Assembly (NCBI RefSeq): GCF_000826545.1
Contig: NZ_CDME01000008.1
Location: 434,001 to 498,000, forward strand
From: Kibdelosporangium sp. MJ126-NF4
GTDB lineage: Bacteria; Actinomycetota; Actinomycetes; Mycobacteriales; Pseudonocardiaceae
Direction: 5' to 3'
Length of the DNA stretch: 64,000 bases
Shown: positions 1 to 64,000 of the stretch, one piece after another
How the letters are laid out: the number at the start of each line of letters is the position of its first letter
Numbering within the stretch: position 1 is the first letter of the stretch
Made by a program: the position numbers and the translations under genes
The notes under the pieces: model-generated
What the model was told of the DNA's origin: nothing
The model's database searches: none
What the model saw: only the letters and a program-made list of their open reading frames with translations

Positions 1-1
1 G

Positions 2-3000
2 GGCGAGATCAGGCCGCTCGGCCCACCCATGCGGTACGGCACCGGCCCCGGCCCGGACGACGACGCGTGGATCATCTTCACCTCCGGCTCGACCGGCACC
101 CCGAAGGGCGTCGCGGTCAGCCACCGCAGCGCCGCCGCGTTCGTCGACGCCGAAGCCCGGTTGTTCCTCCAGGAAGAGCCCATCGGGCCGGAAGACCGCG
201 TGCTGGCCGGGCTGTCGGTCGCGTTCGACGCCTCCTGCGAGGAGATGTGGCTGGCGTGGCGGCACGGCGCGTGCCTCGTGCCCGCCCCGCGCGCACTTGT
301 CCGCACCGGCATGGACCTGGGCCCGTGGCTGTTGGAGCGCGAGATCACCGTCGTGTCGACGGTGCCGACGCTCGCCGCGTTGTGGCCCGTCGAAGCGCTC
401 GACGAGATCCGGCTGCTGATCTTCGGCGGCGAGGCGTGCCCGCCCGAGCTGGCCGAACGCCTGGCTGTCGAGGGCCGCGAGGTGTGGAACACCTACGGCC
501 CGACTGAGGCCACCGTCGTCGCGTGTGCCGCGCAGTTGACCGGCGAGGGCCCGGTCCGCATCGGCCTGCCGCTGGACGGCTGGGACCTGGCCGTGGTGGA
601 CCAGCAGGGCAAGCCGGTGCCGATGGGCGAGGTCGGCGAGCTCGTGATCGGTGGCGTCGGCCTGGCCCGCTACCTGGACCACGAGAAGGACGCGGTGAAG
701 TTCGCGCCGCAGGAGACGCTCGGCTGGGAGCGCGCGTACCGCAGCGGTGACCTGGTCAAAGCCGAACCTGAAGGCCTGCTGTTCCTCGGCCGGGCCGACG
801 AGCAGGTCAAGCTCGGCGGCCGCCGGATCGAGCTCGGCGAGGTCGACTCGGCCCTGCAGGCGCTGCCCGGTGTGGCCGGTGCCGCTGCCGCCGTGCGCAA
901 GACCAAGGCCGGTAACCAGGTTCTCGTCGGTTACGTCGTCGCCGAAGACTTCAACGAAGCCGACGCCCTGAAGCGGCTGCGCACGGCTCTGCCCGCCGCG
1001 CTGGTGCCGCTGCTGGCCGTCGTGGAGACACTGCCGACGCGGACGTCCGGCAAGGTCGACCGCAACGCCCTGCCGTGGCCGCTGAAGACCGTCACGACCG
1101 GGCTGTCCGGCACGGCGGGCTGGCTCGCCGAGCAGTGGACCGAGATCCTCGGCATCGGCGTGGACAAGATGGACGAGGACTTCTTCGCCCGCGGCGGCAG
1201 CAGCCTCGGCGCCGCGCAGCTAGTGTCCCTCGTCCGGCGGCAGTACCCGGGCCTGTCGGTCAGTGACGTCTACCAGAACTCCAAGCTCGGCCAGATGGCC
1301 AAGCGCCTGGACGAACTGGGCGTCGCGACGACCACGAGCCGGACCGTCGAGCCGACGCCGCGCGGGTTCTCGGTGGCGCAGACCGTGTTGATGGCCCCGC
1401 TGCTGACGCTCGTGGGCGTGCGCTGGCTGGTCGCGCTCGCCGCGATCAACAACGTGTTCTCGTTCTCGTGGGCGCCGACGATCTCGTGGTGGTGGGTCGG
1501 CCTCGGCTGGTTGCTGTTCGTCAGCCCGCTCGGCCGTCTGGGCATCGCGGCGGGCAGCGCCCGTCTGCTGCTGCGCGGCCTCAAACCGGGCAAGTACAAG
1601 CGTGGTGGCGGTGTCCATCTGCGACTGTGGACGGCCGAGCGGATCGCCGCGCTGTCCGGTGTCGCGAACCTGTCCGGCGCGCCGTGGATCACGTACTACG
1701 CCCGTGCGCTCGGCGCCAGGATCGGCCGTGACGCCGACCTGCACTCGCTGCCGCCGGTCACCGGCATGCTCAAGCTCGGCAAGGCGAGCGCGGTGGAGCC
1801 CGAGGTCGACCTGAGCGGCTACTGGATGGACGGCGACCGCCTGCACATCGGCAAGATCCGGATCGGCGCGGGTGCCGTGATCGGCGCGCGCAGCACGCTG
1901 TTCCCCGGCGCGCGGGTCGGCAAGCGTGCCGAGATCGCGCCCGGTTCGGCCGTGATGGGCGCGGTCCGGCCCGGTCAGCGCTGGGCCGGTGCCCCGGCCG
2001 TGAAGTCGGGCAAGCCCGGCCGGTCGTGGCCGTCGGCGCGTGCGCCCCGCAAACTGCGCTGGGTCATCGCGTACGGCATCACGTCGCTGCTGATGGGCAT
2101 GTACCCGGTGCTCGGCGCGGTGCCCGGTCTGCTGGTGCTGTCGGCGTTCGTCGACGGTGGACTGTCGAGCGTTCTGCTGGCCGTGCCGCTGGCGACGCTG
2201 GCCGCGATGGGCAGCTTCGCCGCGTTGATCCTGGTGTCCGTGCGGCTGCTCGGCATCGGGCTGCGGGCGGGCCACCACCCCGTGCACAGCCGGATCGGCT
2301 GGCAGGCGTGGGCGACCGAGCGGTTGATGGACCTGTCCCGGATCCTGCTGTTCCCGATGTACGCCAGCCTGTTCACGCCGGTGTGGCTGCGGCTGCTCGG
2401 CGCGAAGGTCGGCCGCCGCGTCGAGGCGTCGACCGTGCTGGCGATCCCGAAGATGACCACCATCGGCGACGGCGCCTTCCTCGCCGACGACACCATGGTC
2501 GCCACCTACGAGCTGGCCGGTGGCTGGGTGCGGATCGGTGAGGCGCGTGTCGGCAAGCGGGCGTTCCTCGGCAACTCGGGGATGACCGCCGCTGGACGTC
2601 GCGTTCCGAACGGCGGTCTGGTGGGTGTGCTGTCCGCGACGCCGAAGCGTGCGAAGGCGGGTTCGTCGTGGCTCGGTATGCCGCCGATGAAGCTGCGGCG
2701 GACCGTTGCTGCGGGAGACACCAGCCGGACGTTCGAGCCCGCGAAGCGACTCGTGCTCGCGCGTGCGCTGGTCGAGTTGTGCCGTGTCATCCCGGTGATG
2801 GCGGGTGTCGCGTTGGCCGTGCTCGCGTTGGCCGCGTTCGAGGGCCTGGTCCTCCAGTTCGGCTGGGCCGTGGCCGCGTTGCTGTCCGGCGGTGTGCTGT
2901 TCGGCGCAGGGGTGGTCGCGTGTGCGGTGACCACGGCCGCGAAGTGGCTGTTGGTCGGGCGGTTCCGCGCGGTCGAGCATCCGCTGTGGAGCTCGTTCGT

Positions 3001-3430
3001 CTGGCGCAACGAGCTGGCCGACACGTTCGTCGAGGTGCTCGCCGGGCCATGGCTGATCAGCTCGGCCACCGGCACCCCGCTGCTGACCGGCTGGCTGCGC
3101 ACCATGGGCGCGAAGATCGGCAAGGGCGTCTACCTCGACACGTACTGGCTGCCTGAGGCGGACCTGGTCTCACTGGGCGACGGCGTGAGTGTCAACCGCG
3201 GCTGTGTGCTGCAGACGCACCTGTTCCACGACCGGATCATGAGCATGTCCGAGGTGATCATGGACGACGGATCGACCCTCGGCCCGCACGGGATCATCCT
3301 GCCCGGCGCCAAGGTCGGCGCCCGCACCACGATCGGTCCGGCGTCGCTCGTCATGCGCGGCGAAGGTGTCCCGGCCGACACAAGGTGGCTTGGCAATCCG
3401 ATCTCCGCGTGGCCTACTGTCAGGTCGTGA
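2..3430 (+). CDS. Pls/PosA-family NRPS-like protein, 5'-truncated by the window edge
   Basis: The frame is open to the left edge, so the N-terminus lies outside. Visible in order: an adenylation domain with core motifs [26 protein letters not shown] and a final PTRTSGKVDRNALP; a carrier domain with the phosphopantetheine serine in GGSSLG (near residue 400 of the fragment); then hydrophobic membrane stretches alternating with three hexapeptide-repeat (left-handed beta-helix) acyltransferase-like modules. This is the layout of the Pls family (epsilon-poly-lysine synthetase and relatives), in which the adenylation domain activates an amino acid and the membrane C-terminal part makes a homopolymer or amide. 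The substrate cannot be read here. The stop overlaps the GTG start of the next gene (GTGA). Confidence 0.88.
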   Translation, partial: GEIRPLGPPMRYGTGPGPDDDAWIIFTSGSTGTPKGVAVSHRSAAAFVDAEARLFLQEEPIGPEDRVLAGLSVAFDASCEEMWLAWRHGACLVPAPRALVRTGMDLGPWLLEREITVVSTVPTLAALWPVEALDEIRLLIFGGEACPPELAERLAVEGREVWNTYGPTEATVVACAAQLTGEGPVRIGLPLDGWDLAVVDQQGKPVPMGEVGELVIGGVGLARYLDHEKDAVKFAPQETLGWERAYRSGDLVKAEPEGLLFLGRADEQVKLGGRRIELGEVDSALQALPGVAGAAAAVRKTKAGNQVLVGYVVAEDFNEADALKRLRTALPAALVPLLAVVETLPTRTSGKVDRNALPWPLKTVTTGLSGTAGWLAEQWTEILGIGVDKMDEDFFARGGSSLGAAQLVSLVRRQYPGLSVSDVYQNSKLGQMAKRLDELGVATTTSRTVEPTPRGFSVAQTVLMAPLLTLVGVRWLVALAAINNVFSFSWAPTISWWWVGLGWLLFVSPLGRLGIAAGSARLLLRGLKPGKYKRGGGVHLRLWTAERIAALSGVANLSGAPWITYYARALGARIGRDADLHSLPPVTGMLKLGKASAVEPEVDLSGYWMDGDRLHIGKIRIGAGAVIGARSTLFPGARVGKRAEIAPGSAVMGAVRPGQRWAGAPAVKSGKPGRSWPSARAPRKLRWVIAYGITSLLMGMYPVLGAVPGLLVLSAFVDGGLSSVLLAVPLATLAAMGSFAALILVSVRLLGIGLRAGHHPVHSRIGWQAWATERLMDLSRILLFPMYASLFTPVWLRLLGAKVGRRVEASTVLAIPKMTTIGDGAFLADDTMVATYELAGGWVRIGEARVGKRAFLGNSGMTAAGRRVPNGGLVGVLSATPKRAKAGSSWLGMPPMKLRRTVAAGDTSRTFEPAKRLVLARALVELCRVIPVMAGVALAVLALAAFEGLVLQFGWAVAALLSGGVLFGAGVVACAVTTAAKWLLVGRFRAVEHPLWSSFVWRNELADTFVEVLAGPWLISSATGTPLLTGWLRTMGAKIGKGVYLDTYWLPEADLVSLGDGVSVNRGCVLQTHLFHDRIMSMSEVIMDDGSTLGPHGIILPGAKVGARTTIGPASLVMRGEGVPADTRWLGNPISAWPTVRS

Positions 3431-4710
3431 TCGACCCGTACCTGCCTGAGCACGGCGACCCGAGCTACAGCGTTGAACACTACGACCTGGAACTGGACTA
3501 CCGGGTCGGCGCGGGCAGACTGTCCGGCAGAGCGAAGATCACCGCGGTCGCCAACACGGCACTGACCCGGTTCACGTTGGACCTCGGCGTGTTCCGGGTG
3601 AACCGGGTCGCGGTCGACGGCAAACCGGTCCGGTTCGCCCACCGCGCGCACAAGCTGACTGTGCAGGCGCGGATGGCGGCCAAGCGACAGTTCACGGTCG
3701 AGGTGCGGTACGTCGGCAATCCCGAGCCGATCCGCACCAGGCACTGGGGCGAACTCGGCTGGGACCATCTCGAGGACGGCGTGCTGGTGGCCAGCCAGCC
3801 GACCGGGGCGCCGTCGTGGTTCCCGTGCAACGACCACCCCCGCGACAAGGCCACGTACCGGATCGCGGTGACGACCGGGTCGCCCTACCGCGTGGTCGCG
3901 AACGGGGACCTGATCGACGGCCGGGTGTCGGCGTCCACCACAACCTGGGTGTACGTGCAGCTCGAACCGATGGCCACCTACCTCGCCTCCGTCCAGATCG
4001 GACGCTACGAGTACCTCGAACGCGCCGACGACCGCGTCCCCATGCGCGCGGCCTATCCCCTGCGGCTGATGGACGGCTACGCGCACGACTTCGGCCGTCA
4101 GACCGAGATGATGGTCGCGTTCGAGCGGATGTTCGGGCCGTACCCGTTCAGCGCGTACACCGTCGTGGTCACCGACGACGACCTGGACATCCCGATCGAG
4201 GCGCAGGGGATGTCGATCTTCGGCGCCAACCACGTCGACGGCCGTCGCGGCTACGAGCGGCTGGTGGCGCACGAACTGGCGCACCAGTGGTTCGGCAACA
4301 GCGTGTCCATCGCCGACTGGCGGCAGATCTGGCTGAACGAGGGGTTCGCCGCCTACTCGGAATGGCTGTGGTCGCAGGCGTCCGGCGGTCAGTCGGCCGA
4401 CGCGCTGGCGCGGGCGACGTGGGCGAGGATCTCCCGGCTGCCCCAGGACCTGGTGCTCGCGGACCCCGGCGTCGACCGGATGTTCGACGACCTGGTGTAC
4501 CAGCGTGGAGCGCTTGCCGTGCACGCGTTGCGGTTGCGGCTGGGCGACGCCGCGTTCTTCGCGATGCTGCGGGAATGGACGACGAACAACCGGCACGGCT
4601 CAGCGACCATCGAGGACTTCATGGCGCACGCCCAGCGGCATTCGCCCCGCCCACTCGGCGACCTATTCACCGCCTGGCTGTACGAGGCTCGCCTGCCCGA
4701 GCTCGGCTAG
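3427..4710 (+). CDS. M1-family zinc aminopeptidase
   Basis: About 427 residues. The zinc site is plain: HELAHQWFGN near residue 281, with the third ligand in NEGFAAYSEW, i.e. HExxH-18-E. The usual GAMEN exopeptidase motif is replaced by EAQGMS. The protein is short for M1 and lacks the large C-terminal helical domain, as in many actinobacterial members. I chose the GTG at 3427 because it overlaps the stop of the NRPS-like gene, which makes translational coupling likely. An upstream in-frame ATG lies inside that gene. Coupling suggests it may trim an amino-acid polymer or peptide made by its partner, but this is inference. Its 3' end overlaps the opposing ipdC gene by 48 bp. Confidence 0.85.
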   Translation: MIDPYLPEHGDPSYSVEHYDLELDYRVGAGRLSGRAKITAVANTALTRFTLDLGVFRVNRVAVDGKPVRFAHRAHKLTVQARMAAKRQFTVEVRYVGNPEPIRTRHWGELGWDHLEDGVLVASQPTGAPSWFPCNDHPRDKATYRIAVTTGSPYRVVANGDLIDGRVSASTTTWVYVQLEPMATYLASVQIGRYEYLERADDRVPMRAAYPLRLMDGYAHDFGRQTEMMVAFERMFGPYPFSAYTVVVTDDDLDIPIEAQGMSIFGANHVDGRRGYERLVAHELAHQWFGNSVSIADWRQIWLNEGFAAYSEWLWSQASGGQSADALARATWARISRLPQDLVLADPGVDRMFDDLVYQRGALAVHALRLRLGDAAFFAMLREWTTNNRHGSATIEDFMAHAQRHSPRPLGDLFTAWLYEARLPELG

Positions 4711-5727
4711 CACCCGCTCGGCCTCGGCCACCGTCCTGCTGATCAGGTCGGCGCACGTGGGCAGGTCGTCCAGCCTGCCGACGACTTGTCCGGCGGCGAG
4801 CACTCCCGCGTCGGTGCGGCCGTCGACCAGGCCCGCACGCAGCAGCATCGGTGTGTTCGCGGCCATGATCACCTGGGCGAGCGGCATGTCCTTGCGCATC
4901 GACCAGCCCTCGCGGCCCATCGACAGCCAGGACAGCCCGCTCAGCTTCTTGAACCGCGCCGCGTTGGCCACGGCGTGCAGGAGGCTCCGCCACCGCCCGG
5001 ACTTCTCCAGTCTCTCGACCAGATCGGTCCTGAGGACTCGATGCGGCACGCCGTCGACGCGTTTGGTCACCACCGTGCCGTCCAGGCCTTTGCTCAGGTA
5101 GAGCTGTTTGACCTCGTCGGGGACGGTGCTTTCCTGCGTCAACAGGAACCTGGTGCCCATCGCGATCCCCGCGGCGCCGTAGGACAGGGCCGCGGCGAGG
5201 CCCCGGCCGTCGAAGAAGCCACCAGCCGCGATCACCGGGATGTCGACCGCGTCCACAACCGACGGGATGAGCAATGTGCTGGCGACGGAGCCGGTGTGCC
5301 CGCCCGCTTCGCCGCCTTGTGCGATCACCGCATCCGCGCCCCAGGCCGCGACCTTCTCGGCGTGCCGGACCGCGCCGACCGAGGGGACAACGAGCGTTCC
5401 CGCGTCCTTCAGCTTCCTGATCAGCTCGGCTTTCGGTGCCCTGGCGAAGGAAGCGACCCGGATCCGTTCCCTGATCAGCAGGTCGATGCGCTGCTCGGCG
5501 TCGACGGCGTCCGACCTGAGGTTCACACCGAACGGCCGATCGGTCCGACTTTTGGTCTCCTGGATGGCCTTCTCGAGTTCCTCGTAGGTCATCGTCGCCG
5601 ACGCCAGGATGCCGAGGCCACCGGCCGCCGCACTCGCCGCGACCAGCCTCGGCCCGGCCACCCAGCCCATGCCGGTCTGCACCACCGGGTGCTCGACGCC
5701 GACCAGTCGCGTGAGTGCGGTCTTCAC
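4663..5727 (-). CDS. ipdC: Flavin-dependent enoyl-CoA oxidoreductase of sterol ring degradation (IpdC, nitronate monooxygenase fold)
   Basis: 354 residues, TIM-barrel flavoenzyme of the nitronate monooxygenase/2-nitropropane dioxygenase family. Family motifs include VIAQGGEAGGHTG and the FMN-phosphate segment VIAAGGFFDGRGL followed by GAAGIAMGTRFL. Length and position directly after ipdA-ipdB match Mycobacterium tuberculosis Rv3553, where IpdC works on the hydroxylated bicyclic CoA ester left after loss of rings A and B and prepares ring C for opening. It starts at a GTG that overlaps the ipdB stop by 4 bp. It is the last gene of echA20-ipdA-ipdB-ipdC. The C-terminal tail runs 48 bp into the convergent aminopeptidase gene. 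Confidence 0.85.
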   Translation of the reverse strand: MKTALTRLVGVEHPVVQTGMGWVAGPRLVAASAAAGGLGILASATMTYEELEKAIQETKSRTDRPFGVNLRSDAVDAEQRIDLLIRERIRVASFARAPKAELIRKLKDAGTLVVPSVGAVRHAEKVAAWGADAVIAQGGEAGGHTGSVASTLLIPSVVDAVDIPVIAAGGFFDGRGLAAALSYGAAGIAMGTRFLLTQESTVPDEVKQLYLSKGLDGTVVTKRVDGVPHRVLRTDLVERLEKSGRWRSLLHAVANAARFKKLSGLSWLSMGREGWSMRKDMPLAQVIMAANTPMLLRAGLVDGRTDAGVLAAGQVVGRLDDLPTCADLISRTVAEAERVLAELGQASLVQPGGE

Positions 5728-6434
5728 ACGCGCACCTCGCGATCCCGTTTGCCGTCCGGGTCCAGCACTGTCCTGATCAGATCGAGCTCCTGCCCGGTCG
5801 GCTCCCGTGTGACGGCTGGTTCCTCGTGTGGCAAGGCGAATCCGGTCTGGTCGTGGACCTCCTGGACGTCGACGCCGGGGTGCACGGACACGATCCGCAT
5901 GCTGCGGTCGGGTGTGCCGAAGTCGAACACCGCCAGACTGGTGACCACGCGGTGGATGTTGTGGAACGGCCCGCCTTGCTTGTCGTAGCCGACGCCGGAG
6001 ACCACATCGACCGCGTCCACCAGGACACGCTTGCTGTGCCGGGGGACCCAGTAACTGGTCTTGTTGTTCACCGTGTTGCCGGGCGCGCCGCGGAAGCCGA
6101 GCAACTGCCTGGTCGGTTTGCCGTGGTCGCCGATCGCGGAGATGTTCTGGTTGCCGAACCGGTCGAGCTGGTTGGCCCCCATCACCACGTGCCGGGTGCC
6201 GTGCGCGACCACGTCGAACACCCTGCGGTACGGCATCCAGCCCTCGACCTGTCCGTCCGGTGTCACCAGGTAGGCCTCGCCGTCGGAGAGCAGCAGGTCC
6301 GGCTCGGTCGTCAGCCTGGCCAGCTTCGCGCCGAGACTGGGGACGAGGCCCATGGGACTGGCCAGGATCTCGCCGTCACCGGCGAACAGGTCCGCACACG
6401 CGGCGACGCACACCTCGGCCCGTGTTACTGCCAT
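5724..6434 (-). CDS. ipdB: CoA-transferase-like ring hydrolase, beta subunit (IpdB)
   Basis: 236 residues, family I CoA-transferase beta-subunit fold, with typical segments such as VMGANQLDRFGNQNISAIG and SVHPGVDVQEVHDQTGF. In mycobacteria the IpdAB pair does not transfer CoA but hydrolytically opens ring C of the COCHEA-CoA intermediate of steroid breakdown; this role is known from the family, not visible in the sequence. The gene overlaps ipdA by 10 bp and ipdC by 4 bp, so equal production with its partner subunit is expected. The gene order matches the M. tuberculosis Rv3551-Rv3553 block. Confidence 0.88.
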   Translation of the reverse strand: MAVTRAEVCVAACADLFAGDGEILASPMGLVPSLGAKLARLTTEPDLLLSDGEAYLVTPDGQVEGWMPYRRVFDVVAHGTRHVVMGANQLDRFGNQNISAIGDHGKPTRQLLGFRGAPGNTVNNKTSYWVPRHSKRVLVDAVDVVSGVGYDKQGGPFHNIHRVVTSLAVFDFGTPDRSMRIVSVHPGVDVQEVHDQTGFALPHEEPAVTREPTGQELDLIRTVLDPDGKRDREVRV

Positions 6435-7246
6435 GACCGCACCGCCTCCTGGTAGCCGTGTTCGCCGCCGGTAAGGAACCGGTCGGCGAAGGAATCCCAG
6501 TCCGCCTCGGCGTAGAGCCGCTGGAACTTCTCGTCACGGGAGTAGTCCGGCGCGCAACTGGTGAAGTGGGCACCGTAGGGCGTCTCCACCACGCCGTCGA
6601 CCATCATTCTGTTCAACAGCAAGGTTTGTACCGGGCCGTCGAACGTGTCCACGACCTGCTCGCACGAGACGTACCGGCGCTTGGCGGCCAGGCAGAACAA
6701 GTCGTCGAAGTACGGATCCGGGCCGAGGTACTGGGCGTTTCCGTGCCGGTCGGCGCGGTTGAGGTGCACCAGTGCCGCGTCGAGGTGCAATGCGGGCATC
6801 GCCACCAGTTCCTCGTCGTCATAGGGCGATCGGACCGTGCGCAACTCCGGATTGGTTCGCATCACGTCCGAGCCGAGCCCGGCGCGGATCGGCAGGAACG
6901 GCAGCCGGTGCCCGGCGGCGAGGAGTCCACACTGGAACATTCCTTCGTCGAGTTCGGTCACGTCCAGGTCGCCTGACTGGCGGATCTTCTGGAAGTACGG
7001 GTCGTAGGCGACGGTGTCGAGTGAGACGAACCCGAAGACCAGCTTGCGGATCTTTCCGGCGGCGGCGAGCAGGCCGACGTCCGGGCCGCCGTAGGAGACG
7101 ATCGTCAGGTCCTTCAGCGGGGAGTCCAGTATCGCCCGGACCAGTGCCATGGGTTTGCGGCGCGAGCCCCAGCCGCCGATGCCGACGGTCATCCCGTCGG
7201 ACAGTTCCGCCACCACGTCGGACGGCGTCATCCGCTTGTCACGCAT
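6425..7246 (-). CDS. ipdA: CoA-transferase-like ring hydrolase, alpha subunit (IpdA)
   Basis: 273 residues, CoA-transferase alpha-subunit fold with an N-terminal glycine-rich stretch (MTVGIGGWGSRRKPMALV) and the segment DAALVHLNRADRHGNAQYLG common to the family. With IpdB it forms the steroid ring C hydrolase. It starts at an ATG that overlaps the end of echA20 by 8 bp; a second ATG five codons downstream is possible. Together with echA20 and ipdC it belongs to the KstR2-controlled part of sterol catabolism in mycobacteria. A KstR2-like site lies upstream of echA20 here. Confidence 0.88.
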   Translation of the reverse strand: MRDKRMTPSDVVAELSDGMTVGIGGWGSRRKPMALVRAILDSPLKDLTIVSYGGPDVGLLAAAGKIRKLVFGFVSLDTVAYDPYFQKIRQSGDLDVTELDEGMFQCGLLAAGHRLPFLPIRAGLGSDVMRTNPELRTVRSPYDDEELVAMPALHLDAALVHLNRADRHGNAQYLGPDPYFDDLFCLAAKRRYVSCEQVVDTFDGPVQTLLLNRMMVDGVVETPYGAHFTSCAPDYSRDEKFQRLYAEADWDSFADRFLTGGEHGYQEAVRSWQ

Positions 7247-7991
7247 CTTTCGCTCCGTTGATGAAAGCGTCGCGTGCCTCGTCCGAGGCGCCGGTCAGGT
7301 TCAGTTCGAAGGTGAAACCCTGCTCGTAGCGGTAGCTGCGGTGCACCGGCTGCGGATCGATCCCGTTGATCGCTTCCTTGGCGCGCCGGATCACTCGCGT
7401 GTCCTTCGCCGCGATCTCGTCGGCCAGTGTTCGTGCGGCCTTGTCGAGCTCGTCGCGCGGCACGACCTCGTAGACCGATCCGTGGTGGTGCAACTGGGCC
7501 GCATCGATGTTCCTCGCCGTGTAGTACAGAGTCCGCATCAGGTGCTGGGGGACCAGTCTGGACAGATGCGTCGCTGCGCCGAGTGCGCCTCTGTCTACTT
7601 CGGGCAGTCCGAAGTAGGCATCATCGGACGCGATCACGATGTCGCTGTTTCCGACGAGGCCGACGCCGCCGCCGAGACAGAATCCCTGCACCGCCGCGAT
7701 CACCGGCACAGCGCAGTCGTAGACCGCCGCGAACGCCGCCGCACAGCCACGGTTGGCGCCGATCAACGCGTCGTGGCCTTCTGCGCGTTGCATCTCCTTG
7801 ATGTCGACGCCCGCGCAGAAACCTCTGCCCTCGGCACGAAGGATCACCACGTGCGTTTCCGGATCCTCGCCTGCCGCGCGGATCGCCGCTGCGAGATCGA
7901 ACCAGCCCTTGACCGGCGGTGCGTTCACCGGGGGGAAGTCGATGGTGACCTGCGTGACGCCGGGACCCGCCCGGTTGCTGGTGATCCCCAT
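7239..7991 (-). CDS. echA20: Crotonase-fold ring-opening hydrolase of steroid C/D rings (EchA20)
   Basis: 250 residues, enoyl-CoA hydratase/isomerase superfamily. The oxyanion-hole and CoA-binding segments are GRGFCAGVDIKEM and AVQGFCLGGGVGLVGNSDIV, and FGLPEVDRGALGAATHL contains the family glutamate region. Position as first gene before ipdAB fits EchA20, which opens ring D of HIEC-CoA by hydrolysis in the HIP pathway. The ATG at 7991 faces the divergent SDR gene; the 72-bp gap carries a KstR2-like dyad. An ordinary enoyl-CoA hydratase is possible on sequence alone, but the neighbours make this assignment strong. Confidence 0.86.
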   Translation of the reverse strand: MGITSNRAGPGVTQVTIDFPPVNAPPVKGWFDLAAAIRAAGEDPETHVVILRAEGRGFCAGVDIKEMQRAEGHDALIGANRGCAAAFAAVYDCAVPVIAAVQGFCLGGGVGLVGNSDIVIASDDAYFGLPEVDRGALGAATHLSRLVPQHLMRTLYYTARNIDAAQLHHHGSVYEVVPRDELDKAARTLADEIAAKDTRVIRRAKEAINGIDPQPVHRSYRYEQGFTFELNLTGASDEARDAFINGAKDA

Positions 7992-8010
7992 GGACCCTTC
8001 TTCCTAACCT

Positions 8011-8024
8011 AGCGATTGCTTGGT
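8011..8024. promoter_or_regulatory. Candidate KstR2 operator between echA20 and the SDR pair
   Basis: AGCGATTGCTTGGT matches 8 of 10 fixed positions of the KstR2 motif as I remember it (AnCAAGnnCTTGnT); the CTTG half is intact and the CAAG half is degraded. It sits between the divergent genes that are KstR2-controlled in mycobacteria. Confidence 0.4.
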
Positions 8025-8063
8025 AACTTATCAGGACCTGGAGCCCATGAGAAGGAGTCAGGC

Positions 8064-8804
8064 GTGGACCTCGCGCTGGACGGGTCGATCGTCCTGGTGA
8101 CCGGTGGCGGACGCGGGGTCGGACTCGGTATCACACGGGCATTCCAGGCCGCGGGCGCGACCGTGGTCATCTGCGGGCGCACACCACCGGTGGATCCGGT
8201 CGCGGACTTCGTCACATGCGACGTCCGCGACGTCGAACAGGTCGACGCCATGGTCACGTCCATCGTCGACCGTTACGGACGACTGGACGTCCTGGTGAAC
8301 AACGCGGGCGGCGCGCCGGTCGCGGACACCGCCACGGCCTCGCCGCGGTTCCACGAGGCAGTCATCCGCCTCAACCTGGTGGCGCCACTGCTGGTCTCGC
8401 AGCGCGTGAACACCGTCATGCAACAGCAGGACAACGGTGGCTCGATCGTGATGATCAGCAGCATCAACGCATCCCGCCCGGCCCCGCAGTCGGTCGCCTA
8501 CGGCGCCGCCAAGGCGGGGGTGAACAACCTGGCGGCCAGCCTGGCCGCCGAGTGGGCACCCAAGGTCCGGGTCAACTCGCTGGGCGTGGGAATGGTCCGC
8601 ACCGAGATCACCAGCGAGGCCTTCGCCGACGTCCTCGACGATGCCGCCGCCGCTGTCCCGTTGGGGCGGTTGGCGGAGCCTGCCGAGGTCGGCGCGTGCG
8701 CGGTGTTCCTGGCCTCCCCGCTGGCCTCGTACGTCACCGGCGCGACGCTGCTCGTGCACGGCGGGGGTGAGTTGCCGCTCTACTTCAACAGGGAGACGCC
8801 TTGA
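8064..8804 (+). CDS. Short-chain dehydrogenase/reductase of the steroid ring block (Rv3549c-like)
   Basis: 246 residues with the classical SDR cofactor motif VTGGGRGVGLG near residue 12, NNAGG, and a catalytic Ser-Tyr-Lys set in MISSINAS and AYGAAKAG. The GTG at 8064 is preceded by GAAGGAG at a proper distance; in-frame starts further upstream lack such a site. Divergence from echA20 and coupling to a second SDR mirror Rv3549c-Rv3548c of M. tuberculosis, in the KstR2 regulon. A hydroxyacyl-CoA or keto dehydrogenation in late ring degradation is likely; the substrate is not known. The stop overlaps the next start (TTGA). Confidence 0.75.
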   Translation: MDLALDGSIVLVTGGGRGVGLGITRAFQAAGATVVICGRTPPVDPVADFVTCDVRDVEQVDAMVTSIVDRYGRLDVLVNNAGGAPVADTATASPRFHEAVIRLNLVAPLLVSQRVNTVMQQQDNGGSIVMISSINASRPAPQSVAYGAAKAGVNNLAASLAAEWAPKVRVNSLGVGMVRTEITSEAFADVLDDAAAAVPLGRLAEPAEVGACAVFLASPLASYVTGATLLVHGGGELPLYFNRETP

Positions 8805-9709
8805 GCAAGCTCTGTTCTGGCCGTGTTGTCATCGTCACGGGCGCGGCGCGCGGTATCGGCCGAGCGCATGCTCTGGCGTTCGCGGCCGAAGGTGCCCACG
8901 TCGTCGTGAACGACTACGGCGTCGGACTGGACGGCGCGGGGGCGTCCACCGGGCCTGCCGCCGACGTGGTCGCCGAGATCGAGGCCGCCGGTGGCTCGGC
9001 CGTGGCGAACACCGACGACGTGGCCTCGTGGGACGGTGCCGCCCGACTCGTCGAGACGGCCGTGCAGGCGTTCGGTCGGCTGGACGTCCTGGTCAACAAC
9101 GCGGGTTTCCTGCGTGACCGGATGCTGGTGACCATGTCCGAGGACGAGTGGGACGCGGTCGTCCGCGTGCACCTCAAGGGCCACTTCGCCACTCTGCACC
9201 ACGCGGCCGCGCATTGGCGCGCGGTGGCCAAGTCCGGTGCGCTCCCGGACGCCCGTGTGATCAACACCAGTTCCGGGGCCGGACTGCTCGGCAGCGTCGG
9301 CCAGGGAAACTACAGCGCGGCCAAAGCGGGCATCGTCGGGCTGACCTTGGTGGCATCCGCCGAACTCGCGCGCTACGGCGTGACCGTGAACGCGATCGCG
9401 CCCGCCGCCCGTACCCGGATGACCGAGCAGACGTTCGCGTCCACCATGGCGGCCCCGACCGACGGGTTCGACACGATGGCCCCGGAGAACATCTCGCCGC
9501 TGGTGGTCTGGCTCGGCAGCACGGAATCCCGTGACATCACCGGCCGAGTGTTCGAAGTAGACGGTGGGCGGATCTGCCTCGCCGAAGGCTGGCACCCCGG
9601 ACCCACCGCCACCAAACCCACCCGCTGGTCACCAGCCGAGCTCGCCCCCGTGGTCAAAGACCTGCTCGCCCAAGCAAACCACCAACTTCCCCCCTACGGC
9701 ACCTCGTGA
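8801..9709 (+). CDS. Short-chain dehydrogenase/reductase (Rv3548c-like)
   Basis: 302 residues, longer SDR of the Hsd4A/MFE-2 dehydrogenase type: VTGAARGIGRAHALAFA at the N-terminus, NNAGFLRDRMLVTMSEDEWD in the middle, and VINTSSGAGLLGSVGQGNYSAAKAG with the catalytic Ser, Tyr and Lys. It starts with TTG overlapping the upstream stop, so coupling is expected. This subfamily oxidises 3-hydroxyacyl-CoA thioesters, which suits beta-oxidation of ring C/D products. The stop codon lies inside the stem of a strong terminator shared with fadA5. Confidence 0.75.
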   Translation: MSKLCSGRVVIVTGAARGIGRAHALAFAAEGAHVVVNDYGVGLDGAGASTGPAADVVAEIEAAGGSAVANTDDVASWDGAARLVETAVQAFGRLDVLVNNAGFLRDRMLVTMSEDEWDAVVRVHLKGHFATLHHAAAHWRAVAKSGALPDARVINTSSGAGLLGSVGQGNYSAAKAGIVGLTLVASAELARYGVTVNAIAPAARTRMTEQTFASTMAAPTDGFDTMAPENISPLVVWLGSTESRDITGRVFEVDGGRICLAEGWHPGPTATKPTRWSPAELAPVVKDLLAQANHQLPPYGTS

Positions 9710-9748
9710 GTGTTTAGTCCGGCACTAACCGGACTAAACACTCACGAG
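9703..9748. terminator. Perfect 20-bp hairpin, bidirectional terminator
   Basis: Two 20-nt arms (9703-9722 and 9729-9748) pair without mismatch around the loop CACTAA. The hairpin lies between the convergent SDR (ends 9709) and fadA5 (ends 9752) and includes the SDR stop codon. No U-tract is evident, as usual in actinomycetes. Confidence 0.8.
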
Positions 9749-9751
9749 GGT

Positions 9752-10891
<1,140 letters not shown>

Positions 10892-10907
10892 TTACCGACC
10901 TTGAAAG

Positions 10908-10921
10908 TAGAACACGTTCCT
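10908..10921. promoter_or_regulatory. KstR-like operator in front of fadA5
   Basis: TAGAACACGTTCCT fits TnnAACnnGTTnnA at all fixed positions except the last. It lies 38 bp upstream of the fadA5 start. Confidence 0.6.
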
Positions 10922-10988
10922 GTCATCAGCAAGACTGATGGCGGCGCAGCTCTTTCGTTGAGTTAACGGTGTATGCTGTAATCGGTCG

Positions 10989-11002
10989 TAGAACGTGTTC
11001 CA
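10989..11002. promoter_or_regulatory. KstR operator in front of cyp125
   Basis: TAGAACGTGTTCCA matches every fixed position of TnnAACnnGTTnnA. It lies 35 bp upstream of the cyp125 start in the shared fadA5/cyp125 promoter region. Confidence 0.72.
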
Positions 11003-11036
11003 CGCCGTTGTGGGGGACGACCCGAGGAGGCAAAAC

Positions 11037-12260
11037 GTGGCCGAACCCAGGATCCCCGAAGGCTTCGACTTCACCGATCCCGACGTTTACGCCACGCGGC
11101 TCCCGCATGAGGAGTTCGCCGAACTGCGCCAGACCGCCCCGGTGTGGTGGAACGCGACACCGAACCGGGACTGCGGATTCGACGACGACGGTTTCTGGGT
11201 GGTCAGCAGGCACCGGGACGTCAAGGAGGTGTCCCGCAACTCGGAGGTCTACTCCGCCAGCGAGAACACCGCGATCATCCGCTTCAACGCCGACATCACC
11301 AGGGAGAAGATCGAGGCGCAGCGGCTGATCATGCTGAACATGGACCCGCCGCAGCACACCAAGGTTCGCGCGATCATCCAGCGCGGCTTCACACCCCGCG
11401 CGATCAACAGCCTGCGCGACGCGCTCGCCAACCGCGCCGAACGGATCGTGAAGACGGCCGTCACGGAGGGGACCGGCGACTTCGTCCTCGATGTCGCGTG
11501 CGAGCTTCCCTTACAGGCCATCGCCGAACTGCTCGGGGTGCCGCAGGACGACCGGCACAAGCTGTTCGACTGGTCGAACCGGATGATCTCCTACGACGAC
11601 CCGGAAGCGTCCCAACCAGAACTGGCCTCGGCGGAACTACTCGGCTACTCCTGGAACATGGCCGAGGAGCGCAAACGCTGTCCCGCGCACGACATCGTGA
11701 CCACTTTGGTCAACGCCGACATCGACGGCGCGGGCCTGACCTCCGAGGAGTTCGGCTTCTTCGTTCTGCTGCTCGCGGTGGCGGGCAACGAGACCACGCG
11801 CAACGCCATCACCCACGGCATGTACGCGTTCCTGAACAACCCGGAGCAGTGGGAGCGGTTCAAGGCCGAGCGCCCGGCCACCGCCGCCGACGAGATCGTC
11901 CGATGGGCCACGCCGGTGATGGTCTTCCAGCGGACGGCCACAGTGGACACCGAGCTGTCCGGCGTCGAGATCAAGGCGGGACAGCGCGTCGGCCTCTTCT
12001 ACAGCTCGGCGAACTACGACCCCGAGGTGTTCGACGACCCGTACACGTTCGACATCGGCCGCGATCCCAATCCGCACCTCGGGTTCGGCGGTACGGGCGC
12101 GCACTACTGCATCGGCGCCAACCTGGCAAGGCTGGAGATCGACCTGATGTTCAACGCGATCGCCGAGCACATGCCGAACATCGCCAAGGCGGCCGACCCG
12201 GTGCGGCTGCGCTCAGGGTGGCTGAACGGTTTCAAGGAGTTCCAGGTCACCTACGTGTGA
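11037..12260 (+). CDS. cyp125: Steroid C26-monooxygenase, cytochrome P450 CYP125 family
   Basis: 407 residues. The I-helix oxygen motif is AVAGNETTRNAITHGMYAF, the ExxR helix is in DEIVRWATP, and the haem-binding loop FGGTGAHYCIGANLAR has the axial cysteine near residue 357. CYP125 oxidises the terminal C26/C27 methyl of cholesterol or cholestenone to start side-chain breakdown. Synteny with fadA5 and the KstR site support the subfamily. The GTG at 11037 was preferred over an upstream in-frame start because AGGAGG precedes it by 6 bp. A redox partner is not encoded next to it. Confidence 0.88.
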   Translation: MAEPRIPEGFDFTDPDVYATRLPHEEFAELRQTAPVWWNATPNRDCGFDDDGFWVVSRHRDVKEVSRNSEVYSASENTAIIRFNADITREKIEAQRLIMLNMDPPQHTKVRAIIQRGFTPRAINSLRDALANRAERIVKTAVTEGTGDFVLDVACELPLQAIAELLGVPQDDRHKLFDWSNRMISYDDPEASQPELASAELLGYSWNMAEERKRCPAHDIVTTLVNADIDGAGLTSEEFGFFVLLLAVAGNETTRNAITHGMYAFLNNPEQWERFKAERPATAADEIVRWATPVMVFQRTATVDTELSGVEIKAGQRVGLFYSSANYDPEVFDDPYTFDIGRDPNPHLGFGGTGAHYCIGANLARLEIDLMFNAIAEHMPNIAKAADPVRLRSGWLNGFKEFQVTYV

Positions 12261-12329
12261 TCGGGATTGCCTCTTCGTGTGCCCTCAGGTCCGTTTCGCA
12301 CGAGTGCCCCGTCAGGGAATCCTGCACCC

Positions 12330-12947
12330 ATGCGAAGGATCCTGCTCGGCATCGCTTGTGGACTGCTGCTGGCCGCGTGCGGCTCTGGTAAGAACACCAC
12401 CGCACAGCCAACCGCGACCACCACAGCCAGTTCGAAGCCTGCCACTGCGAGTGCGCCTCCTTCGACGACCGCGTCGAAGGGGCCGCTGCAGACCGGCTCG
12501 AAGGCCGCGTCCACAGGGGTGCCGAAGGTGGACGACACCTGCGCGCCGTTGGAGATCTGTGGCAGGGCCGAGGTCATCGGCGGACAGACACTGTCGACCG
12601 ACTTCGCGGCGTTCCGCAGTGAACTGAACAACAAGAGCTGCGCCGACTGGGCAGCCGGTGTGAACGGCAAACTCAACCTGCCCAAGGCGAACAACTCCGA
12701 GCGGACGCTGAACTTCTTCACCGAGGACCCGATCGCCTACAGCGGACCGGCGACCTACACGGACGCGGACCTGCTCAAAGAGGCGACACTGCAGGTCAAC
12801 TCGAAGACCTACACCACGGGCAAGAGCGGACAGTCCGAGATCATCATGGCAGCCAGCGGCAACGGCTCGATCACCCTGACCGACTGGAGCGCGGACGACG
12901 GTGACAAGGTGACCGCGAAGATCTACTGGTCCTGCACGGACAGGTGA
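12330..12947 (+). CDS. Putative lipoprotein of unknown function
   Basis: 205 residues. The N-terminus MRRILLGIACGLLLAAC ends in a lipobox with Cys17, so the protein should be exported and lipid-anchored. A Thr/Ser/Ala/Pro-rich linker (residues about 22-60) leads to a globular part with four cysteines (DDTCAPLEICGRAEV, KSCADW and WSCTDR), which may form disulphides. I do not recognise the domain. It lies 69 bp after cyp125 with no clear promoter, so it might be co-transcribed. Its end is almost adjacent to the convergent ltp3. Confidence 0.65.
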   Translation: MRRILLGIACGLLLAACGSGKNTTAQPTATTTASSKPATASAPPSTTASKGPLQTGSKAASTGVPKVDDTCAPLEICGRAEVIGGQTLSTDFAAFRSELNNKSCADWAAGVNGKLNLPKANNSERTLNFFTEDPIAYSGPATYTDADLLKEATLQVNSKTYTTGKSGQSEIIMAASGNGSITLTDWSADDGDKVTAKIYWSCTDR

Positions 12948-12953
12948 TCCGCG

Positions 12954-14107
<1,154 letters not shown>

Positions 14108-14108
<1 letters not shown>

Positions 14109-15160
14109 CAGTCCCGTCCCTCCATCAGGCACACCAGGTTGTGTTGCAGCGCGGGCCCGCTGGTGGCGTGCGCGAGCGCACGGTCCGCCTGCCCGTTGCT
14201 GACCTGCCGGGCCGCTTCGCCGATCCGGATCAGCCCGGCGGAGAACATCGGATTGCCGCACAGCGCCCCGCCGGAGGGGTTGACTGTGCACCCGTTGAGC
14301 CCGAGTTCGCCGCGGAGCAGCAGTTCCTGGTGCGTGAACGGCGCGTGCAGCTCGGCCACGTCGACCTTGTCGAACCCCGCGTCCCTCGCGGCGGCCACCG
14401 TCGACGGTGACGTGGTCAGATCACGTCCACCGAGGTTCGCGGAGTCGACGCGGTGCGCGATGCCGGTGATCCATGCCGGGCGCTCGCACAGTTCCCGCGC
14501 CCGGTCCCCGACGGCGAGCACGAGCGCGGCGGCACCGTCGGTGACCGGCGCGCAGTCGTGCCTGCGCAACGGATCCGCCAGGTACGGCTGCGCCAGCAGG
14601 TCGTCGGCGGTGAAATCGCCCTTGATCTGCGCCAGCGGGTTCGCCTTCGCGTCGGCGCGGCTGCGGACCGCCACGTCGGCCATCTGCTGCTCGGTCCACT
14701 TCCCCTTGTCCAGTCCCGCGCGTGCCTGCAGACCGGCGACGCTGACCGAGTCCGGCCACAGTGGAGCCACGGTGTACGGGTCGAGCTGCATGGTCATCAC
14801 CCGGCGCAGCCTGCCCGCCGAGGACTTGCCGAATCCGTACACCAGCGCGAGATCCACCTCGCCGGTCTGGATCTTCACCCACGCCTCGTAGCACGCCCAC
14901 GCGGCGTCGGCCTCCACATGGGACTCGTTGATCGGCGGGAACGCGCCGATGGCGTCGACCGCGGCGATGAACGAGAAAGCACGGCCCGCGATGTAGTCCG
15001 ACGAGCCGGAGCACCAGAACTCGATGTCCGATTTGGACAGCCCAAGGCCGCCGAGTACCTCGCGGAAGACGGGGACGAGCATCTCGACGCCGTTGGTCGT
15101 GCCGTGCGTCTCGCGCACGGCCGGTGCCTGGGCGAAACCGACTACGGCGACATCTCTCAC
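14108..15160 (-). CDS. ltp4: Thiolase-superfamily lipid-transfer protein/aldolase subunit (Ltp4)
   Basis: 350 residues, thiolase-like without a separate SCP2 domain. Motifs include FWCSGSSDYIAGRAFSFI, VYGFGKSSAGRL and NPSGGALCGNPMFSAGL. Length and sequence fit Rv3522. The GTG at 15160 was chosen because the protein then begins with the VAVVGFAQAP strand expected for the family; longer versions would run inside the preceding gene. It lies 7 bp after the DUF35 gene and overlaps ltp3. It probably forms a complex with Ltp3 and/or the OB-fold protein, by analogy to Ltp2-DUF35 aldolases. Confidence 0.8.
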
Positions 15161-15167
15161 CGGTGCC

Positions 15168-16124
15168 TCACAGGTGCTGGGAGTAGGTCTCGAACGGCGC
15201 GTCGGGGTCGCCGCTCGGCTCGAAGTGGTCGATGTTGGCCAGCGACTGCTGCCACTGCTCGCGCGGCCGCCAGACCGCCTTGACACGCATGCCCATCCGC
15301 ACGTCCGAGGCTTCGCAGCCGAGGATCAGGTGCTGGAACGCGATGTCGGCGCCGTCGAGCAGGACGTACGCGGCGACGTACGGCGGCGCGATGCGCTGGC
15401 CAAGGAACGGGACGTTGACGATGCAGAAGGTGGTGACGGTGCCGTGGTCCGGCAGCTCGACCTCGTCCACTGTGGGCACACCATCGGTCGGGCACGCGCC
15501 ACGCGGCGGGATGTAGACCTTCCGGCACGCAGGGCAGCGTTGCCCGAGCAGTCGCCCCTCCTGCAAACCGTTGAGGTACCGCGTCTCCTCGGATGACGCG
15601 GAGTGCGTGTAGGCCAGCCGGACGGGTGTGGTGACCATGGTGACGGCTTCGCCTTGTCCGGCTTCGGTTTCCCTGGCCTTGGTTTCTTCGGCCTCGCCGG
15701 GTTCGAAGCAGGCGATGTCGTGCATGCTGCCGACCGGCTGCGTCGCCCAGCGGACCCGTACGCGCATCCCGGTGTGGATGTCCTCGGCGCTGGGGACGTC
15801 GACGGCGTGCAACATCGCGGTGTCCGCTCCGTCGAGTTTGACCAGTGCCCAGGCGAACGGACGCGCCAGTGGCTGGCCTTCGTCGGGTTCGGGGACCCAC
15901 GTCCAGGTCTGGACCGTGCCCGCGGCGGCGACATCCACCCACTCGGTGAGCTTCCGCGCGGTGACCGGGTCGTACTCGACCGGGGGGACGTGCACGCGGC
16001 CGTCGTCGCCCCGGATGCCCTCGATCCGGCGGTCACGCAGGCCGGTGATGAACCTGCCGAGGACCGGGCCAAGTGACCGGGTGTAGTCGAACTCGACGTT
16101 GAGCGGCGCGCTGAGCGTGGTCAC
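15168..16124 (-). CDS. Duplicated OB-fold (DUF35) partner protein, Rv3521-like
   Basis: 318 residues made of two DUF35-type OB-fold halves. Only the second half carries the zinc-ribbon cysteines, in CPACRKVYIPPRGACPTDG (around residues 197-215). The first half lacks them. Related DUF35 proteins bind steroid-CoA ligands or stabilise Ltp aldolases and MaoC-type hydratases. It starts with GTG at 16124 and heads the operon with ltp4 and ltp3. A KstR-like site lies 9 bp upstream, so the first gene should respond to sterol intermediates. Confidence 0.75.
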   Translation of the reverse strand: MTTLSAPLNVEFDYTRSLGPVLGRFITGLRDRRIEGIRGDDGRVHVPPVEYDPVTARKLTEWVDVAAAGTVQTWTWVPEPDEGQPLARPFAWALVKLDGADTAMLHAVDVPSAEDIHTGMRVRVRWATQPVGSMHDIACFEPGEAEETKARETEAGQGEAVTMVTTPVRLAYTHSASSEETRYLNGLQEGRLLGQRCPACRKVYIPPRGACPTDGVPTVDEVELPDHGTVTTFCIVNVPFLGQRIAPPYVAAYVLLDGADIAFQHLILGCEASDVRMGMRVKAVWRPREQWQQSLANIDHFEPSGDPDAPFETYSQHL

Positions 16125-16132
16125 CCAAGAAG

Positions 16133-16146
16133 TGAAACACGTTATC
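16133..16146. promoter_or_regulatory. KstR-like operator in front of the DUF35-ltp operon
   Basis: TGAAACACGTTATC fits TnnAACnnGTTnnA except for the last base. Confidence 0.55.
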
Positions 16147-16188
16147 GGTCATCTGACAAACACTCACAGCCAAGGCCTTGTCTTGACA

Positions 16189-16202
16189 TGTAACACGTTC
16201 TA
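16189..16202. promoter_or_regulatory. KstR operator in front of the acyl-CoA synthetase gene
   Basis: TGTAACACGTTCTA matches all fixed positions of TnnAACnnGTTnnA. A TTGACA hexamer directly precedes it (16183-16188), so a bound repressor would cover the promoter. Confidence 0.7.
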
Positions 16203-16212
16203 GATTCGCGGT

Positions 16213-17733
16213 ATGACCGCGATAGGGCTCTGGAACATCGCCGCTGACCTGCCCGATCATCCGGCTGTCATCGACCCGGACGGTGCCGTCGTGACCTACG
16301 GCGAGCTGACCGCGCGGGCGGATCGATACGGCCGCGGCCTGCAGGCGCTCGGACTCACACCGGGTGACACGGTGGTGATGGCGTTGCCCAACTCGGCGGA
16401 CCTGCTGGCGTTGTACTTCGCCGTGCTGCAGACCGGTCTGTACGTGGTACCGGTGAACTGGCACCTGGTCGGCCCCGAGGTCGCGTACATCATCGAGGAC
16501 AGTGGCGCGAAGGTTTTCATCGCACACTCGCGGTTCACCGACATGGCGATCGAGGCGGGCGGCGCCGTCGACGCGAAGTTCTCGGTCGGCGAGATCCCCG
16601 GCTTCGAGCCGTTGGCCTCGCTCGGCGCCACCGCCGCCCCCGGACGTCCCGCCGAGCGGACAGCAGGCGCGCCGATGGTCTACACGTCCGGGACAACCGG
16701 ACGCCCGAAAGGCGTGCGCCGCCCACTGACCGGCAACGATCCCGACGACGTGCCCCCGGCGTCGATGTGGTTCTTCGGGATCTTCGGCATCAAGCCGTTC
16801 GACGACCACGTGCACATCTGCGGATCGCCGCTGTACCACACGGCGGTGCTGAACTTCGCCGGAATCTCACTCCAAATGGGACACACGGTGGTCCTGATGG
16901 AGAAGTGGGACCCGGAGGAGATGCTGAGGCTGATCCAGAACCACAAGGTAACCCACAGTCACATGGTCCCGACCCAGTTCCACAGGCTGCTGGCCCTGCC
17001 GCAGGACGTGCGATCACGCTACGACGTCTCATCGCTGCGCGTGATGATCCACGGCGCGGCCCCGTGTCCACTGGAGACGAAACGGCGAATGCTCGACTGG
17101 TGGGGCCCGGTGGTGGTGGAGTACTACGCGGCCACGGAAGGCGGCGGCACGTCGATCTCGGCACAGGAGTGGCTGCGCAAACCGGGATCAGTCGGCAAAG
17201 CGTGGCCAGGCTCGACCGTCCGCGTGCTCGACGATGACGGGAACGACCTGCCAGTCGGTGAACCTGGCCTGGTGTACATGAAGATGGGCGCGTCGACGTT
17301 CGAGTACCACAAGGACAAGGCGAAGACGCTGGCCGCACGTGTCGGCGACCTGTTCACCCTCGGCGATGTCGGCCATCTCGACAAGGACGGGTACCTGTAC
17401 CTGCACGACCGCAAGGCGGACATGATCATCTCGGGTGGGGTGAACATCTATCCCGCGGAGATCGAGGGCGAGCTCGCCATCCATCCCAAGGTCGCGGACA
17501 TCGCGGTCTTCGGCCTGCCGCACCCGGACTGGGGCGAGGAGATCAAAGCAGTCGTCCAGCCCGCTGCCGGGATAGTCCCCGACGAGTCGCTGACCGGCGA
17601 ACTGCTGGAGTACGCGCGTTCCCGGCTGGCCAAGTTCAAGCTGCCACGCAGCATCGACTACGTCGACGAGCTGCCCCGCGACCCGAACGGCAAGCTCTAC
17701 AAGCGAAAGCTCCGCGCTACCTACCTGCCCTAG
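16213..17733 (+). CDS. Acyl-CoA synthetase (FadD-type, AMP-forming)
   Basis: 506 residues, ANL superfamily. The ATP loop is YTSGTTGRPKG near residue 157; later motifs are YYAATEGGG, a GDVGHLDKDGYLYLHDRKADMIISGG hinge region and a C-terminal lysine in PRDPNGKLYKRKL. It joins a carboxylate to CoA via an acyl adenylate. The two flanking KstR-like sites and the neighbourhood suggest a sterol-derived acid as substrate, but it does not resemble FadD17, FadD19 or FadD3 closely enough to name it. The ATG lies only 10 bp after the operator with no clear Shine-Dalgarno, so a leaderless mRNA is possible. Confidence 0.8.
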   Translation: MTAIGLWNIAADLPDHPAVIDPDGAVVTYGELTARADRYGRGLQALGLTPGDTVVMALPNSADLLALYFAVLQTGLYVVPVNWHLVGPEVAYIIEDSGAKVFIAHSRFTDMAIEAGGAVDAKFSVGEIPGFEPLASLGATAAPGRPAERTAGAPMVYTSGTTGRPKGVRRPLTGNDPDDVPPASMWFFGIFGIKPFDDHVHICGSPLYHTAVLNFAGISLQMGHTVVLMEKWDPEEMLRLIQNHKVTHSHMVPTQFHRLLALPQDVRSRYDVSSLRVMIHGAAPCPLETKRRMLDWWGPVVVEYYAATEGGGTSISAQEWLRKPGSVGKAWPGSTVRVLDDDGNDLPVGEPGLVYMKMGASTFEYHKDKAKTLAARVGDLFTLGDVGHLDKDGYLYLHDRKADMIISGGVNIYPAEIEGELAIHPKVADIAVFGLPHPDWGEEIKAVVQPAAGIVPDESLTGELLEYARSRLAKFKLPRSIDYVDELPRDPNGKLYKRKLRATYLP

Positions 17734-17748
17734 CGCATCTGAGAACAC

Positions 17749-17801
17749 GCAACCAATGTGGCCTTTGGTGCACTGGCCGCACCCAAGGCGGCCTTTGTTG
17801 C
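17749..17801. repeat. 53-nt inverted repeat, family 23-7-23, copy 1
   Basis: A 23-nt arm starting GCAACCAA and ending GGTGC is followed by a 7-nt loop and an inverted arm; 18 of 23 positions pair. It lies between the convergent FadD and echA19 genes. The same family occurs at 17825 and 49792. Confidence 0.75.
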
Positions 17802-17824
17802 GAGGTACAGCGAGTGCAGCGTAG

Positions 17825-17877
17825 GCAACCAAGGTGGCTTTCGGTGCGGTGGCTGCACCAAAGGCCACCTTCGTTGC
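17825..17877. repeat. 53-nt inverted repeat, family 23-7-23, copy 2
   Basis: Same arm length and loop length as copy 1, with 20 of 23 positions paired. It stands 23 bp after copy 1 in the same convergent gap and ends 17 bp before the echA19 stop. Confidence 0.78.
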
Positions 17878-17894
17878 ATCCCACGTCGTCGGGG

Positions 17895-18668
17895 CTAGCG
17901 GCCTTGGAAGTGGGGAGGGCGTTTCTCGGCGAAGGCGCGCGGGCCTTCCTTCGCGTCGTCGCTGCGGAAGACCTCCATGCCCAGGCGTGCGTCGATCTTG
18001 AACGCGTCGTTCTCGGGCATTGCCTCGGTCTCGCGGATTGTTCGCAGGATCGCTTGGACGGCCAGTGGTCCGTTCGCACAGATCAGCTCGGCGAGCTCCA
18101 GCGCCTTCGCCAGTGCCGTGCCGTCGGGCACCACGTGGCCGATCAGGCCGATTCGCTGTGCTTCCGCCGCGGTGATGTGGCGGCCTGTCAGCAGGAGGTC
18201 GCATGCCACTGTGTACGGGATTTGGCGGGGTAGGCGGACTGCTGAGCCGCCCAGGGGGAAGAGGCCCCATTTTGGTTCCGATACGCCGAACTTCGCGCTC
18301 TCGCCCGCCACTCGGATGTCGGTTGCCTGCAGGATCTCGGTTCCGCCTGCGATCGCGGGGCCTTCCACCGCCGCGATCAGGGGCTTGGTCAGCCTTCTGC
18401 CCTTCAACAGTGGTTCGATCACCGAGAGGTCCCAGTCCGCCGCCTGCTCGCCAGGGTGACTCGATGTCATCGCCTTCAGGTCCGCGCCCGCGCAGAAGGC
18501 CCCGCCCGCCCCGGTCAGGACGCATGCCCTGATCGACTCGTCGTTGTCCACCTCGTCCCAGGCTGTGCGCATGATCGCCATCATCTCCGCGGACAGCGCG
18601 TTTCGTGCTTCCGGGCGGTTCATGGTCACGATCAGCACGTGTCCTTGCCGCTCTACCAGGCAGTCCAT
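17895..18668 (-). CDS. echA19: Steroid enoyl-CoA hydratase (EchA19)
   Basis: 257 residues, crotonase fold: [13 protein letters not shown] at the N-terminus, oxyanion-hole segments [13 protein letters not shown] and [20 protein letters not shown], and [12 protein letters not shown]. It is divergent from fadD19, as in M. tuberculosis (Rv3516/Rv3515c), where EchA19 hydrates 2-enoyl-CoA side chains of steroids. The ATG is at 18668; a KstR-like site lies 40 bp upstream. The gene ends 17 bp from the hairpin pair shared with the convergent FadD gene. Confidence 0.85.
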
Positions 18669-18707
18669 CGACTTCCCTTCCTGCCGGAACGGGGGATTGT
18701 CCAGAAC

Positions 18708-18721
18708 GATAACATGTTCTA
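18708..18721. promoter_or_regulatory. KstR-like operator between echA19 and fadD19
   Basis: GATAACATGTTCTA fits TnnAACnnGTTnnA except the first base. An in-frame ATG for fadD19 lies inside the site (18714), which argues for the downstream GTG at 18732. Confidence 0.6.
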
Positions 18722-18731
18722 CTTTGGCTCG

Positions 18732-20336
18732 GTGACCTTCAACATCGCCGATCTCGTTGAGCACGCCGTCGACGTCGTGCCCGAGCGGATCGCCGCGATC
18801 TGCGGCGAGCGCCGGGTCACCTACGCGGAGTTGGAGCAGCGGGCCAATCGTCTCGCGCACCACCTCGCCGCGCAGGGTGTCGGCCAGGGTTCCCATGTGG
18901 GTGTCTACTCGCGGAACTCGATCCAGGCCGTGGAGACCATGCTGGCCGCGTACAAACTGCGCGCGGTCGCGGTGAACGTCAACTACCGCTATGTCCCGAG
19001 CGAGCTGCGGTACATCTTTGAAGACGCCGACCTCGTCGCGCTTGTGCACGAGCGGCGCGACGCGGCGAAGGTCGCGGCCGCGAGAACGGAGAAATTGAAA
19101 CACGTTATCGTCGTTGACGACGACTCGGGCGTCGACTACTCCGGCTGCGAGTACGAGACCGCGCTCGGCCAGGGACACCCCGAGCGGGACTTCGAACCGC
19201 GCAGCCCGGACGACACCTACATCCTCTACACCGGCGGCACCACGGGAAATCCCAAGGGCGTCGTGTGGCGCCAGGAAGACGTGTGGCGTGTGCTCGGCGG
19301 CGGTATCGACTTCATGACCGGTGCCCGGATCGAGGACGAGTGGCAGCAGGCCAACACCGGTCTGCAGTACAGCCTCGTCCGCTTCCCCATCCCGCCGCTG
19401 ATCCACGGCGCCACCCAGTGGGCGACCTTCCAGAGCCTGTTCTCCGGCGGCACAGTCGTGTTCGTCCCGCAGTTCGACGCGCACGATGTCTGGCGCACCA
19501 TCGAGAAACACCAGGCGCAGGTCATCATGATCACCGGTGACGCGATGGCACGGCCGATGATCGAGGCGTTGCAGGAGCGCCAGTACGACACGTCCTGCGT
19601 GGTCGCGATCGCCAGCACGGCCGCGTTGTTCTCGCCATCGGTCAAGGATCAGTACCTGGCCGCGTTGCCGAACGTGGTGATCACGGACTCGATCGGCTCG
19701 TCCGAGGCGGGCTTCTCCGGCCTCAGCATCGTGCAGAAGGGAGTCGAGCACCGCGGCGGCCCCCGCGTCAAGATCGACGCGGACAACACCGTGATCGACG
19801 AGAACAACCAGCGGGTCCCGCCGGGTGTGGTCGGCAGGCTCGCGCGTGGCGGGCACATCCCGATGGGCTACTACAAGGACGAGGCCAAGACCAAGGCGTT
19901 GTTCGTCGAGGTCGACGGGAAACGCTACGTCGTGCCTGGTGACTTCGCGCGCGTTGAGGAGGACGGCACAGTCACGCTGCTGGGGCGCGGCAACATGTGC
20001 GTGAACTCCGGCGGGGAGAAGATCTTCCCGGAGGAGGTCGAGGGCGCGCTGAAATCGCACCCCGACGTGTTCGACGCACTGGTGATCGGTGTGCCGGACG
20101 ACCGCTTCGGGCAACGCGTCGCCGCGGTCGTGCAGCCAAGGACAGGCAAAGTGCCGACACTGTCCGAACTGGACGCGCACGCCCGCAACGAGATCGCGGG
20201 CTACAAGGTGCCGCGCAGTCTGTGGATCGTCGACGAGATCAAACGTTCGCCGAGCGGCAAACCGGACTACCGGTGGGCGTTGGCGCACGCGCAGGAACAC
20301 GAGGCAACGGAACACACGACGGTAGTGGTGAAATAG
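18732..20336 (+). CDS. fadD19: Steroid-CoA ligase for sterol side chains (FadD19)
   Basis: 534 residues, ANL acyl-CoA synthetase. ATP loop [15 protein letters not shown]; further signature stretches [68 protein letters not shown] and the C-terminal lysine in [13 protein letters not shown]. These agree with mycobacterial FadD19, which activates C26-carboxylated sterols and is essential for C24-branched side chains in rhodococci. GTG at 18732 gives the N-terminus [14 protein letters not shown] expected from the family. The stop overlaps the start of the next gene (TAGTG). Confidence 0.9.
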
Positions 20337-21424
20337 TGCGGACTTCGCTGTGTGACACGTTCGGGATCGAGCACCCGATTGTCGGATTCACGCCGTCGGA
20401 ACATGTGGCGGCCGCGATCAGCCGGGCAGGCGGCCTCGGCGTTCTTGGCTGTGTGCGGTTCAACGACGCGGCCGACCTCGCCAAGGTGCTCGACTGGATG
20501 GACGCCAACACCGACGGCAAACCGTACGGTGTGGACATCGTGATGCCCGCGAAGGTCCCGACCGAGGGTGCGGCGCTGGACCTGGACAAGCTGATCCCGC
20601 CAGGGCACAAGGATTTCGTCGAGCGGACATTGCAGCGGCTCGGTGTGCCGCCGATCGGTGGCCAGACCCGGGACGGAGTGCTGGGCTGGTTGCATTCGGT
20701 CGCCCGCTCACATGTGGACGTCGCGCTCGAACATCCGGTGAAGCTGATCGCGAACGCCCTCGGCTCGCCCCCAGCGGACATCATCGACCGCGCCCACGAA
20801 CACGGAGTGCTGGTGGCGGCGCTGGCAGGCAAGGCCGAGCACGCGCGCAGGCACGTCGACAACGGCGTCGACATCGTGGTGGCACAAGGCTACGAAGCCG
20901 GTGGGCACACCGGTGAGATCGCCACGATGGTGCTTGTGCCGGAGATCGTCGACGCGGTCGACGTCCCCGTGCTCGCGGCTGGCGGGATTGGTAGCGGCCG
21001 TCAGGTCGCCGCGGCGATGGCGCTGGGCGCCGACGGTGTGTGGATGGGCTCGTACTGGCTCACCACAGCGGAGTACACCCAGTCACTGGGTGAATCAGCG
21101 ATGCAACAGGCTTTGCTGGGAGCGTCGTCCAGTGACACGGTCCGGACCCGGATCTACACCGGCAAACCGGCGCGTCTGCTGAAGACGAAGTGGACGGACG
21201 CGTGGGCGGCCGACGACGCGCCGGAGCCACTGCCGATGCCGTTGCAGAACCTGTTGGTCGCCGAGGCACACAACCGGATCAACCACGCCAACGACCCCGC
21301 AGTGGTCTCGATGCCGGTCGGTCAGATCGTCGGCCGGATGTCGGCGGTCCGGCCGGTCGCCGAGGTGATGGCCGATCTGGTGTCCCAGACGAACGAGACG
21401 CTCGCCCGGCTCGGGAGACTGTGA
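20336..21424 (+). CDS. Nitronate-monooxygenase-fold flavoenzyme coupled to fadD19
   Basis: 362 residues, same family as IpdC but clearly a different subgroup: N-terminus [24 protein letters not shown], then [18 protein letters not shown] and the FMN-phosphate segment [31 protein letters not shown]. The GTG at 20336 overlaps the fadD19 stop, so it is co-translated with the ligase. A nitroalkane substrate is unlikely in this setting; a flavin-dependent redox step on a steroid side-chain CoA ester is a plausible inference. I know no established role for it in sterol catabolism. Confidence 0.75.
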
Positions 21425-21508
21425 GGCGGGACGAGACCGGCGTTCACGAGGGTGTACTTCGGGGCAGCCGCTGTTCCGACGGCGGCGAACACCCCATTGT
21501 TGGTCGGC

Positions 21509-21868
21509 ATGGGACGCCCCACCAAGATCGTTGTCGCTTCGACGCTGGGTTTGACGCACGGCCTCGTGTCCTTGATGTACGCCATGATCGCCCCACTGTT
21601 CCGGAACGGGCCGTCGAACGTGAGCGTGCTGCTCCTGCAACTCGTCGTCGGTGTGCTGATCATCGTGGCCAGTGTGTTGATCGTGAAAGGCCGAGGACGG
21701 GTGTTCTTCCAGTTGGTCTTCTGGCTCCAGGTGGCGAACGCGGTGGTGTGCGCGCTGGTGGCCTTCCCGGCTGGCCTGGGTGCGCTTCCATTCATGATCC
21801 CGTTGCCGCTGACCGGGATGCTGCTGCTGCACCAGCCGGACAGCAAGTGGTACCTCGGAGTTCGCTGA
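21509..21868 (+). CDS. Small membrane protein of unknown function
   Basis: 119 residues from the ATG at 21509; a GTG at 21452 would add 19 residues. Hydrophobic segments near residues 8-25, 35-55, 65-85 and 90-105 suggest four membrane spans, with RPTK at the N-terminus and DSKWYLGVR at the C-terminus. No family is recognised. It follows the flavoenzyme gene by about 85 bp (28 bp with the GTG start) and may share its transcript. It could support the sterol island only by association. Confidence 0.55.
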   Translation: MGRPTKIVVASTLGLTHGLVSLMYAMIAPLFRNGPSNVSVLLLQLVVGVLIIVASVLIVKGRGRVFFQLVFWLQVANAVVCALVAFPAGLGALPFMIPLPLTGMLLLHQPDSKWYLGVR

Positions 21869-21885
21869 TGCGATAGTGGTCGCGA

Positions 21886-21903
21886 CTAGCGCGTGTTTCA
21901 TAT
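21886..21903. repeat. 18-bp inverted repeat, left copy
   Basis: CTAGCGCGTGTTTCATAT is the exact reverse complement of 22035-22052. Read on the minus strand it contains TGAAACACGCGCTA, which resembles the KstR sites of this window in its AAC half but not in its GTT half. Confidence 0.7.
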
Positions 21904-22034
21904 GTCCGGTCGATGAGAGTCGGGATCGGGGCGGTTCCTGGCGTCGCCGCCGCGACGGCGCGAATACTGGTTGTCTTTGGCTGTTGCGGCGGTGGGGTCA
22001 GGGACCGCATCCGGCCCGGCTATCGCGATCGGAT

Positions 22035-22052
22035 ATATGAAACACGCGCTAG
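22035..22052. repeat. 18-bp inverted repeat, right copy
   Basis: ATATGAAACACGCGCTAG ends 9 bp before the start of the next small membrane protein gene. The two copies enclose 131 bp without a convincing gene. Confidence 0.7.
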
Positions 22053-22061
22053 GGGGATTGG

Positions 22062-22406
22062 ATGGTCGACCACTACTCGCGGCCCGGTTCCGCGCTCGCC
22101 GCCGTCATCTTCGGTGTGACCTGGGCGGTCATGCAGTTGTTCACGGCGCTGGGGCCTGGCGTGATGCCGGAGTTGCTGCTGCTTGCGCTCGCCCTGTTGC
22201 TGGCGATCGGGTCGCTGTTACTGTTCATCGGCGTCACACGTTGGGTCTACGTGGTGGTCGTGGTTGCGGAACTGGTGTTGTCTCTGGCTTACTCCTACGC
22301 CACGAGCGCGTACGACTGGGTGGTGGTGATGACGATCGGCCCAGCCGTCGGGCTGGTGTTCGCGCTTGTCCCAGCCACCACCCGGTGGTTGCCGCGCGGG
22401 CGCTGA
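22062..22406 (+). CDS. Small four-span membrane protein
   Basis: 114 residues, nearly all hydrophobic, with spans near 10-30, 35-57, 60-78 and 85-103. The ATG has GGGGGA in front of it. The C-terminus is basic (TTRWLPRGR). I do not recognise the family. It is separated from the upstream gene by the 18-bp inverted repeat pair, one copy of which sits just before its start, so it may be controlled by whatever binds there. Confidence 0.6.
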   Translation: MVDHYSRPGSALAAVIFGVTWAVMQLFTALGPGVMPELLLLALALLLAIGSLLLFIGVTRWVYVVVVVAELVLSLAYSYATSAYDWVVVMTIGPAVGLVFALVPATTRWLPRGR

Positions 22407-22407
22407 C

Positions 22408-22433
22408 CTGCCCGGAAGGGCATGTTCGGGCAG
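22408..22433 (+). terminator. Weak hairpin after the small membrane protein gene
   Basis: CTGCCCG and CGGGCAG pair around a 12-nt loop directly after the stop at 22406. Only seven base pairs, so the call is tentative. Confidence 0.35.
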
Positions 22434-22536
22434 CCAATCGGCCGCCAAGGGGGTCGAGTTGCCCCAAAACGTCACGAAAACACGGGGGTTGACGACATAC
22501 TCGGCGACGTCACCCCGGTGCCCCGAGGAGGGCCGC

Positions 22537-23163
22537 ATGTCCAATGAGTACGGCCAGCAACCACAGCATGGCCAGCAGTCACCGGTTCCGGGCTTCGCCC
22601 CGCCACCGCAGTCAGGCTACCCGCAGACGCCACCAGGCGGGCAGCCGATGTACCCGGCTCAACAGCAGCCGTATCCCGGTGGGCCGGGTGGCTACGGCCC
22701 CGGGTACGGGCAGCAGCCCGGCGTCCGGCCGGGATCGGTCACCGGTGCCGCGGTGCTCGGTTTCATCCAGGCCGGTATCACCCTGATCACCACCGGCATC
22801 CTGTTCATCGGGTTGTTCGGCACGGTGTCGGTGCAGGGCGGTGAAGCGGCGCTCGGGTGGTTGATCGCCATCGCGCAGCTCGCCGGTCTGGTTCTGCTGA
22901 TCTTCGGCGCGGTGCAGCTGATGTCGGGTACGTCCCGTGCGCTGTACCTGGTCGGCGTGATCCTCGAGTTGGTGATCTGCGCCTACTACCTGATCAGCTT
23001 CCTGGCCATCGACACCGGCGGCGTGGTCGGCTCCCAGTTCGAGGACATGAAGAACGCCTTGGCGGTGGTCCCGGTCATCTTCGCGATCATGCCGTTGATC
23101 GGACTGATCCTCGCGCTGGGACAGGCTACGACCACCTACGTCTCGTCCGCGCGCAACCGCTGA
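22537..23163 (+). CDS. Membrane protein with a Gly/Pro/Gln/Tyr-rich N-terminal domain
   Basis: 208 residues. Residues 1-65 are a low-complexity region rich in Q, P, G and Y (GQQPQHGQQSPVPGF and similar). Four hydrophobic segments follow (about 70-95, 105-130, 135-155, 175-200). CGAGGAGGG precedes the ATG at 22537. Such proteins are common in actinomycetes, often near the cell envelope or division, but no specific function can be given. It ends 3 bp before the convergent fadE27 stop. Confidence 0.65.
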   Translation: MSNEYGQQPQHGQQSPVPGFAPPPQSGYPQTPPGGQPMYPAQQQPYPGGPGGYGPGYGQQPGVRPGSVTGAAVLGFIQAGITLITTGILFIGLFGTVSVQGGEAALGWLIAIAQLAGLVLLIFGAVQLMSGTSRALYLVGVILELVICAYYLISFLAIDTGGVVGSQFEDMKNALAVVPVIFAIMPLIGLILALGQATTTYVSSARNR

Positions 23164-23165
23164 CG

Positions 23166-24185
23166 TCAGGCCGGGTTTGACGCGAGCGCGGCGCCGATCG
23201 TCCGCAACTGCGCGGTGGCGCCGCCGAGCGTGAACTCGTTGCGTTTCGCGGCAACGAAATATCGGTGCAACGGGTGATCAGTGTCAATGCCCATGCCTCC
23301 GTGCACATGCACGGCGGTGTGGGCCACCCGGTGCCCGGCGTCGGCTGCCCAGAACTTCGCCGCGGCCACTTCGACGTCGGCGGCCAGGCCTTCGCTGACC
23401 CGCCATGCCGCCTGCCACAAGGTCAACCGGATCGCCTCGACGTCCACGTAGGCGTCCGCGAGCCGTTGCGCCACGGCCTGGAACGATCCGATCGGCCGGT
23501 CGAACTGCACACGTGTCCGTGCGTGCTCGGTGGTCAGTTCCAGCGCGCGTTCGGCGACTCCGAGTTGGTGCGCGCACAGTCCGACGGTCATCCGCGTCAG
23601 CAGCCAGTCGAGTACCTCCTGGCCGCCGAGCAGCCGTGCGGAGTCCACTGGTACGTCGTGGAAGTCCAGCCAGGCCTCGCTGTCGTTGTCCACGATCCGC
23701 TGTCGCGTGATCGACACTTCGGACGGTTTGACGACGAATACCCGTACACCGTCCGGTGACACCGCCGGGACGAGGATCACCGCGGCCAGTGCCCCCGCCG
23801 GTACACAGGACTTGGTGCCGGACAACCGCCATCCGCTGTCGACCGGTTCCGCGTACACCTCGTCGTCGGACAGCGCCGCCGTGTGGATCGCGTCCGGCTC
23901 GTCCAGCGAACCGAACCGCGCCAACGCCGACGCGGCGACGACGGACGTCAGATAGGGGACCGGTGCGACCGCGCGGCCCAGCTCGACCAGCACACTGCAG
24001 TGTTCGAGCAGCCCGAAGTCGGTGACCGACAGGATCCCTGCCCTGGTCAGTGCGTCCCACAGTTCGGGGTCGAACCGGTCCGTGCCGGACTCGGCCGCTC
24101 GCAGGCGCTCGTCGGTCAGCGCGGCCATGATCGACCGGGTGAGCTTGCCGAGTTCGACCTGCGCCTCGGAGAACGAGAAGTCCAT
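23166..24185 (-). CDS. fadE27: Acyl-CoA dehydrogenase subunit of sterol side-chain oxidation (FadE27, ChsE5-like)
   Basis: 339 residues, acyl-CoA dehydrogenase fold. The C-terminal part RVAHTAVHVHGGMGIDTDHPLHRYF and QFDRPIGSFQAVAQRLADAYVDVEAIRL agree with FadE27 (Rv3505). In mycobacteria FadE26 and FadE27 form an alpha2beta2 dehydrogenase (ChsE4-ChsE5) acting on eight- and five-carbon steroid side chains; one subunit contributes FAD-binding residues and the other the catalytic base. The ATG at 24185 lies 23 bp after the fadE26 stop. Confidence 0.85.
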   Translation of the reverse strand: MDFSFSEAQVELGKLTRSIMAALTDERLRAAESGTDRFDPELWDALTRAGILSVTDFGLLEHCSVLVELGRAVAPVPYLTSVVAASALARFGSLDEPDAIHTAALSDDEVYAEPVDSGWRLSGTKSCVPAGALAAVILVPAVSPDGVRVFVVKPSEVSITRQRIVDNDSEAWLDFHDVPVDSARLLGGQEVLDWLLTRMTVGLCAHQLGVAERALELTTEHARTRVQFDRPIGSFQAVAQRLADAYVDVEAIRLTLWQAAWRVSEGLAADVEVAAAKFWAADAGHRVAHTAVHVHGGMGIDTDHPLHRYFVAAKRNEFTLGGATAQLRTIGAALASNPA

Positions 24186-24208
24186 CTGTGCCCTTTCAGC
24201 GTGCCCAC

Positions 24209-25390
24209 TCAACGTTTGTGCAGCGGCAGTTTCAGCTCGGTGCCCGCGATGATGTCGCGCTGCACCTCGTTGGTCCCGCCACCGAACGTCAGGATCAGCG
24301 CACTGCGGTGCAGTCGCTCGATCCGCCCGCCAAGCACCTCCCCGCGCGATCCGGTGCGCACGTAGGCGTTCGTGCCGAGCACCTCCATCAGCAGCCGGTA
24401 CGCCTCCGTGGCGAACTCGGTGCCGAAGATCTTGGTGGCGGACGCGGCGGCCGGTTTGGGTGAATGCTCGGCGCCCCAGGCGATCCGCCAGTTCGTCAGC
24501 TTGAGGAACTCGACTTTCGCGTGCACGCGCGCGAGGTGCAGCTGCACCCATTCCTGGTCGATCACACGCCTGCCGTCGGGCAGTTTTGTGTTCTGCGCCC
24601 ACTCGACCACGTCCCGCAGCGCGTTGCGGATCGGTGCCGACGAGGTCAGCGCGACCCGCTCGTGGTTGAGCTGGTTGGTGATCAGCGGCCAGCCCTGGTT
24701 CTCGGTGCCGACCAGGTTGGTCGCCGGTACCCGCACGTCCTGGTAGTAGGTGGCGCTGGTGGTCACGCCGGACACGGTGTGCACGGGCGTCCACGAGAAG
24801 CCTGGCGTGCCGGTCGGCACGATGATCATCGACAGGCCCTTGTGCTTGGCCGCGTCCGGGTCGGTGCGGCAGGCCAGCCAGACGTAGTCGGCGTACTGGA
24901 TCAGGCTCGTCCACATCTTCTGGCCGTTGATCACGTAGTCCTCGCCGTCGCGCACCGCGCGCGTGCGCAGCGACGCCAGGTCGGTCCCGGCCTCCGGCTC
25001 GGAGTAGCCGATCGAGAAGTGCGTCTGCCCGCCCGAGATGCCCGGCAGGTACTGGGCGCGCTGCTCCGGGGTGCCGAACCGCATGATCGTCGGCCCGACG
25101 GTGTTGATGGTCAGGAACGGCACCGGCGCGCCCGCGATCGCCGCCTCGTCGTTGAAGATGAGCTGGTCCATGGGGGACCGGCCCTGGCCGCCGTACTCGG
25201 CAGGCCAGCCAAGCGCCAGCCACCCGTCCTGGCCCATCTGACGGACCACCTCTTTGTACGCGGCCCCGTCGCCGTACTCACCGCCGTCGGTCGCGAGCGC
25301 CTGCCTGCGTTCCGGCGTCATCAACGCCGAGAAGTACTCGCGCAGCTCGCGGCGCAGTTCCTCCTGCTCGGGCGTGTAGGTGATCCGCAT
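24209..25390 (-). CDS. fadE26: Acyl-CoA dehydrogenase subunit of sterol side-chain oxidation (FadE26, ChsE4-like)
   Basis: 393 residues. It begins with ITYTPEQEELRRELREYFSAL and contains DGWLALGWPAEYGGQGRSPMDQL, HFSIGYSEPEAGTDLASLRT, NGQKMWTSLIQYADYVWLA and ILTFGGGTNEVQRDIIAG, all matching FadE26 (Rv3504). It pairs with FadE27 encoded immediately downstream. It introduces the 2,3-double bond into side-chain CoA esters. The start at 25390 faces hsd4A across a 243-bp region with up to three KstR-like sites. Confidence 0.88.
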   Translation of the reverse strand: MRITYTPEQEELRRELREYFSALMTPERRQALATDGGEYGDGAAYKEVVRQMGQDGWLALGWPAEYGGQGRSPMDQLIFNDEAAIAGAPVPFLTINTVGPTIMRFGTPEQRAQYLPGISGGQTHFSIGYSEPEAGTDLASLRTRAVRDGEDYVINGQKMWTSLIQYADYVWLACRTDPDAAKHKGLSMIIVPTGTPGFSWTPVHTVSGVTTSATYYQDVRVPATNLVGTENQGWPLITNQLNHERVALTSSAPIRNALRDVVEWAQNTKLPDGRRVIDQEWVQLHLARVHAKVEFLKLTNWRIAWGAEHSPKPAAASATKIFGTEFATEAYRLLMEVLGTNAYVRTGSRGEVLGGRIERLHRSALILTFGGGTNEVQRDIIAGTELKLPLHKR

Positions 25391-25404
25391 CCGACCTCCA
25401 GGAG

Positions 25405-25418
25405 TGAAACACGTTCTA
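25405..25418. promoter_or_regulatory. KstR operator in front of fadE26-fadE27
   Basis: TGAAACACGTTCTA matches all fixed positions of TnnAACnnGTTnnA, 14 bp upstream of the fadE26 start codon. Confidence 0.72.
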
Positions 25419-25521
25419 GTTCACCATAGCCCGCTCACGGCTTGGTGACCAAGTGGCGACATCGGCGTCACTTCGCCTGTGGCGCTGTCGTTGAACGGGG
25501 TGAGCAGGTTGGCACTCATTT

Positions 25522-25535
25522 TAGAACCTGTTCCT
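25522..25535. promoter_or_regulatory. KstR-like operator upstream of hsd4A, site 1
   Basis: TAGAACCTGTTCCT fits the motif except the last base. Confidence 0.58.
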
Positions 25536-25577
25536 GTACTTACTGCAATTTGCCTGGTTGACGGCCTTGTCACGTCT

Positions 25578-25591
25578 GAGAACCTATTCTA
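25578..25591. promoter_or_regulatory. Degenerate KstR-like site upstream of hsd4A, site 2
   Basis: GAGAACCTATTCTA has two departures from TnnAACnnGTTnnA. It lies 56 bp from site 1 and 42 bp before the hsd4A start. Confidence 0.4.
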
Positions 25592-25633
25592 GTGTGAGCT
25601 GCGACGCAGCAGCGCTCGATGAGGAGTGAGCCC

Positions 25634-26482
25634 GTGAAGGCACTGGACGGGAAGGTCGCGGTGGTCACCGGCGCCGCGGCGGGGCTCGGCCGCGCCGAGG
25701 CGATCGCGCTGGCCATGGCGGGCGCGGACGTCGTGCTCGGCGACGTCACCGAGAACGACGTCGTCGCCGAGATCGAGGAACTCGGCGGCAAGGCCATGTT
25801 CGTCAAGGGTGACGTGTCCGAACGAGACACCGCGGACGCGTTGACCGGCACCGCGATCGACCGGTTCGGCGGGCTGCACGTCCTGGTCAACAACGCGGGC
25901 GTGCTCCGCGACCGGATGCTGTTCAGCATGTCCGACGAGGAATGGGACCTCGTCGTCAAGGTGCACCTGCGAGGGCATTTCCTGCTGTCGCGCAACGCCG
26001 CCGCGTACTGGCGAGCGCAGTCCAAAGAGGCCGGTGGGCCGGTGTACGCACGGATCGTCAACACCTCGTCCGAGGCGTTCCTGCTCGGTTCCGGAGGCCA
26101 GCCCAACTATGCCGCCGCCAAGGCGGGGATTACCGCGTTGACCCTGACCAGCGCGCGGTCGTTGGGCAAATACGGGGTCCGGGCGAACGCGATCTGCCCG
26201 CGTGCCCGGACCTCGATGACCGTGGACGTGTTCGGTGAGGCACCGGCGGGCGACGACCCGCTGGCGCCCGAGCACGTCGGCGAGTTCGTGGCCCACCTGG
26301 CGAGCCCGGCCGCGGACAGGATCAGCGGCCAGGTGTTCGTCGTGCACGGCGGGACGGTCGCGCTGATGGCCGCGCCCACCGTCGAGCAGACGTTCACCAG
26401 CTTCGACGACCTCACCAACGCCTTCGACACGCGTGACCCGAACAAAACCTTCGCGTGCACCGAAACGATGTCACTGTCCTAG
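25634..26482 (+). CDS. hsd4A: 17-beta-hydroxysteroid dehydrogenase / steroid hydroxyacyl-CoA dehydrogenase (Hsd4A)
   Basis: 282 residues, SDR of the MFE-2 type: VVTGAAAGLGRAEAIALA, NNAGVLRDRMLFSMSDEEWD, and catalytic residues in IVNTSSEAFLLGSGGQPNYAAAKAG. It is the counterpart of Rv3502c, which precedes the mce4 genes in mycobacteria and oxidises 17-hydroxy or 22-hydroxyacyl-CoA steroids. The GTG at 25634 has GAGGAG 7 bp upstream; an earlier ATG overlaps that ribosome-binding site and was rejected. It opens the long sterol import operon. Confidence 0.85.
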   Translation: MKALDGKVAVVTGAAAGLGRAEAIALAMAGADVVLGDVTENDVVAEIEELGGKAMFVKGDVSERDTADALTGTAIDRFGGLHVLVNNAGVLRDRMLFSMSDEEWDLVVKVHLRGHFLLSRNAAAYWRAQSKEAGGPVYARIVNTSSEAFLLGSGGQPNYAAAKAGITALTLTSARSLGKYGVRANAICPRARTSMTVDVFGEAPAGDDPLAPEHVGEFVAHLASPAADRISGQVFVVHGGTVALMAAPTVEQTFTSFDDLTNAFDTRDPNKTFACTETMSLS

Positions 26483-26492
26483 AAGGAGTGTC

Positions 26493-28001
26493 ATGACGCT
26501 CAGCATGCTCGCGCACCGCGACGACGTGGGCCTCAAGGACGGGCTGCTGCTGGTCGGCGGACAGTGGCGGGCCGGTGGCGACGGTGCCACGTGGACACAC
26601 CGGCACCCCGCGACCAACGAGGAGATCGGCTCGTTCCCGATCGCCACAGCCGAGGACGTCGACGCCGCCGTGAAGGCCGCGCGGCAGGCCTTCGACGAAG
26701 GCCCATGGCCCCGCGCCACGGTCAGCGAACGAATCCGCGTGCTGCACAGGTTCAGCGCGCTGCTGCGGGAGAACAACGACGACCTGCTCTCCCGGCTGGC
26801 GCTGGACAACGGCGTCCCCAAGACGTTCGGCAACATCTACGCGGCCAGCGTCACCGTCGCCGCGGACGTCTTCGACCACCACGCGGGGTGGATCGACAAG
26901 GCGGGCGGCGAGACGTTCCCCGGCTACCAGGGTGGCGAGAAGCTCGCCGTGACCTTCCGCGAGCCGGTCGGCGTGGTCGCCGCGATCCTGCCGTGGAACG
27001 CGCCTTTCCTGCTGTTCGCGCAGAAACTCGGCCCCGCGTTGGCCGCCGGGTGCACCGTCGTGCTCAAACCGTCGGAATACGCGAGCTTCTCCGTGCTCAG
27101 GATGGTCGAGCTGTTGCTGGACGCCGGATTGCCCGAGGGCGTGGTCAACGTCGTGACCGGGCCCGGCGACCCGACCGGCGAGGCACTGATCACGCACCCG
27201 CTGGTCGACAAGATCAGCTTCACCGGCAGCCGCACGGTCGGCAAGCGGATCGTCGAGGCGTCGGCGGGCACGTTCAAGCGCGTTTCCATGGAACTGGGCG
27301 GCAAGAGCCCGGCGATCGTGTTCCCGGACGCGGAGGTGCCGCTGGCGGCTGCGACTGCGATGGGCATGGTCACGATGGGCCTGTCCGGCCAGGCCTGCGT
27401 CGCGCAAAGCCGGGCACTGGTCCACCGGGACGTCTACGACGAGTTCCTCACCGTCGCGCAGGGCGTTGCCGGGTACATGTCCTACGGCGACCCGTTCGAT
27501 CCCGGTGTGCTCGCCAGCCCGTTGATCAACGAGCGGCAGCTCGACCGCGTGCTCGGTTACATCCACAAAGGACAGGAAGAGGGTGCGCGGCTCGTCATGG
27601 GTGGCAACCGGCTGGATGGCGACTTCGGCAACGGCAACTTCGTCGCGCCCGCCCTGTTCGCGGACGTCGACAACACGATGACCATCGCGCGGGAGGAGAT
27701 CTTCGGCCCGGTCCTCGCGGTCGTGCCGTTCTCCGACGAGGACGAAGCGGTCCGGCTGGCCAACGACACCGAGTACGGCCTCGGCGCGGGCGTGTACACC
27801 AAGGACGTCCGGCAGGCGTTCCGCGTGTCGAAACGGCTGCGCGCCGGTTCCATCGGCATCAACGGCTTCCAGGTCGAACCGCACCTGCCGTTCGGCGGCT
27901 ACCGGCAGTCCGGCATCGGCAGGGAGGGCGGCCGCGCCGCCTACGAGGCCTACACCGAGCTGAAGTCCGTGATGATGCCGCTGACCGAGGCGATGATGTG
28001 A
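26493..28001 (+). CDS. NAD(P)-dependent aldehyde dehydrogenase
   Basis: 502 residues. The catalytic cysteine is in SGQACVAQSRALVH and the general base in MELGGKSPAIVF; the cofactor loop is FTGSRTVGKRI and the C-terminal motif PFGGYRQSGIGREGG. AGAAGGAG precedes the ATG. It oxidises an aldehyde to the acid. Placement between hsd4A and yrbE4A suggests a sterol-derived aldehyde, for instance at C26 or C22. In M. tuberculosis no gene stands between hsd4A and yrbE4A, so this is an extra function of this lineage. The stop overlaps the next start (ATGA). Confidence 0.82.
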   Translation: MTLSMLAHRDDVGLKDGLLLVGGQWRAGGDGATWTHRHPATNEEIGSFPIATAEDVDAAVKAARQAFDEGPWPRATVSERIRVLHRFSALLRENNDDLLSRLALDNGVPKTFGNIYAASVTVAADVFDHHAGWIDKAGGETFPGYQGGEKLAVTFREPVGVVAAILPWNAPFLLFAQKLGPALAAGCTVVLKPSEYASFSVLRMVELLLDAGLPEGVVNVVTGPGDPTGEALITHPLVDKISFTGSRTVGKRIVEASAGTFKRVSMELGGKSPAIVFPDAEVPLAAATAMGMVTMGLSGQACVAQSRALVHRDVYDEFLTVAQGVAGYMSYGDPFDPGVLASPLINERQLDRVLGYIHKGQEEGARLVMGGNRLDGDFGNGNFVAPALFADVDNTMTIAREEIFGPVLAVVPFSDEDEAVRLANDTEYGLGAGVYTKDVRQAFRVSKRLRAGSIGINGFQVEPHLPFGGYRQSGIGREGGRAAYEAYTELKSVMMPLTEAMM

Positions 28002-28759
28002 TGGGCCGCCTCGCCGGGAAAGTCGCACTGATCACCGGGGCCGCGCGCGGCCAGGGAGCCGCCGTGGCCCGGCGGTTCGTCGAGGAGGGCGCGCGGGTCA
28101 CCATCACCGACGTCCTCGACGAGCAGGGCAAGGAACTCGCCGCCGAACTCGGCGACGCGGTGGTGTACCAACACATGGACGTGACGTCCGAAGGGGACTG
28201 GAGCGCCGCGGTCGAGCGGACGCTCGTCGAGTTCGGCGGACTGAACGTGTTGGTGAACAACGCCGGAATACTGCACCTGAAGTCCATTGTCGACACGACG
28301 GTCGACGAGTACGAACGGGTGATCAAGGTCAATCAGCTCGGTACGTTCCTCGGTATGCGCGCGGTGATCCCCGCGTTGACCGACGCCGGGGGCGGCTCGA
28401 TCATCAACGTGTCGTCGGTGGAGGGACTCGGCGGCATGGCGTTCCTGATCGCCTACACCGCCAGCAAGTTCGCTGTGCGGGGAATGACGAAGGCGGCAGC
28501 CGTGGAACTCGGCCACCTGAACATCCGGGTGAACTCCGTTCACCCGGGTGTGATCGACACCCAGATGGTGCGGGAGGCCGTCAGCGGCGTGGAAGTCGAT
28601 GTGTCCAGGGTGGGCAAGCGAGTACCGTTGCGCCGGTGCGGACAACCCGAGGAGATCGCCGACCTGCAGGTGTTCCTGGCCAGCGACGAGAGTTCGTACT
28701 CCACTGGAGCGGAATTCGTCGCCGACGGTGGCGCGACGGCCACCCACTCTCTACTTTGA
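28001..28759 (+). CDS. SDR, similar to 3-alpha/20-beta-hydroxysteroid dehydrogenases
   Basis: 252 residues, classical SDR: ALITGAARGQGAAVARRF, NNAGILHLKSIVDTTVDEYERV, catalytic SSVEGLGGMAFLIAYTASKFAVRGMTK divided here as Ser in NVSSVEG and Tyr-x3-Lys in AYTASK. The GARGQG loop is typical of 3-alpha/20-beta-hydroxysteroid dehydrogenases of streptomycetes and FabG3. It is coupled to the aldehyde dehydrogenase gene and ends 7 bp before yrbE4A. A role in oxidising a sterol hydroxyl group is likely from both family and place. Confidence 0.75.
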   Translation: MGRLAGKVALITGAARGQGAAVARRFVEEGARVTITDVLDEQGKELAAELGDAVVYQHMDVTSEGDWSAAVERTLVEFGGLNVLVNNAGILHLKSIVDTTVDEYERVIKVNQLGTFLGMRAVIPALTDAGGGSIINVSSVEGLGGMAFLIAYTASKFAVRGMTKAAAVELGHLNIRVNSVHPGVIDTQMVREAVSGVEVDVSRVGKRVPLRRCGQPEEIADLQVFLASDESSYSTGAEFVADGGATATHSLL

Positions 28760-28766
28760 CAACACC

Positions 28767-29564
28767 ATGACTCCCCCCACCACGAAGAGGTCGAAGACAC
28801 CAGGTGTGGCCGCGCTGCGCCAGGTTGGCCGGATCTCGACGCTCGCATGGGAGGTGCTGCGGTCGATCCCGAAGCGGCCCTTCCAGTTCCGCGAGTTCAT
28901 CCAGCAGTGCTGGTTCTTCGCCAGTGTCACGATCCTGCCGACGGCACTGGTCGCGATCCCGTTCGGCGCGGTGATCGCGCTGCAACTCGGTTCGTTGACG
29001 CAGCAGATCGGTGCGCAGTCGTTCACCGGCGCGGCCAGCGCACTGGCGATCGTCCAACAGGCGAGCCCGCTGATCACGGCGCTGCTGGTGGCGGGCGCAG
29101 GCGGGTCGGCGGTCTGCGCGGACATCGGCGCCCGCAAGATCCGCGAGGAGATCGACGCGCTGGAAGTGCTCGGCGTGTCACCCGTGCAGCGTCTGATCGT
29201 GCCGAGGGTGCTGGCCGCGATGGTGGTGGCCGTGCTGCTCAACGGCCTGGTCAGCGTGGTCGGCACGATGGGCGGCTACTTCTTCAACGTGATCATGCAG
29301 GGCGGCACACCGGGCGCGTATCTCGCCAGCTTCAACGCGCTCGCACAACTGCCGGACCTCTGGATCAGCGAGATCAAGGCGCTGCTGTACGGGTTCGTCG
29401 CCGGTGTCATCGCGGCCTACCGGGGGCTCAACCCGGCGGCCGGGCCGAAAGGCGTCGGTGACGCCGTCAACCAGGCCGTGGTGATCACGTTCCTGTTGCT
29501 GTTCCTGATCAACGTCGTGCTGACCGGAATCTACCTGCGGATCGTGCCGCCGAAGGGCTTCTGA
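28767..29564 (+). CDS. yrbE4A: Mce4 permease subunit YrbE4A
   Basis: 265 residues, MlaE/YrbE permease with about five to six membrane spans. The conserved EExDAL loop appears as ARKIREEIDALEVLGV, where the permease contacts its ATPase. With YrbE4B it forms the inner-membrane channel of the Mce4 sterol importer; the MceG ATPase is not encoded in this window. The ATG at 28767 starts 7 bp after the SDR gene, so the transporter shares the hsd4A transcript. Confidence 0.9.
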   Translation: MTPPTTKRSKTPGVAALRQVGRISTLAWEVLRSIPKRPFQFREFIQQCWFFASVTILPTALVAIPFGAVIALQLGSLTQQIGAQSFTGAASALAIVQQASPLITALLVAGAGGSAVCADIGARKIREEIDALEVLGVSPVQRLIVPRVLAAMVVAVLLNGLVSVVGTMGGYFFNVIMQGGTPGAYLASFNALAQLPDLWISEIKALLYGFVAGVIAAYRGLNPAAGPKGVGDAVNQAVVITFLLLFLINVVLTGIYLRIVPPKGF

Positions 29565-30424
29565 TGACGGCAGTGCGACCACGGGACCAGGAGCCGCGCG
29601 GAGCGATCCTCGACATCGCCGCGCGGCCGTTCGACGGGCTTGAGCGCCTGGGCAGGCAGTTGTCCTTCTACACCAGGGCGTTGCTGTGGGCGCCGCGCAC
29701 GCTGCGGCGCTACTCCAGGGAGGTCCTGCGCCTGCTGACCGAGGTCAGCTTCGGCACCGGCGCGCTGGCGGTCATCGGCGGCACGCTCGGCGTGATGATC
29801 GGGATGACGCTGTTCACCGGCACGATCGTCGGACTGCAGGGCTATTCGTCGCTCAACCAGCTGGGAACCGGCGCGCTGACCGGCTTCCTGTCGGCGTACT
29901 TCAACACCCGTGAGGTCGCGCCGCTCTCCGCGGGGCTGGCGTTGTCGGCGACGGTCGGCTGCGGGTTCACCGCGCAGCTGGGCGCGATGCGGATCTCCGA
30001 GGAGATCGACGCGCTCGAGACGATGGCCGTGCCCAGCATGCCCTACCTGGTGACCACCAGGGTGCTCGCCGGGATCGCCGCGGTGATCCCGCTGTACGCG
30101 GTCGGCCTGCTGTCGTCCTATCTGGCCTCCCGCGCCGTGACCGTCTACTTCTACGGCCAGTCCGCGGGCACCTACGACCACTACTTCCACCTGTTCCTGC
30201 CGCCCGAGGACGTGCTCTGGTCGTTCCTCAAGGTGATCGTGTTCAGCGTGGTCGTGATCCTGACGCACTGCTACTACGGCTACACCGCGTCCGGCGGACC
30301 GGCCGGGGTCGGCATCGCGGTCGGCCGCGCGGTGCGCGCCGCGATCGTCATGCTGTCCATCTTGGACTTCTTCCTCAGCCTGGCGATCTGGGGATCGACG
30401 ACGACCGTACGGATATCCGGATGA
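29564..30424 (+). CDS. yrbE4B: Mce4 permease subunit YrbE4B
   Basis: 286 residues, second MlaE-type permease: LGAMRISEEIDALETMAVPSM carries the ATPase-contact loop, and hydrophobic spans follow to the C-terminus. Starts by TGATG overlap with yrbE4A and overlaps mce4A at its own stop. Works as heterodimer with YrbE4A in sterol uptake. Confidence 0.9.
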   Translation: MTAVRPRDQEPRGAILDIAARPFDGLERLGRQLSFYTRALLWAPRTLRRYSREVLRLLTEVSFGTGALAVIGGTLGVMIGMTLFTGTIVGLQGYSSLNQLGTGALTGFLSAYFNTREVAPLSAGLALSATVGCGFTAQLGAMRISEEIDALETMAVPSMPYLVTTRVLAGIAAVIPLYAVGLLSSYLASRAVTVYFYGQSAGTYDHYFHLFLPPEDVLWSFLKVIVFSVVVILTHCYYGYTASGGPAGVGIAVGRAVRAAIVMLSILDFFLSLAIWGSTTTVRISG

Positions 30425-31734
30425 TGGCCCGGCTGCGTTACCACCTGCTGGGGCTGGTGTTCCTGGTGATCATCGCGCTGTTCCTCGCGCTGACCATTGC
30501 CGGGTACCGCAAGGCCTTCACACCGGTGGTGACGGTCAGCCTGAACACCGACAACGTCGGCAACCAGATGCGCGAGGGCGCGGACGTCAAGGTCCGCGGC
30601 ATGATTGTCGGCGAGGTCCGCACGATCCGGGCGATGGGCGACCACGCCGAGCTGGGGCTGGCGCTGCAGCCGGACAAGATCGACGTGATCCCCGCGAACG
30701 TCTCCGCCCGCCTGCTGCCCAAGACGCTGTTCGGTGAGCGCTATGTCGCTCTGCAGGTGCCGACGCAGCCCGAGGCCAAGCGCTTGGTCGAGGGCTCGGT
30801 CATCCCGCAGGACCGCAGCTCGTCGGCGATCGAGCTGGAACGCGTGCTGAACAACGTACTGCCGGTGCTGCAGGCCGTGCAGCCGGAGAAGCTGGCGATG
30901 ACGCTGAACTCGATCTCCACCGCGCTGCAGGGCCGCGGCGAGCAGCTCGGCCGGACACTGGTCCAGCTCAACGACTACCTCAAGCAGATCAACCCGTCGC
31001 TGCCCGACCTGACCGCCGACATCCAAGCGCTTGCTTCGGTTTCCGGAACCGTCAACCAGGCCGCGCCGGACCTGCTGCAGGCGCTGTCGGACCTGACCAC
31101 CACGACGAGAACGATCGTGGACGAGCAGGCGAACCTGCGTGAGCTGTTCGGCTCGGTCACCAACGCGTCGGTCGACCTCGGCAACTTCGTCCAGGTCAAC
31201 AAGAACAACCTGATCAACCTGGTGGTCACGTCCCGTCCCACGCTCGACGTGCTGGCCAGGTACGCGCCGGAGTACCCGTGCATGCTCGGCCAGATCGCCG
31301 ACCGCGTGCCCGCGGCCGAGGCGGCGTTCGGCAAGGGCCAGCCGCACCCGAACATGATGCGCGTGACGCTGGAGTTCACCGGCAACCGCGGCAAGTACCT
31401 GCCCGGCGTGGACACTCCGCGCTTCGACGACAAGCGCGGCCCACGCTGCTACGAACAGGTCAAGCTGCCCGCGGTGTTCCCGCAGTACCCGCCGGGCGGG
31501 CCGATCAGGGACGGGTCGGTGAAGCCACCACCGCCGAAGAACTCCGCCGCGACGGGGATCATCCCCGGGTCGACCTCGCCGCAGGCAGCCGGTGTGGAGA
31601 ACACACCGCAGGAGCTGGACATGGTGACAGTGCTGCTGGCACAGAAGGTGCACATGAGCCCGCAGGACGTGCCCCGGTGGACCAGTTTCCTGATGGCGCC
31701 GGTGTACCGGGGAGCGGAGGTGACTGTCGAATGA
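30421..31734 (+). CDS. mce4A: Mce4A sterol-transport protein
   Basis: 437 residues. One N-terminal membrane helix (about 7-27), an MCE/MlaD beta-barrel domain around residues 38-115 (VSLNTDNVGNQMREGADVKVRGMIVGEVRTI), a long helical region and a proline-rich C-terminus. MCE proteins of the operon form a hexameric tunnel through the cell envelope that carries sterols to YrbE4AB. The ATG overlaps the yrbE4B stop. Confidence 0.88.
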   Translation: MMARLRYHLLGLVFLVIIALFLALTIAGYRKAFTPVVTVSLNTDNVGNQMREGADVKVRGMIVGEVRTIRAMGDHAELGLALQPDKIDVIPANVSARLLPKTLFGERYVALQVPTQPEAKRLVEGSVIPQDRSSSAIELERVLNNVLPVLQAVQPEKLAMTLNSISTALQGRGEQLGRTLVQLNDYLKQINPSLPDLTADIQALASVSGTVNQAAPDLLQALSDLTTTTRTIVDEQANLRELFGSVTNASVDLGNFVQVNKNNLINLVVTSRPTLDVLARYAPEYPCMLGQIADRVPAAEAAFGKGQPHPNMMRVTLEFTGNRGKYLPGVDTPRFDDKRGPRCYEQVKLPAVFPQYPPGGPIRDGSVKPPPPKNSAATGIIPGSTSPQAAGVENTPQELDMVTVLLAQKVHMSPQDVPRWTSFLMAPVYRGAEVTVE

Positions 31735-32762
31735 GGAACGTCGCCGGGCCGATCATCAAGATGGCCGTGTTCGCGGTCGTCACCATCACGTTGACCGCGC
31801 TGCTCGGTGCCACGATCGCGAACAGCAACTTCGGCACGACGTCGGCCTACCGCGCCCGGTTCGCCGACGCGTCCGGCCTGAAGGCCGGTGACGACGTGCG
31901 GATCCTCGGGGTGAAGGTGGGAACGGTCGACTCGCTGTCGGTCGTCGACGACAAGTACGCGGAGGTCCGGTTCGACATCGACGCGGGCAGGCGGCTGCCC
32001 GCATCGGCCACCGCGACGATCAAGTTCCGCAACCTGGTCGGCCAGCGGTACCTGGCGCTCGGCACCGGAACCGGCAGCTCCGCCCTGCTGGCCCCGGGCG
32101 GCACGATCCCGGTCGAACGCACCAAACCGGCATTGAACCTGACCGTGCTGTTCAACGGGTTCCAGCCGTTGTTCCAGGCGCTGAAACCCGAGGACGTCAA
32201 CAAGCTCGCCTTCGAGATCATCCAGGTCCTGCAGGGCGAGGGCGGAACGGTGGACGCGATCCTGCGGCACACCGCGACGCTGACGTCCACCATCGCGGGC
32301 CGTGACAAGGTGATCGGCGACCTGGTCGACAACCTCAACAACGTCCTCACCACGGTCAACGGCCGAACAGACCAGGTATCGGACCTGATACTGAGCCTGC
32401 AACAACTCGTGTCGGGCCTGTCCGCGGACCGCCAGCCGATCGGTGAGGCTGTGTCCGCGCTCGGCGCGCTCACCGACACCACAGCGGGGCTGCTGAGCCA
32501 GGCGAGGCCCTCGCTCAAGCAGGACATCGGACTGCTCGGCTCGCTGTCGGAGAACCTGAACAAACAGGAGCCACTGCTCGACGGAATGCTCAAGGGCCTG
32601 GAGAACCGCGCCGACACCTTCACCCGTACGGTCAGCTACGGCAGCTGGCTGAACTTCTACCTGTGCCGGATGTCCGGCACCGTCGGCATCGCCGGGCTGA
32701 ACCTGCAGATGTCGCTGCTGCCCGTGCCGACGACCCAGATGCCGGAGAGGTGCGGCCAGTGA
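31731..32762 (+). CDS. mce4B: Mce4B sterol-transport protein
   Basis: 343 residues with an N-terminal membrane helix, an MCE domain (YRARFADASGLKAGDDVRIL, then VGQRYLALG) and a helical C-terminal part ending in two cysteines. It is the shortest type of MCE subunit together with Mce4C, lacking an extended tail. ATGA-type overlap with mce4A; its own stop overlaps the GTG of mce4C. Confidence 0.88.
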   Translation: MRNVAGPIIKMAVFAVVTITLTALLGATIANSNFGTTSAYRARFADASGLKAGDDVRILGVKVGTVDSLSVVDDKYAEVRFDIDAGRRLPASATATIKFRNLVGQRYLALGTGTGSSALLAPGGTIPVERTKPALNLTVLFNGFQPLFQALKPEDVNKLAFEIIQVLQGEGGTVDAILRHTATLTSTIAGRDKVIGDLVDNLNNVLTTVNGRTDQVSDLILSLQQLVSGLSADRQPIGEAVSALGALTDTTAGLLSQARPSLKQDIGLLGSLSENLNKQEPLLDGMLKGLENRADTFTRTVSYGSWLNFYLCRMSGTVGIAGLNLQMSLLPVPTTQMPERCGQ

Positions 32763-33790
32763 AGCCTCTCAAGGAACGCAACCAGGCGACCGTCGGCGCC
32801 GCGACACTGGCGCTGATCGTGTTGTCCTCCCTGGCGGTGTTCTTCTCCGACGACCTGCCGATCATCGGCACCGGCACGACGTACTCCGCGTACTTCAGCG
32901 AGGCGGCGGGGCTCGCCGACAGCAACGAGGTGCAGATCGCGGGTGTGAAGGTCGGCGAAGTGTCCACAGTGGTGCTCGCGGGCAACCAGGTCCGGGTGCG
33001 GTTCAAGGTCCGCGACGTCCGGCTCGGCGACCAGACGAAGGCGGCGATCGGCATCAAGACCCTGCTCGGCGAGAAGTACCTCTCGCTGGAACCGGGCGGC
33101 ACCGGCGCGCAGGACCCGGGCGAGACCATTCCCCGCACGCGCACCACCACACCGTTCGACGTGAACACCGCGCTGGGCGAGCTGAGCAAGACCGTGGACA
33201 ACCTCGACACGACGAAGCTGGCGGAGAGCTTCAAGGCGGTCTCCGACACGTTCAAGGACACACCGGAGCACATGCGCGGCGCGCTCGACGGTCTGTCGGC
33301 GTTGTCGAAGACGATCTCCACACGCGACAAGGCGCTCGCGGAGCTGCTCGCCAACACCGGCAAGGTCTCCGGCACGCTGGCCGCCCGCAACGACCAGATC
33401 GTCAAGCTGATCACCGACGGAAACCTTCTGCTCGCCGAGATCCAGCGCCGCAAGGACGCGATCAACCAGCTGCTCAGGGGAACACGCGACCTGGCCAACG
33501 AGCTGCGCGGCCTGGTCGACGACAACCGGACCCAGCTCAAACCCACCCTGCAACAGCTGGAGAAGGTGACAGCGATGTTGCAACGCAACCAGGACAACCT
33601 GAGCCGTGGGCTCGCCGCGCTCGCTCCGTTCGTCCGGATCTCCACCAACACCACCGCCAACGGCCGCTGGTTCGAGGGCTACCTGTGCGGGCTGCTGCCG
33701 CCGTACATCAACCTCGGGCCCGGCAAGACGAACGGACTGACGATCAACCCGGACGGCTGCCTGCCGCCGATCTCCGGAGGTGGCCGATGA
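32759..33790 (+). CDS. mce4C: Mce4C sterol-transport protein
   Basis: 343 residues. N-terminal helix, MCE domain (YSAYFSEAAGLADSNEVQIAGVKVGEV and LLGEKYLSLEPGG) and coiled-coil rich helical region. GTG start at 32759 overlaps the mce4B stop (GTGA); a longer in-frame version would run inside mce4B. Ends in overlap with mce4D. Confidence 0.88.
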   Translation: MKPLKERNQATVGAATLALIVLSSLAVFFSDDLPIIGTGTTYSAYFSEAAGLADSNEVQIAGVKVGEVSTVVLAGNQVRVRFKVRDVRLGDQTKAAIGIKTLLGEKYLSLEPGGTGAQDPGETIPRTRTTTPFDVNTALGELSKTVDNLDTTKLAESFKAVSDTFKDTPEHMRGALDGLSALSKTISTRDKALAELLANTGKVSGTLAARNDQIVKLITDGNLLLAEIQRRKDAINQLLRGTRDLANELRGLVDDNRTQLKPTLQQLEKVTAMLQRNQDNLSRGLAALAPFVRISTNTTANGRWFEGYLCGLLPPYINLGPGKTNGLTINPDGCLPPISGGGR

Positions 33791-34965
33791 CACTGCGGAC
33801 CCAGCGTCAGCTCGACGCCGCCAGGGTGGTCGCGATCGCCTGTGTGCTCGGCCTGGTCCTGGCAGGCGGGATCTGGTGGCTGCTGCGGGCACCGAGCGGG
33901 ATGCGCGTGACGGCGTACTTCGACAAGACGGTCGGCGTGTACTCGGGGTCGGCGGTCCGCGTGCTCGGCGTCCCGGTTGGCGAGATCGTCGACGTCCAGC
34001 CGCAGGGCGAGCAGGTCAAGGTCGAGATGCTGCTGGACTCCGGCATCCAGGTGCCCGCGTCGGCGAAAGCGGTCATCGTCGCGCCCTCGCTGGTCAGCGA
34101 CCGGTACGTGCAGCTGGCGCCCGCCTACACCGACGGCCCGACGATGGCGTCCGGCGCGGTCATCCAGCGCGCCGACACCGCCATGCCGGTCGAACTGGAC
34201 GACCTCTACGCCAGCGTGAACAAGCTGAGCACGGACCTCGGGCCCAACGGCGCCAACAAGGACGGTGCCGTCTCCGACCTGCTGGACACGCTGGCGGGAA
34301 CGCTGAAAGGCAACGGGCAGAACCTCAACAACACGGTCCGGCAACTCGCGGCGGCCGCGAACACGCTCGCAGGCTCCAAGGAGAACCTGTTCGCCACCGT
34401 GGACAATCTCAGCAAGTTCACCAAGGCACTGGCCGACAACGACAAAGCCGTGCACGAGTTCTACGGGCGGCTCGCCGACGTCAGCACGTTCCTCGCCGAC
34501 GACCGTGAGGAGGTCGGCGAGGCGCTGAGTTCGCTCGCGGTCTCGCTCGGCGAGGTGAAGTCGTTCGTCGCGGAGAACAAGGACCTACTGGCGTCCAATG
34601 TGGAGAAACTGACCGGGGTGACCAAGGCGCTGGTCGACCAGCGCGGCGCGATCGCCGAGATCCTGGACGTGGCCCCGGTCGGCGCCACCAACCTGATCAA
34701 CTCCTACGACGCGGCGTCGGGCTCGATCGGTGTCCGCGCGGACCTCAACGAGTTCACCCACCCGCCGATCCTGATGGTGTGCCGCCTGATCGAACAGGGC
34801 ACGCCGAAGGCGATCCCCGCGACGCTGAGCGACGTCTGCAAATCGTTGGCGCCTGTGCTGGACGGCACGCTGAAGCTGCCGACCGTCGCGGAAACGCTGA
34901 CCGCGCTGCAGAACGGGACGCTGCCGCCGCTTCCGGTGCCGTTGCTTGAGGTGTTGCGCAAATGA
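33787..34965 (+). CDS. mce4D: Mce4D sterol-transport protein
   Basis: 392 residues. Membrane helix near 15-33, MCE domain (VTAYFDKTVGVYSGSAVRVLGVPVGEI), then a long helical part. In mycobacteria Mce4D is longer; here the usual proline-rich tail is short (GTLPPLPVPLLEVLRK). ATG overlaps the mce4C stop and the mce4E start overlaps its stop. Confidence 0.87.
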   Translation: MTLRTQRQLDAARVVAIACVLGLVLAGGIWWLLRAPSGMRVTAYFDKTVGVYSGSAVRVLGVPVGEIVDVQPQGEQVKVEMLLDSGIQVPASAKAVIVAPSLVSDRYVQLAPAYTDGPTMASGAVIQRADTAMPVELDDLYASVNKLSTDLGPNGANKDGAVSDLLDTLAGTLKGNGQNLNNTVRQLAAAANTLAGSKENLFATVDNLSKFTKALADNDKAVHEFYGRLADVSTFLADDREEVGEALSSLAVSLGEVKSFVAENKDLLASNVEKLTGVTKALVDQRGAIAEILDVAPVGATNLINSYDAASGSIGVRADLNEFTHPPILMVCRLIEQGTPKAIPATLSDVCKSLAPVLDGTLKLPTVAETLTALQNGTLPPLPVPLLEVLRK

Positions 34966-36134
34966 GACGCCTCGGCGTGGTTCTGGTCGCTCTCGTGCTC
35001 GCGGGTTGTACCGAGGGCGGGTTCGGCGGGCTGTACAACACCCCGCTGCCGGGCGGCGCGGATGTCGGGGACCACCCCTTCCAGGTCACCGCGCAGTTCG
35101 GGGACGTGCTGGATCTCGTCCCGCAGGCCAGTGTGAAGGTCAACGACGTGTCCGTCGGCCGGGTCTCGAAGATCGAGCTCACTGCGGACAACAAGATGGC
35201 GCTGGTGACGCTCGTGGTCAACGGCTCGGTGGCGCTGCCGTCGAACGCCGGTGCCGAGCTGCGCCAGTCGAGCCTGCTCGGCGAGAAGTACGTCCAGCTG
35301 CGCCAGCCCGTCGGCGAACCGCCACAGGGCCAGTTGACCGACGGCGCGGTCGTCCCGCTGGCCAGGACGAACCGCAATCCCGAGGTCGAAGAGGTCCTGG
35401 GCGCGCTGTCGATGCTGCTCAACGGCGGCGGCGTGGAACAGCTGCGGACCATCGTCGGCGAGCTGAACAACGCGCTCTCGGGCAACGAGACACAGATCCG
35501 CGAGCTGCTGACCAACGTGAAGACGCTGGTGTCGACATTGGACGGTCAACGCGACAACATCGTGCGGGCGATCGATGGTCTGGCCAAGCTGTCGGGCACG
35601 CTCGTCGGGCAGACCGGCAACCTCACCAACGCGCTGGACAACCTGTCGCCCGGGTTGAAGGTCCTCGAACAGCAACGCGGGCAGCTGACCGGCATGCTCA
35701 CCGCGCTGGACACGTTGTCGGACGTCGCCGTGGACACGGTGAACCGCAGCAAGACCGATCTGATCGCGGACCTCAAGCTGCTCGAACCGACGCTGCGCAA
35801 ACTCGTCGAGACCGGGGACAAGCTCCCGGTCGCACTGGACTACCTGGTCACCTACCCGTACCCGTCCTACGCGGTCAACGCCGTGCGCGGGGACTACTTC
35901 AACGTGGACGCGAAGCTCAGCCTCGACTTCACCGAGATGATCAACAACCTGTCCAACTCGGGGCAGACCCTGCTGGCGCCACCTGGCAAGCCGTATGGTG
36001 ACAACACCGGCCCGCTGCCGTTGCCGATTCCCGTGCCGATCATCCCGGATCTGATCCCCAAGAACGCTACGCCACAACCAGGTCAGGGCGGCGTGCTCGG
36101 CGGGTTGCTCGGGACGCTGCTGGGAGGTGGATGA
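34962..36134 (+). CDS. mce4E: Mce4E lipoprotein (LprN-type)
   Basis: 390 residues. The signal peptide ends in a lipobox LVLAGC with Cys16, the hallmark of the E subunit of actinobacterial mce operons. MCE domain follows (TAQFGDVLDLVPQASVKVNDVSVGRV, LLGEKYVQL). The tail is Pro/Gly-rich. It anchors the transport tunnel by a lipid. Fourth-base overlaps link it to mce4D and mce4F. Confidence 0.9.
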   Translation: MRRLGVVLVALVLAGCTEGGFGGLYNTPLPGGADVGDHPFQVTAQFGDVLDLVPQASVKVNDVSVGRVSKIELTADNKMALVTLVVNGSVALPSNAGAELRQSSLLGEKYVQLRQPVGEPPQGQLTDGAVVPLARTNRNPEVEEVLGALSMLLNGGGVEQLRTIVGELNNALSGNETQIRELLTNVKTLVSTLDGQRDNIVRAIDGLAKLSGTLVGQTGNLTNALDNLSPGLKVLEQQRGQLTGMLTALDTLSDVAVDTVNRSKTDLIADLKLLEPTLRKLVETGDKLPVALDYLVTYPYPSYAVNAVRGDYFNVDAKLSLDFTEMINNLSNSGQTLLAPPGKPYGDNTGPLPLPIPVPIIPDLIPKNATPQPGQGGVLGGLLGTLLGGG

Positions 36135-37360
36135 TGCTCACCAGGGGCGTCAGGTTCAGGATCATCGCGTTCGTCATGATCGCCGTGGTGGCCGTGACGT
36201 ACGCCGGAGCCCGGTATGCGGGGCTGGACCGGTTGTTCGGCGCCAGCGGGTATGTGGTGACCGTGCAGTTGCCCGACTCGGGCGGGATCTTCACCAACGC
36301 CGAGGTCACCTACCGTGGTGTGACCGTGGGACGGGTCGGCGAGTTGCACCTGGTCGACCGTGGTGTGAACGTCGACCTGGTGCTGGAGTCCGGGAGCACG
36401 ATCCCCGCGGACACCAAGGCCGTGGTGGCCAACCGGTCCGCGATCGGCGAACAGTACGTCGACCTGCGACCCACTCGCGACGGTGAGCCGTACCTGGCCA
36501 ACGGGTCGGTGATTGCCCAGGACCGCACGAGCATCCCACCTGCGACCGACACCATGCTGTCCAATCTGGACAGTCTGGTGCGGAGTGTGCCGGTGGACTC
36601 GCTGCGGACCGTGGTCGACGAGTTGAACACCGCCTTCGCCGGGACGGGCAAGGACCTGCAGTCGCTGTTGGACTCGGCTGGGCAGTTCACGGCCACCGCG
36701 ACCCAGCATCTGCCCCAGACGACCAGCCTGCTCAGCACCGGCCGGACAGTGCTGGAACGCCAGCAGGCCGACGCCCAGAAGCTGATCGCGTTCAGCTCGG
36801 GCCTGCGCAAGCTCTCCGAGCAGCTCAAGACCTCGGATCCGGACCTGCGCAAGCTGATCGAGGTCACCCCTGGCGTGGCCAACCAGGTGGTGGACGTGCT
36901 GCGCACGTCAGGGCCGGACCTGGGGGTGGTGTTCGCGAACCTGCTGACCACCACGACGATCACGACAAGCCGGACAGCTGCGATCGAGCAGTTCATGGTC
37001 GCCTACCCGGTGATTTCCGCGTTCACCCCGAGCACAGCCCCGGACGGAACCGGACACCTCGGCATCATGCTCAACTTCTTCGACCCACCGCCGTGTGTGA
37101 AGGGCTACGAGGGGACCAAGCAGCGCAACGCCAGCCAGACCGACCCCGTTCCGGTGAATCGCAACGCCTACTGCGCCGAGCCACCGAACAGCCCGATCGG
37201 CGTGCGCGGCTCGCAGAACGCGCCGTTCGCCGGTGTCCCCAAGCAGGTTTCGCCAGGGGGAACGCCCACCACGGCGCCTCGGCTGCCTGGGGTGCTCGGT
37301 CTCAACCGGGGTGGGGCCGGTTTGCAGAACATCGGCCAGGCGCTAGGTTTGCCCGGGTGA
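36131..37360 (+). CDS. mce4F: Mce4F sterol-transport protein
   Basis: 409 residues. N-terminal helix, MCE domain (VVTVQLPDSGGIFTNAEVTYRGVTVGRV, AIGEQYVDLRP), helical part and a Pro/Gly-rich tail. Two adjacent ATG codons (36131 and 36134) can serve as start; the first overlaps the mce4E stop. Last of the six MCE subunits. Confidence 0.88.
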   Translation: MMLTRGVRFRIIAFVMIAVVAVTYAGARYAGLDRLFGASGYVVTVQLPDSGGIFTNAEVTYRGVTVGRVGELHLVDRGVNVDLVLESGSTIPADTKAVVANRSAIGEQYVDLRPTRDGEPYLANGSVIAQDRTSIPPATDTMLSNLDSLVRSVPVDSLRTVVDELNTAFAGTGKDLQSLLDSAGQFTATATQHLPQTTSLLSTGRTVLERQQADAQKLIAFSSGLRKLSEQLKTSDPDLRKLIEVTPGVANQVVDVLRTSGPDLGVVFANLLTTTTITTSRTAAIEQFMVAYPVISAFTPSTAPDGTGHLGIMLNFFDPPPCVKGYEGTKQRNASQTDPVPVNRNAYCAEPPNSPIGVRGSQNAPFAGVPKQVSPGGTPTTAPRLPGVLGLNRGGAGLQNIGQALGLPG

Positions 37361-37845
37361 TCGGTCGAATCCTTGCTGTGGTGGCGGTGCTCGCTGTCGC
37401 GGCCGCCGGTTTCACGGGCTGGCGCTGGTGGCACTCGGCGAACAGCGCGGACGCGGACCTGGCGGCGCAGCGGGACAACGTGCTCGCGGTGGGCGAACGC
37501 CAGGTGGTCGAGCTGAACACAGTGGACTACCAACGACTGGACGCCGACTTCGACCGCTGGCGTGAGGCGGCGACAGGCCCGTTGCTGGACAGGCTCCAAC
37601 GCAACAGGGAAGCCGACCGGCAGACCGCGTTGACCTCGAAAACGGTTGCCAGCGCACAGGTTGTGAGCGCGGCCGTGACAAGCATCAACACCTACAACGG
37701 GACAGCGAATGTGATCGCTGCGGTGGCGGTGTCGGTGAGCCAGAACGGCGCTCAGCCGGTCGCCAGTGTCAGTCGTTGGGACTTGGACCTGATCAGGACC
37801 GCCACTGGGTGGAAGGTCGCTTCGCTTGAGGTGGTCGGGACGTGA
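37357..37845 (+). CDS. Mce-associated membrane protein Mas4A
   Basis: 162 residues: one N-terminal membrane helix (IGRILAVVAVLAVAAAGFTGW) and an extracellular domain ending in WDLDLIRTATGWKVASLEVV, the usual ending of Mas/VirB8-like proteins. GTG at 37357 overlaps the mce4F stop. Such proteins follow mce4F in all classical mce4 operons and are thought to stabilise the transport complex. Confidence 0.82.
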   Translation: MIGRILAVVAVLAVAAAGFTGWRWWHSANSADADLAAQRDNVLAVGERQVVELNTVDYQRLDADFDRWREAATGPLLDRLQRNREADRQTALTSKTVASAQVVSAAVTSINTYNGTANVIAAVAVSVSQNGAQPVASVSRWDLDLIRTATGWKVASLEVVGT

Positions 37846-38324
37846 AACCGACTGCTTCGGGTGTGTTCGCTGGTGTGATTGTGCTGTGCGTGTGTTTGAC
37901 CGTCTGGTTCACGATGGCACGTCCACGTGGGCCGGAGAACGTCGCGCTGGTGGACGTGGGCGCGACCAACGCCGTGACGGATCAGGTCGGGCGGGCTCTG
38001 CGGACAGTGTTCTCCTACGACCCGAGTCAGATGGACCGGACGTCCGTTGCCGCTCAGGACGTGTTGGTTGGCGCGGCGATCGAGCAGTACAACTCGCAGT
38101 TCCAGCAGGCCAAGAAGGAGGCCACGGAGAACAAGCAGGTGCTGACGACGGCGGTCAGGTCCATTGGTGTGATGGATCTGCGGCCCGATTCGGCACGGCT
38201 GCTGGTGTTCGTGGACCGCCAGCTTGTGAAGGGGGACAAGCACGAGTCCGGTGTGGGGCAGTTGCTGGTGAGTGCGGTGAAGGCCGGGGAGGTCTGGAAG
38301 ATCAGCGACATCCGGTTCCTCTGA
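37842..38324 (+). CDS. Mce-associated membrane protein Mas4B
   Basis: 160 residues: N-terminal membrane helix (SGVFAGVIVLCVCLTVWF) and a periplasmic-side domain ending in VKAGEVWKISDIRFL, again the Mas/VirB8-like pattern. GTG at 37842 overlaps the previous stop (GTGA). Last gene of the hsd4A-mce4 operon, 9 bp from the convergent tetR stop. Confidence 0.82.
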   Translation: MKPTASGVFAGVIVLCVCLTVWFTMARPRGPENVALVDVGATNAVTDQVGRALRTVFSYDPSQMDRTSVAAQDVLVGAAIEQYNSQFQQAKKEATENKQVLTTAVRSIGVMDLRPDSARLLVFVDRQLVKGDKHESGVGQLLVSAVKAGEVWKISDIRFL

Positions 38325-38333
38325 GAAACGTGG

Positions 38334-38957
38334 TCACCGTCGGTCGAAGAGGCTCAGGAGCAACGCTTCGCGTAGTTCCAGTGCGGGCTGTTCCGGTGCC
38401 TCATGGGAGATCCCCCACCACACGCCGAGTTGTCCGTGCAGGCCGGACCACAGCAGGTGCGCCGTGAAGTCATGCGGGGTTGCCTTGCCCGCGTCCGCCA
38501 GGTAGTCGCCCACCACCTGTTTCCAGACCTCCAGCACGCGGCCGAACGAGTCGTATACCTGTGAGCCTTCCACGGACAGCATTGGTCCGATGTGGAACAT
38601 GAACTGGTAGCGCTGCCGCTGCTGCGTCGCGAACCGCCAGTAGAGGTCGATCGCGGCCGTCAGCGCGGACCAGGGATCCGGGGCCGACTGGGCCGCGGCG
38701 GACATCGCTTCGGCCAGCTCGGCGTGCAGCTCGTCCAGCACGGTCGCCATGAGCTCGGCCTTGTCGCGGAAGTGCTTGTACACCGACGGTGCGGCGATAC
38801 CGGTCTCCCTGGCGATGGCGCGCAGGCTGATCTCCTCCGGTGCACCACCCTCCCTGAGCAGGCGCCTCGCCGCCGCGAGGATCTCCGCGCGCAAGCGCTG
38901 TCCCTCGCCCCAGCGGTTGGGAGTCCGTCCCTCGGCGCTGGTCCGGTCCGTCGTCAT
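38334..38957 (-). CDS. TetR-family regulator divergent from the carboxylic acid reductase gene
   Basis: 207 residues. N-terminal helix-turn-helix around residues 25-70 (ILAAARRLLREGG, ISLRAIARETGIAAPSVYKHFRDKAELMATVL), then a ligand-binding helical domain of the TetR_C WHG type. The gene is convergent with the mce4 operon and divergent from car, and the shared 127-bp gap holds an inverted repeat, so it most likely represses car. The inducer is unknown; an aryl or acyl acid or aldehyde is a reasonable guess. Confidence 0.82.
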   Translation of the reverse strand: MTTDRTSAEGRTPNRWGEGQRLRAEILAAARRLLREGGAPEEISLRAIARETGIAAPSVYKHFRDKAELMATVLDELHAELAEAMSAAAQSAPDPWSALTAAIDLYWRFATQQRQRYQFMFHIGPMLSVEGSQVYDSFGRVLEVWKQVVGDYLADAGKATPHDFTAHLLWSGLHGQLGVWWGISHEAPEQPALELREALLLSLFDRR

Positions 38958-39048
38958 CGCTGTCCTTTTTAGATGTCTCCCTGATCACAAGGAGTGGTCG
39001 AATCATTGCCTGGCGTCATCGATCACCTTACACTGTGAGCCAAGTTGG

Positions 39049-39061
39049 CTAACGGTGTTAG
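39049..39061. promoter_or_regulatory. Candidate TetR operator between tetR and car
   Basis: CTAACGGTGTTAG is a perfect dyad with 5-bp arms and a 3-bp spacer, 24 bp upstream of the car start codon. It is short for a TetR site, so flanking bases would have to contribute. Confidence 0.45.
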
Positions 39062-39084
39062 TCGAATCGTGGAGGTGATCGAAG

Positions 39085-42000
39085 ATGTCCACGGATGACC
39101 GGCAGGAGCGGCGCTTCGCCGAGTTGTGTGCCACTGACCAGCAGGTCCGCGCTGCCATACCGTTGGCTGACGTCAGTGCGGCGATCCATCAGCCCGACCT
39201 GTCGCTGCACCAGATCGTGGCCACCGTGATGACCGGATACGCGGACCGGCCCGCACTGGCGGCTCGCGCGTGGGACGTGACCGCCGACCCCGTGACCGGC
39301 CGTGCGGGGTCGCGGCTGTTGCCGCGTTACGACACGATCAGCTACCGCGAACTGTGGGACCGGGCGGGCGCGGTCGCGGCCGACTGGTACCACGATCCGC
39401 ACACACCGTTGCGCGGCAACGAGTTCGTCTGCACCCTCGGTTTCACCAGCCCGGACTACATGACCATCGACCTGGCCTGCGTACGGCTTGGCGCAGTCAC
39501 CGTGCCGTTGCAGCACAGCGCGTCCGTCGACCACCTGGCACCGATCGTCGCCGAGGTCGAGCCACGCCTGCTGGCCACCAGCCTTGAGCAACTGCCCATC
39601 GCGGTCGACTGCGCACTGGCCAGCACAACGGTGCGCCGTGTTGTCGTGTTCGACTACCACCCCGAGATCGACGACCACCGTGAGGCGCTGGAGACCGCCC
39701 GGCTGCGGTTGACCGAGTCCGGTCGACCGATCACGCTCACCACGCTGGCGGCCGCGCTCGAGCGTGACCGCACCCTGCCACCCGCGCCTGTGCCGACACC
39801 GGGCGACGACCAGCTTGCGTTGATCATCTACACCTCTGGCAGCACAGGTACGCCCAAGGGAGCGATGTTCTCTCAGCGCAGGGTGGCCAGCATGTGGCTT
39901 GGCGGCATGATCCCGGTGGTAGCGGGCCAGCCTTCACTGAACATCAACTACATGCCTATGAGCCACGTCGCCGGGCGGGGCACCCTCACCGCGACGCTCA
40001 GCACGGGAGGCACCTGCTACTTCACCGCACGGAGCGACCTGTCCACGTTGTTCGAGGACATCGAACTGGCTCGCCCCACGGAAATGCTGCTGGTTCCCCG
40101 TATCTGCGACATGGTGTTCGAGCGCTACCACAGCGAGCTGAACCGGCGAGCGGTGAACGGGGCGGACCGTGCGGTGGTGGCGGCCCAGGTGCGCGGGGAA
40201 GTACGGGAGAAGCTCCTCGGCGGACGAGTGGCATCGTTCACGACCGGGTCCGCGCCGTTGTCCGCCGAGCTGGCCGACTTCCTCGAATCCTGCCTCGATC
40301 TGCCGATCCACGACGGCTACGGCTCCACCGAGGCCGGTGCCATCCTGTTCGACCGCAAGCTCGCCCGGCCACCGGTGCTGGACTACAAGCTGGTCGACGT
40401 GCCGGAACTGGGCTACTTCGGGACCGACGCCCCGTACCCGCGCGGCGAACTGCTGATCAAGAGCCAGACGCTCATGCCGGGCTACTTCAAACGCCCTGAC
40501 GTCACCGCCGAGGTCTTCGACGCCGACGGGTACTACCGGACCGGCGACATCATGGCCCAGATCGGCCCGGACGAACTGGTCTACGTCGATCGCAGCAAGA
40601 ACGTGCTGAAGCTGTCGCAGGGTGAGTTCGTGGCCGTGTCGCGGTTGGAGGCACTGTTCGTCACCAGCCCGCTGGTCCGGCAGATCTTCGTCTACGGCAA
40701 CAGCGAACGCGCGTATCTGCTCGCCGTGGTCGTGCCTACAGGGGACGCGCTGAGGCACGTGGCCGGAGATCTCGGCCAGCTTCGCGCGCTGCTGCACGAC
40801 TCACTGCGCCAGGTCGCCAAGGAGGCCGGGCTGAACTCGTATGAGATCCCCCGCGAGTTGGTGATCGAGACCGAGCCGTTCAGCACAGCCAACGGTTTGC
40901 TCTCCGAGATCCGCAAGAACCTGCGTCCCCGGCTCACCGAACGCTACGGCCGTCGGCTGGAGCAGCTGTACACCGAGATCGCCGAGCGGGAGACCGAAGA
41001 GCTGCGTGCACTGCGCACGGTCGGCACGGACCAGTCGATGATCGACATCGTCCTGCGGGTGGCCGATACGGTGCTCGGCGCCAGCGGTGTGGCGCGCCCG
41101 GATTCGCACTTCACCGACCTCGGCGGCGACTCGCTGTCGGCACTGTCGTTCTCCAACCTCCTCAAGGAGGTCGTCGGCGTGGAGGTGCCGGTGGGGGTGA
41201 TCGTCAGCCCGGCCAACGACCTTCAGCGACTGTCCGGCCACGTCGAGGCGGCGCTGCGACCAGGAGTCGCCCGCCCGACGTTCGACACCGTGCACGGCGC
41301 GGACAGCACGCAAGCCAGGGCAAGCGACCTCACTCTGGACAAGTTCATCGACGCCACCACGCTGGACGCCGCCAGCGGGCTGCCCGCAGTGAGCGGCCGG
41401 GCGCACACCGTCCTGCTCACCGGCGCGAACGGCTACCTCGGCCGGTTCCTGTGCTTGGAATGGTTGGAACGACTGGCCGAACGCGGCGGCACACTCGTCT
41501 GCGTCGTCCGCGGCAGCGACGCGGCGGCCGCCCGCAAGCGGCTCGACATGGCGTTCGACAGCGGCGACCCGGATCTGCTCGACCACTACCGCGAACTCGC
41601 CGCCGAACACCTGGAGGTGCTGGCCGGTGACATCGGCGAGCCGGACCTCGGCCTTGACGAATCCACCTGGCGGCGGCTGGCCGACACGGTCGACCTGATC
41701 GTGCACCCGGCCGCCCTTGTCAACCACGTGCTGCCCTACCAACAACTGTTCGGTCCCAACGTGGTCGGCACGGCCGAACTGATCAGGATGGCACTGACCA
41801 GCCGGATCAAGCCGGTGGCCTACCTGTCGACCGCCGCCGTGCTCGACGCCCATACCTCGGTCATCGACGAGGACTCCGACATCCGCCAGACCAGCCCCGT
41901 TCGCGAACTCGACCAGGGGTACGCCAGCGGCTACGCGACCAGCAAATGGGCGGGTGAGGTTCTGCTCCGCGAGGCCAGCGACGCCTACGGTCTGCCCGTC

Positions 42001-42588
42001 GCGGTGTTCCGCTCGGACATGATCCTGGCGCACAGCCGGTTCGCCGGGCAGCTGAACGTGACCGACATGTTCACCCGGCTGCTGTTCACCCTGATCACCA
42101 CTGGGATCGCGCCGAGTTCGTTCTACCGGGCCAATGCCGGTGGCGACCGGCCGCGCGCGCACTACGACGGACTTCCCGCCGACTTCACCAGCGAGGCCAT
42201 CACCACGCTCACCGAGCAGAACAACAGCGGCTACCGGACCTTCAACGTGCTCAACCCACACGACGACGGCATCTCGTTGGATCTGTTCGTGGACTGGCTC
42301 GTCGAGGCAGGCAACCCGATCACCCGGATCGAGGACTATCAGGAGTGGTTGCGGCGCACGGAAACCGCGCTCCACGCACTTCCCGAACGGCAGAAGCAGC
42401 AATCGCTGCTGCCGTTGCTGCACGCGTACGCCCACCCCGGCGAAGGGAACGTCAGCGGCATACCGGTGGACCGATTCCGCGCGGCGGTGCGGGCCAACAA
42501 GGTCGGGCCGGACCAGGACATCCCCCACATCACGAAGGAGCTGATCCTCAAGTACGTCGCAGACCTGCGGACTCTCCGGCTCATCTGA
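39085..42588 (+). CDS. car: Carboxylic acid reductase (adenylation-carrier-reductase)
   Basis: 1167 residues. Adenylation domain with [13 protein letters not shown] near residue 248 and YRTGDI; carrier domain with the phosphopantetheine serine in [11 protein letters not shown] near 680; C-terminal NADPH-binding reductase domain beginning [16 protein letters not shown] near 778, with [10 protein letters not shown] containing the Tyr-x3-Lys pair. It reduces carboxylic acids to aldehydes with ATP and NADPH, after activation by a phosphopantetheinyl transferase that is not encoded nearby. Full length for the Nocardia/Mycobacterium CAR family. Proximity to the pca/pob genes suggests aromatic acids, sterol acids are an alternative. 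Confidence 0.92.
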
Positions 42589-42607
42589 CGTGAGCTCGTG
42601 CGCTGGG

Positions 42608-43375
42608 CTATCTGCCGAGTATGCCACCCGAGGCTGTCAGGTCCGTGGATATCGCCTCGGCAGTGGCCAATAGTGGTGGCAGCAGGTCGGTCTGCACGCT
42701 CTCGACCGGTCTGCTCACGTGGGTGGAGATGTTCACGGCCGCGACGACTTTGCCGCGGTTGCGGATGGGGGCGGCGACCGAGCGCAGGCCACGGTCGAGC
42801 TCCTCGTCGACCATGCACCAACCCTGTGCGCTGACCTGCGACAACTCCGACCGCAGCTCGTTGGCGTCGGTGATTGTTCGCTCGGTCATGGCGGTGAGCG
42901 GTGTGGTGCTGAGGAAGTTGTCCAACCAGGTGGGTTCCTGGGCGGCGAGCATGACTCGGCCCATGGATGCCGCGTGGGCCGGGAAACGAGTGCCTATCTC
43001 GATCATCACCTTCATGATCCGTTTCGTGGGCACCCTTGCCACGTAGACGATGTCCGTGCCGTCCAGCACCGAGACCGAGCAGGACTCGTGGACTTCCGCT
43101 GCCAGCTTTTCCAGGTGGGGCTGGGCCACGTCCGGCAGGCCCAGGCTGGACAGGTACGAGTAGCCCAGCTCGAGGACCTTGGGGCGCAACGCGAACAGTC
43201 GTCCGTCGCTGCGCATGTAGCCCAGGTCCACCAGTGTGTGCAGGAAACGGCGTGCCGCCGCTCTCGTCAGGCCGGTGACTCTGGCGACGTCGCTCAGTGT
43301 CATCTCCGGATGATCCGCGTCGAACGCCCTGATCACCGCGAGACCGCGTTCCAATGACTGCACGAAGTCGCTCAT
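42608..43375 (-). CDS. IclR-family regulator of the protocatechuate pathway (PcaR/PcaU-like)
   Basis: 255 residues. N-terminal winged helix (SLERGLAVIRAFDADHPEMTLSDVARVTGLTRAAARRFLHTLVDLGY) and an IclR effector domain (IGTRFPAHAASMGRVMLA, DEELDRGLRSVAAPIRNRGKVVAAVNIS). These stretches are typical of PcaR/PobR/PcaU regulators. The ATG overlaps the pcaB stop, so it is the last gene of pcaI-pcaJ-pcaB-iclR and likely autoregulated. Tandem dyads before pcaI are the probable binding sites. Protocatechuate or 3-oxoadipate is the likely effector. Confidence 0.82.
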   Translation of the reverse strand: MSDFVQSLERGLAVIRAFDADHPEMTLSDVARVTGLTRAAARRFLHTLVDLGYMRSDGRLFALRPKVLELGYSYLSSLGLPDVAQPHLEKLAAEVHESCSVSVLDGTDIVYVARVPTKRIMKVMIEIGTRFPAHAASMGRVMLAAQEPTWLDNFLSTTPLTAMTERTITDANELRSELSQVSAQGWCMVDEELDRGLRSVAAPIRNRGKVVAAVNISTHVSRPVESVQTDLLPPLLATAEAISTDLTASGGILGR

Positions 43376-44619
43376 CGCCGCAACGCCCGATCTATGAACT
43401 CGTTGGCAGAACCCAGGTATGTGGCCGGGTCCAATGCCATGTCGATGTCCTCTTCGGACAGGGAGATTCGTGTGTCAGCGATGAGTGCTGCTCGGAACGG
43501 TTGTCCGGACGTGGCCAGCTCGGTGACCACTTCGGACGCTGCGGCCCGGCCAAGAGTCGGTGCCAGTGCTGTCACGACTGCCTCGGCCATCACCAGGCCA
43601 CCGGTCATGTCCACGTTGGCGCGCATCCGCTCGCGGTTCACTCGCAGTCCGGTCAGCAGCTCTCGGGCGCGCGTGCATGTTGTGCTCAGCATTCCGCACA
43701 TTGAATTCAGTGTTTTCCATTCAGCGTGCCACGCACCCGCGGCACGCTCATGCTCCTGCGGCATCGCGGCGAGCATGGTCGACACCAACCCCGGGATCTG
43801 CTTGGCGACGGCCGTGATCAGCACGGATCGAACCGGGTTCTGCTTGTGCGGCATGGTGGACGACCCACCGCCGGACGACTCCGCCACCTCACCGACCTCG
43901 GTCTGTGCCAGCAGCGTCGCGTCGAGAGCGATCTTGCCGAGCACTCCGGCGAGCACCCCGAGCGCACCGGCCAACTCGCCCAGCCGAGTCCGGTTGGTGT
44001 GCCACGGAATCACCGGCTCGGCCAAGCCCAGTTCCGCCGCGAAGAACCGAGGGACACGGGTGTCAGCGAACACCGACAGAGTCCCGACGGCCCCGCCAAG
44101 CTGCGCGGAGAACCGAAGCCGTCGCAGGTTCGCGGCGGCTTCGTCAAGGGCCACAAGCCAACCCGCGCATTTGAGCCCGAACGTCGTGGGCAGCGCGTGT
44201 TGCATGAGAGTCCGCGCGATCATGACCGTGTCGCGGTGTTCGTCCGCCAACGCGGCACACGCGTCCGCAGCAGCGTCCACATCGGCCAGCATGGACGCGA
44301 CCGCGTTCTTGGCGACGAGCATCGCGGCGGTGTCCATGATGTCCTGGCTGGTCGCTCCGAAGTGGACAAAACGAGCCGCGTCCCCGGAAACGCGGTCCCG
44401 CAGTTGACGCACCAAGGGCACCACGGGATTACCGGCGTCGACGGCCAACCTGCCCAGCTCGGCTGTGTCGAAGTCGGCAGGCACGGCGGCGATCTCCGAA
44501 GCGGCCTGCTCGGGAATCACACCAGCCATGGCCAACGCGGTGGCGAGCGCCTTCTCGGCGTCCACCATGGCATTGAGCCATGCCTGGTCGCCGTCCGCGC
44601 CGAACAGTGCTTCGAACAC
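43372..44619 (-). CDS. pcaB: 3-carboxy-cis,cis-muconate cycloisomerase
   Basis: 415 residues, fumarase/aspartase superfamily. The family signature is GGSSTMPHKQNPV; HFGATSQDIMDTA and MQHALPTTFGLKCAGW are further PcaB-type segments. It converts 3-carboxymuconate to 4-carboxymuconolactone in the protocatechuate branch of the beta-ketoadipate pathway. The start is uncertain: GTG at 44619, 6 bp after the pcaJ stop, is the first good candidate; no strong ribosome-binding site is visible, which suggests coupling to pcaJ. Overlaps the regulator gene at its 3' end. Confidence 0.85.
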   Translation of the reverse strand: MFEALFGADGDQAWLNAMVDAEKALATALAMAGVIPEQAASEIAAVPADFDTAELGRLAVDAGNPVVPLVRQLRDRVSGDAARFVHFGATSQDIMDTAAMLVAKNAVASMLADVDAAADACAALADEHRDTVMIARTLMQHALPTTFGLKCAGWLVALDEAAANLRRLRFSAQLGGAVGTLSVFADTRVPRFFAAELGLAEPVIPWHTNRTRLGELAGALGVLAGVLGKIALDATLLAQTEVGEVAESSGGGSSTMPHKQNPVRSVLITAVAKQIPGLVSTMLAAMPQEHERAAGAWHAEWKTLNSMCGMLSTTCTRARELLTGLRVNRERMRANVDMTGGLVMAEAVVTALAPTLGRAAASEVVTELATSGQPFRAALIADTRISLSEEDIDMALDPATYLGSANEFIDRALRR

Positions 44620-44624
44620 GCGGC

Positions 44625-45341
44625 TCAGCCTGTCAGGTTCCGCAACGCGGTCAACTCGGCGTCGGTCGGCGGTGGGGTCTCGGTCAGGTCCGGGGAGACC
44701 TTCAACTCCCAGCCGGTCGCCTCGACCGCCTGCGTGACCGCGACGCCCGGATGCAGCTGGGTCAGCGTGAACTCGCCGTCGACCGGCCGCAGCACCCCGA
44801 GATCGGTGATGATCATCCCCGGTCCCGCGCCGGTGAACGCCGAACGGTCGCCGAGCCCGACCGACGTGACGAAGTCCAGCTTGTCGAGGAAGGTCCGGCG
44901 GCTCTGCCGGACGACGATCACGACTTCCCTGCAGGACGCGGCGATCTCCGGCGCGCCGCCCGCACCGGGCAGGCGCACCTTCGGGTCGGCGTAGTCGCCG
45001 ATCACGGTCGTGTTGATGTTGCCGTGCCGGTCGAGTTGGGCCGCGCCGAGGAAGCCGACATCGATCCGGCCGGGCTGTAGCCAGTAGTTGAAGATCTCCG
45101 GCACGCTGACCAGCGAGTCCGCCGTCTCGGCGAGGACTCCGTCGCCGATGGACAGCGGCAGTCGGTCCGGTTTCGCGCCGATGCACCCGGACTCGTAGAT
45201 CAGCACCAGGTCAGGGGCGTGAGTCGCGCGGGCCAGGTTCGCCGCGGTGCTCGGCAGTCCGATGCCGACGAAGCAGGACACGCCGTCCCGCAGCACGCGC
45301 GCGGCGGCGACGGTCATCATCTCGTCAGTGGTGTAGTTCAT
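44625..45341 (-). CDS. pcaJ: 3-oxoadipate CoA-transferase, beta subunit (CatJ/PcaJ type)
   Basis: 238 residues. It contains the catalytic region IYESGCIGAKPDRLPLSIGD with the glutamate that takes part in CoA transfer, GFLGAAQLDRHGNINTTVIGDY and KVRLPGAGGAPEIA. These match the CatIJ-type 3-oxoadipate:succinyl-CoA CoA-transferase rather than the enterobacterial AtoDA type. The ATG at 45341 overlaps the pcaI stop by 4 bp. Confidence 0.85.
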   Translation of the reverse strand: MNYTTDEMMTVAAARVLRDGVSCFVGIGLPSTAANLARATHAPDLVLIYESGCIGAKPDRLPLSIGDGVLAETADSLVSVPEIFNYWLQPGRIDVGFLGAAQLDRHGNINTTVIGDYADPKVRLPGAGGAPEIAASCREVVIVVRQSRRTFLDKLDFVTSVGLGDRSAFTGAGPGMIITDLGVLRPVDGEFTLTQLHPGVAVTQAVEATGWELKVSPDLTETPPPTDAELTALRNLTG

Positions 45342-46141
45342 CGGCCAACCTCTTCCCCGAGCCAGCGCTGGAACTCGTCCCGGTCGCGGCCGATGGCGTC
45401 CCACGCCTTGTAGTAGTCGTTGTCGCGGACGTAGTAGTCGTGCGCGTACGAGGGGTGCGCCCCGTGGGGCACCTCGGCGACCCGGGTGATCACCCAGGTC
45501 GGCAACGTGACCGCGTTCGGCCTCGGTTCGAGTTCGTCGACGATCTCCTCCACGGTGACCAGCGATCGCTTCGCCGCGAGCACGGCTTCCTTCTGCACCC
45601 CGGTGATCCCCCAGAGCTGCACGTTCCCCTTCCGGTCCGCGCGCTGGGCGTGCACGATCGCCACGTCCGGGTTCAGCGCGGGCACCGCGGTGAGGGTCTG
45701 GCCGGTGAACGGGCACGTGATCGGCTTGATCGTGTCGGTCTGTTTCGGCAGGTCCGTGCCGGTGTAGCCGCGCAGCACGGCGAACGGGAGCCCGGACGCG
45801 CCCGCCGCGTACCGGTTGGCCATGCCCGCGTGGCTGTGTTCCTCGATCTCCAGTGGCACCGGCCAGGAGTGCTGCACAGCGTCACGGAAGCGGTGCAGCG
45901 ATCCGACGCCGGGGTTGCCGCCCCACGAGAAGATCAGCTTCCGGGCGCAGCCCGCGCCGATCAGCTGGTCGTAGATCAGGTCGGGCGTCATCCGCACCAG
46001 CGTCAGGTCCCTGCGCCCCTGCCGGATGATCTCGTGCCCGGCCGCGAAGGGGATCAGGTGCGTGAAACCTTCCAGCGCGACCTGGTCGCCGTCGTGCACC
46101 AGGTCCGCGATCGCCTCGGCCAATGAGCTCACTGACGCCAT
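45338..46141 (-). CDS. pcaI: 3-oxoadipate CoA-transferase, alpha subunit (CatI/PcaI type)
   Basis: 267 residues. VALEGFTHLIPFAAGHEIIRQG, TPDLIYDQLIGAGCARKLIFSWGGNPGVGS and VHAQRADRKGNVQLWGITGVQKEA correspond to CatI-type subunits. With PcaJ it transfers CoA from succinyl-CoA to 3-oxoadipate. The ATG at 46141 gives the expected N-terminus; an ATG 14 codons upstream would add an unrelated basic stretch and would cover the operator. First gene of the pcaIJB-iclR operon. Confidence 0.86.
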   Translation of the reverse strand: MASVSSLAEAIADLVHDGDQVALEGFTHLIPFAAGHEIIRQGRRDLTLVRMTPDLIYDQLIGAGCARKLIFSWGGNPGVGSLHRFRDAVQHSWPVPLEIEEHSHAGMANRYAAGASGLPFAVLRGYTGTDLPKQTDTIKPITCPFTGQTLTAVPALNPDVAIVHAQRADRKGNVQLWGITGVQKEAVLAAKRSLVTVEEIVDELEPRPNAVTLPTWVITRVAEVPHGAHPSYAHDYYVRDNDYYKAWDAIGRDRDEFQRWLGEEVGR

Positions 46142-46166
46142 CTCAACTCCGTGCCCTCGCCTGTGT

Positions 46167-46199
46167 GTTCGCTGTACGAACAAGCATTCGCATCTCGAA
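46167..46199. promoter_or_regulatory. Tandem IclR-type operator upstream of pcaI
   Basis: Two dyads with the same geometry: GTTCGCTGTACGAAC (46167-46181, GTTCG-N5-CGAAC) and TTCGCATCTCGAA (46187-46199, TTCG-N5-CGAA). Their centres are 19 bp apart, about two helical turns. They lie 26-58 bp upstream of the pcaI start and resemble GTTCG-type sites of PcaU/PcaR regulators. Confidence 0.6.
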
Positions 46200-46352
46200 C
46201 ATTGTTTCAGGATGAACCGTTCTGGATAAATGAGGCGTAGGTCACGTCAACAGGCCGGAATGAAACGGCCTTGGTTTACGTCATACGGGTGACAGTTATG
46301 CATCGCGTGGGGGTACGCATGTATACGCTGTGTGAGGAGGGAGAGGGGAACA

Positions 46353-46493
46353 ATGACAAACGCGACTGTGGGGGAGACTCCGATCTTCGATGAGCTGCGC
46401 GAAATGTTCGGGCAGCTGGAGATCGACGAGCTGATCGGTCACGCCGAAGACGGTGTCACCCAGGCCGCCCAGGCCACCACGACCGAAGGATGA
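46353..46493 (+). CDS. 46-residue acidic peptide of unknown function
   Basis: Reads MTNATVGETPIFDELREMFG, then QLEIDELIGHAEDG and a tail VTQAAQATTTEG. A purine-rich ribosome-binding site (GAGGAGGGAGAGG) lies 5-10 bp before the ATG, stronger than at most genes here. It has no Cys, Ser, Trp or Tyr, is acidic, and its middle part should form an amphipathic helix. It stands alone on the plus strand between pcaI (divergent) and an IclR gene (convergent). The Thr/Gln/Ala-rich tail after a helical acidic leader-like part resembles a RiPP precursor in shape only; no modifying enzyme is adjacent. A small regulatory peptide is equally possible. Confidence 0.55.
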   Translation: MTNATVGETPIFDELREMFGQLEIDELIGHAEDGVTQAAQATTTEG

Positions 46494-46502
46494 GCCGAGG
46501 CA

Positions 46503-46529
46503 GGCCTCAGTGTCGAGTGGCCTGAGGCC
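46503..46529. terminator. Possible bidirectional hairpin between the small peptide gene and the IclR gene
   Basis: GGCCTCAG and CTGAGGCC pair across a short loop and include the end of the IclR coding frame. Eight base pairs only. Confidence 0.35.
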
Positions 46530-47262
46530 GCCAGCCCATCGCCCGTGAGATTCCGTGACCCGCGGCCCTGACCGCGGGCACGAGCGTGTGTGCGTCCGTC
46601 TCGATCGGAACCACGATCGACAGGGCCGCGATGACGGTGTTGTTCGCGTCACGCACAGGCGCCGCGATCGACTGCGTGATCATCTCGATCTGTCGGTCGC
46701 TGACCACGTACCCGTCGCGCCGAGCTGTGGCCAGCGTCTCGCGCAGCTGCCGGGTCGTGGAGATCGTCTTCTCGGTGAAGCGCTCCAGCGGCTGCGCGAA
46801 CACGCGTTCGCGCACGTCGTCGTCGGCGTGCGCGAGCAGGATCAGGCCGACGCCGGTCGCGTGCAGCGGCATCCGGCTGCCCACCCTGGTCAGGATGCTG
46901 ACCGCGCCACGCGCGGAGATCCGTTCGACGTACACCGTCTCCAGGTCGTCCCGCACGGCCAGTTGCACGTTCTGGCGGGTGGCCTCGTAGAGGTCCTCCA
47001 GGAACGGCATCGCCCGCTCGCGCAGACTCAAACTGCCTGGTGAGAGCGATCCGATCGCCAGCAGGCGCAGTCCGATGCGGTAGCGCCCGTCCCCGCCGCG
47101 GGTCAGCCCGCCCCACTCGGTGAGCTCGTTGACCAGCCGATGGGCCGTGCTCAGCGGCAGTTCCGCCAGCGCGCTGAGCTCGGAGAGCGTCAGCGCGGGC
47201 TTGGTCTCGGAGAACGCGTCAAGCAGCCGGAACACCCGGCTGGACACCGACTCACCTGTCAT
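46507..47262 (-). CDS. IclR-family regulator of pobA (PobR-like)
   Basis: 251 residues. N-terminal winged helix (SSRVFRLLDAFSETKPALTLSELSALAELPLSTAHRLVNEL) and IclR effector domain (YVERISARGAVSILTRVGSRMPLHATGVGLILLAH). Divergent from pobA-pcaH-pcaG with a 71-bp gap that carries a TTCC-N7-GGAA dyad, so it probably controls that operon, with 4-hydroxybenzoate or protocatechuate as effector. Its specificity is inferred from position only. Confidence 0.78.
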   Translation of the reverse strand: MTGESVSSRVFRLLDAFSETKPALTLSELSALAELPLSTAHRLVNELTEWGGLTRGGDGRYRIGLRLLAIGSLSPGSLSLRERAMPFLEDLYEATRQNVQLAVRDDLETVYVERISARGAVSILTRVGSRMPLHATGVGLILLAHADDDVRERVFAQPLERFTEKTISTTRQLRETLATARRDGYVVSDRQIEMITQSIAAPVRDANNTVIAALSIVVPIETDAHTLVPAVRAAGHGISRAMGWRPQATRH

Positions 47263-47276
47263 AGCACGAGTGTGCC

Positions 47277-47291
47277 TTCCGGTCAGTGGAA
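47277..47291. promoter_or_regulatory. Candidate IclR operator between the regulator and pobA
   Basis: TTCCGGTCAGTGGAA is a TTCC-N7-GGAA dyad located 15 bp upstream of the regulator gene start and 43 bp upstream of the pobA start. Confidence 0.4.
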
Positions 47292-47333
47292 ACTAGAGTC
47301 CCTGACGTGGTGATTTTCGGTAACTCTTCGAGT

Positions 47334-48512
47334 ATGCGCACTCAGGTGGCCATTGTCGGGGCCGGTCCCGCCGGGCTGCTGCTGTCCCACCTGCTCTGGC
47401 TGGACGGCATCGACTCGGTGATCCTGGAGGCCCGCAGCCGCGACTACGTGGAGAAGAGAGTCCGGGCTGGTGTCTGCGAGCACCCGACCGTCGAACTGCT
47501 GCGCCAGGTCGGCCTCGCCGACCGCCTCGACCGGGAGGGCCTGCCGCACCACGGCATCACGCTGCGGTTCGACGGCGAGGACCACCGGATCGCGCTGACC
47601 GACCTGACCGGGCGGTCCATTGTGGTCTACGGGCAGCAGGAGATCGTCAAGGACCTGATCGCGGCACGGCTGGAGGCGGGCGCGCAGATCGAGTTCGAGG
47701 TGTCCGACGTCGAACTGCACGACCTGACCGGCGACGCGCCACGCGTCACCTACAAGAGCGCGGACGGGACCGCACACGAGATCAAGGCGGACGTGATCGC
47801 GGGCTGCGACGGCTTCCACGGCGTCAGCCGTCCGTCCATCCCGGACGCCGACATGACCGCGTACGACCACGTCTACCCGTTCGCGTGGCTCGGTGTCCTT
47901 GTCAAGGCGCCGCCCGCGCACGACGAGCTGATCTACGCCAACCACGAGCGCGGCTTCGCGCTGCACAGCATGCGCACTCCCGAGGTGACCAGGCTGTACC
48001 TGCAGGTCGATCCGTCCGACACGCTCGCCGCCTGGCCGGACGCGCGGATCTGGGAGGAACTCCACGCCCGGCTGGCAGTCTCCGACGGCGGTTTCTCGTT
48101 GCACGAGGGGCCGATCCTCGAACGGCTGCTGTCGCCGATGCGCAGTTTCGTGGCCGAGCCGTTGCGCCACGGCCGTCTTTTCCTGGCGGGCGACTCGGCG
48201 CACATCGTGCCGCCGACCGGCGCGAAGGGGATGAACCTCGCGGTCGCCGACGTCCTGGTGCTGTCCCGCGCGCTCAAGGCGCTGCTGCGGGACAACCGGA
48301 CCGACCTCGTGGAGTCCTATTCGGACACGTGCCTGCGCAGGGTGTGGCGTGCCGAGCACTTCTCGTACTTCATGACCAGCATGCTGCACCGGGCGCACGA
48401 CGCCGACCCGTTCCAGCAGCGGCTGCAACTGTCCCAACTGCGGTACACCGCCTCGTCGACCGCCGCCGCCACCAGCCTCGCCGAGAACTACGTCGGCCTG
48501 CCGTTCCCGTAG
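47334..48512 (+). CDS. pobA: 4-hydroxybenzoate 3-monooxygenase
   Basis: 392 residues, group A flavoprotein hydroxylase of the usual PobA length. FAD dinucleotide motif VAIVGAGPAGLLLS at residues 4-17; RVRAGVCEHPTVELLRQVGL; the DG motif GCDGFHGVSRP and the second FAD motif LFLAGDSAHIVPPTGAKGMNLA. It makes protocatechuate from 4-hydroxybenzoate, feeding PcaHG directly downstream. ATG at 47334 was chosen because the FAD motif then lies at the proper N-terminal place. Confidence 0.9.
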   Translation: MRTQVAIVGAGPAGLLLSHLLWLDGIDSVILEARSRDYVEKRVRAGVCEHPTVELLRQVGLADRLDREGLPHHGITLRFDGEDHRIALTDLTGRSIVVYGQQEIVKDLIAARLEAGAQIEFEVSDVELHDLTGDAPRVTYKSADGTAHEIKADVIAGCDGFHGVSRPSIPDADMTAYDHVYPFAWLGVLVKAPPAHDELIYANHERGFALHSMRTPEVTRLYLQVDPSDTLAAWPDARIWEELHARLAVSDGGFSLHEGPILERLLSPMRSFVAEPLRHGRLFLAGDSAHIVPPTGAKGMNLAVADVLVLSRALKALLRDNRTDLVESYSDTCLRRVWRAEHFSYFMTSMLHRAHDADPFQQRLQLSQLRYTASSTAAATSLAENYVGLPFP

Positions 48513-48521
48513 GAGGTTCCC

Positions 48522-49226
48522 GTGTATCTGCGCGACGCGCCCGGCAGCCAGCCACCTCTGGACAGCCCTGGGTACAAGTCGACCGCGTTGCGGCACCCGT
48601 CGCAGCGGCCGGTTCTGCTGCCGCAGAAGCTCACCGAGATCACCGGCCCGCTGCTGGGCGAGGGCCGTCTCGGGGCACGCGACAACGACCTGACCGTGCA
48701 GCACGCCGGTGAGCCGCAAGGGCAGCGGATCATCGTGCACGGCCGGTTGCTGGACACCGTCGGCAAACCGGTGCCGAACTCGCTGGTGGAGATCTGGCAG
48801 GCCAACGCGGGCGGACGCTACAAGCACGCACGGGACCGCTGGCCCAGCCCTGTCGACCCGAACTTCGACGGCGTGGGGCGGACGCTGACCGACGCCGAGG
48901 GCCGGTACACGTTCACCACCATCAAACCGGGCGCCTACCCGTGGCAGAACCACGACAACGCGTGGCGGCCCGCGCACATCCACTTCTCGGTGTTCGGCCG
49001 GTCGTTCACCCAGCGGCTGGTCACCCAGATGTACTTCCCCGACGACCCGCTGTTCAGCCAGGACCCGATCTTCAACTCGGTGCCCGACCCGGCCGCCCGT
49101 GCCAGGATGATCTCGTCGTTCGACATGTCGAGGACCGTGCCGAACTGGGCGCTGGCGTACTCGTTCGACATCGTGCTGCGCGGCGGCGACGCCACGCCGT
49201 TCGAGGAAGAGGTGGACGACGAATGA
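48522..49226 (+). CDS. pcaH: Protocatechuate 3,4-dioxygenase beta subunit
   Basis: 234 residues, intradiol dioxygenase. The ferric-iron ligands are in GGRYKHAR (Tyr), GAYPWQN (Tyr) and RPAHIHFSVFG (two His). PcaH holds the iron and, with PcaG, opens protocatechuate to 3-carboxymuconate. GTG at 48522 follows the pobA stop by 9 bp with AGGAGG in front. The stop overlaps the pcaG start. Confidence 0.92.
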   Translation: MYLRDAPGSQPPLDSPGYKSTALRHPSQRPVLLPQKLTEITGPLLGEGRLGARDNDLTVQHAGEPQGQRIIVHGRLLDTVGKPVPNSLVEIWQANAGGRYKHARDRWPSPVDPNFDGVGRTLTDAEGRYTFTTIKPGAYPWQNHDNAWRPAHIHFSVFGRSFTQRLVTQMYFPDDPLFSQDPIFNSVPDPAARARMISSFDMSRTVPNWALAYSFDIVLRGGDATPFEEEVDDE

Positions 49227-49744
49227 CGACACCCTCACAAACTGTCGGGCCGTTCCTGTCCATCGGCCTGCCGTGGCCGGACGGGCCGAGTGTGGTCCCC
49301 GAAGGCACTCCCGGCGCGATCAGGATCGTGGGCACGGTCTACGACGGCGCCGGTGAAACCGTCCCGGACGCGCTGATCGAGACGTGGCAGGCCGACCCGG
49401 ACGGGCACTTCGACCACCCGGACGACCCGTCCGGCCCGCTGCGCAAGGACTTCCGCGCGTTCGGCCGCTGCCCGACCGAAGCCGACGGCAGCTACTGGAT
49501 CCGCACGCTGCCACCCGGTGTGATCCCTGGGCAGGCGCCGCACATCGACGTCTCGGTGTTCGCCCGCGGCCTGCTCAACCGGGTCGTCACGCGGATCTAC
49601 CTCGCCGACGACCCGAACGATCCCGTGCTGTCCAGTGTGGATCCGGCAAGGCGGCACACGCTGATCGCCACGCCTACCGACGACGGGTACCGGTTCGACA
49701 TCCGGCTGCAGGGCGAGGGCGAGACAGTCTTCTTCGACCTGTAG
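49223..49744 (+). CDS. pcaG: Protocatechuate 3,4-dioxygenase alpha subunit
   Basis: 173 residues, intradiol dioxygenase fold lacking the full iron site: in place of HIHF it has APHIDVSVFARG. TPSQTVGPFLSIGLPW is the usual PcaG N-terminus. It forms the active site together with PcaH. The ATG overlaps the pcaH stop (ATGA). Last gene of pobA-pcaH-pcaG, followed by a 53-nt hairpin repeat. Confidence 0.92.
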   Translation: MTTPSQTVGPFLSIGLPWPDGPSVVPEGTPGAIRIVGTVYDGAGETVPDALIETWQADPDGHFDHPDDPSGPLRKDFRAFGRCPTEADGSYWIRTLPPGVIPGQAPHIDVSVFARGLLNRVVTRIYLADDPNDPVLSSVDPARRHTLIATPTDDGYRFDIRLQGEGETVFFDL

Positions 49745-49791
49745 ACGACCCTGTGGGCGGTGGCCTGGTCGTCCGGCCGCCCCGCAGAGCC

Positions 49792-49844
49792 GCAACCAAG
49801 GCGGCCTTCGGTGCGTCTCGCGCGCCGAAGGCCACATTGGTTGC
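49792..49844. repeat. 53-nt inverted repeat, family 23-7-23, copy 3
   Basis: Arms of 23 nt (20 positions paired) around a 7-nt loop, the same design and consensus as the copies at 17749 and 17825. It lies between the convergent pcaG and SnoaL-like genes. Confidence 0.78.
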
Positions 49845-49903
49845 ACGGGACAGCGGGGTGGGGGCGGTGGCGATTGGCATGCGGCCATCGTGCAAGTTCA
49901 ACC

Positions 49904-50296
49904 TCACTTGAAGTCAAGGACCTCGGTGTTCTGACAGGCGACCAGTTTCCAGCCGTCGGGCTCCTTCGACATCACGTACAACGGCGTGCCCTCGTTGCCG
50001 ATCTGCTCGCCGTCCAGCGTGAGGTACCGCGCGCGTGCCTTGACCGCGGCCACGTCCGGCCGGATGAACAGGATGTCGACCACCTTGTACTCGGCTGTCG
50101 TGTCCCGCATCGCTCCCGGCAGGACCTGGTGGGTGAACTCGGAGATCTCGTCGCGGCCGGTGAGCCGCTTGCCGTGGCCGGTGGTCCAGATGGCGTCCTC
50201 GCGGAACAGGGCGACGAACTCGTCCGGCAGCTCGTTGCGCTGCGCGTGTTCCAGGGTGGCGATGACCTGCTTGATCGCGTCGATGTCGGTCTGCAT
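49904..50296 (-). CDS. SnoaL-like/SgcJ-type NTF2-fold protein
   Basis: 130 residues. IKQVIATLEHAQRNELPDEFVALFREDAIWTTGHGKRLTGRDEI and the ending WKLVACQNTEV are the pattern of the SgcJ/EcaC branch of the NTF2-like superfamily. Members include polyketide cyclases and proteins of unknown role; no catalytic residues can be fixed here. ATG at 50296 is the natural start; an upstream in-frame ATG is possible. The gene follows the FAD oxidase gene on the same strand after 33 bp. Confidence 0.7.
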   Translation of the reverse strand: MQTDIDAIKQVIATLEHAQRNELPDEFVALFREDAIWTTGHGKRLTGRDEISEFTHQVLPGAMRDTTAEYKVVDILFIRPDVAAVKARARYLTLDGEQIGNEGTPLYVMSKEPDGWKLVACQNTEVLDFK

Positions 50297-50329
50297 GACG
50301 CCAGCGTCCAACCTCAACAACGCTGGAGG

Positions 50330-51766
50330 TCAAGCCAGTCCCTGCGGGAACGCGAAGACGCGCTGCGGGTCGTAGCGTTTCGCCACGGCACGCAGCCCGG
50401 TGAGGTTGGCCCCGTAGTACGCCTGTGCCCAGTTGGGCATCCGCGGGTCGATGTAGTTGACGTACCCGGTCTGGCCGAACTGCCTGCCGACCTCGTCACG
50501 GACATGCCCGATGGCCTGGCGCGCAGTGTGTTCGTCGCCGTCGACCGGGTGGATGATCTGCATGCTGGCAAGGCTTTTGCGGTACGGGAACGCGGTGTCG
50601 GCCACGCCGACGCGGGCGATGGCGCCGCCGAAGCTGGCGAACTGTGTGTACAGGCCCGGTGCGCTGCGCAGCAGTGCCGCCATCGCCGAGGTGTCGCGGA
50701 TGGCCGTTCCGAGCATCCGTGATGTGGACACATAGGACGCTCGGTCGAGTTGGCCGCTGTCGCCCGCCCAGCTCGGGCGGCACTCCTGTTGGCTCAGCTC
50801 GGCGCATCCGGCGAAGTACCGCATCGCGTCGATGTAGTCGTACTGCTTGGTGCGCCGGACGATCGGCTGCGTGCCGACGAGCCGCACCAGGTTGTCGAGG
50901 TGTGGCCGCAGTTGTGCCTCGGTGCCGACGAAACACCCGGCGACCCAACTGGTCGCACGGGCATCCCCCTGAACGTCCAGGTTGGACCAGACCTCGTCGG
51001 GAACGGCCCAGGCCTGCCAGCCGCCGAGTAGTTCGGCGAGCGCCGCCGCCGGGAACTCCAGTTCGAACACCGTGAGGTCGGCGGCAGGCGCGGTGCGGAA
51101 CGTGAACGACGTGACGATGCCGAAGTTCCCGCCACCGCCACCCCGCAGCGCCCAGAACAAGTCCGGTTCCTGCGCGGCGGAGACGGTCCGCAGCTTGCTG
51201 TCGGACGTGACAATCCGCGCGGAGACAAGCCGGTCGCACGTCAGGCCGTACTTGCGCGCGGTGACACCGAGTCCGCCACCGAGCGTGAGCCCGGCGATCC
51301 CCACGGACGGGCAGGTCCCGCCCGGCAGCATCCGCCCGGACCGGGCGAGGGCCGAGTAGACGTCGATCAGCTGGGCACCCGCGCCGACCGTCGCCGTGCC
51401 GTCCCGGTTGACCTGGACGGCCGAGAGCGCACGGACGTCGGCGACGAGGCTTCCGTCCCGTGTGGAGTAACCGGCGTAGCTGTGCCCGCCGCTGCGCGCG
51501 GCGATCGGCGTCTGCGTGGCCGCCGCGAACTCGATACACGCCTGGACATCCTCGGTACGCGCACAGCGGGCGACCGCGGCCGGGCGCTGTCCATCGTGGA
51601 GCGTGAAGAAGCCCTGCCGGGCGGTGGCGTAGCCCGGATCCTGCGGCAGATGCAGCGCTCCGCCCAGCCGGGTGCGCAGCCGCTGCCAGTCCGGCGGTGC
51701 GGCCATGCCGAAACTGGCCATGGCCGCACCGAGTCCGAACAGGAGCCTACGTCTGCTGACCGTCAT
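50330..51766 (-). CDS. Secreted FAD-linked oxidase of the BBE/PCMH type
   Basis: 478 residues. N-terminus SRRRLLFGLGAAMASFGMA looks like a twin-arginine export signal. The FAD domain has RSGGHSYAGYS, where the His is the usual covalent FAD attachment, and GGTCPSVGIAGLTLGGG, whose Cys could make the second bond, as in bicovalent berberine-bridge-type enzymes. The C-terminal BBE segment YVNYIDPRMPNWAQAYYGANLTGLRAVAKRYDPQRVF is clear. Substrates of this family are sugars, alcohols or aromatic products; which one applies here cannot be read. Confidence 0.82.
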   Translation of the reverse strand: MTVSRRRLLFGLGAAMASFGMAAPPDWQRLRTRLGGALHLPQDPGYATARQGFFTLHDGQRPAAVARCARTEDVQACIEFAAATQTPIAARSGGHSYAGYSTRDGSLVADVRALSAVQVNRDGTATVGAGAQLIDVYSALARSGRMLPGGTCPSVGIAGLTLGGGLGVTARKYGLTCDRLVSARIVTSDSKLRTVSAAQEPDLFWALRGGGGGNFGIVTSFTFRTAPAADLTVFELEFPAAALAELLGGWQAWAVPDEVWSNLDVQGDARATSWVAGCFVGTEAQLRPHLDNLVRLVGTQPIVRRTKQYDYIDAMRYFAGCAELSQQECRPSWAGDSGQLDRASYVSTSRMLGTAIRDTSAMAALLRSAPGLYTQFASFGGAIARVGVADTAFPYRKSLASMQIIHPVDGDEHTARQAIGHVRDEVGRQFGQTGYVNYIDPRMPNWAQAYYGANLTGLRAVAKRYDPQRVFAFPQGLA

Positions 51767-51792
51767 GACTCCCGAAAGTAACCGTGAACCGG

Positions 51793-52230
51793 CTACTGCG
51801 CGAGCGAAGCGTCCAACGTGATCGTGGTGCCCGACAGCGCCTTGGTCACCGGGCAGGTGCGCTCGGCGGTCGCCGCGAGCTCGGCGAACGTGTCCTTGTC
51901 CAGCCCGTCGACCTTGGCGGTCACCGTGATCGCGATCCCGCTGATCCGGAAGCCGCCTGCCGGGTCGGGGCCGAGTGTGACCTCGGCGCTGACGTCAAGG
52001 CTGGTGGCCGTGTGGCCCGCCTGCTCGAGCGTGCCGGACAGGTTCATCGCCAGGCAGGAGGAGTGGGCCGCGGCGATCAGTTCCTCGGGGCTGGTCTGGC
52101 CGTCCGGGTTGCCCGCGCGGGTCGGGAAGGACACCGGGAACTGCCCGGCGTTCGACGAGTCCAGGGTGACGGTGCCCTTGCCCTGCTGCAGTCCGCCTTC
52201 CCAGTGGGTGGTCGCGTCGCGGCTTGGCAT
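51793..52230 (-). CDS. OsmC-family peroxiredoxin
   Basis: 145 residues. The two redox cysteines are Cys59 in AAAHSSCLAM and Cys126 in AERTCPVTKAL, with the N-terminal HWEGGLQQGKG of OsmC proper rather than Ohr. It reduces organic hydroperoxides. Directly follows the MarR gene (1-bp gap), so the pair forms a peroxide-sensing operon. Confidence 0.85.
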   Translation of the reverse strand: MPSRDATTHWEGGLQQGKGTVTLDSSNAGQFPVSFPTRAGNPDGQTSPEELIAAAHSSCLAMNLSGTLEQAGHTATSLDVSAEVTLGPDPAGGFRISGIAITVTAKVDGLDKDTFAELAATAERTCPVTKALSGTTITLDASLAQ

Positions 52231-52231
52231 G

Positions 52232-52720
52232 TCAGTGATCTCCTTCGGGTGAGGTTTCGGTGGAGGCGGCTCGTGCGGATTCGGTGATACCGCGCAGGAG
52301 GGTGATGAGCGTGAGCCGGGCCTGGTTGTCCAGACCCAGGGCGCACCCGATCGCGGCGGGGATCGCCTGCGCGCGTTCGCGCAGCGCGATCCCCTCGTCG
52401 GTCAGGCTCACCACGACGCTTCGCTCGTCGCCCGCCTGCCGCCTGCGTTGTACGAGCCCACGCGTCTCCAGCCGCTTGAGCAGCGGGGAGACGGTGCCGT
52501 AGTCGAGGTGAAGGGCGGCACCTATCTGCTTGATCGGCTGGTTGTCGCGCTCCCACAGCACCAGCAGCACCAGGTACTGCGGATACGTGAGGTCCAGCTC
52601 GGCCAGTAGCGGCCGGTACACGTCCGTGACCGCCCTGGACGCCGCGTACAGCGCGAAGCATGCCTGCTCGTCGAGCAGGAGCAGGTCGCGTGGGTCAGGT
52701 TCGGTCACACTCGAAACCAT
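52232..52720 (-). CDS. MarR/OhrR-family peroxide-sensing regulator
   Basis: 162 residues. The reactive cysteine typical of OhrR is Cys21 in LLLLDEQACFALYAASRA. Winged helix in QIGAALHLDYGTVSPLLKRLETRGLVQRRRQAGDERSVVVSLT. Oxidation of Cys21 by organic peroxides would release DNA and induce osmC. A perfect dyad lies just upstream of its start codon. Confidence 0.85.
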   Translation of the reverse strand: MVSSVTEPDPRDLLLLDEQACFALYAASRAVTDVYRPLLAELDLTYPQYLVLLVLWERDNQPIKQIGAALHLDYGTVSPLLKRLETRGLVQRRRQAGDERSVVVSLTDEGIALRERAQAIPAAIGCALGLDNQARLTLITLLRGITESARAASTETSPEGDH

Positions 52721-52723
52721 AGT

Positions 52724-52740
52724 GCACGATTACATCGTGC
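52724..52740. promoter_or_regulatory. Candidate OhrR operator
   Basis: GCACGATTACATCGTGC is a perfect dyad with 7-bp arms and a 3-bp spacer. It starts 4 bp upstream of the marR start codon and overlaps the stop codon and last codons of the methyltransferase gene. Confidence 0.58.
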
Positions 52741-53617
52741 GCAAGGTATCTCGCTGGAAGTGCCAGACGACCAGCTGCGGGCCTGCCGCGGCATGCGCCG
52801 CCTCCGGGACCAGCGCCGCCAGCGACCAGGGCCAGACGTCCCACGGGCCGACCTCCTCGCCCTTCGGGCCGGGCCCAGCCTCGGACCTCGGCTCCTCGCA
52901 GCCCCGCAGCACCAGGCCCGCTGCAAGGGCCGCGCGCAGGTAGTCCCCCATCGAGTGGCGGTAGGTGACCAGTCGGCACGGCTCGTTGTTCGGACCGCGG
53001 ACGGTCGGGATCGAGCCGCGCAGGACCCCGTCCGGGTGGATGTCGGCGACGACCAGGTGCCCGCCCGGTCGCAGGACACGGGCGAACTCGGCGAAGATCG
53101 GCCCGAGATCGGGCGTGTGGGTCAGTGCGAGCCCACAGACGATCAGGTCGACGTCACCGATCGGCAGATCGTGCAGTTCACCCACGCGGAACTCGCTGTC
53201 CGGCAAGCGTTTGCGGGCCAGGTCGAGCATGTCGGGCGAACTGTCGACACCGATCACCCGGTGCCCCCGCTCGGCGAGGATCTCGGCGTACCGGCCGGTG
53301 CCGCACGCCGCGTCCAGCGCCGTGCCGACGGGCAGGTCGTCCAGTATCCGCTCGAGGATCGGCACGTCGATCGCGAACGCCGCGTTGGCCGGGTCGTCGT
53401 AGGTCGCCGACCAGGTGCGATAACCGTCCACTGTGGCCACAGGGGTCACGTCGACCGGACGCGCCAGCCGCTCGTCGGCGAGCAGTTCACGGATCTCCGC
53501 GAGCCTGGCCTCGACGAACTCACGGTCGTGCTCCCCGATGAAGCTCTGCAGCAGAGCCACACCTTCGAGACCGAGCACGTAGGCCAAGGGATGCTCGTGG
53601 ATCACGGGAACGCGCAA
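52730..53617 (-). CDS. Class I SAM-dependent methyltransferase
   Basis: 295 residues. SAM-binding motif I is ALDAACGTGRYAEILAERGHRVIGVDSS near residue 100, then PIGDVDLIVCGLALTHTPDL and VLRPGGHLVVADIHPD. An N-terminal extension of about 60 residues precedes the domain. Small-molecule methylation is likely; substrate unknown. The start overlaps the VOC gene by 16 bp on the same strand. Confidence 0.78.
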   Translation of the reverse strand: MRVPVIHEHPLAYVLGLEGVALLQSFIGEHDREFVEARLAEIRELLADERLARPVDVTPVATVDGYRTWSATYDDPANAAFAIDVPILERILDDLPVGTALDAACGTGRYAEILAERGHRVIGVDSSPDMLDLARKRLPDSEFRVGELHDLPIGDVDLIVCGLALTHTPDLGPIFAEFARVLRPGGHLVVADIHPDGVLRGSIPTVRGPNNEPCRLVTYRHSMGDYLRAALAAGLVLRGCEEPRSEAGPGPKGEEVGPWDVWPWSLAALVPEAAHAAAGPQLVVWHFQRDTLRTM

Positions 53618-53970
53618 AACTCATTTCCTTCCGGGTCAGCGAGAACGTGGTGATCGTCGTACTCCGCCACGACCGTCGCGCCCAGCGCCAGCAGCGCGGT
53701 GGGATCGCCGTCCACATCGATGTGGACGCGGTTCTTCACGGTCTTGGGTTCGGGTACGAGCGTGAGGAAGATGCGAGGCCCGGTGCCGTCCGTGCGGTGC
53801 ACCAGCACACTGGGGTCGCCTTCGGGGGAGTCGATGCCCATGGCGCGCAGCCGGGCCAGCTCCTCGTCGTCGTACGGAGCTATCTCGTAGTCGTCGAGTA
53901 CTGCCGCCCAGAACCGGGCGAGCGATGCCGGATGCCTGCAGTCGATGACGATGTCACGAAGACGAGCCAT
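53602..53970 (-). CDS. VOC-superfamily (glyoxalase-like) protein
   Basis: 122 residues, a single VOC module: IVIDCRHPASLARFWAAVL at the start and VHIDVDG with DPEGNEFCAFP at the end, as in the glyoxalase-like domain common in actinomycetes. Metal-site residues are incomplete, so it may be a binding or resistance protein instead of an enzyme. Operon with the methyltransferase. Confidence 0.75.
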   Translation of the reverse strand: MARLRDIVIDCRHPASLARFWAAVLDDYEIAPYDDEELARLRAMGIDSPEGDPSVLVHRTDGTGPRIFLTLVPEPKTVKNRVHIDVDGDPTALLALGATVVAEYDDHHVLADPEGNEFCAFP

Positions 53971-54400
53971 GTGCCCGGATGGTGCCAGCCCGAAAGCGCG
54001 GTGTCGCCCGAATAAACGATCACGCCGATCGGCGCGCGTTATCCCGCTCGGCGGGAATCGTTGGCACGATCATGCCAACCTCGGGCATTGTGCTTGTGCG
54101 GCAGGTGACCATTTCGCCGACACGCTGGCCGGGATATCCCGGCCGCGCGTGCCGCGAGACTTTCACCCACGGGCGCTGGATGCGTCGCGGGCTGATGTCA
54201 CTGACAAACGGGTTGGTCACCACGGGGGGCTTTGGTGACCAGCCCGTTCGTCAAATGGGGCATCGCGCTGGATGATCGGAGTGTTACGCGTCGGTACGAA
54301 CGGATGTGAAAAACGCACCGGTAGCCCGTGACAGGCGCGTCGGTGACTGATTACGGAACTCACTATGCCGCTCGGCACCCTGGTAACAACGATTGCAGCC
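53971..54400. other. Gene-free 430-bp leader region before the lanthipeptide synthetase
   Basis: No convincing coding frame. It holds three separate dyads: GTTGGCA-N6-TGCCAAC (54060-54079), the perfect 18-bp palindrome GGCCGGGATATCCCGGCC (54127-54144) and a long hairpin (54202-54253). It is divergent upstream space of the VOC gene and of lanKC, so regulatory use is likely. Confidence 0.6.
54202..54253. promoter_or_regulatory. Long hairpin upstream of lanKC
   Basis: Arms 54202-54222 and 54233-54253 pair at 19 of 21 positions around a 10-nt G-rich loop. No plus-strand gene ends before it, so it is not an ordinary terminator; a 5'-leader structure or an operator of the ram-type locus are options. 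Confidence 0.5.
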
Positions 54401-56980
54401 ATGAACGAGGAGTACGAGCCCTACTGCATGGCGGATCCGTCGTTCTACGACGCGATGCACTCCGAGCAGACGGCCGGAGAGTCGTTCACCACCGCCCGGC
54501 GCCCATTGCCGGACGGGTGGACGCGCCACGAGCAGGACGACTGGTTCGTACTCGACCCCGGCACCCGCGACATCCCTCTGCAGGGATGGAAGATCCACGC
54601 GTCGGCGACAACGGACAACGCCGAACGCGTGATCGACGGGATTTTCGACTACTGCGTGCCGCGCGGTATCCAGTTCAAGTTCCTCCGGTCACGCTCCGCA
54701 TTGATTTCCCGGCTCTCCAAATACGCTCCGCGTGGCTTCAGCGGCAAGCTCGTCACGATCTATCCGCAGGACGACGTCCAGTGCGAACAGATACTGACCG
54801 AGCTCGGCGAGCGGCTCGACGGCGAGCCGAGCCCGTACATCCTCAGCGACCTGCGCTGGGGGACGGGCCCGCTGTTCGTCCGCTACGGCGCGTTCGCCAA
54901 CCGGTACACAGTGGACGACAACGGCGAGCTGGTCGCCGCGATCGCCCAGCCGGACGGGACACTCGTGGCCGACCGGCGCGGTCCGGTCTTCTACACGCCG
55001 CCGTGGGTCACGCTGCCCGGTTTCCTCGAGCCGCACCTCGCATCCCGTAACGCCGTCACCGTTCAGGACCTGCCGTACACCTTCGACAGCGTCGTGCACT
55101 TCTCCAACGGAGGCGGGATCTACGTCGGCACGGACACCAGGACGGGCGAGCAGGTCGTGCTCAAGGAAGCCCGACCACACGCCGGACTGGACGCGCTGGG
55201 CCACGACGCCGTACGCAGGCTGGAGCGGGAGCACAACATCCTGCGCAGACTCGCGGGCATCCCCGGCATCCCCGCTGTCCATGACCTGTTCTGGCTCGGC
55301 GAGCACCGATTCATGGTGATGGAGTACGTGCAGGGCGACGTGTTGGGCAAGGCGATCACCAAGCGGTACCCGTTGATCAACCCGGCTGCGACGGACGAGG
55401 ACCACGCCCTGTTCACCGACTGGGCCGTGCGGATCTTCCGCCAGGTCGAGCACGCCGTGACAGCCGTGCACGAGCGCGGGATCGTCTACGGCGACCTGCA
55501 CCTGTTCAACATCATCGTCCGCGAGGACGACACGATCGCCCTGCTCGACTACGAGGTCGCGGCGCCGATCGAGGAGGGGGTGCGGCCCGGTCTCGGCAAC
55601 CCCGGGTTCATGGCGCCCCGCTCGGTCACCGGGTTCGGGATGGACCTGTACGCGCTGGCGTGCCTGCGGCTGTCACTCTTCCTGCCGATGACGGACCTGG
55701 TCGGGCTGCACCGGGTCAAGGCACGGCAGTTCGTCGACATCATCACCGAGTACTTCCCGGTGTCGCGGGAGTTCCTGGACAAGGGCGTCGACGTGATCGT
55801 CCCGCCGGACACCCCGCCGACACCCAGTCCGGTCATCACGACGGACACGGCAGGCTGGCCGTCACTGCGCGACGAGATGGTCCGCTCGATCGTCGCGAGT
55901 GCCACGCCCGACCGCGATGATCGGCTGTTCCCCGGTGATCCCAGGGTGTTCGGCCTCGGTGGGCTCGGACTGGCCTACGGCGCCGCAGGTGTCCTCTACG
56001 CCCTGTCGACCGCGGGCGGACACCGCGACGAACGGTACGAGCAGTGGCTGGTCAGTCGGGCGACGAACCCGGTCAGTGGCTCGCGGATCGGCCTGTTCGA
56101 CGGCCTGCACGGCGCCGCGTTCACTCTCGCGCACCTGGGTTACCGGCAGGAAGCACTGGACGTTGTGGACATCTGCCTGAAGGAGCAGTGGCAGAAGCTC
56201 GGGCCCGACCTGATGTCCGGCCTGGCCGGAGTGGGCCTCAACCTGTTGCACTTCGCCGATCGCACAGGCGAACCGGCGTTGCGCGTCGCCGCGCACCGGG
56301 CGGCCGAGCTCATCGCCGAACGGCCGGACGACACCGACGACTCCGGCATCAGCGGCGGGGCGTATCCACACGCCGGGCTGTTCCGTGGACGCGCTGGCCA
56401 GGCGCTGTTGTTGTTGCGTGCCTACGATGACACCGGCGACACGAACTTCCTCGACCGCGCTGCCAACGCTTTGCGTCAGGACCTGAAGCGTTGTTACCTG
56501 CGGGAGAACCGTGTTCTGGAGATCAACGAGGGTTGGCGGACCATGCCGTACCTCGACGGCGGCTCGGTCGGCCTCGGTGTCGTCCTCGACGAGTACCTGG
56601 CCCGCAGGCACGACGACCAGTTCGTCGAGGCCAACCGTGGCATCGAGAAGGCCGCGACGGGCACGATGTACATCCTGCCGGGGCTGTTCACCGGGCGCGC
56701 CGGAATCATCGCCTACCTGGCTGGGCGGCTGCCGGGCACGGACCCGTTGGTGACCAAGCAGATCCGCAACCTGGCTTGGCACGCGCTGCCCTACGGCGAC
56801 GGGATCGCGTTCCCGGGAACCGCGTTGATGCGCCTCTCGATGGACCTGGCCACCGGCACCGCCGGTGTGCTGCTCGCGGTGGGAATGGCGCTGAACGAAG
56901 AACCAACCCACCTGCCGCTGCTGGCGCCCACGCGCCGCGTGGCCCCACAGACCCCCGCGCCGTCCGGTGCGGGTTCCTAG
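54401..56980 (+). CDS. Class III lanthipeptide synthetase LanKC (RamC-like)
   Basis: 859 residues in three parts: N-terminal phosphoSer lyase domain (about 1-210), a kinase domain with VVLKEARPHAG, IVYGDLHLFNIIV (catalytic loop near residue 364) and LLDYEVAAP (metal site), and a C-terminal LanC-like cyclase with GLHGAAFTLAHLG, SGLAGVGLNLLHF, GLFRGRAGQALLLL and LFTGRAGIIAYLAG but without the zinc-ligand set of class I/II cyclases. It phosphorylates and eliminates Ser/Thr of the precursor and forms lanthionine or labionin rings. I preferred the ATG at 54401 because MNEEYEPYCMADPSFYD matches the RamC N-terminus; an ATG at 54365 is also in frame. Confidence 0.9.
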   Translation: MNEEYEPYCMADPSFYDAMHSEQTAGESFTTARRPLPDGWTRHEQDDWFVLDPGTRDIPLQGWKIHASATTDNAERVIDGIFDYCVPRGIQFKFLRSRSALISRLSKYAPRGFSGKLVTIYPQDDVQCEQILTELGERLDGEPSPYILSDLRWGTGPLFVRYGAFANRYTVDDNGELVAAIAQPDGTLVADRRGPVFYTPPWVTLPGFLEPHLASRNAVTVQDLPYTFDSVVHFSNGGGIYVGTDTRTGEQVVLKEARPHAGLDALGHDAVRRLEREHNILRRLAGIPGIPAVHDLFWLGEHRFMVMEYVQGDVLGKAITKRYPLINPAATDEDHALFTDWAVRIFRQVEHAVTAVHERGIVYGDLHLFNIIVREDDTIALLDYEVAAPIEEGVRPGLGNPGFMAPRSVTGFGMDLYALACLRLSLFLPMTDLVGLHRVKARQFVDIITEYFPVSREFLDKGVDVIVPPDTPPTPSPVITTDTAGWPSLRDEMVRSIVASATPDRDDRLFPGDPRVFGLGGLGLAYGAAGVLYALSTAGGHRDERYEQWLVSRATNPVSGSRIGLFDGLHGAAFTLAHLGYRQEALDVVDICLKEQWQKLGPDLMSGLAGVGLNLLHFADRTGEPALRVAAHRAAELIAERPDDTDDSGISGGAYPHAGLFRGRAGQALLLLRAYDDTGDTNFLDRAANALRQDLKRCYLRENRVLEINEGWRTMPYLDGGSVGLGVVLDEYLARRHDDQFVEANRGIEKAATGTMYILPGLFTGRAGIIAYLAGRLPGTDPLVTKQIRNLAWHALPYGDGIAFPGTALMRLSMDLATGTAGVLLAVGMALNEEPTHLPLLAPTRRVAPQTPAPSGAGS

Positions 56981-57006
56981 AAAACCCCCGACAAGGAGTA
57001 CCCGAG

Positions 57007-57159
57007 ATGTCAGTTCTCGACCTGCAGGGCATGGAAGCCGCACCGCAGACCGGCGGCCACGGTGGTGGCAGCTCCAACAGCGGCCACAGCTGCCCGAGCA
57101 ACCTGAGCCTCACCCTGTGCGACGGCAGCTCCGGCCTGTCGCTGCTGATCTGCCACTAG
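57007..57159 (+). CDS. Class III lanthipeptide precursor (RamS/AmfS-like) with three ring motifs
   Basis: 50 residues. The leader MSVLDLQGMEAAPQ has the LDLQxME recognition helix of SapB-type precursors. The core holds three SxxSxxxC motifs: Ser22/Ser25/Cys29, Ser31/Ser34/Cys38 and Ser42/Ser45/Cys49, ending with His50. The second and third have hydrophobic residues within the ring like SapB; the first (SSNSGHSC) is polar and has no counterpart in SapB, which has two rings. AAGGAG lies 10 bp before the ATG. The gene follows lanKC by 26 bp and is followed by a strong hairpin. Confidence 0.9.
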   Translation: MSVLDLQGMEAAPQTGGHGGGSSNSGHSCPSNLSLTLCDGSSGLSLLICH

Positions 57160-57184
57160 TTCTCAGGTAGATCCATCTGAGCAC

Positions 57185-57225
57185 GCGCGACTCCGGGACG
57201 ACTGTCGCTCGCCCCGGAGTCGCGC
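57185..57225 (+). terminator. Hairpin between precursor and transporter genes
   Basis: A perfect 13-bp stem (GCGCGACTCCGGG with its complement) around a 15-nt loop, 26 bp after the precursor stop. Placed inside the operon it would stop or protect most transcripts after the precursor gene, giving more precursor than transporter mRNA. Confidence 0.65.
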
Positions 57226-57245
57226 ACCAACTATAGGAGTCGTGG

Positions 57246-58898
57246 GTGACGACGTTTGGCGTGATCGCCAGGCACGGGGGCCGTCTGCTTCCGGTGATCG
57301 GCGTATCCGCCCTGGTTGGCACGGTCGGCATGCTCGCATTGCCCACTGTGCTCGGCAAAGCCGTTGACGCGATCGTCACCGGTGGCGCGGTGACCACCTG
57401 GTTGGTCGTCGCCGGGCTGCTGATCGCGGTCGGCGTCGTCACCGATCTCGTCGACTCGTTCGTGGGCGTCGCCTGCGTCGCGAACACCACCGCGTGGTTG
57501 CGCGAGCGCTTGGTCAGACACCTGCTCGCCGCGGGCCCCGACCGCGGCTTCGAAACCGGTGACCTGGTCACGCGGGTGTCCGGAAACGCTGTGGACGCCG
57601 CACAAGCGGGTCCCGCGGTGGTCACCGTGTGGATGGCGGTGCTGCCTCCTGTCGGCAGTCTCGTCCTGCTCGTGGTGATCGATCCGTGGCTCGCGGTCGC
57701 CTTTCTCGGCGGTGTTGGGCTGGTCGCGTTGGTGCTGCGCGCGTTCACCCGCCGGACTGCCCGCGTGATCACGTCCTACCAGCAGGTGCAGGGCCGGATC
57801 GCGGCCAGGCTGGCCGAATCCCTCACCGGTGCCCGCACCATCGCAGCGGCCGGAACGCTGCACGACGAGAAGCGCCGTGTGCTGCGTGAGCTGCCTGCCT
57901 TGCACGACCAGGGAATGGCGAGCTGGCGCGTGCTCTCCCGGTCGGTCGCGCAGGCCGGTGTGGTCGGCCCGCTCGTGACTGTCTCGGTGTTGGCCGTCGG
58001 CGGCTTCGCGTTGCTCAACAGCCGCATCACTCCCGGTGAACTGTTCGCCGCGCTGCAGTACGCGGCGCTCGGTGCGGGGCTCGGTGGCATGACGGGCGTC
58101 TTCGGCCGTCTGGCCAGGGCGCGGGCCGGTGCGTCCCGCGCGATCGAGGTGTTCGACGTCCAGCCGCCCGACTACGGAGACCTCTGGCTCACCGACGGCA
58201 AGGGAAAGCTGGAGTTCAGGAACGTCACCGTCCACAAGGGAGGAACCACGGTCCTCGACCGCGTCACGCTGACGCTGCCGGGCGGCAAGGCCATCGCGGT
58301 GGTCGGCCGGTCCGGCGCGGGCAAGTCGACGCTGGCCGCGGTCGCGGCGAGGCTGACCGACCCGGCCGACGGTCAGGTCCTGCTGGACGACGTTCCGCTG
58401 AAGTACTTGACGCACAGGGAACTGCGCACCGCGATCGGCTGCGCGTTCGAACGCCCGGTGCTGGTCGGCGGCACGGTCGCCGACGCTGTCGGCATGGGCC
58501 GCGATCCGGACCGTGTCCGGTCGGCCGCGAAGGCGACCCACGCGCACGAGTTCGTCAGCCGTCTGCCTCTCGGCTACAACACCCCGCTCGCCGAGGCGCC
58601 GATGTCCGGCGGCGAGGCGCAGCGCCTCGGCCTCGCACGGGCGTGGAACGCCGAACGGCTGCTCGTCCTGGACGACGCGACGTCCAGTTTGGACATGGTG
58701 ACCGAGATGCAGATCGGCCGGACACTGACCACCGACCACAGCCAGCGCACCAGGCTCATCGTCACCCACCGGGTCGCCACCGCGGCCAACGCGGACCTGG
58801 TGGTCTGGTTGGAATCCGGCCGTGTCCGCGCGGTCGGCCCGCACACGAACCTCTGGCTGGACCCGCAGTACCGGGCCGCGTTCGGGGAAACAGCGTGA
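57246..58898 (+). CDS. ABC exporter half-transporter of the lanthipeptide locus (RamA-like)
   Basis: 550 residues: six membrane spans (about 1-300) and a nucleotide-binding domain with Walker A GRSGAGKST near residue 353, signature MSGGEAQR near 453, Walker B LLVLDDATSSLD near 475 and the switch histidine in IVTHRVATA. The catalytic glutamate after Walker B is aspartate, so this half contributes a weak ATP site. Exports the modified peptide together with the next gene. GTG start has TAGGAG in front; the stop overlaps the next start (GTGA). Confidence 0.87.
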   Translation: MTTFGVIARHGGRLLPVIGVSALVGTVGMLALPTVLGKAVDAIVTGGAVTTWLVVAGLLIAVGVVTDLVDSFVGVACVANTTAWLRERLVRHLLAAGPDRGFETGDLVTRVSGNAVDAAQAGPAVVTVWMAVLPPVGSLVLLVVIDPWLAVAFLGGVGLVALVLRAFTRRTARVITSYQQVQGRIAARLAESLTGARTIAAAGTLHDEKRRVLRELPALHDQGMASWRVLSRSVAQAGVVGPLVTVSVLAVGGFALLNSRITPGELFAALQYAALGAGLGGMTGVFGRLARARAGASRAIEVFDVQPPDYGDLWLTDGKGKLEFRNVTVHKGGTTVLDRVTLTLPGGKAIAVVGRSGAGKSTLAAVAARLTDPADGQVLLDDVPLKYLTHRELRTAIGCAFERPVLVGGTVADAVGMGRDPDRVRSAAKATHAHEFVSRLPLGYNTPLAEAPMSGGEAQRLGLARAWNAERLLVLDDATSSLDMVTEMQIGRTLTTDHSQRTRLIVTHRVATAANADLVVWLESGRVRAVGPHTNLWLDPQYRAAFGETA

Positions 58899-60706
58899 AG
58901 CGCGAGATCCGGTTCGGCGTCACCGCGCTGCGTGCCGGGCCGCTCTTCGCGTTGATCGGCTGGTCGATCCCGGAGGCGGTGCCCGCCGCGGTGTCCGGAC
59001 TCGCGGTGGCCAACGCCGTCGACGACGGCTTCCTCGCCGGTCGCCCGGTCGTCGGCTTCGCCTGGCTGGCCGGACTGATGGTGGCCGCGCTGATCGGTTC
59101 GGCCGGATCGCGCAAGGTCTTCCAGCGGCTCGGCGAACTCGTCGAGCCCTTCCGTGACGACCTGGTCCGCAGGGTCGTCGGCAGCGCGCTGTACAAAAGC
59201 GTGTCCGGGCAACCGGACGCGGGCGCGCTGGCCCGGCTGACCCGGCAGGTCGAGGTGGTCAGGGACACCTACGCCGGTCTGATCGTGGTCATCCGCGGCT
59301 TCCTGGTGACCCTGGTCGGTGTGCTCATCGGCCTGCTGTCACTGTCCCCGGTCGTCCTGCTGCTGATCCTGCCGCCGTTCCTGCTGGGCTTCGCAGGATT
59401 CCTGGCCACACTGGGTTTCGCCGCGGCGAAACAGCGGGCGTCCGTGCTGGCGGACGAACGGCTCGCCGCCACCGCCGGGTCGGTGCTGGCCGGGACACGT
59501 GACGTGGTGGCCTGTGGTGCTGAGGCGCACGCGGCCGCCATGGTGTCCGGGCCGATCCAGGACCAGGCCGACGCCGAGCGCGCGTTGGCCAAGGTCGCCG
59601 CGCTGCGCACACTCTGCTTCGCCGTCGGCGGCTGGCTGCCGCTGATCGTGCTGCTGGTCGCCGGGCCGTGGCTTGTCGGGCAGGGGCTGACCGCCGGTCT
59701 GATCATGGGTGGCCTGACGTATGTCGTATCCGGCCTGCAACCCGCCCTGCAGACGGTGATCGCCGGAGTGGGCGGCAGCGGCCTGCGGTTCGTGGTCACG
59801 CTCGGCCGCATCCTCGACGAGACAACGTCCCCGCCGGTCGAGTTCGTCCAGCAGCACGACAGGGACGGTGACGACCTGATCCTGCGGGACGTGACGTTTG
59901 CCTACGGGCCGCACGCCGAGCCGGTTCTGCGCGACCTCGACCTGACCGTGCTGGCGGGCGAGCACCTCGCCGTGGTCGGCCCCAGCGGGATCGGGAAGTC
60001 GACGCTGGCGAGCCTGATCTGCGGGCTGCGCTCGCCGGACGCGGGCACGATCCGGTACGGCGGAGTGCTCGCCGCGGATCTGGGAGCGGCCGATCGGGTG
60101 CTGATCCCGCAGGAGGCGTACGTGTTCACGGCCTCCCTGCGGGACAACCTGACGTATCTGCGGCCGGACGCGACGGACGACATGATCGCGCAGGCCGTGG
60201 CCGCTGTCGGCGCACGTGACCTGGTCGAGAGGATCGGCGACCACCTGGACCCGACTGGCCTGTCAGCGGGGGAACGGCAGCTGGTCGCATTGGTCCGGGC
60301 CTATCTGAGCCCGGCCCGGCTCGTGGTGCTCGACGAGGCCACGTGTCACCTGGATCCGGTGGCCGAACGACGGGCCGAGGAGGCGTTCGCGCGTCGAGGC
60401 GGAACACTGGTCGTCGTAGCCCATCGGATCAGCTCGGCGCGCCGTTCCGAGCGGATCCTGGTTCTCGACGGGGTCACTGCCGCCGTCGGTGACCACACCT
60501 CTTTGGTACAGCGGTCATCGCTGTACCGGGACCTGTGGGGGAGCTGGGACTCACAACCATCCCGCCTCACGCACGATCCGGATCGCGTCGATCCGGGTGC
60601 GGGCACAGGTCTTGCTCATCACTTTGGACAGATAGTTCCGCACGGTTCCCTTGGACAACGAGAGCCGGGTCGCGATCTCCGGTCCGGAGGCACCGTCGGC
60701 GGCTAA
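58895..60706 (+). CDS. ABC exporter half-transporter of the lanthipeptide locus (RamB-like)
   Basis: 603 residues: six membrane spans and a nucleotide-binding domain with Walker A GPSGIGKST near 361, signature LSAGERQL near 455, Walker B LVVLDEATCHLDP with an intact catalytic Glu, and VVAHRISSA. The signature LSAGE is altered. Paired with the previous protein, one site (this Walker B with MSGGE) should be active and the other degenerate. The last 52 residues or so, after YRDLWGSW, are unlike the family because the frame runs 156 bp into the opposing regulator gene. Confidence 0.86.
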   Translation: MKREIRFGVTALRAGPLFALIGWSIPEAVPAAVSGLAVANAVDDGFLAGRPVVGFAWLAGLMVAALIGSAGSRKVFQRLGELVEPFRDDLVRRVVGSALYKSVSGQPDAGALARLTRQVEVVRDTYAGLIVVIRGFLVTLVGVLIGLLSLSPVVLLLILPPFLLGFAGFLATLGFAAAKQRASVLADERLAATAGSVLAGTRDVVACGAEAHAAAMVSGPIQDQADAERALAKVAALRTLCFAVGGWLPLIVLLVAGPWLVGQGLTAGLIMGGLTYVVSGLQPALQTVIAGVGGSGLRFVVTLGRILDETTSPPVEFVQQHDRDGDDLILRDVTFAYGPHAEPVLRDLDLTVLAGEHLAVVGPSGIGKSTLASLICGLRSPDAGTIRYGGVLAADLGAADRVLIPQEAYVFTASLRDNLTYLRPDATDDMIAQAVAAVGARDLVERIGDHLDPTGLSAGERQLVALVRAYLSPARLVVLDEATCHLDPVAERRAEEAFARRGGTLVVVAHRISSARRSERILVLDGVTAAVGDHTSLVQRSSLYRDLWGSWDSQPSRLTHDPDRVDPGAGTGLAHHFGQIVPHGSLGQREPGRDLRSGGTVGG

Positions 60707-61216
60707 CCGAAGTACCTGCAGCTCACGGGGGGTGAACGGGTTGGGGCCCGCAGCGAGCGCGGCGACGGCGAGGTTGACGTCGACGACCTGGGAACCTCGT
60801 GCGGCACCGCGGATCGCGGTGAGCAGGCGTTCGGCCGACGCGTTCTTGTCGACCAGGCCGAGTACCTCGGCGGTCAGCGCACGCTGGACCAGACCGGGTG
60901 GCCGGGCCGCGGCCAGTGCGACGATCTGGGTGTGCGGCAACCGGGACCGTAACTCCGGAACCATGGTCAGGCCGCGGGTGCACGGTTGGTCCACATCGAT
61001 CACTGTGACGTCGGGTCGCATCCGGGCCGCGATCGGCACCACGTTGTCATCGCACTTGAGATCGGCGACCACCTCCATGTCCTGTTGGTCTGACAGCAGT
61101 GTCACGAGCGCATCGCGCAACAGGTCCATGTCGACGACGAGCAGCACTCGGATGACACCCGGCACGGTTGCCGGATATTCGGTTCTCTCTGGGCTGACTT
61201 GCGGCCCTGCCGACAT
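60551..61216 (-). CDS. LuxR/NarL-type response regulator of the lanthipeptide locus (RamR-like)
   Basis: 221 residues. Receiver domain (VLLVVDMDLLRDALVTLL, VTVIDVDQP with the likely phosphoacceptor Asp) and a C-terminal helix-turn-helix FTPRELQVLRLAADGASGPEIATRLSLSKGTVRNYLSKVMSKTCARTRIDAI split over residues about 155-210. ATG at 61216 has GGGAGGAC in front; an ATG 13 codons upstream is less good. RamR of streptomycetes activates ramCSAB. Here the gene is convergent, overlapping the end of the transporter gene. No sensor kinase lies next to it. Confidence 0.85.
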   Translation of the reverse strand: MSAGPQVSPERTEYPATVPGVIRVLLVVDMDLLRDALVTLLSDQQDMEVVADLKCDDNVVPIAARMRPDVTVIDVDQPCTRGLTMVPELRSRLPHTQIVALAAARPPGLVQRALTAEVLGLVDKNASAERLLTAIRGAARGSQVVDVNLAVAALAAGPNPFTPRELQVLRLAADGASGPEIATRLSLSKGTVRNYLSKVMSKTCARTRIDAIRIVREAGWL

Positions 61217-61567
61217 TCGTCCTCCCTCTCCTGAGCTCCTTGACGAGCTCCCCACGCGATCCGTAGATAGGGAAGGGGCATATGGCCGTTACCGGCGCAC
61301 CGTTGGGCCTGATCTTTGCTCATACGAACGGAGTAATCCGGCAAATAATCAACTGGCGAATTGTCGGGTGGGCGGCGATCGTAACGCCGATTCGTTGTGT
61401 CACCGGCGAATCGGGCGTGCTCCGGGCTCGGTGGGCCGGTCGGGCGGCGATGTCCGATCCCAGACAGAGATTTGCGCGATGTCGTTGAACTCTTGCTATA
61501 GTTAGGGCGTTAAACTTAATATGCCTCGCATCTGGCAACGGCGCCAGGACAGTGAGGGCGGACGGAC
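61217..61567. other. 351-bp intergenic region between ramR-like and GH99-like genes
   Basis: Divergent promoter space. No gene is visible. It turns markedly AT-rich near 61490-61522 (CTATAGTTAGGGCGTTAAAC and on), where TTGCTA and TTAATA with 17-bp spacing could be a promoter for the GH99-like gene. Confidence 0.5.
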
Positions 61568-62623
61568 ATGCGAACCCTGCGAAGCATTGTCGGCCTGCTG
61601 GTCCTCCTGCTCACCTCCGTCGTCCTGCATGCGCCTGCGGCGTCGGCGGGCCCGGTGGCGCAGGCGGTTGCGGCCGACGTTCAACTCTTCTACTACCCGT
61701 GGTACGGAAGCCCGTCGGTGAACGGCACCTACCGGCACTGGCAACAGGGCGGCCACACTCCGCCCGACGACGTCGGTGCGAACTTCCACCCCACGCTCGG
61801 TGCGTACGACTCCGGTGACACCGCGGTGATCGACCGGCACATGCAGATGATCCGGCAGTCCGGCGCGGGCACGATCGTGACGAGCTGGTGGGGCCCCGGA
61901 TCCTATGAGGACAGTGTGACGCCCGCGGTGCTGGCGTCGGCGGCACGGCACGGAATCAAGGTCGCATGGCACCTCGAGCCGTACTCCGGCCGGACCGCCG
62001 AGTCCACGGTCGCGGACATCGGCTACATCAACCAGAAGTACGGTGGCAGTCCGGCCTTCTACCGCGCACCGGCGTGGGGCAACCGCGGCGCGTTCTACGT
62101 CTTCGAAAGCCTGCGGATCGCCGACTGGAGCCCGATCGAGCAGGTCAAGCCGACCAGTATCGTGCTGGCGCAGACAACCGACCCGTCGCGTGTCGCGCAC
62201 TTCGGCGGGATGTACACCTACGACGGGATCGCCGGAGCAACCGCGCCTGGCTGGAAGACCGCGTCGGACTTCTGCAAGGCCAACGGGATGGTGTGGGCGC
62301 CGTCCGTGGCGCCCGGCTACATCGACGACCGGGCGGTGCCGGGCAACACCACGCCGACAGTCGGCCGCGACAACGGCGCCATGTACGACAGGCAGTGGGG
62401 CAACGCGCTCAACCCGGCCACCGGCGGCGCGCCGACATGGGTATCGGTGACGTCGTTCAACGAATGGCATGAAGGATCGATCATCGAACCGGCCAGCTCG
62501 AACCCACCCGCCGGGCACGGCTACCTGACCTACCAGGGCGCGTACGGCCGGACCGGCGCGGACGCGGAAACCGCCTACCTGGACCGAACACGCCACTGGG
62601 TCGGCCAGTTCACGAGCGCCTGA
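61568..62623 (+). CDS. Secreted glycoside hydrolase, GH99-like (endo-alpha-mannosidase family)
   Basis: 351 residues. Signal peptide MRTLRSIVGLLVLLLTSVVL with a cut near ASAG. Then VQLFYYPWYGSPSVNG, TIVTSWWGPGSYEDS, VAWHLEPYSGRT and SVTSFNEWHEGSIIEPA, the pattern of GH99/GH71-type enzymes, which cut alpha-mannosides from within; the Glu residues in HLEPY and FNEWHEGS are the likely catalytic ones. Bacterial targets are yeast or plant mannans. Its 3' end overlaps the convergent amidohydrolase by 14 bp. Confidence 0.8.
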   Translation: MRTLRSIVGLLVLLLTSVVLHAPAASAGPVAQAVAADVQLFYYPWYGSPSVNGTYRHWQQGGHTPPDDVGANFHPTLGAYDSGDTAVIDRHMQMIRQSGAGTIVTSWWGPGSYEDSVTPAVLASAARHGIKVAWHLEPYSGRTAESTVADIGYINQKYGGSPAFYRAPAWGNRGAFYVFESLRIADWSPIEQVKPTSIVLAQTTDPSRVAHFGGMYTYDGIAGATAPGWKTASDFCKANGMVWAPSVAPGYIDDRAVPGNTTPTVGRDNGAMYDRQWGNALNPATGGAPTWVSVTSFNEWHEGSIIEPASSNPPAGHGYLTYQGAYGRTGADAETAYLDRTRHWVGQFTSA

Positions 62624-63677
62624 TACCCGCGCACCACACTGCGCGGATCCGGCGGGTGGCCGTGATGTCCTCGAGCGGATCCCCGTCAAGGAGTACCAAG
62701 TCGGCCCGCATGCCCGGCTCGATCCGGCCGCGGTCGGTCAGCCCGAACACTTCAGCCGGGTTGCTTGTCGCCGCCCGCAATGCCTCTACAGTGGACAGAC
62801 CGGCTGAGACAAGGTGTTCCAGCTCTTGGGTGAGGCTTTCGCCGTGCGCCACCGGGTTCGGTACGCCTTCCTGCGCATGCGCGTCCGTGCCCGCCACGAT
62901 CGTGACGCCCGCGGCGTGCAGCGCGGTCACGCCCGGTATGCAGTTCGCGGCGAACCCATCGGGATTGCCGCGGATCCGTTGGACGCCATCCATCATCGTG
63001 AGTGTCGGTATCGCGACACATCCCGCGCTCGCCACTCGCATGGCGAGATCCTCATCGAACGGCGCTTCCACCGGGACGTGAGTGATGATGTCGGTGCCCG
63101 ACAGCAACGCCATCTCCACCGCGCCCAGCGAGGTGACGTGCGTGACCGCCTTCAGGCCGTTCTCGTGTGCCAGCTTGACTATCTCGTTGAGCACGTCTTG
63201 GTTCGGTCCGCCTTCTCCTGGCGCTTCGGCGATCAGCTTGATGTAGTCCACACCCTGTGCGAGCCGCGCTGCCACGAACCGGCGCGCTTCGTCGACCGTG
63301 CGCATGATGGCTTCCTCAGGCAGGCCGAACATCTTCGCGTGCACACCACCTTCGCCGATCGCGGGGAGCCCGGCGCTGCGGATGTCGGTCAGCCCGTGGA
63401 TCCCACGTAGCGCGGCAAGCCGTTCCGCGGGCCAGATGGCCATGTCCAACGCGGTCGTGACGCCATGCGCGCTGAGCTGTTGGAGGTTCTCCCGGCCGTG
63501 CAGGTGGACGTGGCCGTCGATGAAGCCGGGCACGAGCACCGCGCCCTCGGCGTCCAGCAGTTCCGCGCCAGTGGTATCCGTGCCGATGGTCGAGCCGTCG
63601 ATGACAACCGTGCGCGGCTCGGTGAGCTCGTTGCCGTCGAAGACACGGACGTTGGTCAACGCGGTCTTGCTGGTCAT
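62610..63677 (-). CDS. Metal-dependent amidohydrolase (imidazolonepropionase/prolidase-like)
   Basis: 355 residues. PGFIDGHVHLHGRENL holds the HxH metal pair, KLIAEAPGEGGPN supplies the lysine-bearing segment, AVTHVTSLGAVEMALLSGTDIITHVP the two later His, and VAGTDAHAQEG the last Asp. The C-terminus ADLVLLDGDPLEDI is typical. This group cleaves cyclic amides, dipeptides or related bonds; the substrate is open. Divergent from a TetR gene that may control it. Confidence 0.8.
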   Translation of the reverse strand: MTSKTALTNVRVFDGNELTEPRTVVIDGSTIGTDTTGAELLDAEGAVLVPGFIDGHVHLHGRENLQQLSAHGVTTALDMAIWPAERLAALRGIHGLTDIRSAGLPAIGEGGVHAKMFGLPEEAIMRTVDEARRFVAARLAQGVDYIKLIAEAPGEGGPNQDVLNEIVKLAHENGLKAVTHVTSLGAVEMALLSGTDIITHVPVEAPFDEDLAMRVASAGCVAIPTLTMMDGVQRIRGNPDGFAANCIPGVTALHAAGVTIVAGTDAHAQEGVPNPVAHGESLTQELEHLVSAGLSTVEALRAATSNPAEVFGLTDRGRIEPGMRADLVLLDGDPLEDITATRRIRAVWCAGIRRS

Positions 63678-63740
63678 GGGACGCTCCCGAGATAAGAGAC
63701 AAACTTGTGCACTAAAGCCACCCTACGCTATAACCGGACG

Positions 63741-64000
63741 GTGACAGCCACTCGTCGCCGCGGTGACAGCCTTTGCCAGGCGATCTACCTGGTGACGCTG
63801 GCGGAACTCGCGCGAACCAGCTTCGCGGATCTCACCTTCGACAAGCTCGCGACGCTCGCCGCAACCGGCAAGGCGTCGCTCTACCGCCGCTGGTCCACTC
63901 CCCAACAGCTGGTGCTGGCCGCGCTGACCGATCCGTCCACCGGATTCGGCGAGGCCGTCGCGCCGGACACCGGCGCGCTGCGCGACGACCTGCTCGACAT
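63741..64000 (+). CDS. TetR-family regulator, cut by the window end
   Basis: 86 codons visible. From GTG at 63741 it reads TATRRRGDSLCQAIYLVTLA, then ADLTFDKLATLAATGKASLYRRWSTPQQLVLAALTD: a TetR helix-turn-helix with GKASLYRRW as recognition helix. It is divergent from the amidohydrolase gene with a 63-bp gap holding the small dyad ACAAACTTGT (63699-63708), so it probably regulates that gene and itself. Confidence 0.75.
   Translation, partial: MTATRRRGDSLCQAIYLVTLAELARTSFADLTFDKLATLAATGKASLYRRWSTPQQLVLAALTDPSTGFGEAVAPDTGALRDDLLD

Follow-up and report, generated by a model that had tools for sequence, protein, structure and literature searches.

The 64,000-nucleotide stretch of Kibdelosporangium sp. 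MJ126-NF4 analysed here as a whole (henceforth 'the window') holds a complete amf/ram-type operon, comprising a class III lanthionine synthetase (LanKC), a small precursor gene, two ABC half-transporters and an opposed LuxR-type regulator (Table 1), which is the layout of the ram and amf operons. The precursor open reading frame at 57007-57159 (+) translates into the 50-residue peptide MSVLDLQGMEAAPQTGGHGGGSSNSGHSCPSNLSLTLCDGSSGLSLLICH, which matches both the RamS profile PF19402 (50.2 bits; cut-off 24.3) and the NCBIfam SapB/AmfS model NF033212 (46.5 bits; cut-off 25). We consider the gene to be real because of these two matches, the ribosome-binding-site-like AAGGAG in front of it and its 140 homologs. 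Together with the adjacent LanKC, the profile matches bear out the class III (RamS/AmfS-family) assignment made in an earlier note on this DNA.

Table 1. Features of the lanthipeptide locus (positions in the window).
Feature	Coordinates	Strand	Evidence and remarks
LanKC, class III lanthionine synthetase; RamC_N, kinase and LanC-like domains	54365..56980	+	NF038151, PF25816, PF00069, PF05147; start uncertain, Met at 54401 possible
Ribosome-binding-site-like AAGGAG	56993..56998	+	read from sequence; 8 bases 5' of ATG
Precursor gene, stackepeptin-type RamS/AmfS family, 50 aa	57007..57159	+	PF19402 and NF033212 matches; at least 120 homologs
Leader, residues 1-13, with class III recognition motif L-x-L-Q (LDLQ) and Ala-Pro	57007..57045	+	translation; literature motif
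Gly/His-rich linker of variable length, residues 14-21, preceding motif 1	57046..57069	+	homologs differ in length and composition
Motif 1, S22xxS25xxxC29 (SSNSGHSC), polar	57070..57093	+	motif match, hydropathy
Motif 2, S31xxS34xxxC38 (SNLSLTLC), hydrophobic	57097..57120	+	motif match, hydropathy
Motif 3, S42xxS45xxxC49 (SGLSLLIC), hydrophobic, followed by C-terminal His50	57130..57153	+	motif match, hydropathy
GC-rich intercistronic hairpin, between precursor and first ABC gene	57185..57225	+	folding z-score, covariation
ABC exporter half-transporter 1	57246..58898	+	PF00664, PF00005
ABC exporter half-transporter 2	58643..60706	+	PF00005 (79.4 bits); overlaps first ABC gene, true start maybe downstream of 58643
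LuxR-type response regulator adjoining the operon	60551..61255	-	PF00072, PF00196

The precursor carries LDLQ at residues 4-7, and thus the L-x-L-Q leader motif described for class III lanthipeptides in the accessible part of PMC7268733; the accessible part of PMC10206099 gives the leader motif as LELQEL. A strict match finds exactly three SxxSxxxC motifs, starting at Ser22, Ser31 and Ser42, just as the earlier note had read them, and the first two are indeed set apart by a single residue, Pro30. Mean Kyte-Doolittle values of -0.98, +1.01 and +2.05 for motifs 1, 2 and 3, respectively, also uphold the description 'one polar, two hydrophobic'. Chance is ruled out as the origin of the three motifs: when residues 21-50 were shuffled 200,000 times, three or more motifs appeared in a fraction of 0.0002, and 118 of the 120 homologs among the matches listed have three strict motifs as well. 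Among the 81 stop-to-stop frames of the window that contain at least one motif, the precursor's is the only one with three.

Directly upstream lies the LanKC of 871 residues, which scores 1062.6 bits against the class III model NF038151 (cut-off 575) and 362.3 bits, under the cut-off of 650, against the class IV model. A sequence scan made without structural alignment found no CHG tripeptide of the zinc site in this protein, the cysteines of which are confined to positions 21, 97, 140, 433, 604 and 710; it is thereby classed as a zinc-free cyclase, in line with the zinc-free cyclases described for class III in the available portion of PMC10604976. For the second half-transporter, the PF00664 match (23.6 bits) is below the cut-off of that model. 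The LuxR-type regulator is taken as the AmfR/RamR counterpart. Its open reading frame and that of the second ABC gene overlap tail to tail over about 150 bases (60551-60706), an arrangement also seen in tblastn alignments of three related loci (L002-L004). Elsewhere in the window lie a region resembling steroid/cholesterol catabolism (4663-46183), with mce genes, thiolases, CoA transferases, a ChsH2-like OB protein and an acyl-CoA dehydrogenase, and a gene (39085-42588, +) for a carboxylic acid reductase-like protein of 1167 aa with AMP-binding, carrier and reductase domains, which adjoins a TetR regulator.

The 86 bases that separate the precursor gene from the first ABC gene (57160-57245), and which contain the hairpin, fold with a z-score of -4.86. 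In an alignment of 15 loci related to the window (L001-L007, L009-L015 and L148), taken from the same place in each, the consensus stem comprises 13 pairs, eight of which show compensatory changes; at eight of the 13, one to three sequences have a gap or fail to pair. The hairpin has no T-run, and a search of positions 50000-64000 against Rfam returned no match at the gathering threshold; a role as attenuator or mRNA stabiliser is therefore possible, and the hairpin may in this way give more precursor than transporter.

A protein search retrieved 140 homologs of the precursor at E ≤ 10, 120 of which are listed; the two of these without three strict motifs (P0025 and P0033) keep the first cysteine in a first motif that is one residue shorter. 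Since such a search recruits sequences via shared five-residue words and conservation is thus inflated, profile searches were run as well. In the alignment of 119 rows (118 listed homologs and the window's peptide, with P0025 and P0033 dropped), S22, S25, S28, C29, P30, S31, S34, C38, G40, S42, S45, C49 and H50 are invariant, where the alignment pattern itself imposed S22, the three cysteines and P, G or T at position 30, and not S25 or S28. Ser28 and His50 lie beyond the ring motif, and their relevance to the chemistry is worth keeping in mind. At the codon level, the core has a pN/pS of 1.1 overall and of 1.5 in motif 1, plain numbers which show no purifying selection and which deserve little weight, since the pathway count scores AGY-TCN switches of serine as amino-acid changes. 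The per-codon patterns impose the ring residues and 'SC', so that the zero changes at ring positions and at Ser28 are in part built in.

These data bear on whether all three motifs become rings. It could be argued that only motifs 2 and 3 do so, and that motif 1 serves as a conserved spacer or for recognition, left unbridged or cut off with the leader, which would yield a two-ring product similar to SapB or AmfS. Consistent with this, motif 1 is polar, sits behind a Gly-rich linker of variable length and is absent from SapB-like precursors, and in P0025, P0033 and a further locus (L115) the first cysteine is kept in a motif one residue shorter. On the other hand, S22, S25, S28, C29 and P30 are identical in every one of the 119 rows (S22, C29 and P/G/T at position 30 being imposed), and AGY and TCN codons replace each other at S22 and S25 with the serine retained, in a codon pattern that imposes the ring residues and 'SC'. 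We regard a two-ring product as very unlikely and favour three rings.

The earlier note had proposed to align all RamS/AmfS-like precursors in search of a third motif, and expected a new member of the morphogen lanthipeptides. In a PF19402 profile search of 397 genomes from the order of genome G003, 78 genomes gave 100 matches, 99 of which were read (the match on contig 126 of G241 was left out; one on G268 has an internal stop). Three-motif precursors turned up in eight of these genomes (G003, G005, G010, G011, G013, G015, G309 and G322), the other matches read having one or two motifs, e.g., SapB-like forms and forms with longer spacing; none of the five loci L099-L102 and L130 has three motifs. 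When the window's protein was searched against 200 genomes from the family of G003, 21 matched: 15 with three strict motifs, five of two-motif types, and L115 with three cysteines and the shortened first motif. Over all loci collected, 29 distinct peptides carry three strict motifs. In one of them (L142), the first motif is hydrophobic and unrelated to the GHSC type; this peptide comes from genome G540, another contig of which encodes a second, different three-motif precursor (L147).

All 17 three-motif loci examined show the order LanKC-precursor-ABC-ABC; the regulator is opposed and lies downstream in 16 of them and upstream in L007. In L008, L012 and L013, the second ABC gene is matched over part of its length (357-397 residues). 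In a tree built from 37 LanKC rows (the window, L001-L015, L148 from Stackebrandtia nassauensis, L149, the divergent three-motif loci L172-L175, and 15 other RamS-type loci; L168, which is without LanKC, was left out), all 22 three-motif rows fall on one side of a branch with 100/100 support and the 15 others on the opposite side. Since precursor type guided the choice of rows, the tree speaks for a grouping among the sampled clusters only, and loss of a motif in members of the group is possible. Within it, the window's LanKC belongs to a group of four (100/100) with loci from Actinosynnema sp., Kibdelosporangium and 'Rhodococcus rhodnii', while the LanKC of S. nassauensis groups with Glycomyces; a subgroup of 17 that includes both the window and S. 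nassauensis has 99/99 support. The LanKC and the precursor of the locus labelled Rhodococcus rhodnii NRRL B-16535 (L004) are almost the same as in Kibdelosporangium aridum (L003), and the label may therefore be wrong. Three-motif precursors are thus spread over several families of actinobacteria (Pseudonocardiaceae, Glycomycetaceae, Micromonosporaceae and Actinopolymorphaceae) and are no curiosity of one species.

The S. nassauensis precursor (genome G564, locus L148), MALLDLQGLESPADLSATRGGSSGSGHSCPSNLSATLCGGTSGLSVLICH, shares the first motif SSxSGHSCPS with that of the window, the feature by which we recognise the stackepeptin type. Stackepeptin was reportedly described by Jungmann et al. in 2016 as a 'supersized' class III lanthipeptide with 'motif multiplication'. 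The S. nassauensis precursor adjoins a LanKC (555485-557959; 1048.8 bits) that is the only one of this genome over the class III cut-off, the next-best candidate, with 287.5 bits, being under it. Since S. nassauensis produces stackepeptins according to the accessible part of PMC6429369, we conclude by elimination that this is the stackepeptin precursor. Within the limits of the portions available, PMC11251773 assigns stackepeptin to the same slow-evolving class III subfamily as SapB and others, whose members have two to three cysteines, and PMC8960859 states that two or three motifs are common in known class III lanthipeptides.

Hence, the claim that three motifs make a new sort of precursor fails on several counts: (i) three motifs are present in 118 of the 120 homologs listed, (ii) the LanKCs of the 22 sampled three-motif clusters form one group, and (iii) the S. 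nassauensis cluster and, as far as its accessible part goes, PMC8960859 rule out a 'new architecture'. The earlier note had made its claim depend in part on whether such precursors were already well characterised; since the stackepeptin-type three-motif family is known, with stackepeptin itself assigned by elimination, they essentially are, and the third motif proves widespread. Our search of the literature on class III lanthipeptides, including those of Kibdelosporangium, Pseudonocardia and Actinophytocola, found no report that the window's peptide has been isolated. We thus hold with high confidence that an ordinary amf/ram operon makes a stackepeptin-type class III lanthipeptide here and that the gene at 57007-57159 codes for its precursor. 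Peptides of the three-ring form are known already and are widespread in actinobacteria, and the window adds an uncharacterised member: one more cluster for the stackepeptin-type group, with the known chemistry unchanged.

Biosynthesis of the stackepeptin-type peptide would begin with recruitment of LanKC by the LDLQ leader. The kinase would then phosphorylate Ser and Thr residues of the core, the lyase part would eliminate the phosphate to give dehydroalanine, and the zinc-free cyclase would join each cysteine to either one dehydroalanine (lanthionine) or two (labionin), thus creating three ring systems; phosphorylation, elimination and metal-free cyclisation by LanKC enzymes are described in the available portions of PMC10604976 and PMC7296275. 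Residues 22-50 contain ten Ser/Thr, so that up to ten dehydrations are possible. The mass of 'minus six water' put forward in the earlier note accordingly fits full dehydration of the six motif serines and is no firm mass prediction. The ABC pair would export the peptide, and a host protease encoded elsewhere would cut near the Ala-Pro/Gly-rich linker, followed by trimming. The Ala-Pro of the leader is kept in 111 of the 120 homologs among the matches listed and might mark the cleavage site. As far as the accessible parts of these papers go, actinobacterial class III clusters usually lack a leader protease gene (PMC7268733), and known examples of leader proteases are an M1 peptidase (AplP) and a prolyl oligopeptidase (FlaP; PMC10885120). 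About 50 kb from the precursor, the window encodes an M1-family peptidase of 441 aa (3385-4710, +), the family of the AplP leader proteases; any link between this gene and the lanthipeptide is speculation.

The polar motif 1 (SSxSGHSCPS) could also be bridged otherwise than the two hydrophobic motifs, e.g., by a lanthionine beside two labionins or by a His-linked ring. We deem this very unlikely; were it so, the product would be a two-headed molecule, with an N-terminal ring that binds a partner or metal and C-terminal rings that act as surfactant. It is even harder to credit that the conserved histidines take part in the chemistry, whether by binding copper or through a cross-link to histidine, as happens in noursin, a LanKC-made peptide with His in its core, a histidinobutyrine link and bound copper (PMC10206099, accessible part). 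His27, present in 112 of the 119 aligned rows, and the invariant His50 would accord with such a role; yet His27 gives way to Asn, Lys or Gln in the remaining seven rows, and a His at the place of His18 occurs in 18 of the 120 homologs among the matches listed, which leaves the metal binding through His18, His27 and His50 envisaged in the earlier note unsupported. The Gly/His-rich lead-in of that note is, in the family, a Gly-rich linker of variable length; 50 of the 120 homologs listed have any His between the leader LQ and the first motif. Noursin itself, to judge from the same portion of PMC10206099, has one Cys in a different motif and three dehydrated residues, one of which is left for His, whereas the window's precursor has three Cys; the noursin cluster includes an S9 peptidase, and NorKC-type cyclase domains form a group apart from RamC/AplKC, while the window's LanKC, set against NorKC by description, scores far over the general class III cut-off.

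During aerial growth, SapB and AmfS act at the air-water or cell surface. By analogy, a surface or morphogen activity of the window's stackepeptin-type peptide is plausible: the product, with a polar N-terminal ring and two hydrophobic C-terminal rings, probably acts there at the same stage. In the accessible part of PMC13380574, variants of durhapeptin, a two-motif relative, lost activity when hydrophobic residues had been replaced. The S26T variant had no effect on the durhapeptin producer itself, which we count against a surface or morphogen reading.

Among known systems, SapB (RamS) and AmfS resemble the window in that its precursor scores over the cut-off of their family models, in the LDLQ leader and in the company of a LanKC, two ABC genes and a LuxR regulator; in contrast, the SapB-like precursors examined have two motifs, and the window's precursor has an additional polar motif at the N-terminal side. 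Should the group prove to have SapB-like activity, it would allow two- and three-ring surface peptides to be compared. The stackepeptin cluster of S. nassauensis is closer: it shares with the window the three SxxSxxxC motifs in a core of the form SSxSGHSCPSNLS..LC.G.SGLS.LICH, the gene order and the LanKC group, with 66% identity of the precursors and 60% identity of the LanKCs, and it differs in leader and linker.
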